Shown: positions 1-64,000 of the stretch, one piece after another
Numbering within the stretch: position 1 is the stretch's first letter
Layout: each line of letters starts with the position of its first letter
Source of the DNA: Nitrospira japonica
Lineage (GTDB): Bacteria > Nitrospirota > Thermodesulfovibrionia > UBA6902
Direction: 5' to 3'
Length of the DNA: 64,000 bases
NCBI GenBank assembly: GCA_020723105.1
Contig: DYJL01000001.1
Coordinates: 124,001 to 188,000 of the forward strand
Program-made: the position numbers and the translations under genes
Notes under the pieces: generated by a model
The model's input: only the letters and a program-made list of their open reading frames with translations
The model's database searches: none
Told to the model about the DNA's origin: nothing

Positions 1-288
1 ACGGTACTTGATCTTTATCCTGATATGGGAAATATAAACGAAAAAGATCAGGGGCCTTCATGTTCCTTTGAAGAGGCTCTACAAAGACAAGACCTCTTTA
101 TAAATCAATGGGTTGCTACGGCAGGCTTAGAGCTTCTCTGGAAGTTCTTTCGCAGGGGCTATATAACCGAAAGCGGGGCGTTTATCAGCCTGAATCCGCT
201 GACAATCAGATCCTTGCCGATTGATCCTGAGGTCTGGAGCAGGATGGGATGGGCGTATAAGGTGAGGAAGAGAAAGAAGGCAGCATAA
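1..288 (+). CDS. C-terminal part of a ThiF-like protein (PRTRC-type), truncated by window edge
   Basis: The reading frame is open from base 1 and ends at 288, so this is the 3' end of a gene that starts upstream. The visible ~95 residues include CSFEEALQRQDLFINQ, a leucine/tryptophan-rich helix and SLPIDPEVW. These resemble the C-terminus of the ThiF/E1-like adenylyltransferases of the plasmid PRTRC gene set. The catalytic Rossmann part lies outside the window, so the assignment rests on recall of the tail only. The plasmid-type genes that follow (RadC-like, SbcCD-like, DUF6094) support it. A hairpin terminator follows the stop codon directly. Confidence 0.5.
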   Translation, partial: TVLDLYPDMGNINEKDQGPSCSFEEALQRQDLFINQWVATAGLELLWKFFRRGYITESGAFISLNPLTIRSLPIDPEVWSRMGWAYKVRKRKKAA

Positions 289-296
289 ATCAATCA

Positions 297-334
297 GGGG
301 TATACATGGTTAATCCGGTATGCCCCTTTTTTTT
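297..334 (+). terminator. rho-independent terminator
   Basis: GGGGTATAC at 297-305 pairs with GTATGCCCC at 318-326 (one G-U pair) and is followed by eight T residues. It ends the ThiF-like transcript. Its 3' arm and loop resemble the hairpin at 7988-8020, so the two may share ancestry. Confidence 0.8.
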
Positions 335-381
335 CTTAGCAGGTACAGAATTACTCTGTTTTTTTCTCTTTACGACACCCA

Positions 382-1296
382 TTATTTCCACGGCCCCGGG
401 GCCGTCCATTTTCCACTAAACTTTTGCCTTCTTTTGACTGCATCGAGCGGTTTTAATAGAAATCGTTCTATCTCTTTTGCAACTGCTGAAAGTTCTTGTG
501 GAGCATGTGTTATATCTCCTTTCTTCAAGAAAGCTTTCCAAAGTGTTTGCCTGTCGGATTTTATTTCATATATTTCTTCAGCAAACAGATTCTTGTCTTC
601 CGGGAATGTCGTCTTGCGATGCGCGAAAGTTCTCTTTAGAGCTTCAGTGAGTTTTGAGCCGTCAAAATCAAATTGGTGCATCATAAGCCGGATATCGTAA
701 AAATCTTTCATCCTGCTGTTAAGAAGTCCCAGCTTTACCATAGCCTCAAATTTCTCGCTTATAACGCTCTCCGGCGGATATCCTTTAAGACGAGGCCTGG
801 GAAAATCTAAAATAGCAGGGTATTCAATTGCCTTTGGCCCTGGATATACACTGTCCCCGAAGGCGATATCAATCTGCATCGGTATCCGGGAACGCTGGAG
901 AAATCCCGCAAACTTCACGCGTACTCCTTCATAATCCGCATCCTCTTTTATCCGGTATCCTTTCACTGCGTCAGGATCAAATATAAGGCCGTCTGAAATC
1001 ACTTCAGTTTTACAGATGTCCTTTATCATTTTTTCAATACTCGCAACCTGGTTATCAAAGCGCGCCAGGAAATCAATATCGAGAGTGGTCCTCCGCTGCG
1101 GCACATGCCAGACTGTAAACATTAATGCGCCTTTGAGAATAAACTTATCAGCATATTCGGAGCGACTGAGCCGATAAAGAAATCTTTCCATTCCGAAATA
1201 TTGCAATATCTCCGCAAAAGGACGATGTGTTTCTCTCGCCTTATTCTGGAGCTGCCCTCGAACAGAGGCCTCTATGTTTTTAATATCTTTTTTCAT
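382..1296 (-). CDS. abiEii: AbiEii/AbiGii-family nucleotidyltransferase toxin
   Basis: A 304-residue nucleotidyltransferase-like protein, the toxin half of a type IV toxin-antitoxin (abortive infection) system. The N-terminal half has the polymerase-beta-type motif: KGALMF followed about 13 residues later by TLDIDF, whose two Asp residues would bind the metal. Later motifs EKFEAMVKLG and KDFYDIR match the conserved Lys and Asp positions of the family. Its ATG overlaps the upstream antitoxin stop by 4 nt, so the pair is translationally coupled. Known members of this family transfer nucleotides to RNA targets; the substrate here is unknown. It is a cargo gene pointing against the surrounding plasmid-type genes. 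Confidence 0.9.
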   Translation of the reverse strand: MKKDIKNIEASVRGQLQNKARETHRPFAEILQYFGMERFLYRLSRSEYADKFILKGALMFTVWHVPQRRTTLDIDFLARFDNQVASIEKMIKDICKTEVISDGLIFDPDAVKGYRIKEDADYEGVRVKFAGFLQRSRIPMQIDIAFGDSVYPGPKAIEYPAILDFPRPRLKGYPPESVISEKFEAMVKLGLLNSRMKDFYDIRLMMHQFDFDGSKLTEALKRTFAHRKTTFPEDKNLFAEEIYEIKSDRQTLWKAFLKKGDITHAPQELSAVAKEIERFLLKPLDAVKRRQKFSGKWTAPGPWK

Positions 1297-1895
1297 AGCA
1301 GGGCTTCGAGTATGGGCTTAATGACATTATCAACCCGGCAAATTTTAGCATACTGCATAATCTCATTAGGTTTTACTCCTTTTTCCGTTATAGCGATCTT
1401 AAGAGCGTCTCTGGCAATATTCACCCCTATCTTATTACGAAATTTAAAACAATCAGCTATCGTTTTGGCAAGGCTGTACACTCTGATTGTATATCCCTCT
1501 ATTTCATGCTTTTCGATTCCCGCTTCCCAGGCTTCTTGCGCGAAGCGATAAAACTTTACCGGGGGGTATGTAATTTTATAAGAACGTGATGAACGTGAAA
1601 TAGCAATGTCAACAACGCGAGGTATCTCATTTGTCGCTTCATGAAATGCAAGGGCAGAAATAAGGCAGATAACACCTTTTGGCGCCTGAAGAGACGCTGT
1701 CACAAGGTCGGGATGGGAAGCAAATTCAAAGTTAGATAGACGATAAAGGCCCCGGGCAATTTTTTCTACCTTCCCGTCTTTGACCAGCGCAGCAAGTGAA
1801 TCGGGGTGGAATCCTGTTTTCAGTATAGAAGAGAAGCGCACAACTCCACCGTGTCCTTTAATATAATTAATCATTTCTTGCAAGCTCTTTTCCAT
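1293..1895 (-). CDS. abiEi: AbiEi-family antitoxin, transcriptional repressor
   Basis: A 200-residue protein with an N-terminal winged-helix domain (residues 1-50, including RFSSILKTGFHPDSLAALV and GLYRL) and a C-terminal AbiEi antitoxin domain (SALAFHEATNEIP, YSLAKTIADCFKFRNKIG). AbiEi proteins neutralise AbiEii and repress their own promoter by binding inverted repeats. A perfect 12-bp inverted repeat sits just upstream of this start, which fits that mechanism. It overlaps the toxin gene by 4 nt and no strong Shine-Dalgarno precedes the ATG. Confidence 0.88.
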   Translation of the reverse strand: MEKSLQEMINYIKGHGGVVRFSSILKTGFHPDSLAALVKDGKVEKIARGLYRLSNFEFASHPDLVTASLQAPKGVICLISALAFHEATNEIPRVVDIAISRSSRSYKITYPPVKFYRFAQEAWEAGIEKHEIEGYTIRVYSLAKTIADCFKFRNKIGVNIARDALKIAITEKGVKPNEIMQYAKICRVDNVIKPILEALL

Positions 1896-1902
1896 GTTAC
1901 AC

Positions 1903-1959
1903 CCGTATAATATGACGCCACATATTAATAAGTGTATGCATATTATACGGTATTGTCAA
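1903..1959 (-). promoter_or_regulatory. abiE promoter with inverted-repeat operator
   Basis: On the minus strand, TTGACA (1959-1954) and TACACT (1936-1931) are separated by 17 bp, a good sigma-70 promoter reading into abiEi. The 12-bp repeat CCGTATAATATG (1903-1914) and its exact reverse complement (1939-1950) place one arm between -35 and -10 and the other around the start of transcription. Binding of AbiEi to both arms would block RNA polymerase. The layout is seen directly; autoregulation is inferred from the family. Confidence 0.75.
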
Positions 1960-2030
1960 TAACTCCCTTCCAACGCTTCTTTATCCTTTCAAATTGATTA
2001 AAAAAAGCAGTATGAAACTGAAGCCCCAAA

Positions 2031-2117
2031 GGTAATACATAACCAACAATTAACTTCACAGTAGACCTACGAACAGGACACGCATCAAGGGTTCTTGACC
2101 GGCATGTCCTTTTTTTG
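2031..2117 (+). promoter_or_regulatory. conserved leader-terminator element, copy A
   Basis: First of three copies of a block that starts GGTAATACATAA, continues to AGTAGACCTACGAA and then forms a terminator hairpin: AGGACA with TGTCCT, a nested TCAAG with CTTGA, then eight T. No plus-strand gene lies upstream between here and the abiE promoter, so this copy must sit in the 5' leader of the RadC-like gene that starts 72 nt later. It is a candidate attenuator or cis-regulatory RNA. Confidence 0.6.
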
Positions 2118-2188
2118 TCCTCAAACAGGATAAGCACACGCCAATTAATTCTATTAAATATTATTGCGTCAACAGATAGGAGGCTTGA

Positions 2189-2665
2189 ATGCAATACAAG
2201 TCTATGTACAGAATTGAAACGATCAAGATAAGAGAAAAAACACAGGCTTTCAATATACAAGCATGCTCGGCCAGAGAAATCTATGATGTTTTTAAATTCA
2301 TAGCATGCAGACCGCAGGAATCATTGTATGTTGTCTGCTTAAATTGCAAAAACAGAATCATCGGTTACAGCGAGATCGCAAAAGGGTCACTGAATACATG
2401 CGCCGTTGATATGAGGGAACTCGTTCGCATTCCGATTCTCATCAATGCGGCATCGGTCATTATCTTACACAATCATCCAAGCGGAGACAGTTGTCCTTCA
2501 AGGGATGATATAGCGATAACACACAGGATCAAAGATTCATTGTCGCTGTTCGGCATCAGATTGCTGGACCATATCGTTATTAGCGATGACAGTTTCACTT
2601 CTCTTTCAGAGAAGGGATTAATTGAAATGGGAGGATTAAGAGATGAAAATACTGCACTGCGGTGA
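2189..2665 (+). CDS. radC: RadC-like JAB/MPN-domain protein
   Basis: A 158-residue protein with the RadC core. The JAMM metal motif is LHNHPSGD at about residue 95, followed by DIAITHRIKDSLSLFG and LLDHIVISDD, the usual RadC C-terminal block. It lacks the N-terminal helix-hairpin-helix region of chromosomal RadC, as is typical of short RadC/YkfG-like proteins on plasmids and prophages. It leads an operon of DNA-metabolism genes and overlaps the SbcD-like gene by 23 nt. The biochemical role of RadC-like proteins is unsettled. Confidence 0.9.
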   Translation: MQYKSMYRIETIKIREKTQAFNIQACSAREIYDVFKFIACRPQESLYVVCLNCKNRIIGYSEIAKGSLNTCAVDMRELVRIPILINAASVIILHNHPSGDSCPSRDDIAITHRIKDSLSLFGIRLLDHIVISDDSFTSLSEKGLIEMGGLRDENTALR

Positions 2666-3836
2666 CATACACTTCAGAAACGACCTTGTCGATGAAATCA
2701 GTAAGTGCGCGGATTTTATGGTGGACACAGCAAAAAAAGAAAATGTGAACCTTTCAATTATTGCCGGGGATCTGTTCAACGAAAGGCACACTTATGATTC
2801 AGAGGCATTTATGTATGCCGTAAGTTTCATAAAAAAGCTTTCCGAAGTATCTCCGGTGTATGTTTTAAAGGGCACAAACTCCCACGACGGCACCAGCATT
2901 AAGTTTCTTGAAACCTTAAATACCGGACATCCGGTGTATGTGGCTGAAGAAATAGGATACACGATGTTCCTTACAGATTTTAAGACAGTTGATTATGAAA
3001 AATTAATCACCGGCCTGAAAAAAGGCGTTTACGCAAGCGCCATAATCTTAAGCATCCCTCCGGTATCAAAAGCGAATCTCCTTGCGCACGGTGATAACGG
3101 AATGGAAGAATCAAGGCTGGATACCATTGAGGCCCTTCGGAACGTGCTTCAGATGTTCGGCATGATAGTAGAGGAAGCCCGTTATGCCGATATCCCGGTA
3201 ATCCTTGTCGGACACCTCACCGTTACCGGCTCCACTTTAAGCACAGGCCAGCAAATGGTCGGAAGAGACATTGAACTTGGAGCAGGAGACCTCAGGATGG
3301 CGTTTGCTGACCTTGTCTGCTTAGGGCACATTCATAAAGTCCAATCCTGGGGTGAAATCTTTTACTCAGGGTCATTAACGAGGCTGAATTTCGGCGAAGA
3401 AGAGGCAAAGGGTTTTTGGATTCATGAACTATCAGGAAACAATCTGACTTCATCGCGGTTTATTGAAACACCGGCAAGAAAGATGATAACAGTTGACCTG
3501 GATAATGAGTCCACCGAGACTGAGCTGGCAAATATCCCGGAAGGGGCTTGTGTGAGAATCAAATACCAGACGACAGAGGATAAAGTCCACACATTCGATG
3601 AGCTTTCGCTTAAAGAAAATCTTCTCAATGCAGGCGCCTCAGAGATTAAGATAGAGAAAACGGTTATTCCTGTAGAAAGGGTACGCGCGGAAGGCGTATC
3701 GAAACTCAATTCCGTGGAAGAAAAACTCAGGAAATGGGCCGAAACAACGGGAATCGAAATAACCGGCAGCGTTATCGAAAAAATGCATCTGCTTGAGCAG
3801 GAAGATCATGAGTCGACACTTCTGGAAGTTGCTTAA
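2643..3836 (+). CDS. sbcD: SbcD-like metallophosphoesterase (DNA exonuclease subunit)
   Basis: A 397-residue calcineurin-like phosphoesterase. Metal motifs in order are GDIHF (residue 7), AGDLFN (about 40), GTNSHDG in place of GNHD (about 78), VGHLTV (about 197) and CLGHIHK (about 228). It resembles the Mre11/SbcD nuclease subunit and probably pairs with the SbcC-like ATPase at 8353-10548. The two are separated by about 4.5 kb, unlike the usual adjacent sbcDC order. GGGAGGA precedes the ATG, and the start lies inside the radC-like gene. Confidence 0.85.
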   Translation: MKILHCGDIHFRNDLVDEISKCADFMVDTAKKENVNLSIIAGDLFNERHTYDSEAFMYAVSFIKKLSEVSPVYVLKGTNSHDGTSIKFLETLNTGHPVYVAEEIGYTMFLTDFKTVDYEKLITGLKKGVYASAIILSIPPVSKANLLAHGDNGMEESRLDTIEALRNVLQMFGMIVEEARYADIPVILVGHLTVTGSTLSTGQQMVGRDIELGAGDLRMAFADLVCLGHIHKVQSWGEIFYSGSLTRLNFGEEEAKGFWIHELSGNNLTSSRFIETPARKMITVDLDNESTETELANIPEGACVRIKYQTTEDKVHTFDELSLKENLLNAGASEIKIEKTVIPVERVRAEGVSKLNSVEEKLRKWAETTGIEITGSVIEKMHLLEQEDHESTLLEVA

Positions 3837-3862
3837 GGAAATATATTCAAAGGAGGAAGAAA

Positions 3863-4252
3863 ATGGATCCCTTTTGGGAAGGAGCTGAAATCATAAGCCG
3901 ATATACACGGACTGATGCCATCAATGATGGACAGCTTATAGATGTTACGGATACAGCAAAAGAGGCAGGCTTTCTTTATCCAATTGCAGTGACACAGGCT
4001 GTCTGGGCTGATTATGTCGTACCGGATGAAAGGTCCCGGAAATACGGACAGGATGAGGCAGGCAGGTTGTGGGATATTCTCTGGATGCTCAAATATGCGA
4101 TCAAAAGAGGAGAGGGCGGGTCCAACTTGCTCTTCAGCGTCCACATGATCATGCAGGAAAAGAACAAGCGGCTTGTAAAGTTCAAATCCCTTTGTCACCC
4201 GGGCGATGCGGGAGAGCCGGTAATAACCATAATGATGCCTGATGAGGACTGA
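3863..4252 (+). CDS. DUF6573-family protein
   Basis: A 129-residue soluble protein that opens by describing an ISRYTRTDAINDGQLIDV segment, followed by FLYPIAVTQAVWADYV and RLWDILWMLKYAI. This pattern is typical of DUF6573, found next to DNA-metabolism genes on plasmids and conjugative elements. AAAGGAGG precedes the ATG. No catalytic residues are recognisable and the function is unknown. Confidence 0.75.
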   Translation: MDPFWEGAEIISRYTRTDAINDGQLIDVTDTAKEAGFLYPIAVTQAVWADYVVPDERSRKYGQDEAGRLWDILWMLKYAIKRGEGGSNLLFSVHMIMQEKNKRLVKFKSLCHPGDAGEPVITIMMPDED

Positions 4253-4281
4253 AAAAGGATGCCAACGAAAAGAGAATAGAA

Positions 4282-4363
4282 AGTAATACATAATCAATGA
4301 TTAGTTTTAAGTAGACTGACGAATTGAGCGTACTCATGTTTTACATGGGGCGCTCTTTTTTTT
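4282..4363 (+). promoter_or_regulatory. conserved leader-terminator element, copy B
   Basis: Second copy: AGTAATACATAA, then AGTAGACTGACGAA, then a hairpin with outer stem GAGCG/CGCTC and inner stem CATGT/ACATG, followed by eight T. It lies 30 nt after the DUF6573 gene and 27 nt before the next start codon, so it could terminate the first and control the second. The hairpin sequence differs from copy A while the upstream block is conserved. Confidence 0.6.
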
Positions 4364-4389
4364 CATTCAAAATAATGGAGGTATCAGAT

Positions 4390-5169
4390 ATGGATAAAAA
4401 CAATAAAATTATCTGCCTGTCACTCCGTCACTATCCAGCTAACTATCTTACGGATTATTACTGTCAGGAAGTAAGAAAGGGCGAGATGGCGGATGCAATA
4501 GAAATATTGAGGGAGCAGATAAAGGTAATCATAGAAAAGGTGGGGAAATCCACCATGCCGGAAAAGATGGCGGATACCAGATTTCTTTCGGCAGACGGAA
4601 AAAGACAGATACTGAAACAGTGGAAAACATTCATAACGAGCGGATTCAATCCGGAGAGGTTTACAAAAAGCGTATACGAACATCTTCATCTTCACTGCGG
4701 CTTTATTGCCCATTACAACAAGAGCGGTTTTTACTACACATACTGGAATGACGAGGTTATCCGTTATGCAAAAGATAACGGATATGATATCGGGCCTGCT
4801 CCGAAGACTTTCTACGAGTGGGAAAGATTTCTGAACGCCTTTAGCATATGGGGAGAGTATACCGACATCAACACAGCAATGATGATAGTCCTTGAAGATG
4901 AACTAACCGCCTTGATCAAAAAACTGACAAACGAGGCTAAAGGCATGTATAGACATGAGGTGGCGCATCTACGGTCCTGCTGGGAAAGCGAAAGAAAAGA
5001 TATTGAAGACGACATCAATGCTTTACATGAAGAGATCAGAAAAAAAGAGCTCGAATTAAATGAACTCACCCTCGAAAAATATCTTGAAATGACTAACAGC
5101 GATTATGAAGATATGTTCGGTGAGGAGGTCTTCTCAGACGTCAGCGAAATCCAGCTTGCCGTAGCGTAG
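4390..5169 (+). CDS. hypothetical protein with C-terminal coiled coil
   Basis: 259 residues from the ATG at 4390, chosen because AATGGAGG precedes it; an earlier in-frame ATG at 4324 lies inside the terminator element. The protein is soluble, rich in aromatic residues in its middle (HLHLHCGFIAHYNKSGFYY, YTYWND), and ends in a long Glu/Lys-rich helix (about residues 195-240) that looks like a coiled coil. I do not recognise the family. Its place between DUF6573 and DUF6094 genes suggests a mobile-element maintenance role. Confidence 0.75.
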   Translation: MDKNNKIICLSLRHYPANYLTDYYCQEVRKGEMADAIEILREQIKVIIEKVGKSTMPEKMADTRFLSADGKRQILKQWKTFITSGFNPERFTKSVYEHLHLHCGFIAHYNKSGFYYTYWNDEVIRYAKDNGYDIGPAPKTFYEWERFLNAFSIWGEYTDINTAMMIVLEDELTALIKKLTNEAKGMYRHEVAHLRSCWESERKDIEDDINALHEEIRKKELELNELTLEKYLEMTNSDYEDMFGEEVFSDVSEIQLAVA

Positions 5170-5243
5170 TTCAATAAAAACTCAAAATGGATTCCCGCCA
5201 AAGACATGCGGGAATGACGCCCAAAGATACAAACGGAGGAAAC

Positions 5244-6233
5244 ATGGCAAGACTTGAAGCACAAAAAAAGATGGGTTATTATCCGACCCCGGATGATACC
5301 CTGCGACATATCAAACAAAGAATCAATCTCTCACAGGATGCGGTAATACTTGACCCCTGCTGCGGCACAGGCGATGCCCTGAATGAAATTGCCTATGAAT
5401 TTAGAAATGACGATGATTACTTCGAGGCGATCAAATACGGCATCGAGCTTGACACCGAAAGGGCCTCTGAGGCAGGCAATCAGGTGCAAAAGCTTGTCTG
5501 CGGTAGCGCCTATGAGGTAGTCGTAAGGCCGATTGAAAGCTTTTCCATGCTTTTTCTTAACCCACCGTATGATTTCGAGGATGGTGACCGCATGGAATTC
5601 AGACTTCTGAAGCATTGTCACAAGTGGCTTATGCCCGGCGGCCTTCTGGTCTTTCTTGTGCCGGAGAATCTTTTTCTTATCACTAACGTAAGAAACTGGC
5701 TAAGCAGGAAGTATGATGATCTTCAAATCCACCGCTTTACCAGGAAAGACTATCCAAGTTTTAAACAGGTAGTTCTTTATGGGATCAAGGGGAAAGACGA
5801 CAATGAAAACGGCGTCTTCCCGATAGGTCCTTATCCTCACATTGAAGATTCTATAAGCGACGGCAAGAGGTATGACGTTCATCCTTCCTCAGAACCGGAG
5901 GTCTTTGAGCTTAAGACCATCACAACTGAGGACATCCGGTCATTTGAGGCCAAAGCGACTCAGAACATTGCGGAGACTATAAGCAGTTATCAGAGTGCTG
6001 GGGGGAACATCATTTCTCCCATATTCCCATTGCGGAAAGGTCATCTCGTATCACTGCTTATGTCTGGTGTCCTTAACGGCAAACTCCATTCAAACGGAAA
6101 GACACTCGTCTTTAAATGCTTCACTGACCGTCAGAGAAGCGTAAGGGAAGAAGATGACAGGCAGGTAACAACAGACAGCTACATATCCGGCATACGGGTG
6201 ATGGAGAAAGGGAGGTGGTACGATGTCATCTGA
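5244..6233 (+). CDS. DUF6094-family, N6-adenine methyltransferase-like protein
   Basis: 329 residues from the ATG at 5244, which follows GGAGGA. The N-terminal half is a class I SAM-dependent methyltransferase fold: YYPTP, the SAM-binding DPCCGTGDAL (about residue 37), the acidic strand YGIELD and the catalytic FLNPPYDF of N6-adenine methyltransferases. The C-terminal part lacks an obvious specificity domain. DUF6094 proteins are common on plasmids and integrative elements near radC and sbcCD-like genes. A DNA-modifying role is likely from the motifs but unproven. It overlaps the next gene by 11 nt. Confidence 0.85.
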   Translation: MARLEAQKKMGYYPTPDDTLRHIKQRINLSQDAVILDPCCGTGDALNEIAYEFRNDDDYFEAIKYGIELDTERASEAGNQVQKLVCGSAYEVVVRPIESFSMLFLNPPYDFEDGDRMEFRLLKHCHKWLMPGGLLVFLVPENLFLITNVRNWLSRKYDDLQIHRFTRKDYPSFKQVVLYGIKGKDDNENGVFPIGPYPHIEDSISDGKRYDVHPSSEPEVFELKTITTEDIRSFEAKATQNIAETISSYQSAGGNIISPIFPLRKGHLVSLLMSGVLNGKLHSNGKTLVFKCFTDRQRSVREEDDRQVTTDSYISGIRVMEKGRWYDVI

Positions 6234-6756
6234 ATTACTGCGCATTTCATGCAAGGGGATAACCGCTGTTGCGGATACCGTCTTATGGCAGGCAACTAAG
6301 TATGACAGTGTCTTTGCCTTTCTCAACTACTACGGATCGGAAAGTCAGGTAAGGGGCATCTTCGCGTCAATCACTTCAGGCGACCCTCTTATTGTTGAAA
6401 ACGCTGATGGCAGGAAGACCCTCAGAAAGAACTACCCAAGCTCGATGAAACTTAAAAGCTGGCGCTTCGGCTATGGCAAATACCAGGCAGCGCTCAGGGA
6501 CGACAATATACTTTCAGAGTGCATCATTGACCTGAACAACTCACCAACCGAAGCCTGGGACATGTTTCTCAAAAAAAGACGGATACCTTATCTCAAGGAA
6601 TGGATTCCATCCATCATGCGCCTTCTTGAGAAAGAAGGACTGGTTACACTGCTTACCGGTTATGGGAAGCTTAAGGCATGGAGATGGGAGGCAACGGACG
6701 ATGAGGCATGTGACCTCATAGTAAAGAAGATATTCAAAAAGGCTGCGGCGGCCTGA
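6223..6756 (+). CDS. hypothetical protein, coupled to the DUF6094 gene
   Basis: A 177-residue soluble protein starting inside the end of the methyltransferase-like gene, with GGGAGGTGG upstream. It contains ISCKGITAVADTVLWQATKYD and KSWRFGYGKYQAAL and ends in a basic AAAA tail. I recognise no domain. The 11-nt overlap implies coupled expression with the DUF6094 protein. Confidence 0.7.
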   Translation: MSSELLRISCKGITAVADTVLWQATKYDSVFAFLNYYGSESQVRGIFASITSGDPLIVENADGRKTLRKNYPSSMKLKSWRFGYGKYQAALRDDNILSECIIDLNNSPTEAWDMFLKKRRIPYLKEWIPSIMRLLEKEGLVTLLTGYGKLKAWRWEATDDEACDLIVKKIFKKAAAA

Positions 6757-6769
6757 ATCTCATTCTCTC

Positions 6770-6805
6770 AAGGGGTATATCCGTAATTTACGCGATATAC
6801 CCCTT
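6770..6805. promoter_or_regulatory. long perfect hairpin ahead of dnaN
   Basis: AAGGGGTATATC (6770-6781) pairs perfectly with GATATACCCCTT (6794-6805), and the inner CGTA/TACG extends it to about 16 bp with one bulged base. There is no T-tract, so it is either a weak bidirectional terminator or a binding site or RNA structure between the 6223-6756 gene and dnaN (ATG 6840). Confidence 0.6.
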
Positions 6806-6839
6806 CATTAATCAAATCATTAAAAGGAGAAATTCATAT

Positions 6840-7943
6840 ATGAAAATCATCGTAAAAAGCGAAGAGTTCAAGAAGACGCTTCAGGTAATTCAAGGGTTGA
6901 GCAATGATAGAGCCATGCCGGTCCTTGATCATTTTATCTTAAGCAATAACGGTAGTAACACCCTCATGGCAACGGACCTTACCACATCCATAAAGGAGAC
7001 CATAGACGTAGTAAAAGCGGAAGTGAAAGGCACGGTAGGTATTCCCCGGAAAAAGCTGTACGAAATAATCAACCAGATTGAGGGTGAGGTCACACTGGAG
7101 AGCTCCAAAGACAATTCATCGATAAAGGTACTGTCAGGAAACAGCAAGTTCAAGCTATCCTGCATCAATCCTTCTGATTACCCAACATTTCCGGAGGTGG
7201 AAGGTACGCTGAATATAGTGCTCGGCGCCAGGAAGCTTGTCGAGATGATAGAAAAGACTGCTCACTGCGTCAATTCTTTAAATGACACGAGATACGCCTT
7301 AGGCTGCCTGCTTATCCATGTAAAGCAGGGACGACTGAATATCGTAGGCACGGATGGCCATAGAATGGCGGTGATAGGCACGGACATAGAATCAGGGGAT
7401 GAAGACATACAGCTTCTTGTGCCGAAGTCATCTGTTCAGAGATTGAAACAGTTCCTGCTGCGAAGCGATGACGACAAGGTGACGATGAAGGTCTCAAAAG
7501 ACAGGATGAGTTTCTCATTTCCAGGCAGAGAGATCGTAATCAGGCTTATGGAAGGTACGTTTCCCGTATATGAAAAGATATCCGGAGAAATCGATAACGA
7601 CAAGAATGCCGATTTGTCGGTAGATGATCTCAGGGGCGCTTTAAAGAGGATGCTTATAGTAAGCAATGCTTCTAATGCGGTCAGATTCGAGTTTGAATCC
7701 AATCAGCTCATCCTAAGTTCATCTGAAGCAGGCGGCATAGGGCAGGGCAGAGAGGTCATTCCCGTTGAATATCGCGGCGAAAACCTGAGTATTGTTTTTA
7801 ATGCCAGGTATTTTCTTGACGCCTTAAATACGCTTACCGGCAATAAGGTGACGATAGGTTTAAAAGACCCGTTGAGCATTTCAAGGATGATGGAGGCAAA
7901 CAATCCCGACTACTGTTTTGTTGCCATGCCCATGAGAGGCTAA
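6840..7943 (+). CDS. dnaN: DNA polymerase III sliding clamp (beta subunit)
   Basis: 367 residues, the normal length of a three-domain beta clamp. Recognisable blocks are ALGCLLIHVKQGRLNIVGTD, DGHRMAV and the C-terminal GREVIPVEYRGENLSIVFNA, ending in YCFVAMPMRG, which corresponds to the usual VVMPMRL end. The clamp tethers polymerases and repair enzymes to DNA. A clamp gene among plasmid-type genes, with no dnaA nearby, is probably an element-encoded second copy. AAAAGGAG precedes the ATG. Confidence 0.95.
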   Translation: MKIIVKSEEFKKTLQVIQGLSNDRAMPVLDHFILSNNGSNTLMATDLTTSIKETIDVVKAEVKGTVGIPRKKLYEIINQIEGEVTLESSKDNSSIKVLSGNSKFKLSCINPSDYPTFPEVEGTLNIVLGARKLVEMIEKTAHCVNSLNDTRYALGCLLIHVKQGRLNIVGTDGHRMAVIGTDIESGDEDIQLLVPKSSVQRLKQFLLRSDDDKVTMKVSKDRMSFSFPGREIVIRLMEGTFPVYEKISGEIDNDKNADLSVDDLRGALKRMLIVSNASNAVRFEFESNQLILSSSEAGGIGQGREVIPVEYRGENLSIVFNARYFLDALNTLTGNKVTIGLKDPLSISRMMEANNPDYCFVAMPMRG

Positions 7944-7944
7944 A

Positions 7945-8020
7945 GGTAATACACAGATAGCAATTATCTTTAAGTAGACTTACGAAAAGGCATATTCGGT
8001 TTATCCGGTATGCCTTTTTT
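7945..8020 (+). promoter_or_regulatory. conserved leader-terminator element, copy C
   Basis: Third copy: it begins one base after the dnaN stop with GGTAATACACAG, continues to AGTAGACTTACGAA and then forms the hairpin AAGGCATA/TATGCCTT followed by a T-tract. It lies 31 nt before the start of the small membrane protein gene at 8052. The hairpin resembles the terminator at 297-334. Confidence 0.6.
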
Positions 8021-8051
8021 GTTTTTAAAAAAACCACAAAAAGGAGGATGC

Positions 8052-8396
8052 ATGAACAAATTTATTAATATGGCTGAGAAGGCCTTTTATGTTGTGCTTG
8101 TATCGCTGGGAGCAATCTTTATTCTCTCGGCTTTTCTTGGAAGTTCCATGCTTAATATGGTTACCCGGTTGTTTTTGGGCGGAACGATGAGCATCTGCGG
8201 ACTGCTTGAGCTTATCCCTGATTTTTTCAAAAGTTGCCTGCAAAAATCTCTTTTGGTAATAAGGCTTATTCTGATCAGCTCATATGCCATACAATCAGGC
8301 ATTACAAAGAAATTTAAGTCAGTCTTTATAAAACGCAAAAGGAGGACATCCAATGAGACCGATCTCATTAAGACTTCGCGGATTCAAAGGCATTAG
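8052..8396 (+). CDS. small membrane protein
   Basis: 114 residues from the ATG at 8052, which has AAAGGAGG upstream. Two hydrophobic segments are visible (about residues 11-32 and 34-55), followed by a basic tail with KKFKSVFIKRKRR. The last 44 nt overlap the SbcC-like gene, so the two are probably co-translated. No family is recognised. Confidence 0.7.
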   Translation: MNKFINMAEKAFYVVLVSLGAIFILSAFLGSSMLNMVTRLFLGGTMSICGLLELIPDFFKSCLQKSLLVIRLILISSYAIQSGITKKFKSVFIKRKRRTSNETDLIKTSRIQRH

Positions 8397-10548
8397 ATCA
8401 AGATCCGGAAAAGATGAAATTGCCCTGGACTTTTCAGATATAAAAGGTCTTGCTGCAATTGCAGGATCAAACGGAGCCGGAAAAACAACAGTTCTTGATA
8501 ATCTTCATCCGTACAGGATAATGCCTTACAGGGCAGGCAGTTATTCCCCAAAGTCATTTTCCTTCTATAACGAATGCTATGGCAGGGACGCATCAAAGGA
8601 AATTCTTTTCGAGTTTGAAGGCAGACTATACAAAAGTCTTCTGCTCATAGACGCTGAGAAGAAAAAGCAGGAAGCGTATCTTTTCTTGAAAGCTGGAGAG
8701 CAGTGGCAGCCTCTTTGTGACGGCAAGGTTGAAAACTACGATAATATGATCAACTCACTGTTAGGCTCGCCCCAGTTGTTTTTCACAAGCGTGTTTCGCT
8801 GCCAGGACGCCGCTAAATTAAGCGATTATACGAAGGGTGAGATTAAGGACATTTTTGTCGAGTTACTTGGGATAGAGTCACTGAAGCTCAGAGGATTAAA
8901 GGCAAAGGAACTTAAAGACTCACAGTTAAGGCAGCTTGAATTGCTTACAAAGGAGCAAACCCGTCTTTCCGCTGACATAGAGACTGCTAAGAAAGCAACT
9001 GAAGAGGCTGAGCAATATGAAAAGCAACTTAAAGAGATATCCGGCTACATCCATGAAGCGGAACTGAAAAAGGAAGGCATCCTTTCAGAACTTCAGTCCG
9101 TAAAAGCGGAGATCGCAGTCAATGAGAATCTCCAGAAAGAAAAGAATTCCCTTGAAGGAGAGGCAAACAACATCAGGACAAAAATAAGCCAGCTTAGACA
9201 GACTGCAAGTAAGGTGGATGAGGTCAGAAGAGCTTCTGTGATGGAAATAAAGCTTTTACATGATATTGGAGCCCTGAAAAAGGAGCTTTCAGATACGGAA
9301 ACCGTATTAGAGAATCTGAACAGGATATTTTCGGATATGAAGTGCATGGAGACCGATATAGCGGAAAAGCAAAAAGTTCTTTCAGAGTTATCCTTAACGA
9401 GAAGACATAAGTTGAGCTCCCTGAAAACGGAGCTTGAAGGCGCTCAGAAGTCCCGCAAGTTGCTTGACAACGTTCCCTGCGGGTTTGAATTGCACGCCCA
9501 ATGCCCGCTTCTTAAAGATGCTGTAGAAGCTAAAAACTCTATAACAAAGCTGCTTGCCGCGACATTTCAGGTAAAGGAACCGTCATCAGAGGAAAAGAGG
9601 CTGGAATCAGAAATTGCTTTGCTTCAAAACAGAATCGCATCAGCAGGAAATATCAGGGACAGTCTGAACGTCTCCAGTAAAGAGAAGGAAGGGATCAAGA
9701 GAAAAATATCTAATGCGGAAAAGGAACTTGAGAGAGTGCGCCTGCTCAGCAAGCTTTTACCGGAAGTGGTGCTTGCTGAAAAAAGCATCCCGGAACTTGA
9801 GGAGTCTCTTAAGAGGATTGAAGAAAAGCTCAACATCATTGTTCCAAACGATGGTCTTAAACAAAAAGAGCAGGCTTTAAATGGAACATTGACCGAACTG
9901 CAGAGGAAAAGAGCCGCGCTTTTAAAGAGAGAGGCTGAAATACGTCAGCATATCGGAGAAAAAACCGCGCTTATTAAAAAGGGCAATGATTCGGCAAAAG
10001 CCCTTTCCGGGATAAAACCGAAAATTGAGAAGATTACTCAGGACATATCCGAATGGACAATCCTGGAGAAGGCATTCAGCAATGAAGGCATTATTGCACT
10101 TGAAATTGATGATGCCGGCCCCACGATAAGCGCCATCGCAAATGATCTGCTTTTGAGCTGTTTCGGACCGAGGTTCTCCGTAAGGATCGACACCCAGGTT
10201 GCAAAAGCTGACGGAAAGGGACTTAAGGAGACATTTGATATCGTTATATTCGATTCGGAAAGGAATGAATCGAAGAGTCTTCGCAGTATGTCGGGCGGCG
10301 AAAAAGTGTGGATTGAAGAGGCGGTTACCCGCGCCATCTCTCTTTATAACTCATCAAAGAGCGGCAAGAAATACCTGACCCTTTTCACTGATGAAAAAGA
10401 CGGCGCTCTGGACCATCAGAAGAAAAAAGAGTTCATCGCCATGAAGAGGAAGGTTTTAGATCTCGGCGGATACGATCTGGAATTGTTTATCTCGCAATCA
10501 CCTGAAATACAGGAGGTTGCGGATTATACGATTTCGCTCACTGCATAA
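8353..10548 (+). CDS. sbcC: SbcC/Rad50-like ATPase
   Basis: A 731-residue SMC-like ATPase. Walker A GSNGAGKTT lies near residue 38. Long coiled-coil arms follow, broken by a hook-like CGFELHAQCPLL near residue 377, where Rad50 and SbcC carry a Cys-x-x-Cys zinc hook; here the two Cys are eight residues apart. The ABC signature SMSGGEKVW and Walker B-like LTLFTDEKDGALD are near the C-terminus. It should act with the SbcD-like nuclease at 2643-3836 on DNA ends or hairpins. It is shorter than E. coli SbcC (about 1050 residues), as in plasmid and phage homologues. AGGAGG precedes the ATG. Confidence 0.88.
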   Translation: MRPISLRLRGFKGIRSRSGKDEIALDFSDIKGLAAIAGSNGAGKTTVLDNLHPYRIMPYRAGSYSPKSFSFYNECYGRDASKEILFEFEGRLYKSLLLIDAEKKKQEAYLFLKAGEQWQPLCDGKVENYDNMINSLLGSPQLFFTSVFRCQDAAKLSDYTKGEIKDIFVELLGIESLKLRGLKAKELKDSQLRQLELLTKEQTRLSADIETAKKATEEAEQYEKQLKEISGYIHEAELKKEGILSELQSVKAEIAVNENLQKEKNSLEGEANNIRTKISQLRQTASKVDEVRRASVMEIKLLHDIGALKKELSDTETVLENLNRIFSDMKCMETDIAEKQKVLSELSLTRRHKLSSLKTELEGAQKSRKLLDNVPCGFELHAQCPLLKDAVEAKNSITKLLAATFQVKEPSSEEKRLESEIALLQNRIASAGNIRDSLNVSSKEKEGIKRKISNAEKELERVRLLSKLLPEVVLAEKSIPELEESLKRIEEKLNIIVPNDGLKQKEQALNGTLTELQRKRAALLKREAEIRQHIGEKTALIKKGNDSAKALSGIKPKIEKITQDISEWTILEKAFSNEGIIALEIDDAGPTISAIANDLLLSCFGPRFSVRIDTQVAKADGKGLKETFDIVIFDSERNESKSLRSMSGGEKVWIEEAVTRAISLYNSSKSGKKYLTLFTDEKDGALDHQKKKEFIAMKRKVLDLGGYDLELFISQSPEIQEVADYTISLTA

Positions 10549-10560
10549 TAACTGCACTTC

Positions 10561-10593
10561 AAGGGGGAAAACTTTACGCTTTCCCCCTTTTTT
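10561..10593 (+). terminator. rho-independent terminator after the SbcC-like gene
   Basis: AAGGGGGAAA (10561-10570) pairs with TTTCCCCCTT (10580-10589) and runs into a T-tract. It closes the maintenance operon and separates it from the convergent SWIB gene. Confidence 0.85.
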
Positions 10594-10613
10594 GCTGGAA
10601 TCTGATATTTTCT

Positions 10614-10937
10614 TTAACTCAGATGTTTGCTGACCAACTTGGTCATGTCAAACATGGAAACTTTTTCTTTTCCCCCGAACACTGCCTTCAGGTTGGCATC
10701 AGCATTAATCATTCTTTTGTTTGCCGAATCCTGAAGATTGTTCTTTTTGATATAAGCCCAAAGTTTTTTGACAACTTCTGTTCTCGGAAGCGGCTTGTTT
10801 CCGACTACCTTTGCCAGAGAATCACTAATCTGCAAGGGCTTCATGAATGCGGGACTTGGTGTTCTCTTTTTCTTTACTGTCTTCTTCGCAACAGGTTTCT
10901 TTGCAGCAGTCTTTTTTGCGGCAGTCTTCTTTGGCAT
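10614..10937 (-). CDS. SWIB/MDM2-domain protein with histone-like basic tail
   Basis: 107 residues from the ATG at 10937. An ATG 6 nt upstream is almost touching the AAGGAGG and so is less likely to be used. The first ~30 residues are a KKTAAKK-type lysine/alanine repeat like histone H1 tails. The rest is a SWIB domain: MKPLQISDSLAKVVG, PRTEVVKKLWAYIKKNNL and ITADANLKAVFG-like ending. Similar small SWIB proteins occur in chlamydiae and several Gram-negative phyla and may act in chromatin packing, but no bacterial role is established. Confidence 0.9.
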   Translation of the reverse strand: MPKKTAAKKTAAKKPVAKKTVKKKRTPSPAFMKPLQISDSLAKVVGNKPLPRTEVVKKLWAYIKKNNLQDSANKRMINADANLKAVFGGKEKVSMFDMTKLVSKHLS

Positions 10938-11013
10938 TGACATTCCTCCTTAAGTTGGTTGTTCCGTAATTATTACGTATATATTTACCATAAAAAACTG
11001 TACTCAGAAAGAA

Positions 11014-11241
11014 CTATTTGCGAATATAGGAAATTTTCTTTGTGCCGCCCTCACAGGTGCCGATAATCTTTTGATCTTTTACCTGATCTGCAGGAATGAT
11101 CTCTAACGTGTAGCCTGTCACGCCCTTAGCCTTCAGCTTGGCCTCGATCTCAGACTTCAGTTCTTCACATGGTTTGATCTCAGCGAAGGCGGATGTGCTG
11201 AGAAGTAATGCAACAAACATAGAAAATGTGATACGTTTCAT
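11014..11241 (-). CDS. DUF1161-family periplasmic protein
   Basis: 75 residues with a signal peptide ending at SAFA. The mature part has PCEELKSEIEAKLKAKGV and YTLEII, followed by GTCEGG, the pattern of DUF1161. The two cysteines probably form a disulfide in the periplasm. The function of the family is unknown. GGAGAAACAGT precedes the ATG on the minus strand. Confidence 0.88.
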   Translation of the reverse strand: MKRITFSMFVALLLSTSAFAEIKPCEELKSEIEAKLKAKGVTGYTLEIIPADQVKDQKIIGTCEGGTKKISYIRK

Positions 11242-11529
11242 ACTGTTTCTCCTTTTACATGACCTGAAAGGCCTCTTATCTTATTGATTATGCTCTACTA
11301 TTTAGAGTGATAAATCTTAAAGCCTCTCTTGAGTAAAATCAAGAGCATTATTGCATCGCGAGTTCTATTTGATTCAACGGGGGAATTATTGCTATTTTTG
11401 TTAGTACTCAATACAACTAAATATTTCGCTTTATTTTTATGGAATATCTGTTAATAATATAGGGAAATTTTTATCATTCTATTACCGATAAGTGCTAATA
11501 TAAATTTTTTTCTACACGGGAGGGGATAC

Positions 11530-14500
11530 ATGACACAATTATCAAGAATGTTTCTTTGCGTTTTCTGCTTAATCTTCTTATTCCTCAATATTGCTTTTGC
11601 ACAGGATGGTGCTCATGTGGAGATGTTTTCACCACAGGGCGCTGTCAAGGGAGTCAGACAAGTTACGGTGAGGTTCTCAGAACAAATGGTTCCGTTTGGT
11701 GATCCACGGATCATTGAACCATTTGAAATACTCTGTCCTGAGAAAGGGCATGCACTATGGGCGGATGGAAAGAACTGGATATATGATTTTGACAGGGATA
11801 TTCCAGCGGGGGTAATCTGTGAATTTATTCTCAAGCCGGATTTAAAGACACTTTCGGGGAAGCCGTTATCCGGGCAGCAGCGATTTTCATTTTTCACAGG
11901 CGGGCCCGTTATCAAAGGGTTCTATCCACATGAAGGCTGGAATATTGATGAAGACCAGATATTCATCCTTACCCTTGACGCTGAAGCGGATGAAGGAACG
12001 GTCATGGCAAATGTTTCATGTGCCGTTGAAGGTTTAAACGAACGGATTGGCGTGAACATTCTCAAGGGCGAGGACAGACAAAAAATTCTTTCGACAGCTT
12101 CATCCAGGCGTTACGTTAATAAAATGCCGATATTGGTACTGCAGTGCAGGCAGCACTTCCCCGAAAATACGAAAGTGAGTCTGATATGGGGGAAGGGCAT
12201 AAAATCAATGAGCGGGGTATCAACAACTGAGGACCAGGTACTGAGATTTAAATCCCGCATGCCTTTTACCGCAAGTTTTCACTGTCAGAGAGAAAACGCA
12301 AATGCAGATTGCATCCCCGTTCTCCCGATGTCCTTGGATTTTACCTCCCCTGTTCCCAGGGAAACTGCAGGTAAAATTATAATGAAAGGGTCTGATAATA
12401 AAGTATATAAAATATCGCTCAATAATGATGATGAAAGTACAGAGTTTGTATATTCGGTTACATTTAATGCGCCGTTTCCGGAGAAGGTCTCATTTGAAAT
12501 CTCCATTCCTGAAAATTTTAAGGATGATGCGGGGAGGCCGCTTGCAAATGAGGACAAATTTCCGCTTGAGGTGAAGACAGATTCATATCCACCCCTTGCA
12601 AAATTCTCAGCACGTTTCGGAATCGTCGAACTCCATGGCGATGCGACCCTGCCAGTGACAGTAAGAAACCTTGAGTCGGAGATTACGACGCGCATGCTCG
12701 ATGTCGGTAACGCTGAAAAAGGAATAATAGAGAAAACAAAAGAAGAGTTGCTTGACAGCGCCATTAAAATCGGAGAGTCTGTCGGTTCGATACTTCCAGG
12801 CGATAAAAACTACAAGGATAAGACGGTGGTTGACGGTCTGAAAGGCAGACTTCAGAAAATACGGATGGAAAGGGAGGAGAGTATTATTGGATGGCTGAGA
12901 AAAGTCGCTTCTGCCAAGCGTGAAGAATCCATCTTGAAGAAGGAATCCGGCCCGAAGTTATTCTCTGTTCCAAAGCCGGCAGGTTCAAAAGAATTTGAGG
13001 TTATCGGTATTCCACTGAAAGAGCCTGGTTTTTATGTTGTTGAGATGGAAAGCGAGGCGCTCGGTTCTGTACTGCTCGGTAAGCAGAAACCCATGTATGT
13101 TCCAACAGCGGCTTTAGTAACAAATCTTTCAGCACATTTCAAATGGGGTAAAGAATCATCACTGGTCTGGATTACAACTCTTGATAAAGCCGAACCGGTA
13201 AAAGGAGCATCTGTTTCCGTTACAGATTGCAATGGCAAGCTTCTGTGGGAAGGAAAAACTGATGGAAACGGAGTAGCCGATATAAAAACTCAACTGCCTG
13301 ATGAATCAAATATTCCCCGTTGTTCCTCTGAAGTCAATTACGGAGAATCATGGCAAACATTAGGAGGAATAAACTATGGCCTCTTTGTCTTTGCGAAATC
13401 CGGCAAAGATATGACCTTTGTCCATTCGAGCTGGGACAAAGGCATCGAGCAATACAGATTTAATCTTCCAGAAATATCATCACCGCTTAATAATGTTGCG
13501 CATACTATTTTCGATAGAACTTTACTAAGGGCAGGAGAAACAGTCCATATGAAACATATTATGAGAAAGCATGTAATGGACGGCTTTTCTCTTGTCTCGA
13601 ACCCGGAACTGCCCAAGGCAGTGCTCATACAGCATGGTGGAAGTTATCAGAGGTATACATTTCCGGTTGCATGGAATGCAAACGACATTGCGGAGACGGA
13701 ATGGAATATCCCCAAGAATGCAAAGCTCGGAGAATATGAAGTACATCTTCTGAAGAATCTGCCTGCCAAATCCGCAACGAGAACGGAAACCGGGGGTTAT
13801 CAGGAAGGAGATGAAGGATACTTTTCCCCCGATGGCTGGAATTCAGGCTCATTCAGGGTTGAGGAATTCAGAGTTCCGCTCATGAAGGGCATTATTCAGC
13901 CCCCGAAAGAACCATTAGTTAATATTCAGAATGTTGATGTTGATCTCATGGTATCTTATCTGGCAGGTGGGGGAGCAGTTAATGCGCCTGTAAAACTTAG
14001 AAGCCGGATTCAGCCTAAATCCATTCATTTTGATGATTATGAATCCTTCATCTTTTCAAACGGTCAGATTAAGGCGGGCATAACCCGAAGGGCAGATTAT
14101 GAAGAGGCCGAAGAATTTCAGCCCAGGGGTAAACAGGAGAAAATTCAGACCAGCGATTTAACTCTCGACAACGCAGGCAGTTTGAGGACCAAAATAGCAA
14201 ATATACCCCGGGTTGAAACTCCACACGATTTATCGATGGAGCTTGAATTCAGGGACCCTAACGGTGAAATTCAGACGGTTTCAAAGAGTGTGCCGCTCTG
14301 GAATTCAAAGGTTATCATTGGGATCAAACCTGACTCCTGGTCATCTTCCAAAGAATCATTTAAATTCCATACGCTTATTCTTGATACATCCGGCAAACCA
14401 GTTCCCGGCAAACGCGTCAAGACAGAACTTTTTCAGAGAAAATATTATTCCCACAGAAAAAGACTCGTAGGCGGTTTCTATTCGTATGAGCATGTGACCG

Positions 14501-17349
14501 AGATAAACCGCATTGGCAGTCTGTGCGAAGGAATGACAGATTCAAAAGGGTTATTAATATGCGAGACTCAGTCCCCTGTTTCAGGGAATGTGATAATTCA
14601 GGCGAACACAACCGATGACACCGGGAATATATCAACAGCGAATCAGGATGTATGGATTGCAGGGAAAGATGACTGGTGGTTTGATGTCTCAGACAGCGAC
14701 AGGATCGACCTCCTTCCAGAGAAGAAAAAATATGAACCTGGTGAGACAGCGACATTTCAGGTAAGAATGCCTTTCAGGGAAGCCACCGCGCTCGTAACAA
14801 TCGAGAGGGAAGGCGTGATAAACAGCTCCATTCAAAAGCTCTCTGGAAAGACGCCGGTCATTAAGGTCCCGATAAAAAATAATTACGCGCCGAATATATT
14901 TGTTTCTGTTTTTGTTGTTCGCGGGCGTGTGACGGATTATCAACCGACTGCAATGGTCGACCTCGGGAAACCGGCTTTCAAACTCGGCATTGCCGAGATT
15001 AATGTCGGATGGAAAGCACATGAACTGAAGGTAAAAGTATCTGCAGACAAACCGGTTTACATGATAAGGGAAAAGACACACGTAAAAATAAAGGTAACGA
15101 GGGCTGACGGGAATATCCCGCCTAAAGGCAGCGAAGTGGCTGTTGCAGCTGTTGATGAAGGGTTGCTTGAACTCAAGCCGAACAAAAGCTGGGATGTGCT
15201 TGAGGCTATGATGGGACGGAGGGGTTATGAGGTCAAAACATCCACTGCGCAAATGCAGGTAGTGGGTAAAAGGCATTATGGCCTTAAGGCGCTTCCACAT
15301 GGTGGCGGCGGCGGAAGGCAGAATACTCGCGAATTGTTCGATACCCTTCTTTTATGGAAAGGCCGGGTTCCGCTTAATGCAAAAGGCGAAGCCGAGATCG
15401 ATATACCTCTGAACGATTCATTAACGAGCTTCAGGATTGTTGCTGTAGCAAATGGAGGTAAGGGACTGTTCGGGACAGGGCAGACGAGCATAAGAACTAC
15501 TCAGGATGTGATGATATTTTCAGGTATTCCGCCTCTTGTGCGGGAAGGCGACAGATTTGCTGCATCGGTCACAGTGAGGAATTCATCCGGTAAAGCAATG
15601 GATTTAGATATTACTGCCGGTATAAAAGGTCTGCAAGGAAAACAGCCGGATAAAGTTTCTGTACTTCTTCAGGCAGGAGAGGCGAGGGAAATAAGCTGGG
15701 ATGTCACTGTCCCTGCAGGCATTGATACGCTAAATTATAATGTAACAGTTAAAGAGAAAAACGGAGATGCCCATGATAGTCTTTCCGTGAAACAGAAAGT
15801 CATCGAGGCTGTGCAGGTAAGGACATTCCAGTCTACAATTACACGGATAGAGAATAGCGCCAGTATAAACGTTGAAAGACCTCAGGATGCGATCCAGGGG
15901 AAAGGGGGCGTTTCCGTTTCATTTGTGCCCAGACTCGCTGACAAACTCGGAGCCGTCACCTGGTACATGAAAAGATACCCGTATACCTGCATGGAACAGA
16001 AAGTGTCGCAGGCAATTGCCCTTAGAGATGAAGGGCTTTGGAAATCGGTCATTGCAGAACTCCCATCATACCTTGATTCAGATGGACTTGTGAAATATTT
16101 TCCCAAAATGCTTCGCGGCAGCGATGTGCTAACGTCTTATATAATTTCCATAACTGATGAAGCAGGATGGACAATTCCAGCAGATTTAAAGAATCGAATG
16201 GAAGATGGCTTAAGCGGATTCATAAATGGAAAGGTTATCAGATATTCATCACTTCCAACAGCAGACCTGTCAATACGTAAAGTCGCTGCAGTTGAAGCCC
16301 TGTCCCGGAGCGGCAAGTCTAATCCGGTAAATCTTGACTCAATTTCCATAGAACCTAATCTCTTGCCGACATCTGCCGTTATAGACTGGATTAATGTACT
16401 TATGAGAATGAAGGATTTAAAAGACCGCGATACAAAGCTGAAAGAGGCGGAACAAATATTGAGATCACGAATTAATTTTCAAGGAACAACAATGACATTC
16501 TCCACAGAGCAATCAGACTATCTATGGTGGCTCATGATATCGGCAGATGTAAATGCTGTAAGGAGTATTCTCACTCTGCTTAAGTTCGATTCATGGAATG
16601 AAGATATGCCGAGGCTCGTCAGAGGGGCATTAAGCAGACAGTACCGGGGAATCTGGAACACTACAACCGCGAATGCATGGGGCGTGCTCGCGATGGAGAA
16701 ATTTTCAAAGAGGTTTGAATCAATATCTCCAACAGGCAAAACATCTTCATCGCTTGAAGGGGTAATTAAATCAGTTGAATGGAGTAATCAACCGGAAGGC
16801 GGAAATATTATGTATGACTGGCCGGGCAAGCAGGATAATCTCAGGATTTCTCATGATGGAAGCGGGACTCCGTGGGCCATCATTCAGAGCCTTGCGGCGA
16901 TTCCTCTTAAAGAGGCGTTTTCAAGCGGATATAAAATAAGTAAGACCATTATACCTGTAGAGAAAAAACTGAAAGACAAATGGAGCAGGGGTGATGTTGC
17001 GCGTGTGAGACTTGAATTTGAGGCGCAGACGGATATGACATGGGTTGTTGTGAATGACCCTATTCCAGCAGGCTCAATCGTCCTTGGTTCGGGTTTGGGG
17101 AGGGATTCGCGTATCCTGACGGAAAATGAAAAGAACACAGGATGGATATGGCCTGCCTTTGAAGAACGGTCCTTTGAAGGATACAGGCTGTATTATGAGT
17201 TTGTTCCCAAAGGGAAATGGACGGTTGAATATACCGTAAGACTCAACAACGATGGTATTTTCAATCTGCCGGAAACAAGGGTTGAAGCGCTCTATTCTCC
17301 CGAGATGAGAGGAGAGCTGCCGAATAACAAAATGGAAATTGTGAAGTGA
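11530..17349 (+). CDS. bacterial alpha-2-macroglobulin family protein
   Basis: A 1939-residue secreted protein; the N-terminal ~24 residues are a signal peptide ending near NIAFA. MG domains make up the first two thirds, and the thioester-containing alpha-helical domain carries PYTCMEQ with Cys near residue 1487. The CxEQ thioester can trap proteases covalently. Members coupled to PBP1C are thought to guard the periplasm when the cell wall is breached (established for E. coli ECAM/YfhM). The stop overlaps the pbpC start by 4 nt, the classic A2M-pbpC operon. GGGAGGGG precedes the ATG. Confidence 0.93.
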   Translation: MTQLSRMFLCVFCLIFLFLNIAFAQDGAHVEMFSPQGAVKGVRQVTVRFSEQMVPFGDPRIIEPFEILCPEKGHALWADGKNWIYDFDRDIPAGVICEFILKPDLKTLSGKPLSGQQRFSFFTGGPVIKGFYPHEGWNIDEDQIFILTLDAEADEGTVMANVSCAVEGLNERIGVNILKGEDRQKILSTASSRRYVNKMPILVLQCRQHFPENTKVSLIWGKGIKSMSGVSTTEDQVLRFKSRMPFTASFHCQRENANADCIPVLPMSLDFTSPVPRETAGKIIMKGSDNKVYKISLNNDDESTEFVYSVTFNAPFPEKVSFEISIPENFKDDAGRPLANEDKFPLEVKTDSYPPLAKFSARFGIVELHGDATLPVTVRNLESEITTRMLDVGNAEKGIIEKTKEELLDSAIKIGESVGSILPGDKNYKDKTVVDGLKGRLQKIRMEREESIIGWLRKVASAKREESILKKESGPKLFSVPKPAGSKEFEVIGIPLKEPGFYVVEMESEALGSVLLGKQKPMYVPTAALVTNLSAHFKWGKESSLVWITTLDKAEPVKGASVSVTDCNGKLLWEGKTDGNGVADIKTQLPDESNIPRCSSEVNYGESWQTLGGINYGLFVFAKSGKDMTFVHSSWDKGIEQYRFNLPEISSPLNNVAHTIFDRTLLRAGETVHMKHIMRKHVMDGFSLVSNPELPKAVLIQHGGSYQRYTFPVAWNANDIAETEWNIPKNAKLGEYEVHLLKNLPAKSATRTETGGYQEGDEGYFSPDGWNSGSFRVEEFRVPLMKGIIQPPKEPLVNIQNVDVDLMVSYLAGGGAVNAPVKLRSRIQPKSIHFDDYESFIFSNGQIKAGITRRADYEEAEEFQPRGKQEKIQTSDLTLDNAGSLRTKIANIPRVETPHDLSMELEFRDPNGEIQTVSKSVPLWNSKVIIGIKPDSWSSSKESFKFHTLILDTSGKPVPGKRVKTELFQRKYYSHRKRLVGGFYSYEHVTEINRIGSLCEGMTDSKGLLICETQSPVSGNVIIQANTTDDTGNISTANQDVWIAGKDDWWFDVSDSDRIDLLPEKKKYEPGETATFQVRMPFREATALVTIEREGVINSSIQKLSGKTPVIKVPIKNNYAPNIFVSVFVVRGRVTDYQPTAMVDLGKPAFKLGIAEINVGWKAHELKVKVSADKPVYMIREKTHVKIKVTRADGNIPPKGSEVAVAAVDEGLLELKPNKSWDVLEAMMGRRGYEVKTSTAQMQVVGKRHYGLKALPHGGGGGRQNTRELFDTLLLWKGRVPLNAKGEAEIDIPLNDSLTSFRIVAVANGGKGLFGTGQTSIRTTQDVMIFSGIPPLVREGDRFAASVTVRNSSGKAMDLDITAGIKGLQGKQPDKVSVLLQAGEAREISWDVTVPAGIDTLNYNVTVKEKNGDAHDSLSVKQKVIEAVQVRTFQSTITRIENSASINVERPQDAIQGKGGVSVSFVPRLADKLGAVTWYMKRYPYTCMEQKVSQAIALRDEGLWKSVIAELPSYLDSDGLVKYFPKMLRGSDVLTSYIISITDEAGWTIPADLKNRMEDGLSGFINGKVIRYSSLPTADLSIRKVAAVEALSRSGKSNPVNLDSISIEPNLLPTSAVIDWINVLMRMKDLKDRDTKLKEAEQILRSRINFQGTTMTFSTEQSDYLWWLMISADVNAVRSILTLLKFDSWNEDMPRLVRGALSRQYRGIWNTTTANAWGVLAMEKFSKRFESISPTGKTSSSLEGVIKSVEWSNQPEGGNIMYDWPGKQDNLRISHDGSGTPWAIIQSLAAIPLKEAFSSGYKISKTIIPVEKKLKDKWSRGDVARVRLEFEAQTDMTWVVVNDPIPAGSIVLGSGLGRDSRILTENEKNTGWIWPAFEERSFEGYRLYYEFVPKGKWTVEYTVRLNNDGIFNLPETRVEALYSPEMRGELPNNKMEIVK

Positions 17350-19478
17350 AAAAGCTATTACTTGTAATATTCTTTATTTCGATCTCAACCGGCGCTTATG
17401 CCATACCCTCTTTTCAGCAGGTAAAAGATGACTATAAAAGCTCTGAGGCATTGCTGCTCGACAGGCATGGCAAGGTGATCCATGAATTACGCATAGACTT
17501 AAACGGCAGAAGGCTCGAATGGGTCAGTGTCAAAGACATCTCACCAGCACTGATAAACGCCGTCATCAGTTCTGAAGATAAAAGATTTTTCCAGCATAAT
17601 GGAGTTGACTGGTTCTCAGTGGTTTCTGCGGTTGCAAGTAATGTAACAGAAGGATCGAAAAGGGGCGCAAGCACTATTACTATGCAGCTTGTTTCCCTAT
17701 TTGAGGATGGATTAAAGCCCAGACATGGCAAACGAACTCTCGGGCAGAAGTGGAAGCAGATGATGGGCGCACGACAACTTGAAAGAGAATGGACAAAGGA
17801 TGAAATTATGGAAGCATATCTAAACCTGATCACATTCAGGGGTGAACTTCAGGGTATCTCCGCAGCATCGAGGGGACTTTATGACAAGCATCCTTCAGGA
17901 CTGGACAGGAACGAATCCCTTCTTCTCGCAGCATTGATACGTTCACCGAATGCCCCTTCTGAACTGGTGGCAAAAAGGGCCTGCGTGCTCAGCAGTCATT
18001 TAAATTACGCAGATGCATGTGAAGACCTTCAGTCCCTTGCGCAGAAGAAGCTGACAGGCAGTTATTTGGTCAGACAGCAGATTGCAATAGCACCGCATGT
18101 CGCATACCAGCTTTTAAAACATGATAATATGCAGATTTCCTCAACACTTGATGCAGATCTTCAGAGATTTTCTTCCGAGGCATTGAATTACCAGCTTAAT
18201 GCACTGAAAAGTCAGAATGTTAATGACGGTGCCGTCCTTGTTGTTGAAAACAGAACGGGTGACATTTTGGTCTACATAGGGGGGACGGAATCGAGTGCAC
18301 GTTATGTGGACGGGGTGCGGGCGAGAAGGCAGGCAGGATCGACATTAAAACCATTCCTTTATGCGATAGCATTTGAGAAAAAGTTATTCACCCCTGCATC
18401 TGTTTTGAATGACAGCCCTGTCGACATACCAACTGAATATGGAATTTACAAACCCGAAAATTATGATAATGATTTTAAAGGGCAGGTTTCGGCACGCACC
18501 GCGCTTGCATCATCACTTAATATCCCGGCGGTCAGGACATTAACGTTGGTAGGTGAGGAAAATTTCATACAAAAACTCAAACATCTTGGTTTTAATCTTA
18601 ACCGGACAGATGGTTATTATGGTCCTTCTCTTGCCTTGGGAACTGCCGATGTCAGTCTTTACGAACTTGTGAATGCATTTAGGACATTGGCTAATGGTGG
18701 CAGTTGGAGTGATCTGAGACTTACATCAGACAACACTGTTGGACGTTGGAAGAAAATTTATTCAGAAGAAGCTGTATTTTTGGTCTCTGATATCCTGTCT
18801 GACAGAGATGCAAGGAGTGTTACATTCAGTCTGGAAAACCCACTATCCACAAAATTCCGGAGTGCGGTGAAAACCGGGACCAGCAAGGATATGAGAGACA
18901 ACTGGTGTGTAGGGTATTCACAGGATTATACTGTTGGCGTTTGGGTCGGAAATTTTACGGGTGAACCAATGTGGGATGTCTCAGGCGTATCCGGAGCTGC
19001 ACCGGTATGGCTTGAGATTATGAATTATTTGCATAAGGACTTACCCATGAGGCCGAGAAAAATACCCGGGGGAGCGCGTAAAGAGAAAGTATCATTCGCC
19101 AATAGGCTAGAACCAGATAGGGACGATTGGTTTATAAAAGGCACTGAACCTGCGGGTATTCATGGAGAAAACCTTGTGCTTCTCTCAAATTCACAAAACA
19201 CAGATAGTCCACGTATTCTATATCCTCCTGATGGCGCGGTGTATGCGATTGACCCTGATATTCCGGAAGAGCAACAGCGTATCTTTTTTGAGTTGAGAGG
19301 GAGTAATAGTCATGTGTTATGGATGTTAGACGGTGAAGCTCTTGGCAAAGATATAAGCACAGTTTCATGGAAACCCAAACCAGGAAGGCATACATTATCT
19401 CTTGCTGATAATAGTAGTAGCGTGATTGAGTCGGTGAACTTTATCATTAAAGGAGACTCAACTTACATGAAGGAGTAA
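17346..19478 (+). CDS. pbpC: penicillin-binding protein 1C (glycosyltransferase/transpeptidase)
   Basis: 710 residues starting at a GTG inside the end of the A2M gene. The N-terminal signal or anchor ends near GAYA. The glycosyltransferase motif EDKRFFQHNGVDW and the GASTITMQ block lie around residues 80-120. The transpeptidase has STLKPF (active Ser), SSLN (SxN) and KTGTSKDMRDNW. The C-terminal region resembles the BiPBP_C beta domain. It polymerises and may cross-link peptidoglycan during repair, in tandem with the A2M protease trap. Confidence 0.93.
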   Translation: MKKLLLVIFFISISTGAYAIPSFQQVKDDYKSSEALLLDRHGKVIHELRIDLNGRRLEWVSVKDISPALINAVISSEDKRFFQHNGVDWFSVVSAVASNVTEGSKRGASTITMQLVSLFEDGLKPRHGKRTLGQKWKQMMGARQLEREWTKDEIMEAYLNLITFRGELQGISAASRGLYDKHPSGLDRNESLLLAALIRSPNAPSELVAKRACVLSSHLNYADACEDLQSLAQKKLTGSYLVRQQIAIAPHVAYQLLKHDNMQISSTLDADLQRFSSEALNYQLNALKSQNVNDGAVLVVENRTGDILVYIGGTESSARYVDGVRARRQAGSTLKPFLYAIAFEKKLFTPASVLNDSPVDIPTEYGIYKPENYDNDFKGQVSARTALASSLNIPAVRTLTLVGEENFIQKLKHLGFNLNRTDGYYGPSLALGTADVSLYELVNAFRTLANGGSWSDLRLTSDNTVGRWKKIYSEEAVFLVSDILSDRDARSVTFSLENPLSTKFRSAVKTGTSKDMRDNWCVGYSQDYTVGVWVGNFTGEPMWDVSGVSGAAPVWLEIMNYLHKDLPMRPRKIPGGARKEKVSFANRLEPDRDDWFIKGTEPAGIHGENLVLLSNSQNTDSPRILYPPDGAVYAIDPDIPEEQQRIFFELRGSNSHVLWMLDGEALGKDISTVSWKPKPGRHTLSLADNSSSVIESVNFIIKGDSTYMKE

Positions 19479-19636
19479 TATCTGGATTTTATTCCTTCAT
19501 CAAAACAAGGTATTTGTTGAACTTCTTTAAATAATATATTTAAGAATTGGAATTTATAGTTTCATATATTTAATATTTCCTCTCCTTTAATTCGTTGCTT
19601 CTGGAAATGCCTAACTTATTGTTTTTGATATTTTTG

Positions 19637-19665
19637 TTGACATTTGAAATGCCAGTCAATATAAT
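19637..19665 (+). promoter_or_regulatory. consensus sigma-70 promoter of a small transcript
   Basis: TTGACA at 19637-19642 and TATAAT at 19660-19665 are exact consensus hexamers with a 17-bp spacer. Transcription would start near 19672 and meet the terminator at 19782-19816, giving an RNA of about 145 nt. Confidence 0.8.
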
Positions 19666-19727
19666 TGGATAGCCTTCGTTGATTATAATTTCGGGTTTTC
19701 TCTTAACTATAAAGAAAAGAGGAGAAA

Positions 19728-19781
19728 ATGACATCTGTAGTTTTCAAAGGATGCCTGAAGATAATTATCTTAATTAGATAG
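19728..19781 (+). CDS. 17-residue peptide ORF on the small transcript
   Basis: An ATG 6-8 nt after AAGAGGAG opens a 17-codon frame (MTSVVFKGCLKIIILIR) whose stop touches the terminator stem. It is the only frame with a good ribosome site on the predicted 145-nt RNA. It might be a leader peptide, a small membrane peptide or a type I toxin-like peptide, or the RNA may act without being translated. The coding call is tentative. Confidence 0.35.
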   Translation: MTSVVFKGCLKIIILIR

Positions 19782-19816
19782 CGAAGCAACGGGTTATAGT
19801 TGTTGCTTCGTTTTTT
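19782..19816 (+). terminator. rho-independent terminator of the small transcript
   Basis: CGAAGCAAC (19782-19790) and GTTGCTTCG (19802-19810) form a perfect 9-bp stem with an 11-nt loop, followed by TTTTTT. Confidence 0.9.
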
Positions 19817-20445
19817 ATTAGATGCTGTTGTGCTTTATTTTTTTACCGGATTGAATTAGTTATTAGCCTTTGTCCTGATAAATATAATAAAAGAGTTGCA
19901 CGTAACCTTATTGAAAATATCAGTTTTGTTTATGCTACGGAATACTACGGATTACGTAAATTTGGAAAATTAGTTTTACAATTACTTTTTAAACTTTTTA
20001 TGTAAAAGGAGGAGAGCTAGGATTTCCTATCTTTCAAGTAGCGTAGAGCCTTATGGTGAAGTGAAAGACTTATTAATTTTTCATCATTTATTTTGCTTAC
20101 GGGAATTATAATTGCGAGAAAATTTGCTATACATATATTTTTAAACAAAAAAACTATTTAAATAAAATAGAAGAAAAGAGCATCAGCAAAACGAATCATA
20201 TTGCCAATAGTATTTTCAATACTTATTGCAACAGGATACAAGGTGTGAAGTGATAAGTGCTTCCTAAATCAAGCTATGCGGATTTTGATTGACAGTATTC
20301 ATGAGACAATCTCTAAAGAATCCACAGCAGAAAGCTATCGCAACAAAATATTCTAACTGCGGCAATATGAATGAAAAAAGCAGAAACTATTACTCAAATT
20401 GCGCTGACTTAATGTAGATATTATCATTAAAATAAAACTTTAAAC
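19817..20445. other. AT-rich intergenic stretch with no supported gene
   Basis: I see no start codon with a ribosome site leading into a convincing frame. A short frame around 19860-20005 reads like protein (DKYNKRVARNLIEN and onward) but has no start codon and may be a gene remnant. Nothing else stands out. Confidence 0.5.
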
Positions 20446-20973
20446 GTGATATTCTTAGGTTCAATAATTATCATAATAATTGCTATGTATATTATAAAAC
20501 TTATCAAAACAATAAAGAGAGCAGAAGTGTTACTAAACTTTATGGATGATATGAATTTCAAACTATGCATAGGAATAAAACTTTCTGATAAGTTTACTAA
20601 CGAATTTCTTCACTGGACACAGGGGCAGCTTTTTATTAATGAAACTTATATTTTCTTGATTGCAAAAGCAGATTTTGAAGCATTAAAAAATGGTGATCTT
20701 AATTCTAAAAACTGGAACTGTAATTATAAATTACGTGATATTAAAACCACCCTTGTATCTCATGCAGATATCAAGCAAATCTACATTGCAGAAGATGACT
20801 ATTTAAGGAGGCAGTTTTTAGGAGTTGATACAAGATTAGGTAGCCGATATTTTATATTTTTTGAGAAGGAAATGACTGAAGATAAATATACTCCATTTGT
20901 TGCTAATTATTACCAATTGAAAAACGGAGACAACACAAGATTACAATCAATTGAGAATTTGATTAATTCTTAG
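20446..20973 (+). CDS. hypothetical protein with N-terminal membrane segment
   Basis: 175 residues from a GTG start without a clear ribosome site. A very hydrophobic N-terminal helix (GSIIIIIIAMYIIKLI) is followed by a soluble charged domain. No family is recognised. Codon use is AT-rich like the rest of this region. Confidence 0.55.
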   Translation: MIFLGSIIIIIIAMYIIKLIKTIKRAEVLLNFMDDMNFKLCIGIKLSDKFTNEFLHWTQGQLFINETYIFLIAKADFEALKNGDLNSKNWNCNYKLRDIKTTLVSHADIKQIYIAEDDYLRRQFLGVDTRLGSRYFIFFEKEMTEDKYTPFVANYYQLKNGDNTRLQSIENLINS

Positions 20974-21134
20974 AGCTGTCAATTGGATGGTTTTTATTAA
21001 TGATAAAAGAAATAATTGTGGATATTATTAAAAACGGAGGAGACAAACATAATGAATGCAGTTTCTATGATTTATCTACCTTTAAGATGTTTGTATTAAT
21101 AAAAAATCATGCTATTATTGCTTGAGGCTTATAG

Positions 21135-21661
21135 TTGAGTATTCTAAATATTAAATCAACAGAACTATCCAATCCAATCCAGGCACTATTTATATTACTT
21201 GCATCAGCATTTGGACTGGGATTATCGCCAATTGCACCAGGTACTTGCGGTGCATTATTAGGTGTAATAGGTCATATTTTAATTGCAAAAACATTGCAGC
21301 CAGATAATCAACTAATAGCTCTAATAATGCTTTTTTTAGTTGTATGCATTTTCCATTTCGTATTAACCCCATGGGCGGTAAACTATTGGCATTCCAAAGA
21401 CCCTAAACATTTCGTTCTAGATGGAGTTGGGGGTATCTGTTAGTGCCGATATTATTTCGACACAATGTTCTCTGGCAGACTGTCTTTTGTGGGTTCCTAC
21501 TATTTAGGATTATAGATATTATTAAACAACGCCCGGCGAGACAGATAGATAAATATATGGGTGGCTCTTGGGGAATATTGCTGGATGATATTGTCAGTGG
21601 CTGTTATGCTGTGGCCATATTATATCTCATGAAAACTGTAAGTTACTTTATCAGCATATAA
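21135..21661 (+). pseudogene. pgpA: phosphatidylglycerophosphatase A, frameshifted
   Basis: Two adjoining frames together make one PgpA: 21135-21443 (TTG start; GLGLSPIAPGTCGALLG) and 21443-21661 (WQTVFCGFLLFRIIDIIK, GGSWGILLDDIVSGCYA). One base missing from the G5 run at 21429-21433 explains the break; a sixth G would read on as GVGGYLLVPILF. The usual IDEVVG motif is LDGVGG here, so a conserved acidic residue is also lost. PgpA dephosphorylates phosphatidylglycerophosphate in the membrane. An intact second copy lies at 35480-35953. Confidence 0.75.
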
Positions 21662-21681
21662 AATCAAGCTAAGGAGAATCA

Positions 21682-24615
21682 ATGGTTATGAATAATTCAG
21701 CTAAACATGTAATGCAATTGAGAGGCCTTACATCTGAAGAGGTTTTAAAAAGCAGGGAGAAATATGGCATCAATGTTCTAACCCCACCTGAAAGAGAGCC
21801 ATGGTGGAAATTATTACTTGAGAAATTTGATGACCCGATAATTCGTATATTAATCATAGCGGCCATTATTGCCATTGGCGTAGGAATCATGGAGGGCGAA
21901 TATGCAGAAGGTATTGGCATTATCGTAGCTATACTTCTTGCGACATTACTTGCATTTGTGAATGAATTCAAGGCTAATAAGGAATTTGACATTTTAAATA
22001 AAGTGAATGATGAAGTGCCCTATAAAGTCATTCGTGATAATGGATATAGGACAGTGCCAAAGAAAGATATTGTTGTCGGAGATTTAGTTTTAATCGAAGT
22101 AGGTGAGGAAGTGCCTGCCGATGGGCAGGTATCCGATGCCGTATCACTGCAGGTAGATGAATCACGGCTAACCGGAGAGTCTATTGCTGCCCAGAAAATT
22201 GCTAAAAATGCGGTAAATGTAAAGGATGTAGTTGAAACCACATATGCACCAGATAGAGTACTTAGGGGGACGATAGTCGCTGATGGTCATGGCTTGATAG
22301 AAATAGCAGCAGTGGGAGATGCTACAGAAATTGGCAGAGCTGCACGTGCTGCTGCAGAAGTAACAGAAGCAGAAACGCCACTCAACATGCAACTTGAAAA
22401 ACTCAGTAAGATGATTGGTGTTTTTGGATTTGGTATTGCAGCGCTTATATTTGCAGCACTTGTAGCTAGAGGAATTATCACAAGTGATTTGAATCTTGCT
22501 CTTTATCAATGGTATTTTGCGGGTCTTTTAACTACCTGCATCCTTATTGCGCTAATTCGTGTCTGGCTGCCGATAGTCTATGATGCCTTCGAAATTATAG
22601 GCAAAAACGTAGCCCCCCCACAATGGCTTGAAAAGGAGGGTTTTGGGCAGTGGCTCAAGGTAATTGTACTTGGCGGAATTGTATTTTTGGCTGGTATTGG
22701 AATAGGATTTTTTTCTAATATCCTTCCACATTCACCCTCAGAATGGCTCCCAGCCTATGCAGGCATGGAATTTATTGGCTTCTTTATGATTGCTGTTACA
22801 ATCATCGTCGTTGCGGTTCCCGAAGGCCTTGCAATGAGCGTTACTCTTAGTCTTGCTTATAGCATGAGAAAGATGACTGCTGCTAACAATCTTGTCCGTA
22901 AGATGCACGCATGTGAAACTATCGGAGCAGCTACTGTTATATGCTCTGATAAAACTGGAACATTGACGTTAAATGAGATGAGAATATATGAGACACAATT
23001 TCCTGCGCTGAAAAATAATATATTAACTTCTGATGGCAATGAAACGGAAAAGCTTATTGTAGAGGCAATAGCGGCTAATACCACAGCAAACCTAAGTAGA
23101 ATAACTGGACAACCAGTTTGTCCTCTTGGGAACCCAACAGAGTGTGCCTTGCTTCTTTGGCTGGAGGAAAAGGGTATAGACTATATAATTCATCGTCTTG
23201 CGTTCAACGTTGTATATCAGTGGACATTTTCTACCGATAGGAAATTTATGGCAACACTGGGGACTTCATCGGCAACGGATAAAAGAATGTTGCATGTCAA
23301 GGGAGCTCCGGAAATTATATTATCCAGATGCACATCAATTCTTACAAATGATGGTGTAAAACCAATTGCTGGTGAGATGGCCAGCATAGAGGATACTTTA
23401 AAGAGCTATCAGACTCGTGGCATGCGTACTCTGGGGTTCGCTTATCATCAAGCGCCAAAAAAACATGACGGTGTAGATATTGAACATATAGTCTCAGAAA
23501 TGACATGGCTTGGTTTTGTCGCAATAGCTGATCCAATTCGTCCTGATGTGCCTGCTGCAATTAAATCATGCAAAGAAGCCGGAATTGATGTTAAGGTTGT
23601 CACAGGTGATGTTTCTGCGACAGCTCTTGAAATTGCTCGTCAAATAGGGTTGTGGCAAGATAGCGATGATGGGTCTCATCATTTAACAGGAAAAGACTTT
23701 TCTGAGCTTGATGATGTCAAGGCAAAGGGTATTGCATCGAAGCTTAAGGTGCTCTCACGTGCTCGCCCAATGGACAAGTTAAGATTGGTGAAACTATTGC
23801 AGCAAGATGGCCACGTTGTAGCAGTTACTGGTGATGGTACAAATGATGCTCCTGCTCTTAATCATGCCAATGTTGGTCTGGCAATGGGGAAAACAGGAAC
23901 TGCTGTTGCTAAGGAGGCGAGCGATATTATATTATTGGACGATTCATTCAGTAGTATTGCTAATGCCGTGATGTGGGGTAGGTCTCTATATGAGAATATT
24001 CAGCGTTTTATTTTGTTTCAGCTTACAGTAAATGTCGTTGCACTTGGAATTGCGCTTCTTGGACCTTTTATCGGTGTGAAACTACCTCTTACTGTCACAC
24101 AAATGCTGTGGGTTAACCTAATAATGGATACCTTTGCTGCATTAGCGCTTGCAACAGAGCCACCGCATAAGAGCGTTATGAAGCGGCATCCTAGAAAGCA
24201 CGACGCTTTTATTGTCACGAGAACCATGGCAAGGAATATTTTTACTATTGGAGGGATATTCCTTGTATTCCTTGTGGCGTTCCTGCTATATATCCAGAAA
24301 GATGGAAGTGTGAGCGAATATGAGTTGTCTCTATTTTTCTCGGTGTTTGTGATGCTCCAGCTGTGGAACATTTTCAATGCCCGTTGCCTGGGAAGGACGC
24401 ATTCAGCTTTTAAAGGCCTTATTGAAAACAAGGGGTTTGTTGCTATAGCGCTGACTATATTTATAGGGCAGATATTGTTTGTGCAGATTGGCGGGACATT
24501 TTTCCGGACGGTACCTCTTTCTTTTAAGGATTGGGTGGCTATAATTGCAGGTACTTCTGTCGTACTCTGGATTGGGGAGCTGTGGCGGATGAGCAAAAGG
24601 TTACAGGCAAAGTGA
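21682..24615 (+). CDS. P-type ATPase, calcium-translocating (type IIB-like)
   Basis: A 977-residue P-type ATPase. Motifs in order: LTGES in the actuator domain (about residue 162), VVAVPEGLA in M4, the phosphorylated Asp in SDKTGTLT (about residue 422), KGAPE in the nucleotide domain, and TGDGTNDAPAL at the hinge. The VAVPEGL M4 and ordered C-terminal helices fit plasma-membrane-type Ca2+ pumps. An unusually long hydrophobic insert lies between the actuator domain and M4 (about residues 255-365). AAGGAG precedes the ATG. It overlaps dut by 4 nt. Confidence 0.92.
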   Translation: MVMNNSAKHVMQLRGLTSEEVLKSREKYGINVLTPPEREPWWKLLLEKFDDPIIRILIIAAIIAIGVGIMEGEYAEGIGIIVAILLATLLAFVNEFKANKEFDILNKVNDEVPYKVIRDNGYRTVPKKDIVVGDLVLIEVGEEVPADGQVSDAVSLQVDESRLTGESIAAQKIAKNAVNVKDVVETTYAPDRVLRGTIVADGHGLIEIAAVGDATEIGRAARAAAEVTEAETPLNMQLEKLSKMIGVFGFGIAALIFAALVARGIITSDLNLALYQWYFAGLLTTCILIALIRVWLPIVYDAFEIIGKNVAPPQWLEKEGFGQWLKVIVLGGIVFLAGIGIGFFSNILPHSPSEWLPAYAGMEFIGFFMIAVTIIVVAVPEGLAMSVTLSLAYSMRKMTAANNLVRKMHACETIGAATVICSDKTGTLTLNEMRIYETQFPALKNNILTSDGNETEKLIVEAIAANTTANLSRITGQPVCPLGNPTECALLLWLEEKGIDYIIHRLAFNVVYQWTFSTDRKFMATLGTSSATDKRMLHVKGAPEIILSRCTSILTNDGVKPIAGEMASIEDTLKSYQTRGMRTLGFAYHQAPKKHDGVDIEHIVSEMTWLGFVAIADPIRPDVPAAIKSCKEAGIDVKVVTGDVSATALEIARQIGLWQDSDDGSHHLTGKDFSELDDVKAKGIASKLKVLSRARPMDKLRLVKLLQQDGHVVAVTGDGTNDAPALNHANVGLAMGKTGTAVAKEASDIILLDDSFSSIANAVMWGRSLYENIQRFILFQLTVNVVALGIALLGPFIGVKLPLTVTQMLWVNLIMDTFAALALATEPPHKSVMKRHPRKHDAFIVTRTMARNIFTIGGIFLVFLVAFLLYIQKDGSVSEYELSLFFSVFVMLQLWNIFNARCLGRTHSAFKGLIENKGFVAIALTIFIGQILFVQIGGTFFRTVPLSFKDWVAIIAGTSVVLWIGELWRMSKRLQAK

Positions 24616-25073
24616 GAAAAAGCAAAAGATGTTTTAGCATTGTCTCAGCTTACAGCGATAAGGGGGTTGTTTTGCCAAAGAGGGCAACACAACATTCTGC
24701 AGGATATGATATTTCAGCAGCGGAAGACATCACAATCAGTGGCAAGAGTTTCGCTGTGATTCCCACGGGAATTAAAGCCTATATGCAAAATGATGAATAT
24801 TTAGGGATTCACATCAGGAGTGGACTATCAATTAAAAAAGGTATTTCACTATTGAATGATGAAGGAATAATTGACTCTGATTACTATGATAATCCAGATA
24901 ATGAAGGCCATATCTTAATTGCGCTGTTAAATAATTCAGATGATGTTCTCGTAATCAAAAAGGGTGATAGAATAGCGCAGGGTATATTTAAGAAATTCTT
25001 ACTTGCTGATAGTGACAGTACCGAAAAGAACAGAGTGGGTGGTGTTGGTTCGACTGATGGTAATTCAATTTAA
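24612..25073 (+). CDS. dut: dUTP diphosphatase
   Basis: 153 residues from the GTG at 24612, which overlaps the ATPase stop by 4 nt. All five trimeric dUTPase motifs are present: SAGYDISA, RSGLSIKKGI, GIIDSDYYDN, KGDRIAQGIF and the C-terminal glycine-rich RVGGVGSTD. Motif 3 has YDNPDNEGH where most have YRGE, a small insertion. The enzyme hydrolyses dUTP to dUMP and diphosphate, keeping uracil out of DNA. Coupling to a cation pump is odd and probably accidental. Confidence 0.93.
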   Translation: MRKSKRCFSIVSAYSDKGVVLPKRATQHSAGYDISAAEDITISGKSFAVIPTGIKAYMQNDEYLGIHIRSGLSIKKGISLLNDEGIIDSDYYDNPDNEGHILIALLNNSDDVLVIKKGDRIAQGIFKKFLLADSDSTEKNRVGGVGSTDGNSI

Positions 25074-25282
25074 AAAGAGACCGCAATGTTTTTAGAATTA
25101 GTTTTAGGTTAATTGAAATAGACAGAGCCTTAAAAATGTATTTATTTGGTTATCATCAGCCATCATTAGAGAAGTTTCTGAACTCGAAGGTCTCTGACAA
25201 TGAGATCAGTGTGAAAAACGAAATAAGGAAATTTGTAGATGAAAAATAGTTGGGATAAGTCAAGCAGAGAGGAGGTGAGATA

Positions 25283-25438
25283 ATGTCTGAACAAATTTGT
25301 AAACTTTGTGGAGTGAAAAGGGAAACATCGTGGCCTGGTGCAGGATTTTGCGACAAATGCGGTTTCATTTGTTCGGTCTGTGCTGGCAACCGTGATAAGC
25401 AATGTCCGAGGTGTGAAAAAAATACTTTAAGGAAATAG
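25283..25438 (+). CDS. small four-CxxC zinc-ribbon protein
   Basis: 51 residues after a strong GGAGGTGAG. Eight cysteines form CKLC, CDKC, CSVC and CPRC pairs, which would bind two zinc ions. It is soluble with a basic end. No specific family is recognised; small proteins like this often act as protein or nucleic-acid adaptors. A 37-codon frame at 25136-25249 just upstream lacks a good ribosome site and is not called. Confidence 0.7.
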   Translation: MSEQICKLCGVKRETSWPGAGFCDKCGFICSVCAGNRDKQCPRCEKNTLRK

Positions 25439-25549
25439 CATTATCGTCGAGGAGTATGTTAAGAAATGACAAGTTAAATATCTAAAGATAAATCTGTGCT
25501 GACGGAGAACATTTGCAACCGCTCATAATGCTTGCCAGATTCATGTGAA

Positions 25550-25574
25550 ATAGAGGGGAGGATCTCCCCTCTAT
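25550..25574. promoter_or_regulatory. strong hairpin before the 25591 gene
   Basis: ATAGAGGGGA (25550-25559) and TCCCCTCTAT (25565-25574) form a perfect 10-bp stem with a 5-nt loop and no T-tract. It ends 16 nt before the GTG start, so it may be a terminator remnant or may affect translation. Confidence 0.6.
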
Positions 25575-25590
25575 CAATTAGTGACTAACA

Positions 25591-25902
25591 GTGATTGAAG
25601 TTACAGGTGAAGTAGACCAAAAAGATAGAAGTCAGATGATAAGACCGGGAGTAGTAAAACCTGATCCAAAGGAATTTCTTCACATCCCTGTCTTCCGCCT
25701 TCGTATACTCACATCTGCTGGAAAGCTCGTTCAGGTCTTGTATAAAGGAGAGCCTCCGGGAGATGCTGACGTAGGGCAACAGGTTATAGTCAAAGGAATA
25801 GAAAAGGGTGGGGTCATTCACGCGAGGAGTATTTATAACCTGACGACGAATTCATGGGTTACTCCTGCGCCGGGACTATTGGATAGATTCTTTGGAGATT
25901 AG
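25591..25902 (+). CDS. hypothetical protein, possible OB-like fold
   Basis: 103 residues from a GTG start, all soluble. The alternating strand pattern (IEVTGEVDQ, FRLRILTSAGKLVQVLYKGE, GQQVIVKGIEKGGVIHARSIYN) resembles a small nucleic-acid-binding OB fold, though this is judged by eye only. It is followed directly by the HerA-like ATPase, so the two are likely co-expressed. Confidence 0.6.
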   Translation: MIEVTGEVDQKDRSQMIRPGVVKPDPKEFLHIPVFRLRILTSAGKLVQVLYKGEPPGDADVGQQVIVKGIEKGGVIHARSIYNLTTNSWVTPAPGLLDRFFGD

Positions 25903-25912
25903 TTTTAGCACT

Positions 25913-28900
25913 ATGATAACTCGAGATAATAAAACACCTGAAGATGAAATAGCTGGTTACGTTCAGGTGCTGGAGCGAAGAGACCTTGATCTTATTTCTC
26001 TCACAGAATTGTCAAGTTACGTTAAGACAGGAAGTTCTTATACAGGAGGCGGGCAATACGAATTTTTTCGAGTAAAGTCAATTTCTAGGGCATTACCTGA
26101 AAGCAAGTCTGATGTCGAGCGTCATATGATGGAGGACGTATTATCAGGTATTTATGGTCTTACGACTCCAATTATATACTTAATTATAGGATCAAGACTG
26201 TCGGTTAACGTATATCTTGGTATCCTCAATAAACCTTCTGCAAAGCTGTCGTCTGCAGCGACGTTAGGTGTGCTCTCATCTTTGATGGAAAGCACTTTCC
26301 CCGACATTGAGCTTGAAACCCTGACTAAGTCTGACGTTGATGGAAAGATCATAAATTTTTTCCAAAACTGCAAGAACTACGGCATCCTGACCGGAATTCC
26401 TACCGCCAAGCTTGGAGTTGAAGAGCATGGCATTGAACAAATAGAAAGGCTTATTAGAGGACTATACCGGCAGGAGTTTGGTTACATGGTTATTGCAGAT
26501 CCAGTTCAAGATGGCGACATAATTAATGCATTTGACGATGTAGCTGGGATTATCAGGGAAAAGTCCTCATTGGTAAAGGAGTCAAAGCAATATACACAGA
26601 CATCAAGAGTATCTTTGAGCGGAGAGACGCTTAATAGAGCAACACAATATTATGTTGAATTGCTTGAAATACTGCTTGATAAGTTGAAGCTGTCAAAGGC
26701 GCAAGGGATGTGGCGGACTATGTCATATTTCTTCTCGCCACACCCTGAAACGACGGTCAAGATGAGCAGTCTGCTTAAGACCGTATTCAGCGGCGACAAA
26801 TCAGTGCCTGAAGCAATCCGCACTTTTGTTCTGAATGGTAGTAATCCCTTGGCTATTCTAAGCACATTCAAAGAAATTGAGATCGAGTTAAATTTTCATT
26901 CTGCATATTCGGCAGAGCATCCGTTAAAAAAAATTATTAAACATAAATTTATAACTGCCATGAACTCTCGTGATTTAGCGACTTTGATACATCTGCCAAA
27001 GGAAGAAATGCCGGGTTATGATGTTAAAGATACTGCCAGATTCGGGGTTTGCTTGCCGGAAACACAAGGGGGAAACAAACTCTTTATCGGAGAAATTATG
27101 GATCGCGGCACTGGGACTGGCAATTACTACAGTATTCCCGTAGAGGATCTGGTTAAACATGGTTTGATTGCCGGAGTTACCGGTAGTGGAAAGACCAATA
27201 CGTGCCTAACTCTCCTTGATCAATTATGGAAAGGAAAATCCAGGATATCTTTCCTGGTCATAGAGCCGGCGAAGGCTGAGTATCGCTCTTTAATGAATAT
27301 TACCGGCTATGAAGATTTACAGGTGTTCACACTTGGCGATGAGATGACTTCTCCATTCAGGATAAATCCTTTTGAGATCTTGGATGGGGTGAAACTACAA
27401 ACTCATATTGATAATCTTAGGGCAGTTTTTAATGCAAGCTTTATCATGTATGCCCCAATGCCTTATGTACTAGAGCGATGCATCCACGAAATATACAGGG
27501 ACAAAGGGTGGGACCTTACAACAAATCAAAACAGGTTTATAAACACAGATTATAAGAATCCATACGGTATATTCCCTACCATGACAGATCTTTTCAATAA
27601 AATAGACACTATTGTAGATGCCATGGGATATGAAGACAGAATCACAATGGATATTAAAGCTGGATTAAAGGCACGCATCGGTAGTTTGCGCATAGGTGGA
27701 AAAGGCTCGATGCTCGATACAGCGCTTTCTATTCCTATGGAGCATCTTTTAAGCAAGCCGACGATCCTTGAACTGCAAAGCATAGGTGACGATGAAGAAA
27801 AGGCTTTTATTATTGGCCTTCTTGTGGCACGGCTCTACGAATATAGAGAGATCGAAAACAAGAATAAAGGAAGCAATACAGGTTTAAAACATGTAACCCT
27901 TATAGAAGAAGCTCATAGGCTATTGACCAAGGCGTCAACCGACTTCAGCAATCTAGAAAACGTCAGTACAAAGGCGAAGGCCGTAGAGACATTCTGTAAT
28001 ATACTTTCGGAAATTAGGGCATTTGGTGAGAGTGTTTTGATTGCGGAGCAGATACCATCTAAACTTGCTCAGGATGCTATCAAAAATACCAATCTTAAAG
28101 TTATGCACAGAGTTGTTGCAAAGGATGACAGGGATTTGATGGGACACACCATGAACCTCAATGAACAGCAGAACAGATTTATAGCCATAATGAATAAAGG
28201 CGAAGCCGCTATCTTTTCTGAAGGGTTTAGTGAACCTTTTCTGGTTAGGGTGCCGCATTATTATTTATCTGCTAAAAAGGTCAATCTTGAAATGAGCGAC
28301 ATTTTAGACAAGGATGTCAGCAGTGCTATGGCTAAAAATATGATTGCTATTGATCAGATATTTGGAAGACACAGCGGTTGTAAGCAATGCCAGTATAAGT
28401 GTAACTATAGAGAAGTAGCGAACCATCTTCTTTCGAAACCAGAGGCGATGAGTCATTTTGGTAAGTTTATTTTTGCCATTATTGAAAAGGCTGAAAATTT
28501 TTCTGTTTTATATCCGTCTTTCAGAGATGTTGTTCTGTTAGACGTAAAGCAATCATTACAGAGAGATGAAGAAGTCAATGCTATTATGTTCTGCTACCTG
28601 ATAAATGCCGGAGAGATGCTGATAATGACAAGGCAACAGCAGTACGCACTTCCCATAAATAAGACATTTGCATTGTTAAACGCATATAACGATTTCATTA
28701 ATACCTATTTTTCAGTTCCAGTTAAGACTCAGTTATCATTTGAATCTATTGATCGTTTGATGGATTTACAAGAAATTTATAAAGAGACATTCTATACAGA
28801 TAAGGGACCACTCCCCGGTTGTAATGAATACTGTAATAATAAGTGCTATTTTAGATATGACGTAGAGCCATCGGCTAAAGATAAAGCCATTGACGAAAAA

Positions 28901-29128
28901 CTCCTGAGAGCAATACAAAGTGGGGACGATTCTAAGGCAAATGTCAGAAAATTGTGCACAAATGTCGCTCGCAAGTTAATAATTGCTAACAGCAATGAGT
29001 TCGTTGAGAATATCGCCCTGTGTTTCTTTATTCAAAAGTCAGTGCAGTGGAGCGTTAAAGAGCTTTTATTGAATATAACCAATTGGTTTCTTGATATTAG
29101 AGGGGGAGATCAAAATGCTAGAATTTGA
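25913..29128 (+). CDS. HerA/FtsK-like ATPase (DUF87-type)
   Basis: About 1070 residues. Start taken as the ATG at 25913; an in-frame TTG at 25892 that overlaps the preceding gene is also possible. The N-terminal ~400 residues match nothing I know. The ATPase core has Walker A AGVTGSGKTNT, FLVIEPAKAEYRSL, Walker B HVTLIEEAHRLL and IAEQIPSKL, typical of HerA/VirD4-like hexameric motors. Two cysteine clusters follow: CKQCQYKC and CNEYCNNKC. Relatives act in DNA processing, defence or secretion. The metallopeptidase-like gene downstream suggests a partner. Role inferred, not known. Confidence 0.8.
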   Translation: MITRDNKTPEDEIAGYVQVLERRDLDLISLTELSSYVKTGSSYTGGGQYEFFRVKSISRALPESKSDVERHMMEDVLSGIYGLTTPIIYLIIGSRLSVNVYLGILNKPSAKLSSAATLGVLSSLMESTFPDIELETLTKSDVDGKIINFFQNCKNYGILTGIPTAKLGVEEHGIEQIERLIRGLYRQEFGYMVIADPVQDGDIINAFDDVAGIIREKSSLVKESKQYTQTSRVSLSGETLNRATQYYVELLEILLDKLKLSKAQGMWRTMSYFFSPHPETTVKMSSLLKTVFSGDKSVPEAIRTFVLNGSNPLAILSTFKEIEIELNFHSAYSAEHPLKKIIKHKFITAMNSRDLATLIHLPKEEMPGYDVKDTARFGVCLPETQGGNKLFIGEIMDRGTGTGNYYSIPVEDLVKHGLIAGVTGSGKTNTCLTLLDQLWKGKSRISFLVIEPAKAEYRSLMNITGYEDLQVFTLGDEMTSPFRINPFEILDGVKLQTHIDNLRAVFNASFIMYAPMPYVLERCIHEIYRDKGWDLTTNQNRFINTDYKNPYGIFPTMTDLFNKIDTIVDAMGYEDRITMDIKAGLKARIGSLRIGGKGSMLDTALSIPMEHLLSKPTILELQSIGDDEEKAFIIGLLVARLYEYREIENKNKGSNTGLKHVTLIEEAHRLLTKASTDFSNLENVSTKAKAVETFCNILSEIRAFGESVLIAEQIPSKLAQDAIKNTNLKVMHRVVAKDDRDLMGHTMNLNEQQNRFIAIMNKGEAAIFSEGFSEPFLVRVPHYYLSAKKVNLEMSDILDKDVSSAMAKNMIAIDQIFGRHSGCKQCQYKCNYREVANHLLSKPEAMSHFGKFIFAIIEKAENFSVLYPSFRDVVLLDVKQSLQRDEEVNAIMFCYLINAGEMLIMTRQQQYALPINKTFALLNAYNDFINTYFSVPVKTQLSFESIDRLMDLQEIYKETFYTDKGPLPGCNEYCNNKCYFRYDVEPSAKDKAIDEKLLRAIQSGDDSKANVRKLCTNVARKLIIANSNEFVENIALCFFIQKSVQWSVKELLLNITNWFLDIRGGDQNARI

Positions 29129-29300
29129 AAGTATAAAATTTAGTGTGGATTCATTATCAAATGATTTTTTTTCTTTGAATAGAGCTAAAGTGCCTGGCGG
29201 TTGGTTGATCACGCTGTATCAGAGTATAACTTTTTATCCGGACCCAAGACATGAATGGGACGGCTCTTCTCTGCAAGATGAGGGAGGGAATAGATCATGA
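29115..29300 (+). CDS. small hypothetical protein
   Basis: 61 residues from the ATG at 29115, 14 nt before the HerA-like stop and preceded by GGGGGAGA. It overlaps the next gene by 4 nt, so all three are probably coupled. No domain recognised. Confidence 0.6.
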   Translation: MLEFESIKFSVDSLSNDFFSLNRAKVPGGWLITLYQSITFYPDPRHEWDGSSLQDEGGNRS

Positions 29301-30217
29301 AGGATACTCCCGAAATTAACGAAAGCCCTGAAAAGAAAATTACTAAAACGCCAGAGAAGAAGATTGATACCTTTGACGATTTAAAAGCATCTGACAATTC
29401 TGGGCGTATTAATACGTTTGATGATCTCAGGAAGCAAGAGTCGGACAGCTCAATCAAGACCTTTGATGATTTAAGAGGGGGTAAGGAAGTAGGCGACAAG
29501 ACAAAAAGCGCGGATACAACAGACAAAGCAGTAAAAGATACGCCTGGATTAACTGAGCAAAAAAGAATAGACCAAGCTACTGAGGATATTAAGAAAAATG
29601 AACTTATGCAGCCGGAGAAGTGGAAAACACTAAGCATTGAGGATAAAAGAATGGCTCTTGACCATAGTGGAAAAGCACTCGGGAAAGCATATGAGACTCC
29701 CGAACCGCCACTCACTACAAAGAAAATGGAGGCTCCCGGGTTGCAGGGAGAATATGGTGATGGCTATAAATATGACCATCAAAGAGACAAATATAATGGG
29801 CATGTCGAGGTAAATCCGAATGATTTTAAAGGGCATGGAATTGCTGGTGCTGACTATGGTATTGAGATGAATGAAAAAGGCATGGATCCTAATACTCATA
29901 AGAAGCTTTTTGGTGAAGACCCACGGGAAGCTTTGGAGACTTATGGGCATGAGTTCAGGCATTCATACCAGCATGAACAGGCAAATGCTTTTGATAAAGG
30001 CTTCAAAACCGATGATACAGTTAAGGCAAAAAAGTGGTCTGAGAATTTAAAGAATTATCAGCAGCCTCCGGATTCTGAGTTAGCAAAAACTGACCCTGAA
30101 AAATATTTCAGAGAATTCGAGACATACAGAAATCAGCCGGTTGAAAAAGATGCGAGGGAGTTTGGGAACAAACTATCTAATAGTGTTTACGGGAATAATG
30201 AGTCAATTGAGAGGTGA
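29297..30217 (+). CDS. metallopeptidase-like protein with N-terminal TFDDL repeats
   Basis: 306 residues, hydrophilic, no signal peptide. The N-terminus holds three copies of I-x-TFDDL at residues 23, 38 and 53, an exact 15-residue period. The C-terminal half has GHEFRHSYQHEQ, a zincin HExxH (His218 to His222), followed about 60 residues later by NQPVEKDAREFG, whose Glu is a plausible third ligand. This arrangement occurs in toxin-like and phage-encoded peptidase domains. The TFDDL repeats could be docking motifs. GGGAGGGAA precedes the ATG. Function inferred from motif only. Confidence 0.65.
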   Translation: MKDTPEINESPEKKITKTPEKKIDTFDDLKASDNSGRINTFDDLRKQESDSSIKTFDDLRGGKEVGDKTKSADTTDKAVKDTPGLTEQKRIDQATEDIKKNELMQPEKWKTLSIEDKRMALDHSGKALGKAYETPEPPLTTKKMEAPGLQGEYGDGYKYDHQRDKYNGHVEVNPNDFKGHGIAGADYGIEMNEKGMDPNTHKKLFGEDPREALETYGHEFRHSYQHEQANAFDKGFKTDDTVKAKKWSENLKNYQQPPDSELAKTDPEKYFREFETYRNQPVEKDAREFGNKLSNSVYGNNESIER

Positions 30218-30226
30218 GATAAAGTA

Positions 30227-30490
30227 ATGCGAACTCTATCCGAACTGCTGACCCATATAATGAAAAATAAAGTGCCAGTGCGCATAAGAATGGCTGATAC
30301 AGTGTTCGATTGTTATGGTCCATGCGTCGAGAAAAATCAAAAAAGCTACACTGAAATATTGGAAGTGAAAGATGATCATATTGTGTTTAGAGATAACTCT
30401 CGCGCTGTATATGAAGGATTTCTTAGAATAATGCCCATCTCTAAGATATTGGAAGTAGTTGTTCATAAAGAGATTTGGAGAACCATTTAG
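30227..30490 (+). CDS. small hypothetical protein after the metallopeptidase-like gene
   Basis: 87 soluble residues with GAGGTGAG ahead of the ATG. Contains VRIRMADTVFDCYG and EVKDDHIVFRD, a strand-rich pattern. Its position right after a putative toxin-type peptidase would suit an immunity protein, but I see no family match. It overlaps the next start by 1 nt. Confidence 0.6.
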   Translation: MRTLSELLTHIMKNKVPVRIRMADTVFDCYGPCVEKNQKSYTEILEVKDDHIVFRDNSRAVYEGFLRIMPISKILEVVVHKEIWRTI

Positions 30491-30837
30491 TGGGTGGACT
30501 TTCTAACGCATTCTGGCTCTGGTTCCCAGTTCTGATATATAAGGCTGTTGCGGCCTTCTTCAGGACAATATGGAAGTTTAACCTATGGATATTGCAGACG
30601 GTCAGCGGCGTACCGCTTTACTATTGCAGGCCGGAGTATCGCATGCCGGCCATTTTCCTGGGAACATTTGGAGTGATGTCAGTCATTAATTTTATATTTT
30701 TCTTATTTTCAAGATTTGCTGTTGGCACTAATATGCATGAACAAACATTACCAGTTAGTGATTTCTTGATTATGGGAACTGCTGGGGTGGGACTTTTAAT
30801 TTTATGCAGATATTTAATTAGAAGAGGTTCGATTTAA
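30490..30837 (+). CDS. membrane protein, two to three helices
   Basis: 115 residues from the GTG at 30490 that overlaps the previous stop. Hydrophobic stretches appear at about residues 6-30, 57-78 and 92-108. No family recognised. Probably part of the HerA-peptidase operon. Confidence 0.6.
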   Translation: MGGLSNAFWLWFPVLIYKAVAAFFRTIWKFNLWILQTVSGVPLYYCRPEYRMPAIFLGTFGVMSVINFIFFLFSRFAVGTNMHEQTLPVSDFLIMGTAGVGLLILCRYLIRRGSI

Positions 30838-31001
30838 AGAACTATAGTGCGCTTTGGAAAGGGGTTATGAAAATACAAGATACAGATTTCAACTTGGGGT
30901 TGGTCAGTGAAAAAACAGTTAAAGTAGATCACCTATAGATCAAAGTGAGTCAAAATTATATGTCTATAAAACTATAATAAACGCAGTTAAGGAGGTTAAT
31001 T

Positions 31002-31262
31002 ATGGCTATTGAGAATATTAAAGAAATGATTAAAAATTCGGTTAAGTTGTCGGAAGTGCCAAGTGATGCCTGCCCTTTTTCATGGAGAGAGGTACATCTA
31101 ACAAGAGGATGTGTGGGTAACCTTTTAGGTTCTATTCCGATAATTGGAAATTTATTTAAACAGTACACAGTATATACACCTGTTCCCTGCATTGGTGACA
31201 GGTGTAAGTTGTGGCATGCTAATAAGAATAACTGTGTATTTAATGATATTGCAATTGATTGA
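31002..31262 (+). CDS. small cysteine-containing protein
   Basis: 86 residues with a strong AAGGAGG ribosome site. Five cysteines, including CIGDRCKLW and a final NNCVFND, suggest a metal site or disulfides. A hydrophobic stretch GNLLGSIPIIGNLF may be amphipathic. Not recognised. Confidence 0.65.
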   Translation: MAIENIKEMIKNSVKLSEVPSDACPFSWREVHLTRGCVGNLLGSIPIIGNLFKQYTVYTPVPCIGDRCKLWHANKNNCVFNDIAID

Positions 31263-31281
31263 TTAACCTTGGATTAAATAT

Positions 31282-31488
31282 ATGTTTACGAAGGCTGCAA
31301 TTTTAGCCATTAAATATTACCAGAAATCATTTTACCGAAAAACAGCTTTGCCCTGTTTGTTTGAGCCGTCTTGTTCACAATATTCCTTAATTGCCTTTAA
31401 CAAATATGGTTTTTTGATCGGAATGATAAAAACAATGAGAAGGCTTATGAAATGTAAACCGCCTAATGGTGGGATTGATTTACCGTAA
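31282..31488 (+). CDS. yidD: membrane insertion factor YidD
   Basis: 68 residues with the family signature: AILAIKYYQKS, then LPCLFEPSCSQYSLIAFNKYG and MKCKPPNGG. YidD is a short amphipathic protein that assists the YidC insertase at the inner membrane. Here it stands apart from the usual rpmH-rnpA-yidC cluster, so it is an accessory copy. Confidence 0.92.
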   Translation: MFTKAAILAIKYYQKSFYRKTALPCLFEPSCSQYSLIAFNKYGFLIGMIKTMRRLMKCKPPNGGIDLP

Positions 31489-31565
31489 TGCAATTCACAA
31501 AACATAGATGACAGATATGGAATATAATTAAACCTCAGCAATAAAATAGAGAATGAGGGAATAAT

Positions 31566-32504
31566 ATGGATCATTATCAAAATGGGAATGCAGGTTATTT
31601 AAATATTATTAAGAAACGAATAAAAAATGCTTCTGTAATAGCGTTTAATAGGACAGATGTTGCCAATAATGAGATTGTTAGTAATGATAAACTTAATGCT
31701 ATTACAAAGATTGTATATAAATTATTACCTTTGCCTATTAGAATTCGTATCAGAAAAAACAACTATGAACTTTTGAAAAGAGAAATTAGAGATTTACTGG
31801 GAACAAAGAAGGATGTTATCGATAGGGATGCTCTGACTGCTACTGATCGAAACAAAAGCGGATCAAGTTTCATAGAAAATAAAGATAGCCTTAAATTTGA
31901 GGAAAAGATTCTTAAATATTCTGTTGTTGATAATGAAGAAATCGTTACAAAAGGGGAAGATACCAAAGTTGAGCCCAAACCCGTGGCAGAGGAATCTATG
32001 CAAGAAGCAAAGCATATAGTTGAGAATAAATCAAATGCTAAAGAAACTTCGGTTAATGGTCCCACTGAAAAACCTGTAAAACACATTATTCCCGAAACTC
32101 ATACAGAAAAGAGCACTACAACTTATGCACCAGCTCGAACGATAAATTATGTCAAGTTTGTGATAATAGGTGCTTCAATTATTGTCTTAATAATAGCTGT
32201 GTATTTCATTAAATCTTTTCTGTCAAAACCTTCTACACAATCAGCAATAACGCAAGAATCAAAGCCTTTTCAGTCAAAGAAAACTATAAAACAAAGGACT
32301 ACGACTAAGCAACAGGTAGAAAGCAAACCATTTGTACCAGTTAACGGTACAAGTAACATGACACAACCAGAAAGACTACCAGAAAAAGTAATGCCTGAGC
32401 AAAAGCAGAAGCCACCGGTTGCTGTACCAAAAAGCGTAAAAGAGCAAGAAACAAATAAATCTGAAAAGAAGAGCTTTGCACCACCATCACGGGATGATTT
32501 CTAA
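31566..32504 (+). CDS. single-pass membrane protein with charged linker
   Basis: 312 residues. The N-terminal ~75 form a basic helical domain (LLPLPIRIRIRKNNYELLKR), then a Glu/Lys-rich linker, one membrane helix near residues 197-217 (FVIIGASIIVLIIAVYFI) and a Pro/Lys/Gln-rich periplasmic tail. The architecture resembles envelope-spanning accessory proteins such as TonB- or FtsN-like ones, though no domain is recognised. The stop overlaps the next frame, and the lipoprotein follows. Confidence 0.65.
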   Translation: MDHYQNGNAGYLNIIKKRIKNASVIAFNRTDVANNEIVSNDKLNAITKIVYKLLPLPIRIRIRKNNYELLKREIRDLLGTKKDVIDRDALTATDRNKSGSSFIENKDSLKFEEKILKYSVVDNEEIVTKGEDTKVEPKPVAEESMQEAKHIVENKSNAKETSVNGPTEKPVKHIIPETHTEKSTTTYAPARTINYVKFVIIGASIIVLIIAVYFIKSFLSKPSTQSAITQESKPFQSKKTIKQRTTTKQQVESKPFVPVNGTSNMTQPERLPEKVMPEQKQKPPVAVPKSVKEQETNKSEKKSFAPPSRDDF

Positions 32505-32521
32505 TGATATGGAGGACGACG

Positions 32522-33907
32522 ATGTTTAAATGTAAGGTAATACTATTACTTACGCAATTAATTGTGATTTTTATTGTTTCTGCCTGTGTTCACACAGTTC
32601 CGCTTAAAGATGATTCATCTAAAGATATAAAACAATCTTTGCCTCGTACAAAAAAAATACCAGCAAAGGTCGGTTTATATTTAACTAATGATGTGAAAAA
32701 TTACATTTATAAGAAGCAAAAGATGGGAATGACGTTTCAAATGAATATTGGTGATAATGTCGTTCCGATTTCAAAGGAAATTGTTTCTGCTATGTTTGAA
32801 GAAGTAATATATGTTGATTCGCTTCCCCCATATAAACAAAACTCTCGGCCAGATGTTGAAGCAGTTGTTGTACCAGATATACTTTATTGCTATGGCAATG
32901 CTATAGGAACTATTTCTGGACATATAGAAGCAAATGTAAAAATACGTGTAAGAGCATATGACTTAAGCGGGAAAGTTATTTGGCATGGCGAAGCGATGGG
33001 AGAGAGTCAGAGCAAGGAAGTTAACTTTGTAAATACACTTTTTGCAGGTATGGGTATTGTTGGAGAAACAGGCTATAAAGCGGCTTTTACTGCTGCGACT
33101 AAGATAATTAATGATTTTAATGCAAAACGCCCGAAAGAATTTTATTCTCTGTTAGAGATCAAAAAAATTGCAACATTGAAAAATCGTAAAAATATATCTA
33201 ATTATGAGCTGTTTCAAAAATATTATCAAAAAGGAGTTTTCCAATTTGATGAGAAGAATTATCATCAATCTCTTTATTCACTTGAAAAAGCGGAAAATAT
33301 ATATCCTGATGACCCCTCTACAAATTTTTACATTGGTGTATGCAATATATATTTAGGATATAAAAATATTGCCTTAACTAAATTTAAACAGGTTATCAAA
33401 ATTAATCCTCAAAGTCAGGAAGCAAATGATTCCAATAAATGGATAGAAAAATTAAAGGAGCCGCTCAAGATAAGTATGGTGAATAAGAATATGGATGAAG
33501 GTTTATTTAGAATGCCCTTGTTGGAAAGTCAAATGTATGATTTGATCAACATTAATGATATAAAACCGATTGTTGCAAGCCAATCCAAAGGGTTTGACCA
33601 ATTTATGGATAAATGTTCTAATAAAGGAGTCCGAGTAGTTGTATATGTCAATGTTGATGAATCATCCCAGCAAATTAAGATTGACGGAATGCCTGTAGGA
33701 GATATTGCTACAGAGCATGTAGTAAAAATTGAAGCGAACGCGTATTCCACTAAAAAGAAAGACAAGATATTAGAATTCCACATAACTGAGCTAACAAGCA
33801 CCATTAGAAAAATAAGCAAAGATGAAGAATCTGCAGTAATACAAGAATTATTACGTAATGGAGCTGAAAAAATAGTATTAAGACTTTTGGAGAATAATAT
33901 CTTTTAA
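32522..33907 (+). CDS. TPR lipoprotein
   Basis: 461 residues from the ATG at 32522, chosen over one at 32504 because GGAGG sits ahead of it and the lipobox IVSAC then falls at residue 22. The N-terminal domain (about 45-200) has strands like lipoproteins of the CsgG/YajG kind. Residues ~228-310 contain a TPR-like pair (YYQKGVFQFDEKNYHQSLYSLEKAE, NFYIGVCNIYLGYKNIAL). The C-terminal ~130 residues are unassigned. Predicted outer-membrane or periplasmic lipoprotein. Confidence 0.75.
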   Translation: MFKCKVILLLTQLIVIFIVSACVHTVPLKDDSSKDIKQSLPRTKKIPAKVGLYLTNDVKNYIYKKQKMGMTFQMNIGDNVVPISKEIVSAMFEEVIYVDSLPPYKQNSRPDVEAVVVPDILYCYGNAIGTISGHIEANVKIRVRAYDLSGKVIWHGEAMGESQSKEVNFVNTLFAGMGIVGETGYKAAFTAATKIINDFNAKRPKEFYSLLEIKKIATLKNRKNISNYELFQKYYQKGVFQFDEKNYHQSLYSLEKAENIYPDDPSTNFYIGVCNIYLGYKNIALTKFKQVIKINPQSQEANDSNKWIEKLKEPLKISMVNKNMDEGLFRMPLLESQMYDLININDIKPIVASQSKGFDQFMDKCSNKGVRVVVYVNVDESSQQIKIDGMPVGDIATEHVVKIEANAYSTKKKDKILEFHITELTSTIRKISKDEESAVIQELLRNGAEKIVLRLLENNIF

Positions 33908-34133
33908 TATATTGCTACTGTTTTTTTTATAGATTGGCTTGATAGGGGAAAACGAAGGAAAAAACTGTATAATCTGGTCAATCCCCCGGTAAATCCGGCA
34001 AAGGATATCTAACGTTGACTAGTTGAGATATTCGTGTAATGCTTCCCCTATGGATTAATTCAATTCATTTACCCAACAAACTCTTCATTACACTTGTACA
34101 ACTTGAACAAAGATATTAGCTAATTGAGATTTT

Positions 34134-34766
34134 ATGGGAAGATTAATTGCTATAGGAGACATTCACGGAAGATTATCAAAGCTGGTCGGTTTAATTGAAA
34201 AAATATCTCCAGGGGCAGAAGATCAGTTAATTTTTCTCGGGGATTTTATTGACAGAGGCCCGGATAGTTTCAGGGTTGTTCAATATATAATTGATTTCAG
34301 ACAGCGATTCCCTAATACAATAGCTTTAAGGGGCAATCATGAAGACTTTGTTATTTCATTATTCATGGGAAATCAAAGTATGTTTGAACGGAACATCTGG
34401 CTTAAAATGAATGGGGGTGAAATCACTTTATGGAGCTATAGAAAAGCAGGGCAGCAATTAAAAGATCATCAGGAATTCTATATGTCACTTCCATTATTTT
34501 ATGAGACAGACAATTACTTTTTATGTCATGCAGGGGTAAGACCAGGTGTCCCTCTGAACAAACAAAAGCTGAGTGATTTATTGGAAATCAGGGAACCATT
34601 TCTCTCATATGACAAAGGTTTTGAAAAAATCGTTGTTCACGGACATTCAATAGTCAAAGATCCCACAATACTTCCAAATCGCATCAATATTGATACCGGA
34701 GCTGGAGCTTATGGGCCTTTGACAGCGATTGAATTGCCTTCACTGAAGCTTTGGCAACAGAGCTAA
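34134..34766 (+). CDS. PPP-family serine/threonine phosphatase
   Basis: 210 residues with the complete PPP signature: GDIHGR (residue 8), GDFIDRGPDS (about 37), RGNHED (about 66), CHAGV (about 136) and VHGHS (about 169). It is close to bacterial PrpA/PrpB-type enzymes that remove phosphate from Ser/Thr (and sometimes Tyr/His) using two metal ions. It lies upstream of the TerY-P-like island and could be a second phosphatase opposing its kinases; that is inference. Confidence 0.93.
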   Translation: MGRLIAIGDIHGRLSKLVGLIEKISPGAEDQLIFLGDFIDRGPDSFRVVQYIIDFRQRFPNTIALRGNHEDFVISLFMGNQSMFERNIWLKMNGGEITLWSYRKAGQQLKDHQEFYMSLPLFYETDNYFLCHAGVRPGVPLNKQKLSDLLEIREPFLSYDKGFEKIVVHGHSIVKDPTILPNRINIDTGAGAYGPLTAIELPSLKLWQQS

Positions 34767-34901
34767 ATACCATTCTAAATTATTTTACCAAACTATCTGT
34801 TATGGCCAGTCCTCCATAAAACTCTGCACCATAGAATGCTTCACAAGTTGTACTATGGGAAAACGACTATAAAATAATCTTGTGAAAAATGGGAATGACT
34901 A

Positions 34902-35324
34902 TTATTCATTCATCAATTTCTCAACTTGTGATTCTGAGAGGTCGAAAGCAGCTTGCATTTTTTTCAGAATATCGAGTTCCTCAGGAGCAACATCGCCATC
35001 TGATGCACAGATTGACAAACACATTCTAAACGCATCCATTTTCTTTTCTACTCCAGGAAGTAACTGGGCAATAGCTTTAATCCTGGCATCTACTCCTTCA
35101 GACTCAATTGAAGCTAAGCTGCGTTTAATCATACTTACCATTTCGTCTTTAGGGATCTTGCTTAATTGAGGACGAGTATAAACATTTCTTAAAAAGTCCT
35201 GAACTTCATCGTCTTCAATGATCCCATCTGCAGCAATCATTATGATCATTGCTTCCACATAACCACGATGTTCTGATGTTTCCTGAGATCCTCTTTTACC
35301 AGCGAGCCGATCCAAAATACCCAT
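34902..35324 (-). CDS. TerB-like protein
   Basis: 140 helical residues with the TerB pattern: MIIMIAADGIIEDDEV and LSICASDGDVAPEELDILKK, two metal-binding-looking acidic DGxIxxxE loops. TerB proteins belong to tellurite/stress response systems and are predicted to bind divalent metal at the membrane. AAGGAGGG precedes the ATG at 35324. The location near a TerY-rich island strengthens a Ter-system link. Confidence 0.82.
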   Translation of the reverse strand: MGILDRLAGKRGSQETSEHRGYVEAMIIMIAADGIIEDDEVQDFLRNVYTRPQLSKIPKDEMVSMIKRSLASIESEGVDARIKAIAQLLPGVEKKMDAFRMCLSICASDGDVAPEELDILKKMQAAFDLSESQVEKLMNE

Positions 35325-35479
35325 GATTCCCTCCTTAGAATTGATAAATATAAAGAAAACATATACAATTTAGCATAAAAAATTAATATTATCAATAAGA
35401 AAACATGTGTAAAACATGTGTAAATATGCTATCTACTGATGGATAGTAGTTTCAATGAATAAAACTAACCTATCATAAA

Positions 35480-35953
35480 TTGAAAAACAAACATTTTATA
35501 GTATTTGCAAGCGTTGTTTATATTGGTTATGTTCCTTATGCATCGGGTACAATTACAACACTTATTGCCGGAATTCCTCTGTATATTGGATTCTCTAAGC
35601 TCCCGCCTGTCCTTTATATTTGCGCATTGTACATTTTCTTCTGGTTCTCATGTTATGTATCTCACGAAGCTGAAATTATATTGAGGGAAAAAGATTCTTC
35701 TAAAATAGTTATTGATGAATTGGTGGGATATCTTGTTACAATGATTTATTTACCTGTCACATGGAAGATCATGATAATTGGATTTATATTGTTTAGAGTA
35801 ATTGATATTGTCAAAATCTATCCTGCTAATCTGGTGGAAATTAAGATTCCCGGAGGTCTTGGGGTTGTCCTTGATGATGTTGTGGCGGGAGTCTATGCAA
35901 ATATTATTTTACAATTTATCATTAGACTGTTTCCTGAGTTAACAGTATCATAA
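35480..35953 (+). CDS. pgpA: phosphatidylglycerophosphatase A
   Basis: 157 residues from a TTG start. It has IGYVPYASGTITTL (variant of the family APGT motif), the catalytic IDELVGY, LFRVIDIVKIYPAN and GGLGVVLDDVVAGVYA. Four hydrophobic segments. It completes PG synthesis by removing phosphate from PGP. It is the intact counterpart of the frameshifted copy at 21135-21661. Confidence 0.88.
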   Translation: MKNKHFIVFASVVYIGYVPYASGTITTLIAGIPLYIGFSKLPPVLYICALYIFFWFSCYVSHEAEIILREKDSSKIVIDELVGYLVTMIYLPVTWKIMIIGFILFRVIDIVKIYPANLVEIKIPGGLGVVLDDVVAGVYANIILQFIIRLFPELTVS

Positions 35954-36067
35954 AATGAAGGGAGGGACAATATTTTCACAATGGCGATAAATAGCTTGGT
36001 CTTATAAAAAACTTTTTAAACTTTTTCAACATTGTCGTATCTAATAAATGTAAAGGAGGATTGTACT

Positions 36068-36835
36068 GTGTCAAATCATATGTCAATGCCGTTAAATGAG
36101 TTTGCAGCAAATATTATCGAGGACGGAATAATTGATGCTGGTGAAGTTAAGAAAATTAAGGAAAGAATCTACGCCGATGGTGTCATTGACCGTGAGGAAG
36201 CTGACTTTCTTTTTTCATTGAGTGATGCTACATCAGGGGCTAAAAACGATCCGAGCTGGCAGAAACTGTTTGTTGAGGCCTTAACAGACCACGTTTTAAA
36301 GGATGAAATATCACCCGGTATCTTGGACGAAGATGAAGCTTCGTATATCAGATCAAAGGTAGAATCTGATGGCAAGATAGACGATAATGAATTACTACTT
36401 CTTGTTAGTGTTGTTTCCAATGCCAAAAGTGTACCTGATGATTTTAATGCTTTTGTACTGTCGGCATTAAAGACGTCAGTATTAAAGGATGGAATTATTG
36501 ACAAGGCTGAAATAGAGATGATTAGAAAGGTCATATACGGTACAGGAAGCGGGGGAGGAGAAGGTGTTGACCGTGCAGAAGCTGATTTTATCTTTGATCT
36601 CAATGATGCTACAAGTGGAAAAAATAACCATCCTTCATGGAAGGAGCTATTTGTTGAAGCTATTACAAAATATGTGCTTGATGACGAAACTTCACCCGGT
36701 GAGATGGATGATGAAGAAGCCATATATCTTGTAAATAAAATTCAGAAAGACGGTAAGATAGATGATATTGAAAAGGCTTTAATTGATAATATAAAAGCTA
36801 AGGCAAAATCTATTTCAACAAAGTTTACTCTTTAA
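36068..36835 (+). CDS. acidic protein with internal duplication, TerB-like loops
   Basis: 255 residues from the GTG at 36068, which follows AAAGGAGGA. Two long repeats are evident: one from about residue 35 (REEADFLFSLSDATSG, PSWQKLFVEALT, DEISPG, DGKIDD) and one from about residue 170 (RAEADFIFDLNDATSG, PSWKELFVEAIT, DETSPG, DGKIDD). DGxID acidic loops recur five times, as in TerB-like proteins. Soluble. A metal-binding stress role is inferred. Confidence 0.7.
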   Translation: MSNHMSMPLNEFAANIIEDGIIDAGEVKKIKERIYADGVIDREEADFLFSLSDATSGAKNDPSWQKLFVEALTDHVLKDEISPGILDEDEASYIRSKVESDGKIDDNELLLLVSVVSNAKSVPDDFNAFVLSALKTSVLKDGIIDKAEIEMIRKVIYGTGSGGGEGVDRAEADFIFDLNDATSGKNNHPSWKELFVEAITKYVLDDETSPGEMDDEEAIYLVNKIQKDGKIDDIEKALIDNIKAKAKSISTKFTL

Positions 36836-36938
36836 GTACACTTGGAAATAAAGCGGTATCAATCCGTTTAGACATATAAGTATATGTTATCATCGGTTAA
36901 TAGTCCTTACTTCATTGTTTCCTAAATGGTTGTTATAA

Positions 36939-37096
36939 GAACAACCTGCGGACGACGAATTAATGGAAAGCTTCAATGCTAGGCTCAGGTAGTAACGGAT
37001 GAAGTTCGGCAGGGGCTCAGAGAGTATTTTGAATTCTACAACCTTCTGCGTCGGCATCAAAGCCTTGACCGAAGGACACCAGATGATGTTTACTAG
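36939..37096 (+). pseudogene. remnant of an IS3-family transposase (3' end)
   Basis: Short frames read DDELMESFNARLR and then, in frame at 37001-37096, EYFEFYNLLRRHQSLDR and RTPDDVY before a stop. These are the last integrase-core segments of IS3-family OrfB. In-frame stops (TAGTAA) near 36990 separate them. The rest of the element is gone. Confidence 0.7.
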
Positions 37097-37378
37097 AGTA
37101 CACTACCTAAAATACAGGTAGCTATATAAGGCTGGCAGCTTATCACTTAAAAATTGCTTTAGGCTGTCCAAACAAACTAGACCATTTCTGAATTTTAACT
37201 GGTTCAGAATTATTGAAATTATATGAAAAATTATTAAAAAAAGTGGCGTATAGATTAATATGAAAACTTGCTGTTTAGCTTGCTGGGCTTTCTTTCACCT
37301 AAGGAATTTACAGAAAAGAGCGAAGAAGATTTTAAAAACTCTAGCTTATCGTGGCACTGTAACGAGATTTAGTCAATA

Positions 37379-38721
37379 GGTGTGTAAAAGACATTCAGGC
37401 GGCCTTCCTTTCAGACTTTTTAATAGCGGTTACCATTTCACCATCAACGAACTGTTTCCCCGCATAAACATCCAGTAACAACCAATAACTTTTCAGAGAT
37501 CGAAAATTCTTCTCTGCGACTTGCAACAGTTTCCATAACATTGTTGTCGCATTTTCAACCTTCTTGAATCTCTTGGCCGCATCCGTCCTCAACCGCGCTG
37601 AACTGAAAGGCGATTCCACAACGTTCGTTGTCCTGATATGCACCCAGTGGTCCTTCGGATATGAATAGAATGTCACCATCCGGTCCCAGTCGCTCAGAAG
37701 CTTCTCTACTGCTTTTGAATAAGTTTTTCTGTACCGGGCTGCAAATGTATCCCTCAGCCTCTGACACTCCTGCTTTGTCTCGGCATAAGGAATTTTCTTT
37801 AGATATTCAGCCGCTTCAGCACGAACCCTTTTCGGCATTGCATCCAGCACGTTGGTTATCTTATGGTTCCAGCACCGCTGGCCGTCACCTTCAGGATGAA
37901 TCTCACCCAGCGCTGACCATATGCCAAGATGCCCGTCTGCTATCGTCAATCGTCCCAGTTTCAGACCCCGCGTGGCAAGGTCCCTCAACACTCCCATCCA
38001 CGACTCCTTGCTCTCCCGATAGCCGCTCTCACAGGCAAGGAATACTTTCTTGCCGTTGGTCTGCGCCCCAACTATTACAAGAAGCGCGGCCTTGTCCTTC
38101 TCCAGTCCGGCTTTTACATATATGCCGTCAGCCCATTGATACGTTATTTTTACCTCTGAAAGATCCTGCTTCTTCCATTCTTCATACTCTATCTGCCATT
38201 TTGCTTTTAAACGCTGGATTGACGAGGCCGACAACGGCGCTCCCTCCCCCAATAGTCCCCGCAAGGCCAACTCAAAGTCGCCATTAGACAGCCCATGCAG
38301 GTAAAGCTCCGGCAACATCTCCCCCAATTCCTTGCTCCGACGCTTGAATAACGGCAATACCTTGCTCTCAAACCCTTTGATCTCCCGCAAACGCGGCCTT
38401 CTTAACGTTATCGTTCCGTTCATTAACGCGAGGTTCCTCTGCTTACCCTTCCCGTTCCGGTAATTATGGGGTATATCTATCGCCTTGATCCGTTCAGATT
38501 TCCCCCTCCCTAAAAATTCGGCGATCTCCTCATTCAATATGTCCTGAATGAATTCCTGAATCTTCAATCGTGCTATCTCCTCCAAAACATCATATGTTAC
38601 TCTTGACGACTTCGTACTCTTAGTTGTACTCTTTCTCATGGTGGCGTACTCTCCTTTCGTTTTTTTGTTATCGCTAACAACTATGAAAGGATACGCCGCC
38701 TGCTATTCCTTTTTCCACACC
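37379..38721 (-). mobile_element. IS256-family insertion sequence, 1343 bp
   Basis: Ends are imperfect inverted repeats of about 26 bp. The left end reads GGTGTGTAAAAG then CAGGCGGC; the right end, on the opposite strand, reads GGTGTGGAAAAAGG then CAGGCGGC. One transposase fills the interior. I find no matching 8-9 bp target duplication (left flank AGTCAATA, right flank TTTAGATT), so later rearrangement or an older insertion is possible. Confidence 0.8.
37395..38639 (-). CDS. IS256-family transposase
   Basis: 414 residues, full length. Contains the mutator-family signature: YQWADGIYVKAG, LLVIVGAQTNGKK, LTIADGHLGIWSAL, RCWNHKITNVLDAMPK and TTNVVESPFSSAR. The DDE residues appear as the Asp of WADGIY, the Asp of IADGH and the Glu of NVVES. 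The frame is intact, so the element may still be active. Its GC-richer codon use contrasts with the AT-rich surroundings, supporting recent arrival. Confidence 0.95.
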   Translation of the reverse strand: MRKSTTKSTKSSRVTYDVLEEIARLKIQEFIQDILNEEIAEFLGRGKSERIKAIDIPHNYRNGKGKQRNLALMNGTITLRRPRLREIKGFESKVLPLFKRRSKELGEMLPELYLHGLSNGDFELALRGLLGEGAPLSASSIQRLKAKWQIEYEEWKKQDLSEVKITYQWADGIYVKAGLEKDKAALLVIVGAQTNGKKVFLACESGYRESKESWMGVLRDLATRGLKLGRLTIADGHLGIWSALGEIHPEGDGQRCWNHKITNVLDAMPKRVRAEAAEYLKKIPYAETKQECQRLRDTFAARYRKTYSKAVEKLLSDWDRMVTFYSYPKDHWVHIRTTNVVESPFSSARLRTDAAKRFKKVENATTMLWKLLQVAEKNFRSLKSYWLLLDVYAGKQFVDGEMVTAIKKSERKAA

Positions 38722-38942
38722 TTTAGATTTTACCTCACTGTAACTGGGTGTATTACGCTGAATATAGAAATTGTTCCATATCAAATACAGTCTAATTATT
38801 AAACAATTGTTTCTAACTATTAGATTGCTATCTTCTTTATTGAAATTTCCTGCACGACCTAAATTAAAACTGTTTCTCTAAAAAACTCCATTATTTTAGC
38901 TGGTTTAGTGTAATATTATTTTTTTATCAATTAATTTGTAAC

Positions 38943-38958
38943 TGGCATTGCTTTTGCT
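38943..38958 (+). promoter_or_regulatory. sigma-54 (-24/-12) promoter at the head of the vWA island
   Basis: TGGCATTGCTTTTGCT matches the -24/-12 consensus TGGCAY...TTGCW with the exact 10-bp GG-to-GC spacing. TTGTAAC (38936-38942) and GTTACAA (38960-38966) flank it as a perfect inverted repeat, and a third GTTGTAAC is at 38975. Transcription would start near 38970 and enter the genes from 39113 on. The FHA sigma-54 activator at 57053 is the obvious candidate regulator. Confidence 0.7.
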
Positions 38959-39112
38959 TGTTACAAAACAATGAGTTGTAACATATTATTTTTAATAATT
39001 TTATTGACTTTACGGGTGTGTAAGTGGTATTTTTAATTGCTTTTTGTCTCACGCCAAAACAAGAAACATTCATATTTTTGTGTTTAGAGCGTAAAAATAA
39101 GGGAGTAAATCC

Positions 39113-39457
39113 ATGTACACTGGCGTAGCCGGTTTTCTGACACGGTTTTTTCTTTTTTTCATTAAACGTAATAAATTCTCTGATAGAACTGACATATATA
39201 TTCTTTTCGATCGCCTCTTTGAGAATAAAGGTTTTTTAAGATTTGCAATGCTATTTTATGGTTTTCAGATTATCTTCGCGTATTTTTTTGGGGAGATATT
39301 ACGAACAGTGGGATTAACGTTACTGAAATGGATATATGCTGCTTTGTTCTATATAACTATTATTCTGCTTGATTTAGCGCGGACTCTAACAAAAAATGCT
39401 TTTGGTGTCATACGTTCTGAGTATAAATTATCTGAATACTTACTCTTTAATAATTAA
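39113..39457 (+). CDS. membrane protein, first gene of the island
   Basis: 114 residues with AAGGGAG upstream. Two to three hydrophobic segments (about residues 39-58, 61-78 and 79-95). No family recognised. It follows the sigma-54 promoter directly. Confidence 0.6.
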   Translation: MYTGVAGFLTRFFLFFIKRNKFSDRTDIYILFDRLFENKGFLRFAMLFYGFQIIFAYFFGEILRTVGLTLLKWIYAALFYITIILLDLARTLTKNAFGVIRSEYKLSEYLLFNN

Positions 39458-39502
39458 CTGATGTTACTTAAACGAAAACCATTTATATACTAGGAGGTTA
39501 GC

Positions 39503-40447
39503 ATGAAGCAAAAAGTCAAGTACCCGTCGGATAAACTCCCCAAACCAGTAAAACCTTATGCATCTATTAATGTAGAGAAGGATTACGATAATAATGAAAT
39601 AACCGTAGTTGCTCAAGTATTAATGGATCGTCTGGTTGATGGGCATGGGAAAGAAATTGAAGGAGCAGCTTTCGGTTTAGCATTAGATGGTTCAAGATCC
39701 ATGAAAGAACTTTATGGCACGGGGGGGGGGCCGTTTGGTGGCACTCCTAATGTGGTTGAGCCAGTTGCTAAATCCATGCTGAATTTTTTGGCAGGTTTTT
39801 CTGGCACTGGTGAAGTTGATCTTGCTTACTGGGCTGTTGGTCCTGGTGGTAAAGAAGTTGAGGGAGTCGGATCTATTTCTGCGTCTAATATAGGTCCATT
39901 AAAAATAAAGCCTTCAAAAACTATGGGTGGTAGTACATATTTATTGCCAATAGTTAAACATTTTATTGAGGATAAATTAAGCAATGCCCCTTGGGCAATG
40001 GCGATTATTATTACAGATGGTTTGATTGACGACATGGAAGACGTTAAAAAGTATACGGAAAAATACGCCGTTGCTGTTGATGCAGGTAAACAAAAACTTA
40101 TTAAGTTGGTTCTCATTGGATTGGGTGAGCATGTTGATGCAGGACAATTGGAAGAGTTAGACAATTTTGAAGCATCTGTTGATGTTGATGTATGGTCCTC
40201 AAAAATGGCATCTGAAATGGAAGAACTGCATGAAGTCTTTGACGAAGTTATGTCAGAAAATCTTATATTAGCTCCTTCTGGAAAGGTTCTTGATAATAAA
40301 GGAAACGTTCTGGCTGTTTTTAATGATGGATTACCAGCGAGAATAGAATTTAAACTAAATTCGACTTCTAATGGTTTTAAACTGGAAGTCCCGGGTCAGA
40401 CTGCAATTGAGCAGGATTTATCAGAAGCAATTGCGTTATTGAAGTAA
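39503..40447 (+). CDS. vWA-domain protein, type A
   Basis: 314 residues, no signal peptide. A vWA fold with a full MIDAS: DGSRS (residue 68), the Thr of TMGGST (about 147) and ITDG (about 174). It differs from TerY in carrying an N-terminal YPSDKLPKPVKPYASI segment and a C-terminal domain (LILAPSGKVLDNKGNVLAVFNDG). A ten-G tract encodes the loop after MIDAS (see 39721). A paralogue is at 41682 and a deleted copy at 55104. TAGGAGG precedes the ATG. Confidence 0.82.
   Translation: MKQKVKYPSDKLPKPVKPYASINVEKDYDNNEITVVAQVLMDRLVDGHGKEIEGAAFGLALDGSRSMKELYGTGGGPFGGTPNVVEPVAKSMLNFLAGFSGTGEVDLAYWAVGPGGKEVEGVGSISASNIGPLKIKPSKTMGGSTYLLPIVKHFIEDKLSNAPWAMAIIITDGLIDDMEDVKKYTEKYAVAVDAGKQKLIKLVLIGLGEHVDAGQLEELDNFEASVDVDVWSSKMASEMEELHEVFDEVMSENLILAPSGKVLDNKGNVLAVFNDGLPARIEFKLNSTSNGFKLEVPGQTAIEQDLSEAIALLK
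39721..39730 (+). repeat. poly-G tract of 10 inside a vWA gene
   Basis: Ten consecutive G residues encode Gly-Gly-Gly within codons ~73-77 of the vWA gene at 39503. Tracts of this length are prone to slipped-strand mispairing, and a change of one G would truncate the protein. Confidence 0.85.
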
Positions 40448-40507
40448 AAAAACAATGTTTAGTGGGAAAAACAAACAATGGTAATTTTGGAAAGGAAGAG
40501 TCCCTAA

Positions 40508-41557
40508 ATGAGCCCGTATAATAGAAGATTGCCAGTTTATCTGCTGTTAGATTGTTCTGAATCTATGGTTGGAGATGCCTTCAGCGCACTAAATAGCAAT
40601 CTTTCTAAAATGATTAGTGACTTGAAACAAGATCCTCATAATCTCGAAACTGTAGCAATCAGTATTATTACGTTTTCGGTAAATGCTCGACAGGTCATTC
40701 CACTTACTGATCTGTATTCTTTTCAAATCCCCAAATTAACGTTGGGATCTGGAACAGCCCTTGGTGCTGCGCTTAAATTGCTTGAACAGTGTATAGACCG
40801 TGAGATCGTCAAAACGTCTGCTGAGCGGAAAGGCGATTATAAACCAATATGCTTTATTCTGACTGATGGTGAGCCCACTGATAAATGGGAAAATATTGCA
40901 GATCAATTTAAACAGCAGATTTCAAAGAAAAGATCTGAAGTTATTGCCGTTGCATTCGGCCCTGATATTGATACCAACAAACTGCATAGAATCAGTGATA
41001 CTGTTTTTGTTGTGAAAAACGCAGATACAACTACATTTAGTGAATTTTTCAAACTGGTTTCAGCATCTATTTCAACAGCAAGTCAGAAGATTGAAACAGT
41101 AGGATATAGAGCAATTGATCCATCAAGTATCCCCAATGAAGTGGTGATCTCAACACTTGAAGATCGCAGAGATTTCCCTATAATGGACAGATTTATTTTC
41201 CTTCATACAAGATGTAGTCGGGATAAGAAATTTTACATTACGAAGTATGAAAAGAAGCATATTCAGGGAGGCATGCATGCATTTCAAGGTATTGGATCAT
41301 ACGCTTTGGACTCCTTTGATATTGGAACTGAGCATATTGCCTCACCTTTGAAGGTATCAACTGAGTTACTATTTGATTCAAAACCATGTCCATATTGCGG
41401 AAATAAATTGTATGCTATTTGTAAATGTGGAGGGATTCATTGTTGTCCTGAAAGTAAAAAAGAAGTAACCTTGTCACTCACTTGCCCATGGTGTAATCAA
41501 ACAGACACTTATGGTTTCTCATCTGGTGGCTTAGATATTAGCCGTGGAGCGGGGTAG
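40508..41557 (+). CDS. TerY-like vWA protein with C-terminal zinc ribbon (TerY-C)
   Basis: 349 residues. The TerY opening RRLPVYLLLDCSESM-type stretch (here RRLPVYLLLDCSESM after SPYN) gives an intact MIDAS (DCSES, T of SGTA, LTDGEPTD). Residues ~240-349 form the TerY-C zinc-binding part: CPYC, CKC, HCC, CPWC. TerY proteins work with PP2C phosphatases and kinases in the TerY-P triad. GGAAAGGAAG precedes the ATG. Confidence 0.88.
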   Translation: MSPYNRRLPVYLLLDCSESMVGDAFSALNSNLSKMISDLKQDPHNLETVAISIITFSVNARQVIPLTDLYSFQIPKLTLGSGTALGAALKLLEQCIDREIVKTSAERKGDYKPICFILTDGEPTDKWENIADQFKQQISKKRSEVIAVAFGPDIDTNKLHRISDTVFVVKNADTTTFSEFFKLVSASISTASQKIETVGYRAIDPSSIPNEVVISTLEDRRDFPIMDRFIFLHTRCSRDKKFYITKYEKKHIQGGMHAFQGIGSYALDSFDIGTEHIASPLKVSTELLFDSKPCPYCGNKLYAICKCGGIHCCPESKKEVTLSLTCPWCNQTDTYGFSSGGLDISRGAG

Positions 41558-41681
41558 TGATTATTAATCTTTATGAAAATACTATGATCGTCTGAACATA
41601 AATATAGTTTTAGGCCAATTAGCAATCGAGCAAGTTTTGTCAACAGAACTAAATTATTAAAAAAGGGGGAAGGAGGAAATT

Positions 41682-42695
41682 ATGCAATTGCCAAGCAATA
41701 TGATACACAAGGCATTCAGTGAAATAGATGTAAATGAAAATGGCAATGAATTAGAAGTATCCTATTTCACTATGGTCGGACTTTCTGGTGAGAAGTCAGA
41801 GGGCTGGAAGACCGGAATTGCAATTGATGCAAGTGTTTCCATGATGGGTGAATTTGGGAAAGAACTTCGTGGTACGGTGCCGGAAGATGTCAAAAAAAAA
41901 TATATGAAGAAGAAATGGATTCAGACACATCAACATGACGGAAAGACTGTTCACTACTGGAAAGAAGAAGCATTTAAAGACGCCATAAGTAATGGCTATC
42001 TGCAGCCTACTGATAATATTGTTGAGTCAGAAGCAAGAAAGTTCAGTTCTTATATAGCGGACAGCCTGGATTTAGACGGCCAGACGGATATTGTATATTG
42101 GGCATGTAACAATGATAGTGGCTTAGAAGAAATAGGCGTATTGGATGCTCAGCACTGCAAAACTTTAGAGTTTAAAGGTCCTAAATGTAACTTTGGAACT
42201 GTTACAAATCTGCTACCTGTTGTCAAACATTTCGAACAGAAGTATCGTTTGGCCAAAAGGGGATTATTTGTTTTTATAACTGACGGTCAATTAAATGACT
42301 TAAAAGAATTGAAAAACTATACAATTAGTCTTGCAAAGGATATCGCGTCAGGTAAAAGGGAATTTTTTAAAGCTGTGTTAATAGGGATAGGGAATGAAAT
42401 AGATGAGAATCAGATGGTGGAATTAGATGATATTGATACAGGAACTGACGTGGATATTTGGGATCACAAGATTGCACACGAAATGAAAGATATGATAGAA
42501 ATTTTTGCAGAGTTGGTTGATGAAAACACGATTATTGCTCCTTTTGGGACAGTTTATGACAGTGACGGTAATGTTGTAAAAAAATTTAACGATGGTGTGC
42601 CGGCAAAGGGACATTTTATTCTCCCTAAAGATAGTACTTATTTTATATTAGAAGTCGAGGGACAATCAATAAAACAAATAATAAGGAGGTCATAA
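41682..42695 (+). CDS. vWA-domain protein, type A paralogue
   Basis: 337 residues, aligned with the 39503 protein from IDASVSM (MIDAS) through VTNLLPVVKHF, FITDGQLNDL, VDIWDHKIAHEM and NTIIAPFGTVYDSDGNV. It has an extra Lys-rich insert after MIDAS (about residues 60-100) and lacks the poly-G loop. Function is likely the same scaffold or adaptor role. AAGGAGG precedes the ATG. The next gene starts 2 nt after its stop. Confidence 0.82.
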   Translation: MQLPSNMIHKAFSEIDVNENGNELEVSYFTMVGLSGEKSEGWKTGIAIDASVSMMGEFGKELRGTVPEDVKKKYMKKKWIQTHQHDGKTVHYWKEEAFKDAISNGYLQPTDNIVESEARKFSSYIADSLDLDGQTDIVYWACNNDSGLEEIGVLDAQHCKTLEFKGPKCNFGTVTNLLPVVKHFEQKYRLAKRGLFVFITDGQLNDLKELKNYTISLAKDIASGKREFFKAVLIGIGNEIDENQMVELDDIDTGTDVDIWDHKIAHEMKDMIEIFAELVDENTIIAPFGTVYDSDGNVVKKFNDGVPAKGHFILPKDSTYFILEVEGQSIKQIIRRS

Positions 42696-42696
42696 C

Positions 42697-43188
42697 ATGA
42701 GTAATGAAAAAATTGTAATGGGAGGTCCGACTAGTCCTACTCCTGGTTCAAGTAAAGGTAAATTGATTTGGGTTGTGATTATATTGTTGATTGTAGTTGC
42801 AGGGATTATGTATATGGTATCAGGGAAAGATGAAACGCATGAAGCGAAAGTTAAAGAAAGAGATACAGCTTCAGTTGAAACAACAAAGACGATAGAAATT
42901 CCAGCTATGGCGGAAAAGCCAGTTGAGAAGGAACAAAAAGAGCCCATGGCTGTTAAAGACGCTTCAGTCGCTCCTGAACCTGAGACTGCGAAAAAGGTCA
43001 CAGAAAGGCCTACCATTGTTGCTGCAAACACATATGTTGTTAAAGATGGTGACTGTTTATGGAATATTGCTGCGAAATCTGAAGTATACGGTAATTCTTT
43101 CCGCTGGAGTGATATTTATGAGGCAAACAAGGATCAAATTAAAGATCCAAATTTAATACATCCTAATCAATCATTAAAGATACCATAG
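42697..43188 (+). CDS. membrane-anchored LysM protein
   Basis: 163 residues: a short cytoplasmic N-terminus with IVMGGP, one membrane helix (about 24-43), a Glu/Lys/Thr-rich linker and a C-terminal LysM domain (TYVVKDGDCLWNIAAKS, NPNLIHPNQSLKIP-type ending). LysM binds peptidoglycan, so this protein should tie the cytoplasmic vWA proteins to the wall. Its N-terminus matches the OmpA-domain protein at 55444. AAGGAGG precedes the ATG. Confidence 0.9.
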   Translation: MSNEKIVMGGPTSPTPGSSKGKLIWVVIILLIVVAGIMYMVSGKDETHEAKVKERDTASVETTKTIEIPAMAEKPVEKEQKEPMAVKDASVAPEPETAKKVTERPTIVAANTYVVKDGDCLWNIAAKSEVYGNSFRWSDIYEANKDQIKDPNLIHPNQSLKIP

Positions 43189-43216
43189 TATCGGAATATT
43201 AAGGAGGAGAGAAATT

Positions 43217-43849
43217 ATGAGACGATTACCAGTTTATCTATTATTGGATGTTTCCGGTTCAATGACTGGCGAACCAATTGAAGCAGTAAGAAATGGTTTA
43301 CAAATGATGGTTTCAGCACTCCGGGGTGAACCACAGGCGTTGGAAACCGCATATTTAAGCGTTATAACATTCGAATCTTCTGCCCATCAGGTTGTTCCTC
43401 TTACAGATCTTGCATCGTTTCAGGAGCCCCAATTAAACGCAGGAGGTACAACTGCATTAGGCGAAGCCTTAACGTTATTGTGTAACAAAATTGATACAGA
43501 GGTTAATAAAGGCAGCGCTGAAATGAAGGGGGACTGGAAACCTCTTGTCTTTATAATGACAGATGGTAACCCAACGGACAACTGGAATAGAGGTGCCGAT
43601 GAGCTAAAGAAGAGAAAGTTGACAGTTGTTGCCTGTGCCGCTGGTTTTGATGCTGACACAACAGTATTAAAACAAATAACAGGCAATGTTGTTCAACTGC
43701 AATCTGCCAGTTCTGGAGACTTGGCAGCTTTCTTTAAGTGGGTAACGGCATCTATTACTACAGGTAGTCAGAAAGTAGAAACGGGAGGTGAAATAGGAGA
43801 TATGGACCAGCTTCCTCCTCCACCGCCTGAAATCAATGTTGTGCCTTAA
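43217..43849 (+). CDS. TerY-like vWA protein without zinc ribbon
   Basis: 210 residues, nearly only a vWA domain. MIDAS is complete: DVSGS (residue 9), T of GGTTALGEA, and MTDGNPTDN. It ends in a proline-rich tail LPPPPPEINVVP that recurs in several paralogues here. Strong GGAGGAG. Close sister of the ATT-start gene at 54332. Confidence 0.88.
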   Translation: MRRLPVYLLLDVSGSMTGEPIEAVRNGLQMMVSALRGEPQALETAYLSVITFESSAHQVVPLTDLASFQEPQLNAGGTTALGEALTLLCNKIDTEVNKGSAEMKGDWKPLVFIMTDGNPTDNWNRGADELKKRKLTVVACAAGFDADTTVLKQITGNVVQLQSASSGDLAAFFKWVTASITTGSQKVETGGEIGDMDQLPPPPPEINVVP

Positions 43850-43871
43850 TACGATTTGATGAGGAGGATCT

Positions 43872-44876
43872 ATGCGTAGGTTACCAGTTTTTTTCCTCAT
43901 TGATGTTTCAGAGTCAATGGTTGGAGAACCCATAAGGAATGTCCATAATGGTATTCAAATGATTATGGGAAACCTTAAAAGTAATCCAATGGCGCTTGAA
44001 AGTGTTTACGTTTCCGTTATAGTATTTGCTGGAAAAGCTAAAACACTTGTTCCACTTAAATATATATTGGACTTTGAACTTCCTGAGTTGCCTGTTGGAG
44101 GCGGTACGGCGCTTGGAAATGCCATGGACTTCTTAATGGATGAGATTAAGAAACAGGTGCAAAAGACTACAACAGATATGAAGGGCGACTGGAAGCCTAT
44201 TGTTTTTCTATTAACAGATGGCGCTCCCACTGACCAGTGTACCTCAGCCATTAAACGCTGGAAATTAGAATTTAAAGGCAAGGCAACTCTCATTACCATA
44301 GCAATGGCTGAAACTGTAGACTTGGATATATTGAGGGAGTTCACAGATAATGTTCTTCAATTTAAGGGAACTAACTCAAAAGACTACAAGGACTTTTTTC
44401 AATGGATATCAGCTTCAATAGAAACAACGAGTAAAAATATTATTTCAGGCATGGAGGAAGAAATAAATACTCTGCACATAGATAATGCTCTAATTGAGAT
44501 CGATAATAAAGAAAAGAATTCATCATTTGAAACTGATGAAAAGTTCACGATTCTTTTGTCTAGATGCCAGAAGATTAAGAAACTTTATCTTATAAAATAT
44601 GAAAAACAGAATACAGGCAATTATGAGTATGAAGGCTCTTATTCTGTAAGCGAAGATTATTTTGAACTGACTGAGGGACACGAGCAAAAGGTCCAATCCG
44701 ATAAACTCTTTGGAATGCCTTTTTGTCCATACTGCAAGAGTTCGTTCTGGGGTATGTGTGTATGTGGGAAGGTGCTGTGCTTAAAAGCAGAAGATCCATA
44801 TAATACATGCCCATGGTGCGGGCAGACTTGTTCTTACCAAGTTGGTATTTTTAATGTAAATAAAGCACAGGGGTAA
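43872..44876 (+). CDS. TerY-like vWA protein with TerY-C zinc ribbon
   Basis: 334 residues. vWA with DVSES, the Thr of GGGTALG and LTDGAPTDQ, then a linker and the TerY-C module with CPYC, CVC, CLKAE and CPWC. The stop lies 3 nt before the PP2C start, so TerY-C, phosphatase and kinase follow in the order known for TerY-P triads. GAGGAGG upstream. Confidence 0.88.
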   Translation: MRRLPVFFLIDVSESMVGEPIRNVHNGIQMIMGNLKSNPMALESVYVSVIVFAGKAKTLVPLKYILDFELPELPVGGGTALGNAMDFLMDEIKKQVQKTTTDMKGDWKPIVFLLTDGAPTDQCTSAIKRWKLEFKGKATLITIAMAETVDLDILREFTDNVLQFKGTNSKDYKDFFQWISASIETTSKNIISGMEEEINTLHIDNALIEIDNKEKNSSFETDEKFTILLSRCQKIKKLYLIKYEKQNTGNYEYEGSYSVSEDYFELTEGHEQKVQSDKLFGMPFCPYCKSSFWGMCVCGKVLCLKAEDPYNTCPWCGQTCSYQVGIFNVNKAQG

Positions 44877-44879
44877 ATA

Positions 44880-46676
44880 ATGAATCAAAGGCATATTAAT
44901 TTACTGAAAATTATTAAGAGTTTTGGGAAAAAAAATAATGATATTGGCTTACTTAATGATAATGAGATAATTCAAATATGGGAAAAAGCACCAGATAGCT
45001 TTATCAAAATATCAGGACCAGTTCTTAAACCATTGAAGGAATATTATTTAAAAGCAATAGAAAACAGTGGATTCCCACACGAAATGAAGATAGCTCAGGA
45101 GATTTATGATTATTGGTATAAATTTTATATAGGTATAATTAAAGAGCAACGGATGAATCAAGCTAATAAATCAAAGGTTACATCATCTCAGGATCAACAT
45201 AAGCCCAATAAAACTCCTACAAATTATGGGAGGCAAATGAATGAACAAAAGTCACACCTTGAAGTTAATGTTGTAGAAGCTCCTGAAATGACATCAGCAT
45301 CGAAATCTCATGTTGTTGAAAATTCAAATAAAGCTGTAAAAGATACGCAGGCTATTGAAAAGAAGGAACCTCCTTTAAATATCCCAGCACCTACATCAAT
45401 ACAACTAGCTCCAAATCAAGCTCCCAATTTACGTCCCACTCAAAATAAACCAGTCGAGCCAATAATTAAACCATTACAGATTTCCATAAAGAATGGCAAT
45501 GTTGGCCAGGAATACGATCACCAGATTTCAATTAATGAAGACAGTATAGATAATGACAAGGAAATTGAATACAGCATTCTTGGACTGCCACCTGTTGGTG
45601 GACTTATGTTTGATTCTAAAACTCGTTCCATAACAGGTACACCTGAAAAAGCAGGTGAATATATTATTCATATTATAAGGCGGAACAATTCAACAGGTGA
45701 TAAAAGAGAGGCTGATTTTAAATTTATAATTAACCCTGACCCTCGTTCTTTATGGAAAGTTCTTGAGCCTGAAGATATGACTGATTATAAGAAACATGAA
45801 GATTGTCAAAGGATAGATCTGAAAACGAGAAGAATTATTGCAGCAAGCAAGAGAGGACGCTCACATGAGCATGCAGCAAAATATCGTGACGATGACTTTT
45901 ATATTGATAGCCTTAATACTGGATGGAGCATTATTGCTGTCGGGGATGGTGCAGGCTCTGCAGAGTTATCAAGAGTAGGTTCAAAGATTGCATGTGATGC
46001 TGTTGTATCTATCATTAGGGACAAGTTGAATGAATTAAATGGTAAAGTATTTGAGGATAAACTAATTAAATATATAAAGACAGGTAAAGACGAACCTATA
46101 CGCTTGGATCTTTATAATATTATTGGCAGCGCTGCATTTGAAGCAGCAAAAAAAATAAAGCAGGAAGCAAGAGATAGAAATTATATACCTCAAAAAGGAT
46201 CTCCAGAAGATGCCTTTGCAACAACCCTACTGATAGCGATACATAAGGAGTTTGATGTTGGCCACTTTTTTGCTGGTTTTTGGATTGGTGACGGTGGCTT
46301 GGCAATATATAATGAAAATGATTCAGTTAATCTTCTTGGCATTCCTGACAGCGGTGAATTTGGAGGTCAGACAAGATTTTTAACAACACCAAATATCATT
46401 ACAAATAATGAAGAACTATCAAAACGTATACGATTTGCTTTAGTTGATAATTTTACTGCTCTTTTTGTTATTACCGATGGAGTTACTGATCCAAAATTTG
46501 AAACTGATAATAATTTAATAAACATAGACTACTGGAATAATCTGTGGAAGGAGTTAATTGATCCTAAACAGGCGGATATTCTTTCAGATGAAGAGCCGGA
46601 AAAGAAGCTTCTTAATTGGCTGAATTTCTGGTCCCCGGGGAACCATGATGATAGAACAATTGCTATATATTATTAG
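44880..46676 (+). CDS. PP2C-family phosphatase with Ig-like (He_PIG) domain
   Basis: 598 residues, no signal peptide. Residues 1-90 are a helical N-terminal region, then a Pro/Lys/Asn-rich linker, a putative Ig-like domain around 200-285 (LGLPPVGGLMFDSKTRSITG, TPEKAGEYII) and a PP2C catalytic domain from about 320. The catalytic Asp-containing motifs are VGDGAGSAELSRVGS, ATTLLIA, GFWIGDGGLAIY and TDGVTD, with HDDRTIAI at the end. Should dephosphorylate targets of the adjacent kinases. The Ig-like domain in a cytoplasmic phosphatase is unusual. Confidence 0.88.
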   Translation: MNQRHINLLKIIKSFGKKNNDIGLLNDNEIIQIWEKAPDSFIKISGPVLKPLKEYYLKAIENSGFPHEMKIAQEIYDYWYKFYIGIIKEQRMNQANKSKVTSSQDQHKPNKTPTNYGRQMNEQKSHLEVNVVEAPEMTSASKSHVVENSNKAVKDTQAIEKKEPPLNIPAPTSIQLAPNQAPNLRPTQNKPVEPIIKPLQISIKNGNVGQEYDHQISINEDSIDNDKEIEYSILGLPPVGGLMFDSKTRSITGTPEKAGEYIIHIIRRNNSTGDKREADFKFIINPDPRSLWKVLEPEDMTDYKKHEDCQRIDLKTRRIIAASKRGRSHEHAAKYRDDDFYIDSLNTGWSIIAVGDGAGSAELSRVGSKIACDAVVSIIRDKLNELNGKVFEDKLIKYIKTGKDEPIRLDLYNIIGSAAFEAAKKIKQEARDRNYIPQKGSPEDAFATTLLIAIHKEFDVGHFFAGFWIGDGGLAIYNENDSVNLLGIPDSGEFGGQTRFLTTPNIITNNEELSKRIRFALVDNFTALFVITDGVTDPKFETDNNLINIDYWNNLWKELIDPKQADILSDEEPEKKLLNWLNFWSPGNHDDRTIAIYY

Positions 46677-46693
46677 CTGGCTGGAGATAAAAA

Positions 46694-48157
46694 ATGGCCG
46701 GAATTAAAAAAATTACAACAACAACTGGAGAAATAATAGAATACGTGGACGATATTATTGGTGCGGGAGGAATGAAGGATGTATATTTTACTCCTGACAA
46801 GAAAAATGTTGTTGCTTTCTATAGAAAGCCTTTGGATTATAATTCTAAGGAAAGGCTCGAAAATATTATAGGTAAATATAACCCTACAACTGATCCCTCG
46901 ATAGGTCTTTTTTGGGAAGATCTGTATTGCTGGCCCAAGAAAATAGTTATAAATGGTGACAAATGTGGAATTGTGGCGCCTGCATATAAAAAACATTTCT
47001 TTTTTGAAGCTGGCTTTAATAAAACCAAGGAAAAAAATGGAAGATGGTTCTCGTCACCTAAACTGAGGAAAATGCTTGATCCTACCGAAAGAGGTAATTG
47101 GAACAGTTACTTGCGTATAGCTATTCTTGTCAGCAGGGCTGTAGGAAGAATGCATGCTGCAGGGTTGGCTCACTCAGACCTTTCTTACAATAATGTACTC
47201 ATAGATCCGAAAGGCGGGCATGCTGCTATCATCGATATTGATAGTTTAGTCGTTCCGGATAAATATCCTCCTGAGGTTCTTGGAACGCCTGATTTTATCG
47301 CACCTGAAGTTCTACAAAATTTGAAATATCCCTTTAAAGATAAAAGGAGGATATATCCTTCAATAAGGACAGACCGTTATGCTCTTGCTGTTCTTATTTA
47401 TATGTATTTGCTCTGCCGGCATCCGTTAAGGGGAGGAAAAAATCATGATCTTGATCCTGCCATTGACGAACGTCTTATGATGGGTGAAAAGGCTTTATTT
47501 ATAGAACATCCCGCAGATAAGAGCAACAGACCTAAAGAGAAACCCCCTGCATATATGCCTTGGATAGATGTTGAAAAGATACCATACACTATTTGTGGCC
47601 CATACCTGAAGGAGCTTTTTGATAAAGTTTTTATTGATGGTTTACATAATCCGAATAATAGACCCTATGCTGGTGCCTGGGAAGAAGCTCTCATAAAAAC
47701 AGTTGACTTGCTTCAACCATGCAAAGGACCTTCATGTGAACAAAAATGGTTTGTTTTTGATAATCGGTTGAAGCCCAGATGTCCTTTCTGCGGTTGGGAA
47801 TTTAAAGGACAATTGCCTATATTGAATCTCTATTCAATGAGAAAAAAAGGCAATTACGGACCAGATAATCATAGACTTATGGTATATCACAATCAATATC
47901 TCTATCCTTGGCATGCGAATCGCAAGATAATCCCTAATGAGAAATTGTCACAGTCTGATAAAAAGCCTGTTGGCTATTTTGTTTTGCATAATGGCAAGTG
48001 GGTTTTGGTTAATCAGAACTTGCCGAATATGAAGGATATTACAGAAAACAAGGCCGTCCCTAACAATTCAATGGTTGAGTTAAAAGATGGTAAACAGATT
48101 CTTCTTTCAAATGAAGAAGGCGGGAGGCTCATTTTAGTTCAGATGTTAAATGCTTAA
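46694..48157 (+). CDS. Ser/Thr kinase of TerY-P type, zinc ribbon C-terminal
   Basis: 487 residues. The N-lobe has IIGAGGMKDVYF as glycine loop and VVAFYRK as the Lys strand. The catalytic loop is HSDLSYNNV (His at ~160, HSD in place of HRD), and the metal-binding segment IIDIDSLVV stands for DFG, as usual in this kinase group, followed by GTPDFIAPEVL. A CPFCGWEF zinc ribbon (CEQKW partner) and a C-terminal FHA-like or strand-rich domain (VLHNGKWVLVNQNL) follow. Paired with the PP2C gene. Confidence 0.88.
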   Translation: MAGIKKITTTTGEIIEYVDDIIGAGGMKDVYFTPDKKNVVAFYRKPLDYNSKERLENIIGKYNPTTDPSIGLFWEDLYCWPKKIVINGDKCGIVAPAYKKHFFFEAGFNKTKEKNGRWFSSPKLRKMLDPTERGNWNSYLRIAILVSRAVGRMHAAGLAHSDLSYNNVLIDPKGGHAAIIDIDSLVVPDKYPPEVLGTPDFIAPEVLQNLKYPFKDKRRIYPSIRTDRYALAVLIYMYLLCRHPLRGGKNHDLDPAIDERLMMGEKALFIEHPADKSNRPKEKPPAYMPWIDVEKIPYTICGPYLKELFDKVFIDGLHNPNNRPYAGAWEEALIKTVDLLQPCKGPSCEQKWFVFDNRLKPRCPFCGWEFKGQLPILNLYSMRKKGNYGPDNHRLMVYHNQYLYPWHANRKIIPNEKLSQSDKKPVGYFVLHNGKWVLVNQNLPNMKDITENKAVPNNSMVELKDGKQILLSNEEGGRLILVQMLNA

Positions 48158-48340
48158 CAATATATTTTGCTTGATTATAAAGTCAGAAGCCATCATGCTT
48201 GTGAAGACAGAAATCCGTATAAGTTCTAGCTCATTCAAGTTCTGATTGATAGCTGTTATGTTATTTGTTCCTTGATGTAGCAGTCTAACTAATAGATGAT
48301 CTCGAGTGATTAAATATGGCTGAACCGATAATATCTCCTT

Positions 48341-49513
48341 ATGCAACACAATAATTATAAAACCGTTAAAGCAACAAATGGTGACATGATAGAGTATGAA
48401 ATAAAAAGTTTCGATTTAGGAATGAAGGATGTGCACTTTTCCTCAGACAACAAACATGTTGTTGCGTTTTATAGAACACGCTCTGACTATTTAAGAAAAA
48501 GGCTTGAAAATCTGATTTACAAATATAATCCTACTTCTCATTCTGAGGCAGGGACCTATTGGGAAAACCTCTTTTTATGGCCTACTCACATTATTGATGA
48601 TAAAAGATTGGGTTATGTTGTCCCAGTTTATCCAAAGCACTTCTTTTTTACTGCAGGATTTAATAGAAATAAGGAAAAAAATGGAAGGTGGTTCTCGTCA
48701 CCTAAACTGAGAAAAATGCTTGACCCTTCTGAAAGAGGTGATTGGAGAGGTTATATGAATATATGCATTCTGATTAGTAGAGCTATACGCAGAATGCATT
48801 CTATAGGACTTACTCACTCAGACCTTTCTTACAATAATGTACTCATAGATCCAAAGGGTGGACATGCTTGTATTTTAAACTTCGATGAGTTTATTGTGCC
48901 TGGAGAACATCCACTGGAGGTTATTGGAACGCCTGATTTTATCGCTCCTGAAGTTTTACAAACTATGAAATATCCTTTTAAAGATATAAGGAGGAAATAT
49001 CCTTCAATAAGGACAGACCGTTATGCTCTTGCTGTACTAAATTATGAATTACTTCTCTGCCGCCATCCGTTAAGGGGAGGAAAAAAACATGATCTTGATC
49101 CTGCCATAGACGAACGTCTTATGATGGGTGAAAGGGCTTTATTTATAGAACATCCCGCAGATACGAGCAACAGACCTGAAGAGAAACCCCCTGCATATAT
49201 GCCTTGGATAGATGTTGAAAAGATACCATACACTATTTGTGGCCCATACCTGAAGGAGCTTTTTGATAAAGTTTTTATTGATGGTTTACATAATCCACAT
49301 GAGAGACCCTATGCTGATGCGTGGGAAGAGGCATTGATTAAAACGGTTGACTTGCTTCAGCCTTGTGGCGATTCATCCTGCGAGCAGAAGTGGTTTCTGT
49401 TCGATAACAGTACCAAGCCAAAGTGTCCTTTCTGCGGCTGGGAATTCACAGGACAATTGCCAATTGAAGGATCTTACAAAGAAGAATCCTGTTCGGATGA
49501 ACTTTATCTTTGA
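48341..49513 (+). CDS. second Ser/Thr kinase, C-terminally truncated paralogue
   Basis: 390 residues, very close to the kinase at 46694; 118 consecutive bases are identical (47535-47652 and 49179-49296). Kinase motifs HSDLSYNNV and GTPDFIAPEVL are kept, but the DFG-equivalent IIDIDSL has become ILNFDEF, losing the first Asp, and the glycine loop is shortened (FDLGMKDVHF). The zinc ribbon (CEQKW, CPFCGWEF) is present and the C-terminal domain is gone, leaving a remnant at 49531. No Shine-Dalgarno. Possibly inactive or regulatory. Confidence 0.82.
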   Translation: MQHNNYKTVKATNGDMIEYEIKSFDLGMKDVHFSSDNKHVVAFYRTRSDYLRKRLENLIYKYNPTSHSEAGTYWENLFLWPTHIIDDKRLGYVVPVYPKHFFFTAGFNRNKEKNGRWFSSPKLRKMLDPSERGDWRGYMNICILISRAIRRMHSIGLTHSDLSYNNVLIDPKGGHACILNFDEFIVPGEHPLEVIGTPDFIAPEVLQTMKYPFKDIRRKYPSIRTDRYALAVLNYELLLCRHPLRGGKKHDLDPAIDERLMMGERALFIEHPADTSNRPEEKPPAYMPWIDVEKIPYTICGPYLKELFDKVFIDGLHNPHERPYADAWEEALIKTVDLLQPCGDSSCEQKWFLFDNSTKPKCPFCGWEFTGQLPIEGSYKEESCSDELYL

Positions 49514-49530
49514 GATAAAGGAATAAACAG

Positions 49531-49593
49531 ATGCTGCTTTCCGATGAAGAAGGTGGAAGGCTTATGTTAGTACAGATAGCGAATACAGATTAA
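49531..49593 (+). pseudogene. remnant of the kinase C-terminal domain
   Basis: This 20-codon stretch reads LLSDEEGGRLMLVQIANTD, matching ILLSNEEGGRLILVQMLNA at the end of the first kinase. The bases for the ~110 residues in between are missing, so an internal deletion shortened kinase 2. Confidence 0.8.
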
Positions 49594-49611
49594 AATTGAG
49601 TCAACTACTAA

Positions 49612-50235
49612 ATGAAAAAGTTGCCTGTTTATATTCTTTTGGAGACATGCGGAGGCTTAACTGGAGGACCTCAAAGATGTGTACAAAATGCTTTGCATAT
49701 GATGACGCTATTTTTAAAGGGAGACCAGCATGCAGTTAACACAGTTTATTTGAGTATTATTTCTTATAATTCTTATGCTGAGCAAGTTGTTCCATTAACA
49801 GATTTATCTTCTTTCGATGTGCCTAAGATTATCGGGCATGGCACTATAGCATTGGGAGAGGCAATTAAACTATTGTATGAAAAAATAGATACAGAGATCA
49901 ATGACAATTATTGTGCACCTCTTGTATTCATAGTAACATATCGTGGAGTATCGACTGACAATTGGCAGCCTGCGGCCATTGAACTAATGAAAAGAAAGTA
50001 TTTTGCTATTACTTTCTTTGCTGGATTCCAAGGTGATCCGGACGTATTCAGACATTATACAGATATGATTATTAGGATTCAGTATGCTAATGCTGATCTT
50101 TACAATGCTTTATTTTATTGGATAACTGAAATAATCATTGATTATAGCAAAAACTTAAGCCTGGAGTTAGAAGAAGTTGTAGATCTTCATAAATATTTAC
50201 CACCAAACGAATTAGAGATAATAAGTATTAGGTAA
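49612..50235 (+). CDS. TerY-like protein with destroyed MIDAS
   Basis: 207 residues that align along their full length with the TerY at 43217 (KLPVYILLE, VYLSIISYNSYAEQVVPLTDLSSF, STDNWQPAA). The metal site is lost: DVSGSM has become ETCGGL and MTDGNP has become VTYRGV. The frame is intact, so it may serve as a non-metal-binding partner rather than being a pseudogene. The tail YLPPNELEI is a degenerate form of the LPPPP motif. No Shine-Dalgarno. Confidence 0.75.
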   Translation: MKKLPVYILLETCGGLTGGPQRCVQNALHMMTLFLKGDQHAVNTVYLSIISYNSYAEQVVPLTDLSSFDVPKIIGHGTIALGEAIKLLYEKIDTEINDNYCAPLVFIVTYRGVSTDNWQPAAIELMKRKYFAITFFAGFQGDPDVFRHYTDMIIRIQYANADLYNALFYWITEIIIDYSKNLSLELEEVVDLHKYLPPNELEIISIR

Positions 50236-50245
50236 ATAAATATAT

Positions 50246-52501
50246 ATGACAAAAGAAAGCCTGCAATATAAAATAGATAGTTCAAAAAATGGCGATGTCC
50301 TTGAAATACCATATGGGGAGTTTCATGAATCGATTATCATTAAAAAGCCAATAACAATAAAAGGTGATCGCTATCCTATTGCAATTGCAGGTGGTTCTCC
50401 TACTGTAACAATACAAAGCAAAGATGTTGTGCTTGACAATGTTCATATTATAAATTCTGAAGATGATGGTGTCTGCCTTTCTGTACAAAAAGATTGTAAG
50501 CCAAATTTCAAGGATGTTTATTTAAAAGGCAAAGTGCAGGGATTAGAAGATGAAGAAGGTGAATGGGAGATACCAAATAGTTTGGAATTGTCAATAATTC
50601 CTGAAAAAACAACTATAAATAAATTTATTATATCTACGCCAGTTCCCATAAAAATATATTCATCAAACCTTGATGATATTACCTGTCATCCAGATAAACT
50701 CCAGACTGGAATTAACGAGGTTGAAATAAACATAAAAGAAATAAGACGAGGACTTCTGATTCATGGTGATCTGGTTATTGAAACATTAAGAAATAAGTTA
50801 ATGAGAAAGATTGCTGTTAGTGGTAATACGATTAATGAACACGTGGATACAAGTACGTTTGACGGTAAATTAATATGGGAATGTGAATCCAACGAAATTG
50901 GCATCAATACTGTATTTCTAAAAAATATACCTACTGGTAGGCTGGGTAACCCATACGAATTCATTGTAAATATTGATGACGGAGATAATTGTGATATATC
51001 AGTCGATAATCTTCCTGATGGACTTAGATTTAATTCTACAATTGCGCCACATAAAATACAGGGAATTCCTAGGGTTTATGGAAGTTTTAATTTGAAATGG
51101 ATGTTCAAGATTAATGAAAAAGAATACGAACGTACTGCCAAATTAGTTGTTGAGGATAAGATTCCGCTTAAAATTGAAAAGTTGCCTGATCCTATTATTA
51201 TAGATGAAAACAAACCAGTTAATATTCAATGCAAAGTTGTCAGCAGTAACTCTTCTGATATTACATATCAATTAACAGACAAATTACCAAGGGGACTAAT
51301 CTTTGATGATAAGACAGGAATAATTAATGGTCTTATTGCTGATCATGGTAAATATAAAGTCGCTCTCAAAATTAGTGATGGAGCGAGTGATTTGGTTTGT
51401 AACCTAAACATATTTGTCTTACCAGAAAAGCCTTTAAAAGTAAATATGGAAAAGATATATAGGGTTTATCAAAAACGAGATTTAGTAATCCCTATTGTCA
51501 TAGAAAATGCAGAAAAATTGTCACCTAAGGTAAAGCTTAAAAACCAACCTGACAAGATATATTTTGATGATACCTCCTATCATATTAAAGGAATTCTTAA
51601 TGATGTAAAAGATTATAAATTTGCTATAGAGGTTATTGATACTTATAATCGATCGATAACGGAATCCTTATGTATAAAGTGCATTGACGAACCCCAAATT
51701 GTATGGAATACTCCTGACACAATTGAAGTTGCGGGAATAAGAGGAACCAATGCCGATTGTCAAATTATGGCCACAATAATTGGTAATCAAAAGGCACAAT
51801 TAAAATATTCTTGCATCAGTAACATGCCCCATAATATTCAATTACATGAAAACGGCTTCTTGAACATAAAAATACTCTACAACAAGTCTGAAAAAGTAAT
51901 GATTAAAGCAGAATATGAAGTTTTTTTCAGTGAAAAAGAATTTAAGGTAGAGACCAAAATCAAAAAGGAATTAAAAAAATCATTGCCTGGTACGGTATTT
52001 AATGAATACGATCAGAATCAATTGCCCGAATATTCTTTCAAAGATCAGCTGAAAGAGGGGAAAGTCAGTCAACCATATAAGGACACTTGCTTAACTAACA
52101 GTAAGGGAAATAATAAAGATATAAATATTATATTGACAGGTTTGCCAAATGGTCTTAAATATAATGCTGTATTAAATGTAATCGAGGGGATTCCACAAGA
52201 GGATGGTATTTTTACAATATCAATTGTTGACAATAATAAATTAATAACCAAAAAAATATTGCTTAAGATAAGTAAAGAATTATTTGAAAAGATGTCCAAA
52301 CCAAAAGATAAAGACAATACCACTGATATGAAAAACAGAGGAAAAGATACCAGCCTTGGTTCGGCTTTTAAAACATCCTATGAAACAAAAGCAGATGATT
52401 TGAATAAACATGTTAGTAAATCTCCTGAATCGCCATCCAAAAAGGAAAAAAAAGAAAATCAACTCGGAGGCGCTTTTGGTAATTATAAGAAGACTGAGTG
52501 A
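50246..52501 (+). CDS. beta-helix plus multiple Ig-like domain protein
   Basis: 751 residues, no signal peptide and no membrane helix. Residues ~1-90 read like a right-handed beta-helix start (SKNGDVLEIPYGEFHESIII, PITIKGDRYPI). From ~235 on there are several putative Ig/cadherin-like domains of the He_PIG kind: NLPDGLRFNS, KLPRGLIFDDKTGIINGL and GLPNGLKYNAVLNVIEGIP. The last ~70 residues are low-complexity Lys/Ser-rich with LGSAFKTSYE and LGGAFGNYKK. The same Ig-like type is in the PP2C at 44880, suggesting pairing. Function unknown. Confidence 0.7.
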   Translation: MTKESLQYKIDSSKNGDVLEIPYGEFHESIIIKKPITIKGDRYPIAIAGGSPTVTIQSKDVVLDNVHIINSEDDGVCLSVQKDCKPNFKDVYLKGKVQGLEDEEGEWEIPNSLELSIIPEKTTINKFIISTPVPIKIYSSNLDDITCHPDKLQTGINEVEINIKEIRRGLLIHGDLVIETLRNKLMRKIAVSGNTINEHVDTSTFDGKLIWECESNEIGINTVFLKNIPTGRLGNPYEFIVNIDDGDNCDISVDNLPDGLRFNSTIAPHKIQGIPRVYGSFNLKWMFKINEKEYERTAKLVVEDKIPLKIEKLPDPIIIDENKPVNIQCKVVSSNSSDITYQLTDKLPRGLIFDDKTGIINGLIADHGKYKVALKISDGASDLVCNLNIFVLPEKPLKVNMEKIYRVYQKRDLVIPIVIENAEKLSPKVKLKNQPDKIYFDDTSYHIKGILNDVKDYKFAIEVIDTYNRSITESLCIKCIDEPQIVWNTPDTIEVAGIRGTNADCQIMATIIGNQKAQLKYSCISNMPHNIQLHENGFLNIKILYNKSEKVMIKAEYEVFFSEKEFKVETKIKKELKKSLPGTVFNEYDQNQLPEYSFKDQLKEGKVSQPYKDTCLTNSKGNNKDINIILTGLPNGLKYNAVLNVIEGIPQEDGIFTISIVDNNKLITKKILLKISKELFEKMSKPKDKDNTTDMKNRGKDTSLGSAFKTSYETKADDLNKHVSKSPESPSKKEKKENQLGGAFGNYKKTE

Positions 52502-52516
52502 TATGTAAGGTTTCTT

Positions 52517-52996
52517 ATGGGTTATATTCAAAACAACCTCATTCCCGGTGAAAAGATTTTGCATTCAGCAAAGTTACACTGGATAGTATTCTTAAGGCCT
52601 GCATTGTTAATTATACTACTGTTAGGGGTCTTCAGTAGCGAATCCTTTGCTTATAGCAGTCAAATGTTTTTATCAAGGAACATTATCGGGTTTGTAAAAA
52701 ATGTATTATTAGTAATTACTCTATATTCATCGATCGTTTCTATTGTAGATTATGTTACATCAGAATTCGGTGTTACTAACAAAAGAGTTATTGCCAAAAT
52801 TGGCTTTATTCAAAGGAATTCAGTCGAGATATTATTAAAAAAAGTTGAGGGTATTCAGGTAAAGCAGAGTATATTAGCACGTATGCTTGGGTATGGTACT
52901 ATAATTATTACCGGCACAGGTGGGCTCCATGATCCATTTCACAAAATATCTAATCCTTTATTGTTTCGCAGAAAAGTCCAGGAACAGATACCATAA
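52517..52996 (+). CDS. bacterial PH-domain (bPH2) membrane protein
   Basis: 159 residues: IPGEKILHSAKLHWIVF, two membrane segments (about 29-45 and 60-85), then the PH-like strand block TSEFGVTNKRVIAKIGFIQRN, ILLKKVEGIQVKQSILARMLGYGTIIITGTGG, typical of YdbS/YdbT-like proteins. Acts at the inner membrane; a lipid-reading or scaffold role in the island is inference. Confidence 0.85.
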   Translation: MGYIQNNLIPGEKILHSAKLHWIVFLRPALLIILLLGVFSSESFAYSSQMFLSRNIIGFVKNVLLVITLYSSIVSIVDYVTSEFGVTNKRVIAKIGFIQRNSVEILLKKVEGIQVKQSILARMLGYGTIIITGTGGLHDPFHKISNPLLFRRKVQEQIP

Positions 52997-53011
52997 ATTA
53001 CCGATTGTAAT

Positions 53012-53365
53012 ATGGTTACACTTGAGAAATATCTTTTCGCTCATAGTACAATGAGGTATAATTGGGCTTTATTACAAAAAGGTCAGATTCCGTTAAGGCC
53101 CAATGGTACTCATTATGCAAGGGCTCCCTTTAATAGGCATTATTGTTCATCTATATTCATATGGCATGATGGAGCATTACCATGGAGAGATAGGACTGTA
53201 GTTATAGATCCTTGCTGGAGAATTGCTACTCAATGCCATAAGGCAATAATAATCCTGAAAGAAATGGGAATTTGTTTATATGACATAGGATATTATTTTA
53301 CAACGCATATACATTGGTCCCTTATTAGGCGAGTTGTTGAACGGCTATTCAAACGCTCCTTATAG
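53012..53365 (+). pseudogene. fragment resembling a metallo-beta-lactamase-fold N-terminus
   Basis: 117 residues. RTVVIDPCWRIATQCH, EMGICLYDIGYYFTTHIH align with the start of MBL-fold proteins (strand-IDPG, then DIxxxxxTHxHxDH), but the second Asp-His pair is absent (THIHWSLI) and the frame stops soon after. I read it as a truncated remnant; an intact short protein cannot be excluded. Confidence 0.4.
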
Positions 53366-53478
53366 TGATCTATGTCAGGATGTGGCATCTACAATTGAAC
53401 AAAGGATCTATTCATTTACAGCAGACTTTAATAACTAATTATGCTGACTAAATGGAACTATAAGATCACGATATAAAG

Positions 53479-54288
53479 ATGTCGTTACCAAATATATATT
53501 ATGAATGTAGCGGTTCTCATAATAGAGAAAAAGAGACTATTGTATTTCTTCACGGTAAACTGTCTGGTAGGGGAGTGGAACGACCTGCACTTCATTGTGC
53601 TCCCTTTTTGCGCGAAATTGTTTGTAAATCAAACCTTCGTGTAGTTATGCTGGAATATCATTTGCTTTTTAAAGATATTCTTGATGAGCCATTAAGCATG
53701 AAGCTTGGTAGTATTTCAGGTCAATTATATGAATCAGTTGCGGAAATTATGGCTAAGCATGATAAGGTAACCTTTATGGCATATTCTTTCGGATGTTTTA
53801 TGCTTGCAAAGTTGTTAAAAACGAAATTAAATAATGTAGATAAAATAATACTTATTGCGCCTGTAATGCCAAAATCTATAATAGAGGTCCAATCACCAAT
53901 TATTTCTGAATTGCCATCTATTATTATCTGGGGTACACACGACAATTATGCAAAGAAAGTTGAGTTGTTAAGATTGTATTTTCCTAAGGCAAGTTATGCC
54001 CCTATTGAGGGCGGGAATCACCTATATTATCTTATGCCTAGCCCCATGGACAGGTTTGATGAAAATCCTGCTACGATTTCTCGTGAATATCAGTGCAAAT
54101 ATACAGCAGAAAAAATTACTAATTATTTAAATATCAAAGAGAATGATGAATGTATGAAATATAGAATCTTGGAAAAAACATTAGATAAATGTGTTGATCT
54201 TACAACAATATATTATAGTAAGTTGAGCGAGGCACAGTTGCTTTATAAGAGATACGATCAGCAAAATTTTAATGGCGTATTAAATTGA
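53479..54288 (+). CDS. alpha/beta hydrolase
   Basis: 269 residues. TIVFLHGKLSG is the oxyanion-hole strand, MAYSFGCFM the nucleophile elbow (Ser ~102), IIIWGTHDN offers the acid and EGGNHLYY the His, a complete triad. The C-terminal ~50 residues are a helical extension (YSKLSEAQLLYKRYD). The substrate is unknown; family members include esterases and thioesterases. Confidence 0.82.
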   Translation: MSLPNIYYECSGSHNREKETIVFLHGKLSGRGVERPALHCAPFLREIVCKSNLRVVMLEYHLLFKDILDEPLSMKLGSISGQLYESVAEIMAKHDKVTFMAYSFGCFMLAKLLKTKLNNVDKIILIAPVMPKSIIEVQSPIISELPSIIIWGTHDNYAKKVELLRLYFPKASYAPIEGGNHLYYLMPSPMDRFDENPATISREYQCKYTAEKITNYLNIKENDECMKYRILEKTLDKCVDLTTIYYSKLSEAQLLYKRYDQQNFNGVLN

Positions 54289-54331
54289 GGACAATTAATA
54301 CAAGTCCAAGCAATTAACTAAGGAGGAATAT

Positions 54332-55087
54332 ATTCGTCGTCTTCCCATATATATATTATGTGATTGCTCCGGGTCAATGGCTGGCGAACCTCTTGACGCA
54401 GTAAGAAGAGGTTTGCAGATTATAGTTTCAGCGGTCAGAAGTGAACCTCAGGCATTGGAAATGGTGTATTTAAGCATTATTACATTCGATTCATCTGCTC
54501 AGCAGGTAGTCCCTCTTACTAATCTTGCAGTATTTGAAGTACCTCTGCTAAAAACAGTCAGCACAGCTAAACACTTAGGAGAAGCCTTAACATTATTTTG
54601 TAATAAAATTGATTCAGAGGTTAACAAGGGCAGTGCTGAAATAAAGGGGGACTGGAAGCCACTTTTTTTTATAATGATGGATGGTAATCCAACGGATAAC
54701 TGGCAACAAGGTGCCGATGAAATAATAAAGAGAAAGCTTACAGTTATTGCCTGTGCCGCTGGTTTTGATGCTGATACAAATATATTGAAACAAATAACTG
54801 ACAACGTTGTTCATTTGAATTCCGCGGGTTTTGCGGACATTAGAGCTTTTTTTAAATGGGGAGATTTTTCTATTGTTGTAGATAAAAAGTGTAACTGTGA
54901 TAAATGTGGAAAAATTCACTCACGTTATTCCTCAAAATGTGAGAACTGTGGAGCTCGTTTATGTGAAGAATGTGCTCCATCATGGAATTCTATAAACTTA
55001 AAGCATGAGCGAATATGTCCCCTTTGTGGATTCTATGAAAAACTTGAACTGCCACCCCCGCCTGAAGAGATTAATTTAATAATATGA
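54332..55087 (+). CDS. TerY-like vWA protein with inserted zinc domain and ATT start
   Basis: 251 residues counted from an ATT codon at 54332. The frame reads I-RRLPIYILCDCSGSMAGEP, the same opening as other TerY proteins here (MRRLPVYLLLDVSGSM), with AGGAGG 5 nt upstream. The nearest in-frame ATG (54377) lies inside the MIDAS and would destroy it. MIDAS: DCSGS, T of STAKHLG region, MMDGNPTD (Thr to Met change). A cysteine-rich zinc domain (CNCDKC, CENC, CEEC, CPLC) is inserted before the tail LPPPPEEIN. Confidence 0.75.
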   Translation: MRRLPIYILCDCSGSMAGEPLDAVRRGLQIIVSAVRSEPQALEMVYLSIITFDSSAQQVVPLTNLAVFEVPLLKTVSTAKHLGEALTLFCNKIDSEVNKGSAEIKGDWKPLFFIMMDGNPTDNWQQGADEIIKRKLTVIACAAGFDADTNILKQITDNVVHLNSAGFADIRAFFKWGDFSIVVDKKCNCDKCGKIHSRYSSKCENCGARLCEECAPSWNSINLKHERICPLCGFYEKLELPPPPEEINLII

Positions 55088-55103
55088 TAAAGCACAATAA
55101 ATC

Positions 55104-55362
55104 ATGAAACGAGGAGTAAAGTATCCATCGATAGGTAAATTACCAGCACCTTTAAAACCATTTGCTTCTGTTATTGTTGAAAAAGACAATACAGATAATG
55201 AGTTACAGTTTATTGCCACGTACTCATGCCTAGAGAAAAATGAGAAATATACTATATAGAATACAACTGAAATCGACCTCTACTGACTTTAGACTTGAAG
55301 TCCCGGGGCGACTATCGATTGAACAGGATTTAACAGAAGCACTTGCTTTGCTTCAACGATAA
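55104..55362 (+). pseudogene. vWA type A gene with the vWA core deleted
   Basis: Bases 55104-55259 encode a 51-residue frame beginning VKYPSIGKLPAPLKPFASVI, matching VKYPSDKLPKPVKPYASI of the 39503 protein. Bases 55261-55362, one frame over, encode RLEVPGRLSIEQDLTEALAL, matching KLEVPGQTAIEQDLSEAIAL at its end. About 220 residues with the whole MIDAS are missing. Confidence 0.85.
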
Positions 55363-55443
55363 GGATAAAGAGGTAGAGGATTAAGAAAATTACTAATAAA
55401 ATCAAATGAATATAAAACTGATAATAAAAGGAGCAAAACAACA

Positions 55444-55959
55444 ATGGACAGTGATAAAAGTATAATTGTTATGGGAGACCCTCCTCCTAGTCAAAAGAAA
55501 TCGAAATTATATTGGATAATTGGCACTATTTGTGTCTTGCTCGTATTTATTTCTTCTATATTCCTCTCAAAAGATGACGCAAAGAAATCTGAAATCGCAA
55601 AAGAAACTGTTTCACTTCATGCAGTTCCTGAGATCGCAGTTCTCTTTAATTTTGATTCTAGTGAACTAAGTGAGACTGCAAAAACAATACTTCGCGAATG
55701 GGTGATAACTAATCGTAATGCCATAAATAAAGGAGTATTGCATATAGAAGGACATGCAGATGATGTTGGAGGTGAAAATTATAACGTAATATTATCAAAA
55801 AAGCGTTCCGAATCGGTTTACAAATACATATCACATGATTTCGGATTGGAATTGAGCAACGTGAGGCAAAAGGGATTTGGCGCGACGCATCCGATTTCAG
55901 AAGATGATAGTGATAAAGGTAAAAACCGAAGGGTTGAATTATTTCTGACGTCTGAATAA
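55444..55959 (+). CDS. membrane-anchored OmpA-domain protein
   Basis: 171 residues: short cytoplasmic start with IIVMGDPPP, one membrane helix (about 24-41) and a C-terminal OmpA/MotB-type domain (VLFNFDSSELSETAKTIL, IEGHADDVGGENYNVILSKKRSESV, GFGATHPISEDDSDKGKNRRVEL). This domain binds peptidoglycan. The N-terminal anchor matches the LysM protein at 42697, so both probably do the same job with different wall-binding ends. AAAGGAGC upstream. Confidence 0.9.
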   Translation: MDSDKSIIVMGDPPPSQKKSKLYWIIGTICVLLVFISSIFLSKDDAKKSEIAKETVSLHAVPEIAVLFNFDSSELSETAKTILREWVITNRNAINKGVLHIEGHADDVGGENYNVILSKKRSESVYKYISHDFGLELSNVRQKGFGATHPISEDDSDKGKNRRVELFLTSE

Positions 55960-56564
55960 TTGTATACATATTAAGGGATTGTAAATTTAAGCAGATAGAT
56001 CTTTATCAGATTAGTTTTGGTTTATTTCAAAAAAGATATATACTGGCAGAAAAGAGGATTTTGGGTTATCATTCTGGGCTTATGCAGAATGGTAATATAT
56101 GTTTATAAAACTGTAACAAAGCAATAAAGACAGACGACATTTATAAAGCATGACATGAAGATATGCCTGAAGAATAATTGCTCTATATGTTGTAACGATA
56201 AAAGTCCAAAAAAGATATGACTCTATCTAGCCCAAATTAATCATGCAGAATCAGATAACGAATTAAAATCTATTACAATACCATGTAATAGAATAAATAT
56301 TACTATTTAAACAAAGTAGATTCCTGTTGAAAAACGTTTAGTAATAATATTTCATTAATAATAATAATAATATTTATGTTATTAATATTTATTTACAATC
56401 TAAATAAAAAAAGTTATATTAGCAACATAAAAAATATATTGAGTTTATGATTATATAGTAGCTTTGACTTCAGGGATAATACTCATTCAATTAGACAGTT
56501 ATCTAATTTAAGCAGTCTTACGTAGTTGTTAGCAGTAATGTTTAGTTAATGACGGGAGGGCTAA
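55960..56564. other. AT-rich stretch without a supported gene
   Basis: About 600 bases. The only hint is a frame at about 56228-56310 containing SDNELKSITIP, faintly like the type A vWA N-terminus, too weak to call. No promoter or terminator stands out. Confidence 0.5.
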
Positions 56565-56723
56565 GTGGTTAGCAAATATGGTTTTTCTTTTTCATGGAAG
56601 CGTGCTCTAGGTATTTCTGCTGCCAAAAATAAGATATCTCGAACGACAGGCATCCCTTTAACTAAGTCAGGCAGGGAGCGTAAAGTAGGACGCTTTATAC
56701 TTAAGTTGTTCGGATTAAAATAA
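56565..56723 (+). CDS. small basic protein of a widespread unnamed type
   Basis: 52 residues from a GTG with GGGAGGG upstream. The core SFSWKRALGISAAKNKISR, TGIPLTKSGRERKVGR is a pattern I recall from many small hypothetical proteins annotated in diverse bacteria. Basic and probably soluble, perhaps nucleic-acid-binding. It lies between the OmpA gene and the sigma-54 activator. Confidence 0.7.
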   Translation: MVSKYGFSFSWKRALGISAAKNKISRTTGIPLTKSGRERKVGRFILKLFGLK

Positions 56724-57052
56724 ATAATATTATTCAGGGCATTACAGAGGTATAATCAGAACCTTAATGAATACTTGCATATAGGTTTAGGATATAGCAA
56801 GGAATCTGTCTGTGGTGCGGCGGATGTTGGGTTGGACCAAGATGATAAAAAGATGATTTTTATATTGCACGGTAAAATTATAGCCTAGCGGAAATGGGCT
56901 GTTCGCTAGCTGTAGCGTTTATTTGTATGGATTTCTTCATTCATCTTATGTTAGTGATGTGAGATATTATATTTGAAAGACAAATATTGCTGGAGACAAA
57001 GATAAAATTAACATCATTGTTTACGATAATTGGTAAAGGAGAATAAGTTGCG

Positions 57053-58849
57053 ATGGATGATCATGATTGTATGACGTTCTTGCTGATATATAAGGGAAAG
57101 CAGTTAATTAAAGATTTCAAAATTACTGCTGATGATAAAGTGCTTACCATTGGTCTGCTCCGAAGTAATGATATATACCTTCCAGATGATAAACACTTTG
57201 TTTCACGAATCCACGCTGCTATTATACGCTCTGATTTATTAGGAAAGAAAAACTCCTATTTTATTCGTGACCTTGGTAGTACCCATGGTACAAAGATAGG
57301 AAAAACTTATATTCGCAAGAAGATATTGCATGATGGCGATAAAATTGATATATGCGATTATACCCTGGTTTTTAAACAATCTACGTTGCCAGAATATACT
57401 TGTAAGGGACTTTCTTTGGACGAAATATACGGCAAACTATCCTCTGAAGAAAAATCTAAGCAGGCTACTATAAGGCGTCCTGAAAGACAAATTCATATGG
57501 GACAGTTAAATCAGGAGAAAAAAGAATTTGTTTCAAATATAACTAGGTCCGGACTTGGAGCAGATTTTTTGGAAAATCCTTCAGTATTCATGAATCATCT
57601 TACTAAATTACTAAGGGTGGAGAAATATGTTGTCGGTTATAGTAAAGATGGAAGGACATATCTTACATATCAAAGTGGATTTGAAAGAGAGTCTATCTAC
57701 TGCAGTGAGGAATTTTTAACCATTTTGTGGGAAAAAGGACCTATTAAACAAGAAGCTGCTCTTTGGATCCCATTGCCTGATAATGGATTTCTTGCTTTAT
57801 TCCGATCTATTCCCCCAGCTTTTGAGAATGAGGACTTGGACTTTATGTGTTATGTCTACAGTCGACTTATGACCCTGGGAAACCAGGTCAACGAGTTATA
57901 TGAACTAACTTCTTGGCCTTCCAATATGGTTGGTATTCCAAATTTGAAAAAGCAATGTATTAAACTTGCACAAATAGAAAATATGGAAAACAACGATGTA
58001 CTTATTATGGGCGAAACGGGCACAGGCAAAGAGGTGATAGCTCGATTTATTCATGAAAACTCTGGCAAAAAACATGGTCCTTTCGTAACTGTTAATTGTT
58101 CTTCTTTACCAAGAGAATTGGCTTATGGTGAACTTTTTGGGTATGAGAAAGGCGCATTTACTGGCGCAACCACAAAAAAGCAAGGGTATTTTGAAATTGC
58201 CGATGGTGGAACGCTCTTTTTAGATGAGATAGGTGATGTTCCAGAAAATGTTCAGGTTGCGTTGCTCACAGCAATGCAGCAAAAAGAGATATTACATTTG
58301 GGTAGTGAAAAAACAACTCCGATTAATGTTCGTATTTTGGCTGCAACAGACAGAGATGTCGAGCAGAAAATGCAAGATGATACATTTCGACGAGCATTGT
58401 ATGAACGTTTTGCCCATACAATCATCGTCCCACCTCTCAGAGAGAGAAGAGAAGATATAACGTTGTTAGCGCATTACTTTCTTGATAAATATTCCAAGAA
58501 TACCCGTGCTATCTCTCGGGAGGCACTGCAATATTTACGGGAATATGACTGGCCGGGTAATGTACGGGAACTTCAAAATATTATAAAAAATACTATTCTT
58601 TCAGGAAAAGAGATTATATTTTCGTGGGATTTACCAAAGAAACTAATTCATTTTACAAGGGTTCAGCAAGTTGAGGATAGAATTCAGAAGGAGACAACCT
58701 TAAAGGATAAGCAAATTGCAGAGATTATCAAAGTATTAAATGAAACAAGAGGCAATGTGACTCAAGCCGCAAGAATACTCTCTGTACCGCGGTCTACTTT
58801 ATATCATAAAGTAAATGTGCATAAAATAGATCTGTCTGTATTCAAGTGA
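57053..58849 (+). CDS. FHA-domain sigma-54 transcription activator
   Basis: 598 residues. FHA domain at 1-110 ([31 protein letters not shown]), which reads phosphothreonine; a middle region (~140-285) possibly GAF-like; then the AAA+ activator with GETGTGKE (Walker A, ~320), GAFTGA (~367, contacts sigma-54), TLFLDEIGD (Walker B) and RERREDI; last a Fis-type HTH ([20 protein letters not shown]). Kinases upstream could phosphorylate its partners. GGAGAAT precedes the ATG. Confidence 0.93.
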
Positions 58850-59078
58850 TAGTCGGTAATGTATATTAGATTTATTTAAATCTGTCTCCCCAAGATATTA
58901 CAGCGCAATAACATAGCAGAAAAACAATAGAGTAAATTCATTAACATCTTCACGGTTATTTTTCAGTGACATCAATTATCATGATGTAACGGTTGTATAA
59001 GACCTGTTTCCATTGAGGGGATGAATTATCTATCAGTTTATAATGCGTAACCCGGAAGACTAATCTGAGTGTGGTACA

Positions 59079-60131
59079 ATGATGTGGGGCAGTTCACCAT
59101 TACAGGCAAAATCAAAGGAATCTGGGAAAAACTTAGTGGAAAAGAATATAAAGGAATTGATTGAAGGCCTTAAAACTGAAGAATCCGGAATTCGGGATAT
59201 GGTTGCTGAAGAATTGATCGATATCGGGGATGACGCAGTCGATCTACTAATAGAGGCTCTTCAAGAAAAATCAGGATGGCAAATAACCTATGTGACATCT
59301 TCTCGGGTTTCACTATCACTTAACGATATAAGCAGTTTCAAAAAGACTATCGCACGGATATTGGGTGAAATAGGCAACCCCGTTGCGGTTTATCCTTTAA
59401 TCGATACATTAAGAGACGAAAACATAGGCGTCAGAAATTCTGCAGCAGAAGCATTGGTTGAAATCGGTGATGCTGCAATTGATCCTCTGATTGCTCTGTC
59501 AAGAGATTTCAATAGGGAAGTATGTAACGCTGCGATATGGGTTTTGGGAGAAATAGGGGATGTAAAGGCAATTGAGCCTCTTAATGAGGCGATGAAAAAC
59601 AAGAATACTTTTAGCAGCGATTCAATATCAACGGCTTTGGAGAAAATAATATTAACAAACCGGCCCCTTTTAGAGTCATTCCCTGATTTAATCTGTAGGA
59701 GGTGCCTTTTGAGGGGGAAGATAGAGGATATTAATTCTGGTATTTTCAGTTCTACTTCTTATGTAACATGCCGGATATGCGGAAGCTCATTGTATTTTAT
59801 AAATAATATAAAATCAATTATTGGATTAATAGGTATAGATACAGAAAGTTTCAAGATTACCGAAGGAAAAGCCCATGTTACTCTCTGGTATGAATCTGAA
59901 AAAAAGACAAAAAATGCAGATATAGATATATTGGAGATAAGAGAATCAAAAGGCAGTGGCCTTAACTATGACTGGGCGGTTAATGCTGTGCTAAATGAAC
60001 TGATGAATGATGTCTCGAGGCCGAGGGAATATGTGAGAGGAATATCAGTTATTATCAAAGGCAAACCGTTGCTTTCCGAAAACTCAATGAGGATACTGAT
60101 GCATGAGTTTAAGGAAATAATAAATGAGTGA
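59079..60131 (+). CDS. HEAT-repeat protein with zinc-ribbon-like segment
   Basis: 350 residues. The first ~195 hold HEAT/PBS-lyase repeats (ELIDIGDDAVDLLIEAL, ARILGEIGNPVAVYPLID, EALVEIGDAAIDPLIAL, VLGEIGDVKAIEPLNEAM). Around 205-235 lie CRRCLLRG and CRICGSS, a possible zinc site. The rest is unassigned. HEAT repeats mediate protein contacts. The start is uncertain (no clear ribosome site). It overlaps the next small frame by 8 nt. Confidence 0.75.
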   Translation: MMWGSSPLQAKSKESGKNLVEKNIKELIEGLKTEESGIRDMVAEELIDIGDDAVDLLIEALQEKSGWQITYVTSSRVSLSLNDISSFKKTIARILGEIGNPVAVYPLIDTLRDENIGVRNSAAEALVEIGDAAIDPLIALSRDFNREVCNAAIWVLGEIGDVKAIEPLNEAMKNKNTFSSDSISTALEKIILTNRPLLESFPDLICRRCLLRGKIEDINSGIFSSTSYVTCRICGSSLYFINNIKSIIGLIGIDTESFKITEGKAHVTLWYESEKKTKNADIDILEIRESKGSGLNYDWAVNAVLNELMNDVSRPREYVRGISVIIKGKPLLSENSMRILMHEFKEIINE

Positions 60132-60291
60132 CAGGATAGAAAATATAATAAGACAATTAAAAGATTATACTTGGGTCGCGATATGGGAACATGAGAAAAT
60201 AAATAATGAAAGCGCCCTTGTACCTCTCTATCGTGCTCATAGAGACAATAATCCATTTTTTACGATCTGTAGCAGCGCTTGTATTGGCTAA
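60124..60291 (+). CDS. short frame after the HEAT gene, possibly decayed
   Basis: 55 residues from an ATG overlapping the HEAT-protein stop; reads KDYTWVAIWEHEKINNESAL and onward. Together with the next two fragments it may be the remains of a larger gene broken by stops. No domain recognised. Confidence 0.35.
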   Translation: MSDRIENIIRQLKDYTWVAIWEHEKINNESALVPLYRAHRDNNPFFTICSSACIG

Positions 60292-60329
60292 ATAGGGAGA
60301 CATCAGGTCATTAACCCTTAAAAACCTGT

Positions 60330-60590
60330 GTTCATAAAGACATTAAGCAGGATATAAAAAACATTCTTAACAACATACATCCTGAAATGAATAATGAATG
60401 GTCTCGATATCAATATTTTAATGCGGTATATGAGTTTGATAGTGCTATGGGGAAGTTTAACAAGTTGGATAGAATACAAATGTATGGTTATTCTGGTCAC
60501 ACCGATAACAGGGATTCTTACGGGCTAATCACGTTAAAGAGAAGAGATGATGAATCGCTGGGCCTCAATAGCTATTATTATTTGGTGTAG
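60330..60590 (+). pseudogene. frame fragment without start codon
   Basis: The frame is open from about 60319 and reads HKDIKQDIKNILNNIHPE, then an ATG at 60387 and YQYFNAVYEFDSAMGKFN before stopping at 60590. The coding-like part begins before any usual start codon, which points to a decayed gene; the short protein from 60387 is the alternative. Confidence 0.35.
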
Positions 60591-60619
60591 GGCCGTGGAT
60601 GTGATATGATATTGCATTT

Positions 60620-60805
60620 ATGGATACGGGAATAAACCAGATATGGTCAGATTACCACAGAACATTTTTAGATGATGCAGAAATAAGAGGGCATATATTG
60701 GGCGATCCTATCATGTTATTCAGAAAATTCCATGGGAGCAAAATAGATTCTCAGTTTTGTACACGACCTGATTATATTGGGTTTCATATTGAAAACATCA
60801 AGTAA
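60620..60805 (+). CDS. short hypothetical frame
   Basis: 61 residues (TFLDDAEIRGHILGDPIMLF, FCTRPDYIGFHIENIK), no ribosome site. Could be a small gene or another piece of the decayed neighbour. Confidence 0.3.
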   Translation: MDTGINQIWSDYHRTFLDDAEIRGHILGDPIMLFRKFHGSKIDSQFCTRPDYIGFHIENIK

Positions 60806-60854
60806 AGTGACCAGATAGAATTATCTAAAATTACCTGAATATATCTTTTTCTGA

Positions 60855-60883
60855 TTGACAATGCTCATAAGAATAATTATATT
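60855..60883 (+). promoter_or_regulatory. sigma-70 promoter before the 60980 vWA gene
   Basis: TTGACA (60855-60860) and TATATT (60878-60883) with a 17-bp spacer. Transcription would begin near 60890, about 90 nt before the start codon. It gives the fusion gene its own housekeeping promoter apart from the sigma-54 site at 38943. Confidence 0.7.
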
Positions 60884-60979
60884 ATCGCATTGTTAAAGCA
60901 ATACCATACTGTCCTTATTATCTTACATGCCTCCAGCGTTTAAGATAACATCCAGTGCCTTCAAGCAGTAAGGAATAGA

Positions 60980-62521
60980 ATGAGACGATTGCCAATTTAT
61001 CTGGTGCTTGACTGTTCCGAATCAATGGTTGGTGCACCACTTGATGCTGTTAACCAGGGGGTTCAGCTCCTTTGCAAGGCTTTGCGTTCTGATCCCATGG
61101 CAATTGAAACAGCCTGGATCAGTGTAATTGCCTTTGCAGGCAAGGCGCGACAGGTCTTTCCTCTTACAGACATAACTCAGTTCAACCCTCCAACGCTGGC
61201 TGTTAGTCCTGGAACCAGCCTTGGCGCAGCTTTGGATATTCTTTCCCAGAGCTTACAAAGAGAAGTAAAAAGAACCACTTCAAGCCAGAAAGGTGATTGG
61301 AAGCCGATTGCATTTTTGCTGACTGATGGAATACCTACAGATAACTGGCAGGATGCAGTAAAACGATTTAATGCAACGACCACGGGAGCAATGGTTAACT
61401 TGATTGCTTTGGGGTGTGGAGAAGATGTGGATATGAGAGTTCTGAAAGCTATTACAACGAATGCCCTTTACCTTTCTGATGCCTCACCCGACAATCTAAA
61501 GCTATATTTCAAATGGGTATCAGATTCGATTCAGATGGCCAGTGTAAACATTTCTCGTGAAGGCGAGCTTGTTAAGCTTCCGCCGCCACCACAGGGCATT
61601 TCCGGAGCTGGATCAGCACCCCCAGACTATACTGAGCCATCTCAGATTATACTGGCTGCCCGTTGCCGGACTAAACGAAACATTTACTTGATGCGTTACA
61701 GGCGAACCATGCCCGGAGTGGATGATTATAAGGCAGAGAAGGCTTATCCGGTTGGGAATGATTACTTTGCGGAGGCCTCTTCTATGCCTACAGGACAAAA
61801 GGTGGATATGAATAAATTAAAGGGATCTCCACCATGTCCATATTGTGCACGACCAGGTTGGCGCATAGCATCTGATAAAACTACTATCGAGTGCAATGAA
61901 AGTCTTGACTCTGGTGGTGGTTGTGCGCAAGTAATGTTCGTTCTTGATGTTACTGGCAGTATGACGGGAGAAATCGATGGAGTTAAGAACAATATTAAAG
62001 AGTTCATGGACTATATCAAAAAAGATGGCCTAAACGTGGAAATAGGATTGATTGCATTTCGGGATTTAGAGATGAATGAGCTTCCTGAGGTACTGACATT
62101 TGAGGGCAGGCAGTTCACTAGAGACTCTAAAGCCTTCAAGGAAAAGGTTGGTAAACTATATGCCAATGGGGGTGGTGGTAATCCTGGTGAAAGTAGCTTG
62201 GATGCTATTGTTCTTGCGTGTCACCAGTCTTTTAATCCCGATGTGACCAGGATTTTGGTTCTCATTACTGACGAACCGCCTCTAATTCCGGATGGTCGTG
62301 TAAAGGGATTTAGTGATGTGACTAGTACCATGTTGGAATCAAGAATTGATCAATTACATTTGGTAGTACCGGAATACCTTAAAGAGACCTACTCCCCGCT
62401 TCATAAGGCAACTAAAGGAAAAGTATTCAAGCTTGGTACCGGTGAACGTGGCGGTAATGCATTCCGTAAAATACTTATGGACATCGGAAAAAACATAACT
62501 GTTACCACCAGATTAGGCTGA
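60980..62521 (+). CDS. TerY vWA - zinc motif - second vWA fusion protein
   Basis: 513 residues. Residues 1-200 are a TerY vWA (RRLPIYLVLDCSESM, SPGTSLG, LTDGIPTDN). LPPPPQGISG follows, then a TerY-C-like region that keeps only CPYC and later single Cys residues (IECNES, GGGCAQ), and from ~310 a second vWA with MFVLDVTGSM, the Thr-free GGGGNPGE loop and LITDEPP. The second vWA resembles eukaryote-like VWA proteins of the alpha-kinase-linked kind rather than TerY. Two metal sites in one chain could bridge two partners. GTAAGGAA upstream. Confidence 0.85.
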   Translation: MRRLPIYLVLDCSESMVGAPLDAVNQGVQLLCKALRSDPMAIETAWISVIAFAGKARQVFPLTDITQFNPPTLAVSPGTSLGAALDILSQSLQREVKRTTSSQKGDWKPIAFLLTDGIPTDNWQDAVKRFNATTTGAMVNLIALGCGEDVDMRVLKAITTNALYLSDASPDNLKLYFKWVSDSIQMASVNISREGELVKLPPPPQGISGAGSAPPDYTEPSQIILAARCRTKRNIYLMRYRRTMPGVDDYKAEKAYPVGNDYFAEASSMPTGQKVDMNKLKGSPPCPYCARPGWRIASDKTTIECNESLDSGGGCAQVMFVLDVTGSMTGEIDGVKNNIKEFMDYIKKDGLNVEIGLIAFRDLEMNELPEVLTFEGRQFTRDSKAFKEKVGKLYANGGGGNPGESSLDAIVLACHQSFNPDVTRILVLITDEPPLIPDGRVKGFSDVTSTMLESRIDQLHLVVPEYLKETYSPLHKATKGKVFKLGTGERGGNAFRKILMDIGKNITVTTRLG

Positions 62522-62736
62522 CTTTGTCAATCAAATATAGTTTTGTAATATTCCGGCAATTGGATATTACTTGCTCAGACATCTAATATTTAGACGACCT
62601 GTCCTCTTATTTTAGACAATGTAACGATATATTAAATCATTTCTTTCCGGCACAAACCATAAGTCAATCCGATTATATTTATTGTATTCAGGTAGTTGCC
62701 CCATCATCATTATTTCTTTGTATTTATTAATTTCTT

Positions 62737-62752
62737 TGGCACGGGAGTTGCT
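62737..62752 (+). promoter_or_regulatory. sigma-54 (-24/-12) promoter, near-perfect
   Basis: TGGCACGGGAGTTGCT matches TGGCACG-N4-TTGCW at every defined position. It points at the small membrane protein gene at 62887. It is the second sigma-54 site around the island that encodes an FHA sigma-54 activator. Confidence 0.85.
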
Positions 62753-62808
62753 TTCTTATAAATTAAAACAATCATTAACCTCGACCTTGGCGACCTTGAG
62801 GGTGATCA

Positions 62809-62853
62809 GGGCTGGTGGAAAGGGCCACCGTAAGAATCAGGTCGTACCTGATT
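62809..62853 (+). promoter_or_regulatory. two hairpins in the leader of the 62887 gene
   Basis: GGTGG and CCACC around 62814-62828 form a short stem, and AATCAGGT/ACCTGATT (62835-62853) form a perfect 8-bp stem with a 3-nt loop. Both lie between the sigma-54 site and the AAAGGAGG ribosome site, so they would be in the 5' leader. Confidence 0.5.
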
Positions 62854-62886
62854 AATTAGAGGAACAAAAGAAAGGAGGAACAGGCA

Positions 62887-63156
62887 ATGATACTAATACT
62901 CGAGATTATACTAACAATTAATGCATGGAACAAAGGGTGGCGCTGGTGGGCTCTTCTTCCGGTGGCAATAGTGTTCGGGGTTGCATATATCATAGGGGCT
63001 GTTATTGGCGCGTCAGGAGGCACCATAGAAAATCCATTGTCATTTATCATATTTGATATATTACTGATCATTGTACAGATAGCGCTTATATGCATGCCTA
63101 AAAAGATTTCGGTATCAGATAATGTTAAACCTCATATCTGTTCTGAAAATGCGTGA
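62887..63156 (+). CDS. small membrane protein under sigma-54 control
   Basis: 89 residues with AAAGGAGG upstream. Two to three membrane helices: residues 1-12, ~20-43 (ALLPVAIVFGVAYIIGAVIG) and ~52-73. No family recognised. A perfect terminator follows, so it forms a monocistronic unit with the promoter at 62737. Confidence 0.75.
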   Translation: MILILEIILTINAWNKGWRWWALLPVAIVFGVAYIIGAVIGASGGTIENPLSFIIFDILLIIVQIALICMPKKISVSDNVKPHICSENA

Positions 63157-63160
63157 CTTT

Positions 63161-63203
63161 AAACAGGGGATATTTAGGTTAATTCAAATATCCCCTGTTT
63201 AAT
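63161..63203 (+). terminator. strong 15-bp hairpin terminator
   Basis: AAACAGGGGATATTT (63161-63175) pairs perfectly with AAATATCCCCTGTTT (63186-63200). The T-tail is short. Confidence 0.8.
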
Positions 63204-63611
63204 AAAAAAAAGTATAACAATGTTACTAAATATAACCATATGTCCATTGATAATGTGGGTAATTAGGTTAGATAGCAGTAGCATATTAGGCAAATAGGTA
63301 ATTTGTTAAGGCGGTTGAGAGTGATCCGGATTTGTCATTTTCTGCAAATACAGAATTAGTCAGCGGTTATATTTAGTCCAAAGACTACAGTGATTTTATA
63401 ATATGTATATAAACAAGGCAGAGTTAATAATATTAAGAATAACACGGTTCACGGCAGGGCTTGCTGGATTCTCTCTAATTGGTATTATAATTGACGCAAA
63501 AGCATGACCCCGACTGGGACTATATAACTATAAGTAATAGCGTTTAAATGTACCAGCATATAAGAATCAGTTTTGTGATTTCACTAATTTATTTGAAAGA
63601 GGAGCTAGAAA
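63204..63611. other. intergenic stretch with one doubtful small frame
   Basis: A 34-residue frame at 63403-63507 (MYINKAELIILRITRFTAG and onward) looks like a one-helix membrane peptide but has no ribosome site. Nothing else is evident. Confidence 0.4.
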
Positions 63612-64000
63612 ATGATGAGATACGTTGTCATAACTCTGATCTTGGTTGTTTTAATGACGGGAGGATCATCAGTGATTGTTGAGGCGTCGGATATAAAACT
63701 TTTATTTTCATATTCGTTAGAATGTCCGCATTGCTCATATCAAAAATCAATTATAGGGGAGTTTAAAAAAAATCACCCTGAAGTGGATGTGAAGTGTGTT
63801 GGGTATTGTAATCTCAACAGCGAACAGAGAGAGTTAATCAAAGGCACAAGTGGACATCCTGTTATGGTTTATTATAGCCGATACCATATAAGGCAGGTAG
63901 TTGGTGAAACATCACTTTCTGCACTTGATAAGGAATATGATGCATTCAAGAAGCAGATGGCAGGAAGAGAAGAGGGCATTTCAATGGTCGCTTCGGGTAG
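63612..64000 (+). CDS. periplasmic thioredoxin-fold protein, cut by window end
   Basis: The frame starts at ATG 63612 after GAGGAG and is open to the last base, so it is incomplete. The first ~25 residues are a signal peptide (VVITLILVVLMTGGSS). SLECPHCSYQKSI carries a CPHC redox motif as in DsbA-like proteins, followed by TSGHPVMVYYS with the cis-Pro equivalent. Likely a disulfide oxidoreductase in the periplasm. Confidence 0.75.
   Translation, partial: MMRYVVITLILVVLMTGGSSVIVEASDIKLLFSYSLECPHCSYQKSIIGEFKKNHPEVDVKCVGYCNLNSEQRELIKGTSGHPVMVYYSRYHIRQVVGETSLSALDKEYDAFKKQMAGREEGISMVASG

Follow-up and report, generated by a model that had tools for sequence, protein, structure and literature searches.

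The window analysed here, a stretch of 64,000 nucleotides, forms part of a 265-kb contig (G000:C57) and carries a plus-strand series of genes in which a short leader, each time followed by a predicted terminator, occurs three times. The features of the locus are as follows:

2028..2073, +: leader copy A (58.1 bits in the R1 search), with its box GUAAUACA at 2032-2039 and an A/U-rich spacer
2060-2073, +: mini-hairpin of copy A, AGUA-G(ACCUA)C-GAA
2075..2116, +: predicted intrinsic terminator of copy A (-14.8 kcal/mol), the stem starting 1 nt past GAA and followed by 7 T
2189..2665, +: radC-like gene, the first after leader A (Pfam RadC, 7e-37)
2643..3836, +: SbcD-like metallophosphoesterase (Pfam Metallophos, 4e-10)
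3863..4252, +: DUF6573 protein, the last gene ahead of leader B
4279..4323, +: leader copy B, AGUA-G(ACUGA)C-GAA (R1, 52.4 bits)
4326..4363, +: predicted intrinsic terminator of copy B (-17.3 kcal/mol; 8 T)
4390..5169, +: protein of unknown function, the first gene after leader B
5244..6233, +: DUF6094 methyltransferase
6223..6756, +: protein of unknown function with homologues in the G097 and G059 elements
6840..7943, +: DNA polymerase III beta clamp (DnaN)
7942..7986, +: leader copy C, AGUA-G(ACUUA)C-GAA (R1, 52.5 bits), starting on the dnaN stop codon
7984..8020, +: predicted intrinsic terminator of copy C (-17.6 kcal/mol), the stem taking in the leader GAA
8052..8396, +: small ORF downstream of leader C, membrane-protein-like
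8353..10548, +: SbcC-like ATPase (Pfam AAA_23, 1.3e-4), part of the leader C transcription unit

The initial annotation had described three blocks sharing sequence at matching spacing, each followed by a hairpin and a T-tract, and both observations were confirmed. The blocks lie at 2032-2073, 4283-4323 and 7946-7986 and read exactly GTAATACA-N19/20-AGTAGACNNACGAA; their recurrence cannot be due to chance, because 20 fixed bases recur, with hardly any change in spacing, at three places on one strand inside a span of 6 kb. Short pieces comprising leader and terminator fold at -15 to -18 kcal/mol, with z values of -1.9 for copy A and -4.1 for copies B and C. A simple terminator scan detected copy B only, copies A and C being missed because its stem rule is strict, and these two are clear by folding. 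The T-tracts end 27-72 nt ahead of start codons with good ribosome sites, and copy A lacks a close upstream gene on its own strand, the AbiEi/AbiEii genes found there being on the minus strand. The consensus of the full set is looser than these three copies would indicate: the AATTA stretch is no more than A/T-rich in other copies, and AGTAGAC-N2-ACGAA broadens to AGTA-G-N4..8-C-GAA.

Ten copies of the leader, all on the plus strand, are present on this contig, seven of them outside the window (86726, 90977, 114399, 115396, 120060, 223134 and 225187), and among the 94 contigs searched in this genome C57 is the only one to carry it. At least seven further genomes of this class (G059, G101, G009, G006, G034, G187 and G097) have related leaders in their mobile elements, and copy B has an orthologous copy in SURF_45 (L010:2033-2077). 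Although the element proteins are only about 30-76% identical, leaders are kept at orthologous genes, namely the primase genes (C57, G034, G059, G187), the Gp3-like genes (C57, G034, G097), the TraD operon (C57, G187) and the SbcD gene set (C57, G097), while the DUF6094 methyltransferase homologue of G059 and the DnaN homologue of G101 directly follow a leader. The targets are genes of the element: primase, DnaN, SbcCD, RadC, methyltransferase, ArdC and the TraD operon. The leader was not found on plasmids of other phyla with a related TraD; BLAST against plasmids gave weak matches only, and in viral contigs the exact pattern was absent, looser patterns returning coding or chance matches only. 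Several look-alikes were left out: matches in G085, G116 and G156 belong to a 95-bp repeat, in one case adjoining a transposase-like gene, and have no terminator; those in G004, G006:C55 and G026 belong to a different repeat (AGTAGACAACCCCGATAGTCGAA...); and the C57 match at 89094 has neither the G-C pair nor a gene immediately downstream.

The leader is organized as a GUAAUAYA box, an A/U-rich spacer of about 20 nt, the element AGUA-G(N4-8)C-GAA and the terminator. The whole measures some 45 nt and is mostly unpaired apart from the hairpin with its loop of 4-8 nt. The AGUA/GAA part resembles, and judging from its sequence probably is, a bulged-G (sarcin-ricin-like) mini-hairpin, the corresponding signature being found in nearly all copies with G-C-closed loops such as ACNNA, ACCA, GAAA and GUAA. 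Compensatory changes, a check set beforehand, are weakly in evidence: the G-C closing pair is invariant, and in long-loop copies a second, inner pair is Watson-Crick in 8/12 (G-C, A-U, U-A, C-G; permutation p 0.02), which lends the hairpin thin covariation support. The spacing from box to hairpin varies by several nt and the loop length by 4 nt.

A strong intrinsic terminator is predicted after 19 of the 22 leaders outside G059, compared with 4% of sites picked at random and about 4% of 53 genes that lack a leader; in the divergent G059 element, one of nine leaders is followed by a strong adjacent terminator. In all 19 copies the stem starts 0-2 nt past GAA or takes GAA in; in 11 of them mini-hairpin and terminator stem share the GAA strand, and in the others the two adjoin. 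No support was obtained for an antiterminator that would pair alternatively with the terminator arm (p about 0.2): the flank 5' of AGUA gives high raw pairing with that arm, which reflects base composition, because matched shuffles pair equally well (p 0.17-0.33). The initial interpretation is supported in part: the analysis backs a conserved cis-acting leader RNA ahead of divergent terminators. The claim that it belongs to no known class also stood, since an Rfam scan of the window at gathering cut-offs returned no match and a permissive scan of copy A chance matches only.

The same contig encodes, in a leader-controlled operon and adjoining the TraD coupling protein gene, a divergent NusG/Spt5-like protein with predicted NGN and KOW domains (G000:C57:92408-92830). 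Its KOW match lies above the Pfam cut-off (3.4e-5, 23.9 bits); the Spt5 match (TIGR00405, 4.8e-5) and the other Spt5/NusG family matches stay under theirs, and the NGN model PF02357 does not detect it. A structure model derived from three homologues reached a pLDDT of 71 (37 for the single-sequence model), and its top Foldseek matches were archaeal Spt5 (8.6e-7), NusG and RfaH; these matches extend across both domains, with a poor whole-chain superposition (domain orientation). The predicted fold has the NGN and KOW domains of a specialised NusG paralogue, and, as would be expected of one, the protein is encoded alongside a housekeeping NusG (C53); the G000 genome also has an RfaH/UpxY-like protein (C88). 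Neither the leader RNA nor this subfamily of proteins appears to have been described before. Relatives of the protein were found in three of 298 related genomes (G000, G059 and G101), all of which carry leaders, and not on plasmids of other phyla with a related TraD, among viral contigs, or in the leader genomes G009, G006, G034, G187 and G097; G187 and G009 are fragmentary, but the completeness of G097 reaches 99%, and one of its contigs measures 100 kb. This co-occurrence is not independent proof, because G059 and G101 were first scanned for leaders on account of holding the protein; taken by itself, the R1 search, which is unbiased, shows a modest excess over chance.

From the computed results, that is, the repeated leader, its position, the predicted terminators, the common gene set and the predicted NGN and KOW fold, we infer recognition of RNA and not DNA, antitermination, and the NusG-like protein as the factor. 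The reading that we favour, by a little more than even chances, is that the leaders are attenuators of one regulon in a large conjugative element, opened by an element-specific antitermination factor for which the NusG/Spt5-like protein is the best candidate. By default, RNA polymerase would halt at the intrinsic terminator abutting each leader. The nascent GUAAUAYA box and AGUA-G..C-GAA mini-hairpin would form the recognition site for the factor, which would contact both the transcript as it emerges and the elongation complex, allowing polymerase to pass the adjacent terminator. Replication, establishment and transfer operons would thus be opened together, following a LoaP-like or nut-like logic.

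Could the blocks be just 3' ends of upstream genes, as the initial annotation had itself considered, that is, terminators with a shared upstream motif, or else a dispersed repeat? Copies B, C, 115396 and that of SURF_45 do closely follow a same-strand gene. At least five leaders (C57 86726, 90977, 114399, 120060 and 126028), however, are immediately preceded, at 42-132 nt, by a gene transcribed divergently, and because several copies lie between divergent genes they must be true 5' leaders; flanks and stems are also unrelated in sequence, and the gene-relative position is kept across genera, making this the least credible reading of all. Scarcely more probable is the suggested riboswitch or other metabolite leader. 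The conserved 5' part followed by a variable terminator has the form of a riboswitch, and bulged-G modules are found in T-boxes and other riboswitches, but a metabolite ligand is hard to reconcile with targets that serve the replication, establishment and transfer of a single mobile element and are not related to one another, with the absence of the leader from the rest of the genome, with the lack of support for alternative leader-terminator pairing and with the lack of an Rfam match. A protein-dependent or polymerase-acting leader fits the evidence better. A DNA-level signal, either a promoter/operator or an ops-like non-template site for an RfaH-type factor, is improbable: the NusG-family protein RfaH reads non-template DNA (PMC7819879), and GTAATAYA half boxes stand alone just ahead of par operon start codons, but variable spacing and loop length are unlike promoters, a promoter within the motif would leave about 40 nt or less between start and terminator, and no conserved -35/-10 was found upstream.

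Two further alternatives retain antitermination and dispense with the NusG-like protein. The leader might act on polymerase alone or with host factors, as in the HK022 put, EAR or canT type, the NusG-like protein being coincidental or a mere processivity factor; leader genomes without this protein (G097, G034, G006) would then be accounted for, and some phages and conjugative elements do use RNA-only or RNA-first systems (PMC9378689, PMC8955417, PMC11658703). Yet a copy beside every terminator would be needless if one copy made polymerase processive. Moreover, put-type RNAs are larger folded structures, unlike this short and mostly unpaired leader, and we regard autonomous action as unlikely. 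Somewhat less likely again is local antitermination by another leader-binding element protein with RAT/BglG- or ANTAR-like logic. The overlap or abutment of GAA strand and terminator is the geometry expected where a small RNA site and a terminator compete, and some genes of unknown function are common to leader elements (for example 6223-6756 in the window), but no BglG/PRD or ANTAR domain appeared among the element proteins scanned, which cover part of the element.

Regarding described systems, the favoured attenuator regulon most resembles LoaP and the dfn/mln operons in combining a NusG-family paralogue, a short 5' leader RNA hairpin, an intrinsic terminator before the first gene (here predicted for 19/22 non-G059 leaders) and few dedicated operons (PMC12691694). 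The LoaP hairpin is of the UNCG type, absent from the leaders examined, and a pause site separates it from the terminator, whereas here the box and AGUA/GAA hairpin abut the terminator and are copied before many mobile-element operons, and the candidate protein matches Spt5-like NGN-KOW proteins best. In lambda nut/N and rrn boxA, a conserved single-stranded box, a spacer and a small hairpin likewise follow one another in the nascent RNA, but the box sequence differs from boxA, the terminators here are adjacent instead of distant, and we know of no N-like peptide for the leader element. The RAT of BglG/SacY, too, is a small conserved RNA site that overlaps a divergent terminator at its 5' arm, but RAT is a longer hairpin and works with a PRD protein, neither of which was seen among the leaders and the element proteins scanned. 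RNA-borne antitermination is shared with conAn (pLS20), canT (Tn916), HK022 put and EAR, two of which sit in conjugative elements and guard transfer genes (PMC8955417, PMC11658703, PMC9378689); these are described as single elements heading a long operon, in contrast to one copy per transcription unit, and the conjugative ones have Gram-positive hosts. RfaH/ops and ActX are specialised NusG paralogues linked to conjugation operons (PMC7819879), but ops is a DNA element, whose sequence GGCGGTAGCGT was not matched by the differing leader consensus, and the main effect of RfaH is on Rho-dependent termination.

Antitermination in mobile elements is known from few sources, namely some phages, conjugative elements of Gram-positive hosts and plasmids that depend on RfaH, and no studied example from the phylum Nitrospirota was found in the literature. 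The present case would extend this list by a regulon whose many operons, all on one large element, each have a copy of the same RNA site with a terminator, such that one factor could switch them on together. If that factor is the NusG-like protein, RNA-reading NusG paralogues would number two, LoaP being the other, and the ligand of the new one would be a bulged-G motif. The leader also provides a sequence signature by which such elements can be searched for and their extent defined. More tentatively, a family of Spt5-like NusG paralogues of Nitrospirota conjugative elements may form a new antitermination system, reading as a new RNA site the GUAAUAYA box and the sarcin-ricin-like mini-hairpin that abuts the terminator ahead of each operon and so giving an element-wide switch, the isolated boxes ahead of the par genes and of the paralogue's own start codon adding autoregulation.

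The three blocks reported in the initial annotation were found exactly where it had placed them, as GTAATACA-N19/20-AGTAGACNNACGAA at window positions 2032-2073, 4283-4323 and 7946-7986 (copies A, B and C), each followed by the hairpin and T run it had claimed. It did not recognise them as a known class, and Rfam likewise gave no match at the three sites. A pattern scan revealed no fourth copy in the 64-kb window. Scanning of the entire 265-kb contig (G000:C57, of which the window is 124001-188000) gave ten such leaders, all on the + strand, at 86726, 90977, 114399, 115396, 120060, 126028 (A), 128279 (B), 131942 (C), 223134 and 225187, and none was detected on the remaining 93 contigs of the source genome. 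Two further + strand intergenic hairpins, one with a T-tract, lie at window 300-340 and 6765-6810 and lack the leader motif, and an AbiEii/AbiEi toxin-antitoxin pair (window 382-1895, - strand) sits between copy A and the preceding + strand gene. An inverted repeat (TCACCTCCCTTC ... GAAGGGAGGTGA) flanks leader 223134 (L024:3134) and might base-pair with the ribosome site of the gene that follows.

The following genes were found behind leaders:
RadC-SbcD-DUF6573, behind one leader
protein of unknown function, DUF6094 methyltransferase and DnaN, behind one leader
SbcC
ArdC-type antirestriction
helicase
Gp3-like protein
CHC2/Toprim primase and a ribonucleotide-reductase-like gene (the latter by sequence look only)
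small gene, then a TraD-like coupling protein

An F-type transfer region occupies about 50-86 kb of C57 (gene names from sequence and plasmid relatives), and the tRNA and apparent chromosomal genes that share the contig suggest that the element is integrated. When 84,980 species genomes were scanned for the exact pattern, it turned up in a single further genome, the Nitrospiraceae MAG SURF_45, whose match is an orthologue of copy B, terminator included. The covariance-model search proposed initially, run with two models and a looser pattern over up to 298 relatives, uncovered leaders in G009 (on the same contig as in SURF_45), G006, G034, G187, G097, G059 and G101, relatives spread over several families of the class. 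Leader position is conserved in distant elements at the primase (C57, G034, G059, G187), the Gp3-like gene (C57, G034, G097), the TraD set (C57, G187) and the SbcD set (C57, G097), and leaders also occur at the DUF6094 gene in G059 and the DnaN gene in G101. The leaders are one regulon of one mobile-element family, not a metabolic class.

Further statistical matches were judged to be unrelated repeats and were left out of the count. In one family, three genera share a repeat of about 95 bp (L092:6836, L093:8013, L094:6767) that includes a near-perfect leader sequence but no terminator; one copy of it sits before a transposase-like ORF. A different conserved repeat (AAAGGTAATATACAGACAACTATTAACTTCGAGTAGACAACCCCGATAGTCGAA...; L107, L108, L120) is leader-like except for a long loop insertion.

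In the aligned leaders the GUAAUAYA box is followed, after an A/U-rich spacer of about 20 nt, by AGUA-G-N4..8-C-GAA, a sequence pattern that we read as that of a bulged-G (sarcin-ricin-like) hairpin. The loop changes in length and sequence (ACCUA, ACUGA, ACCA, GAAA, GUAA, UUUUAA and others), while AGUA, the G-C pair and GAA are kept. The compensatory change asked for in the initial annotation was seen only weakly: an extra inner Watson-Crick pair, of four types in all, occurs in 8 of the 12 loops of at least 6 nt (permutation p 0.02). The fold is rated only as likely, because the invariant G-C pair, itself part of the search pattern, gives no covariation information and the additional pairing looked for in the leaders was not supported.

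A strong predicted intrinsic terminator stands behind 19 of 22 leaders in elements other than that of G059. At random sites the share is 4%, and it is about 4% for 53 genes of the same contig that have a ribosome site but no leader. In all 19 the stem begins 0-2 nt past GAA or takes it in, the stem sequences being mutually unrelated. In G059 a strong adjacent terminator occurs at one of nine leaders and several lead straight into the ribosome site, so that here the target may be weaker or more remote terminators, or the signal may work in some other way. Five C57 leaders (86726, 90977, 114399, 120060 and 126028) have an oppositely transcribed gene 42-132 nt upstream; the RNAs of these five therefore start nearby, with terminators preceding the first gene, and are not mere 3' ends of upstream genes, a possibility raised at the outset. 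B, C and 115396 are located within gene series, C starting on the dnaN stop codon. A gene for a LexA-like repressor, so judged by its sequence (C57 119321-119989, - strand), is divergent from leader 120060, a hint that the element regulon is connected with SOS control.

Most likely, transcription would terminate by default beside each leader, and this termination would be relieved once a factor reads the emerging leader RNA. Readings of the leader as a promoter, a gene end or, as first proposed beside an attenuator, a riboswitch-like element fit these data less well. Antitermination guarding conjugation genes, already described for conAn, canT and RfaH/ops (PMC8955417, PMC11658703, PMC7819879), shares this logic. 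No description of the leader system was found in the literature searched, which does not prove its absence; as far as our tools show, what is new is the RNA site itself, its repetition ahead of many transcription units, and the subfamily of Spt5-like paralogues described below.

By analogy with the NusG paralogue LoaP (PMC12691694), the factor could be a divergent NusG/Spt5-like protein encoded by the element:
C57:92408-92830, 140 aa, in the operon behind leader 90977, directly before TraD

Its KOW domain scores above the Pfam cut-off and its Spt5/NusG matches are sub-threshold; a model from three sequences (pLDDT 71) matches archaeal Spt5 (E 8.6e-7), NusG and RfaH. The host has a separate NusG and an RfaH/UpxY-like protein. 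Among 298 relatives the protein was found only in the source genome, G059 and G101 (E about 1e-65), all three with leaders. Against its role counts its apparent absence from five leader genomes, where draft quality may explain some absences, though hardly that of G097. The association is suggestive and in part not independent, since G059 and G101 were examined for the protein's sake. Another RNA-binding protein could serve as the factor, or the leader RNA might act alone, as do put and canT (PMC9378689, PMC11658703).

A bare GUAAUAYA box precedes the NusG-like gene in G101 and its operon in G059. Bare GTAATACA/GTAATATA boxes lacking the hairpin occur at:
L011:8954-8979 (-)
L088:3275-3301 (+)
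G059 C1:209579-209631 (-)
L047 about 280-300 (+)

Such boxes stand just ahead of ParR-like/ParM operon starts in three elements, and in G101 directly ahead of the NusG-like start codon. About 15 kb from the Spt5-like paralogue, G059 C1:222547-223071 (+) encodes another protein of the NusG family, which looks RfaH/UpxY-like.

Follow-up and report, generated by a model that had tools for sequence, protein, structure and literature searches.

The TerY-P triad was reportedly first described by Anantharaman et al. in 2012. Proteins of the MotB, Pal and TssL type are anchors in which a helix or a lipid is joined through a linker to a peptidoglycan-binding OmpA domain. The triad consists of a TerY vWA protein, a PP2C phosphatase and a Ser/Thr kinase (PMC11090510), and membrane remodelling is proposed for FtsZl1-vWA-OmpA-kinase neighbourhoods, in which genes for vWA proteins and Ser/Thr kinases lie together with genes for peptidoglycan-binding OmpA proteins (PMC2875224).

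The island described here lies within the window, viz. the whole stretch of 64,000 nucleotides that was analysed. It holds TerY_C proteins, a PP2C phosphatase and a Ser/Thr kinase with C-terminal zinc-ribbon-like Cys pairs, as in the triad, whereas its operon adds a TerF-like vWA pair and predicted wall-binding membrane proteins. The enterobacterial plasmid Ter operon (terZABCDEF) has the same triad genes, and an envelope-stress phenotype is reported for ter (PMC9933665); however, no TerA/B/C/D/E/Z family match was found among the 35 window proteins scanned, and an enterobacterial locus (L074) is without a LysM or OmpA gene match. The island resembles the FtsZl1 neighbourhoods (PMC2875224) in bringing vWA, OmpA and Ser/Thr kinase genes together, but it lacks an FtsZ-like or GTPase gene (35 window proteins scanned), its vWA proteins are of the TerF/TerY type and its anchors are single-helix stems. 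Membrane-tethered vWA force transducers also link a vWA domain to a single inner-membrane helix; however, their vWA domain is periplasmic and TolQ-like motors adjoin (PMC12204202), whereas here the vWA is N-terminal to the helix and would be cytosolic, with the OmpA domain outside. The anchor, linker and OmpA domain of the MotB/Pal/TssL anchors recur in the stem described below, but the island genes scanned include no motor or secretion partner and the predicted cytosolic partner is a vWA pair.

Genes of the island and a decayed second copy

The features of the island are summarized in Table 1. The two TerF-type proteins are 40% identical over 220 aa, and terF1 matched no Pfam family at 0.01. 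The AlphaFold2 model of terF2 (pLDDT 85) matches vWA folds, e.g. the RGLG1 MIDAS domain 6k88 (E 1.7e-5) and 6pyo, and in the alignment of its homologues, only 2/30 of which were matched by PF10138 at 0.001, residues D49, S51, S53 and D201 are invariant and T175 nearly so. The protein is thus predicted to have a vWA fold with a MIDAS (DxSxS...T...D). Both terY1 and terY2 exceed the PF15616 cut-off, and a homologue of vwa3 is present in most of the TerY-P loci fetched. Kinase 1 is about 57% identical (over 97%) to kinases of Klebsiella ter plasmids, with 2359 plasmid records matched; a scrap at 49525-49584, downstream of kinase 2, matches residues 467-486 of kinase 1. The "pig" gene also adjoins the triad in two other loci (L095 and L096) and in the remnant at L078. 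The reading frame of vwa5 begins before the listed ATG (54377), with an ATT preceded by AAGGAGG, a strong ribosome-binding site; over 171 aa, the protein has 69% identity with vwa3. To judge from its position only, the FHA and sigma-54 activator is a possible regulator.

Table 1. Features of the TerY-P/TerF island, with positions in the window
Feature	Position	Strand	Characteristics
terF1	39503..40447	+	TerF/copine-like vWA protein; MIDAS DxSxS (motif in alignment)
terY1	40508..41557	+	vWA and TerY_C metal-binding domain; PF00092 E 2e-16, PF15616 E 6e-18
terF2	41682..42695	+	TerF/copine-like vWA protein; PF10138 vWA-TerF-like at 23.4 bits (E 7.5e-5), short of the 29.4-bit cut-off
LysM stem protein	42697..43188	+	163 aa; cytosolic IVMGGP peptide at residues 6-11, TM helix starting at 23, linker, C-terminal LysM domain (113-163); PF01476 E 4e-9
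vwa3	43217..43849	+	Short TerY-type vWA, C-terminal LPPPPPEINVVP tail; PF00092 E 3.5e-17
terY2	43872..44876	+	vWA and TerY_C; PF15616 E 1e-22
PP2C phosphatase	44880..46676	+	N-terminal He_PIG-like stretch; PF13672 E 1e-34
Kinase 1	46694..48157	+	Ser/Thr kinase, C-terminal Cys-pair (zinc-ribbon-like) stretch; PF00069 E 1e-10, over cut-off
Kinase 2	48341..49513	+	Shorter paralogue, 73% identical to kinase 1
vwa4	49612..50235	+	Divergent vWA with an apparently degenerate MIDAS (by eye); PF00092 under its cut-off (E 1.3e-3)
"pig"	50246..52501	+	NosD-like N-terminus and He_PIG Ig-like repeats; PF05345 E 3e-13, TIGR04247 partial
vwa5	54332..55087	+	TerY-type vWA, zinc-finger-like tail; PF00092 E 4e-6
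Decayed terF1 copy	55104..55356	+	55104-55217 (N-terminal part) and 55264-55356 (C-terminal part), in different frames and with the middle lost
OmpA stem protein	55444..55959	+	171 aa; IIVMGDP in the cytosolic peptide, TM helix starting at 22, linker, C-terminal OmpA domain (67-162); PF00691 E 3e-16
FHA and sigma-54 activator	57053..58849	+	PF00498, PF00158
vWA - partial TerY_C - vWA protein	60980..62521	+	PF00092, PF15616

The gene for the LysM stem protein starts 1 bp after terF2 and ends 28 bp before vwa3. That for the OmpA stem protein lies in a decaying segment, directly downstream of a terF1 remnant, for which tblastn with terF1 as query gave two matches in the window (58% over 38 aa, E 9e-8, and 65% over 31 aa, E 3e-7). 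Hence, both anchors follow TerF-type genes, the second of these being a decayed copy.

Architecture of the LysM and OmpA stem proteins

Both stem ORFs are present as the first-pass annotation had described them, and they share a cytosolic peptide of the form IVMG-[GD]-P, followed in each by a membrane helix, a linker and a domain of a peptidoglycan-binding family. On direct reading, the LysM stem protein begins MSNEKIVMGGP...SSKGK and the OmpA stem protein MDSDKSIIVMGDP...KKSK before their hydrophobic stretches; the helices had been placed at the same position, and their starts differ by one residue (23 and 22, respectively). Lys residues precede both helices and Asp/Glu residues follow just after, a distribution that fits an N-in/C-out topology, which we infer for both proteins; no signal-peptide cleavage motif or lipobox was seen on reading. 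The OmpA stem protein exceeds the PF00691 cut-off (60.1 bits vs. 27.2) and contains D106/D107 and R121, whose spacing we take to be that of peptidoglycan-binding OmpA domains, in which Asp and Arg presumably bind diaminopimelate. Its domain and these residues make it a predicted peptidoglycan-binding OmpA anchor, and the outer domains of both stem proteins would bind peptidoglycan. The PADLOC ZorB profile and NCBIfam MotB/TssL profiles also match this OmpA domain, in favour of a reading of the OmpA stem as a MotB/ZorB/TssL-like stator part of a motor or trans-envelope force element. That reading is disfavoured, and we regard it as highly improbable, because the matches are confined to all or some of the OmpA domain (within residues 46-171) and none comes near its NCBIfam cut-off, because the island genes scanned include no MotA/TolQ/ZorA-like gene, and because on reading the helix has no acidic residue inside it.

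The likeness between the two N-termini was compared with composition-keeping shuffles (per segment), a comparison itself prompted by having noticed the likeness beforehand, so that the frequencies carry no correction for that prior look. The local alignment score of 67 over the first ~63 residues is reached by 25/20,000 shuffles, that of the pre-helix (cytosolic) part alone by 37/20,000, and that of the post-helix part by 8,123/20,000. The shared N-terminal stem that had been proposed thus holds for its cytosolic part, and the likeness of the "charged linker" is one of composition only. With the LysM protein as query against the whole genome of the host, the OmpA protein is the third-best match (E 0.07; residues 6-63 aligned). 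The window contains two matches to a DNA pattern for IVMG[GD]P, exactly at the two stem genes, and 0/100 window shuffles contain any; the 101 genomes compared (that of the host and 100 relatives) hold 10 matches, spread over 8 genomes, and only the two window copies both lie near an N-terminus and precede a membrane helix.

These results bear on the possibility that the stem proteins are two ordinary and unrelated small envelope proteins in a vWA-rich island, their N-terminal likeness being brief, in part a matter of composition and noticed only in hindsight. In its favour, only the cytosolic peptide stands out against shuffles, the stem is found in no other genome of the 101, the OmpA segment is partly decayed, and the island is rare in the class of the host (TerY_C in 1/230 and terF2 in 1/229 genomes), a rarity that leaves no close relatives for testing stem conservation. 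The absence of the motif pattern from all window shuffles and the position of each stem gene behind a TerF-type gene speak against it, as does the fusion described below, and we consider such a coincidence quite unlikely.

Searches of wider scope recovered the terminal domains of the stems. In 84,980 species genomes, the LysM stem protein matched 35 loci, all mainly via its LysM end, and in none of these do relatives of the vWA, PP2C or kinase genes of the window lie nearby (E 1e-5). A relative of the FHA-sigma54 type is located nearby in 4 of these 35 loci (E 1e-5). Among the best 20 plasmid matches of each stem protein, only generic LysM and OmpA proteins were found.

TerF homologues and anchors in other genomes

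Homologues of terF2 are present in another phylum, in 28/291 genomes of one cyanobacterial class, and in 21 of the 29 homologues read, a TM helix, a linker and an OmpA domain are fused to the TerF2-like part in the same chain. A TM is present in 26/29, one of them weak (L161), and absent from 3/29; the OmpA domain is absent from 8/29. All 21 fusions fall within one tree cluster (24 rows, support 86/94) and hence probably represent one ancestral event. The terF1 homologues of cyanobacteria adjoin terF2 in all of the loci read except one short contig. The fetched stretches of the fused loci contain no match to the TerY-P kinase, to the phosphatase or to vwa3 (0/28), so the fusion speaks for TerF plus an anchor and not directly for TerY-P plus an anchor. 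In searches against plasmids, terF1 and terF2 had no match and the fused protein matched only through its OmpA end; terF2 had no match in phages, and neither terF2 nor kinase 1 had relatives in viral contigs.

The cis fusion, together with the position of the LysM gene behind terF2 and of the OmpA stem behind a decayed terF1 copy, supports wall anchoring of a vWA system. The broader claim, of wall anchoring of a Ter-type system, is supported for a vWA system embedded in a TerY-P operon and not as a general Ter-type property: 13 TerY-P loci elsewhere are without a stem-like LysM or OmpA gene, the one OmpA match (L097) having been rejected as a stem because the ORF, read by eye, is MotB-like and has flagellar genes around it. 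A stem-like "TonB family protein" of Moraxella, encoded next to its kinase gene, was likewise rejected, as a lipoprotein-type sequence without the motif. The TerF pair is absent from 12 of these 13 loci. The exception (L095), the only other operon with both a TerF pair and TerY-P, is colinear with the island; its terF2 has no TM and its anchor slot holds a CAP-domain ORF without a membrane helix. A search for more such operons in the family of genome G651 returned only G651 itself (1/87). Anchors thus track the TerF pair and not TerY-P triads in general. The description of the LysM and OmpA anchors as interchangeable is not sustained, since the OmpA gene belongs to the second, partly decayed copy and the slot in L095 holds the CAP-domain ORF.

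The first-pass annotation had also regarded IVMG as a conserved docking motif for the vWA complex. The motif is absent from every homologue found: no "VMG" was seen in the terF2 homologues read and no stem-like regex match in loci L037-L071, L072-L074, L078-L080 and L094-L103. As a candidate docking site it rests on two proteins of one genome; its absence from homologues does not refute docking either, because fused forms would not need the motif.

A proposed wall tether for the TerF pair

We consider it reasonably probable that the two stem proteins, with an N-in/C-out topology, serve the TerF vWA pair, here within a TerY-P operon, as wall tethers (or wall sensors), which suggests a physical link between Ter-like signalling machinery and the cell wall. 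As inner-membrane tethers, consisting of a cytosolic peptide, one helix, a periplasmic linker and a peptidoglycan-binding domain, they would keep the terF1/terF2 pair, presumably bound by the stem peptide, close to the wall at the cytoplasmic membrane, and through this pair the vWA-phosphatase-kinase complex of TerY-P would also be held there. Published background in favour comprises a reported role of the Klebsiella ter operon in envelope-stress tolerance (PMC9933665) and an interaction reported between TerC and OmpA of E. coli (PMC12054061). The kinase/phosphatase switch might then, as a guess, read the state of the wall.

In a stronger form, which we consider unlikely, the stems would be sensors and not passive anchors, the binding of peptidoglycan or muropeptides outside altering the contact between stem and vWA and switching the cytosolic kinase/phosphatase. 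PASTA kinases provide a likeness for such a wall-state receptor, but the parts are here in separate chains. Within the operon, a membrane protein predicted to bind the wall does stand together with a kinase and a PP2C that both look intact, an FHA-sigma54 regulator lies downstream, and the role reported for ter in envelope-stress tolerance is downstream of damage (PMC9933665); the fused cyanobacterial forms, which have no kinase in the fetched stretches, speak against it. A similarly improbable extension is an inside-out wall-adhesion receptor, in which the cytosolic MIDAS proteins TerF1 and TerF2, either held by a transmembrane wall anchor or fused with it, and with LysM, OmpA or perhaps CAP as its outer end, would feed wall integrity into the TerY-P switch, an integrin- or PASTA-kinase-like logic built from Ter parts.

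No description of LysM or OmpA anchors with TerF/TerY proteins was found among the open-licence PMC papers that the searches listed, a set outside which the 2012 Ter survey lies, and an earlier mention in that survey is possible. What Ter and TerY-P systems do at the molecular level is unsettled, for all that pathogen plasmids commonly carry them, as the records matched by the kinase indicate. A link of TerF-type vWA proteins to peptidoglycan, if true, would provide a testable reason for the envelope-stress phenotype of ter and would indicate where in the cell to look, and the cyanobacterial fusion makes this link between vWA and wall testable in one polypeptide.

Two stem proteins in the window and their gene neighbourhood

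The two ORFs that the first-pass annotation described as wall anchors, carrying a LysM or an OmpA domain on one N-terminal stem, are real and correctly placed, and that observation is confirmed by our analyses. In both proteins the IVMG-[GD]-P motif lies within a 21-22-residue N-terminal peptide that is predicted to be cytosolic, followed by a single hydrophobic helix (from residue 23 in the LysM and 22 in the OmpA protein). The idea of a common stem holds for the part ahead of the helix, whose likeness is unusual (equalled by 37 of 20,000 segment-preserving shuffles), but not for the linker after the helix (8,123 of 20,000); the likeness of the whole stem was equalled in 25 of 20,000 such shuffles. 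The alignment score of the 5' DNA ends of the two genes, from about 30 bases upstream onward, was equalled by 1 of 2000 simple shuffles, a weak hint that they may be of common descent.

The LysM stem gene is part of a tight operon with the order terF1, terY1, terF2, LysM, vwa3, terY2, PP2C phosphatase and kinase 1 (gaps of 60, 124, 1, 28, 22, 3, and 17 bp), which by its predicted gene content is a TerY-P triad (viz. TerY vWA, PP2C phosphatase, and Ser/Thr kinase). Kinases of Klebsiella ter plasmids share about 57% identity with kinase 1. A Mutator-type transposase gene adjoins the start of the cluster and fits with a mobile origin. A second, worn set is located downstream and consists of kinase 2, followed by a scrap of the lost end, vwa4 (with a poor vWA domain score), a He_PIG protein, vwa5, a decayed terF1 copy, and the intact OmpA stem gene. 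The reading frame of vwa5 extends without a stop beyond its first ATG, back to an ATT that is preceded by AAGGAGG and takes the place of the ATG of vwa3; the gene seems to start at this ATT, either a rare start codon or a lost start. The LysM gene stands behind terF2 and the OmpA stem gene behind the decayed terF1, so that a TerF-type gene precedes each of the two.

Coordinates of features in the window and in other fetched loci (L numbers)
Feature	Position	Remarks
Alpha-2-macroglobulin gene, then penicillin-binding protein gene	11530-19478	bacterial type; transglycosylase/transpeptidase
Mutator-type transposase	37395-38639 (-)	
LysM stem ORF	42697-43188	163 aa; C-terminal LysM
vwa3 tail	43790-43846	LPPPPP-E-[VI]-N-V-V-like
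terY2 tail	44840-44873	[FL]-[DN]-V-x-R-x-x-G-like
He_PIG/NosD-like protein	50246-52501	also L095:7745-9307; L096:5993-7201; L078:6520-7431
vwa5 frame start	54332-54379	
Decayed terF1 copy	55104-55217; 55264-55356	two pieces
OmpA stem ORF	55444-55959	171 aa; C-terminal OmpA domain
FHA-sigma54 activator gene	57053-58849	
HEAT-repeat protein run	59079-60131	downstream of cluster; also L079:3335-10148
Sequence matching a sigma-54 -24/-12 consensus exactly	62737-62752 (+)	directly behind vWA-TerY_C-vWA gene
CAP-domain ORF	L095:13301-13804	

TerF2 homologues fused to an OmpA domain

The terF2 product scores under the cut-off of the Pfam TerF family, hence "TerF-like" is a label of resemblance only. 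Its predicted model (pLDDT 85) matches PDB vWA domains, with the pilus protein PitA ranked first and the RGLG1 MIDAS domain second. The terF2 query has matches in 28 of 291 genomes of the cyanobacterial class that includes G651, from which 29 homologues were read (L134-L161, and L095 of G651) and aligned with terF2 of the window; MIDAS residues show little or no variation over these 30 sequences. An OmpA domain was identified by Pfam in 21 of the 30 rows, all 21 having a vWA domain followed by a helix at around residues 420-450, then a linker, and OmpA at the end. Five further homologues have the helix and a short tail (the helix of L161 is weak), while three (L095, L158, and L159) lack it. 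L158 and L159 hold another terF1-terF2 type, helix-less and followed by trypsin-like protease and DnaK-like genes, as judged by eye. A terF1 homologue adjoins the terF2 homologue everywhere except in L149, a short contig.

Because the 21 fusions share 56-100% pairwise identity and all fall inside one tree cluster (24 rows, support 86/94), they probably derive from a single fusion event. Relatives of the kinase, PP2C, and vwa3 were absent from all 28 stretches L134-L161 at E 1e-5, several of which stop at contig ends; this makes the anchor a feature of the TerF pair. The anchor, fused to the terF2 homologues in one phylum, is a separate neighbour gene in the window.

Distribution of the cluster and other TerY-P loci

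Within its lineage the cluster is rare. Of 230 genomes of the class searched for TerY_C and 229 searched for terF2, the window's own was the sole match each time; across the phylum, the kinase was present in 2 of 295 genomes. The other of these two, G135 (locus L078; same class, 6 Mb), carries a broken set consisting of a PP2C tail, a kinase C-terminal half, and the N-terminus of a He_PIG/NosD-like protein, among response-regulator-like genes. Of the TerY-P loci located elsewhere by kinase searches, 13 were read (three plasmids and ten genome stretches). Twelve of them lack the terF pair, and a stem-like gene with LysM or OmpA is absent from all 13; their sole OmpA match is MotB-like and was rejected as a stem. 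L095 is the one locus with the pair, and its gene order (terF1, terF2, terY1, an extra ORF, vwa3, PP2C, kinase, and He_PIG/NosD-like gene) is near that of the window. The extra ORF encodes a CAP-domain protein with no signal or membrane helix, and starts at a TTG or GTG that overlaps or abuts the terY1 stop. The He_PIG/NosD-like protein adjoins the kinase in several loci and is a recurrent partner of the triad.

Docking motifs and the proposed wall link

The first-pass interpretation of a wall anchor is supported in part, by the association of the anchor with the TerF pair, but not in the docking role proposed for IVMG-[GD]-P, which as an N-terminal peptide ahead of a helix is found, among 101 genomes, in only the two stem proteins of one genome and remains a conjecture as a docking motif. 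Better candidates for assembly motifs are two tails of the triad vWA proteins (viz. LPPPPPE[VI]NVV-end and FDVxRxxG-end), which are far better conserved. In most loci read, tails of the former kind end the short TerY-type vWA proteins and tails of the latter kind the TerY_C proteins; such tails also occur in L072-L074, L094, L095, and L099-L102. They are likely assembly tails.

The stem is most likely an inner-membrane tether, whose outer domain would hold peptidoglycan and whose inner peptide would hold the vWA pair. In the fused form, nature has made the link of this pair to a wall anchor covalent. As a guess, such a link would keep the TerY-P switch at the cell envelope or signal wall damage to it, which agrees with the envelope-stress role of Klebsiella ter reported in PMC9933665.
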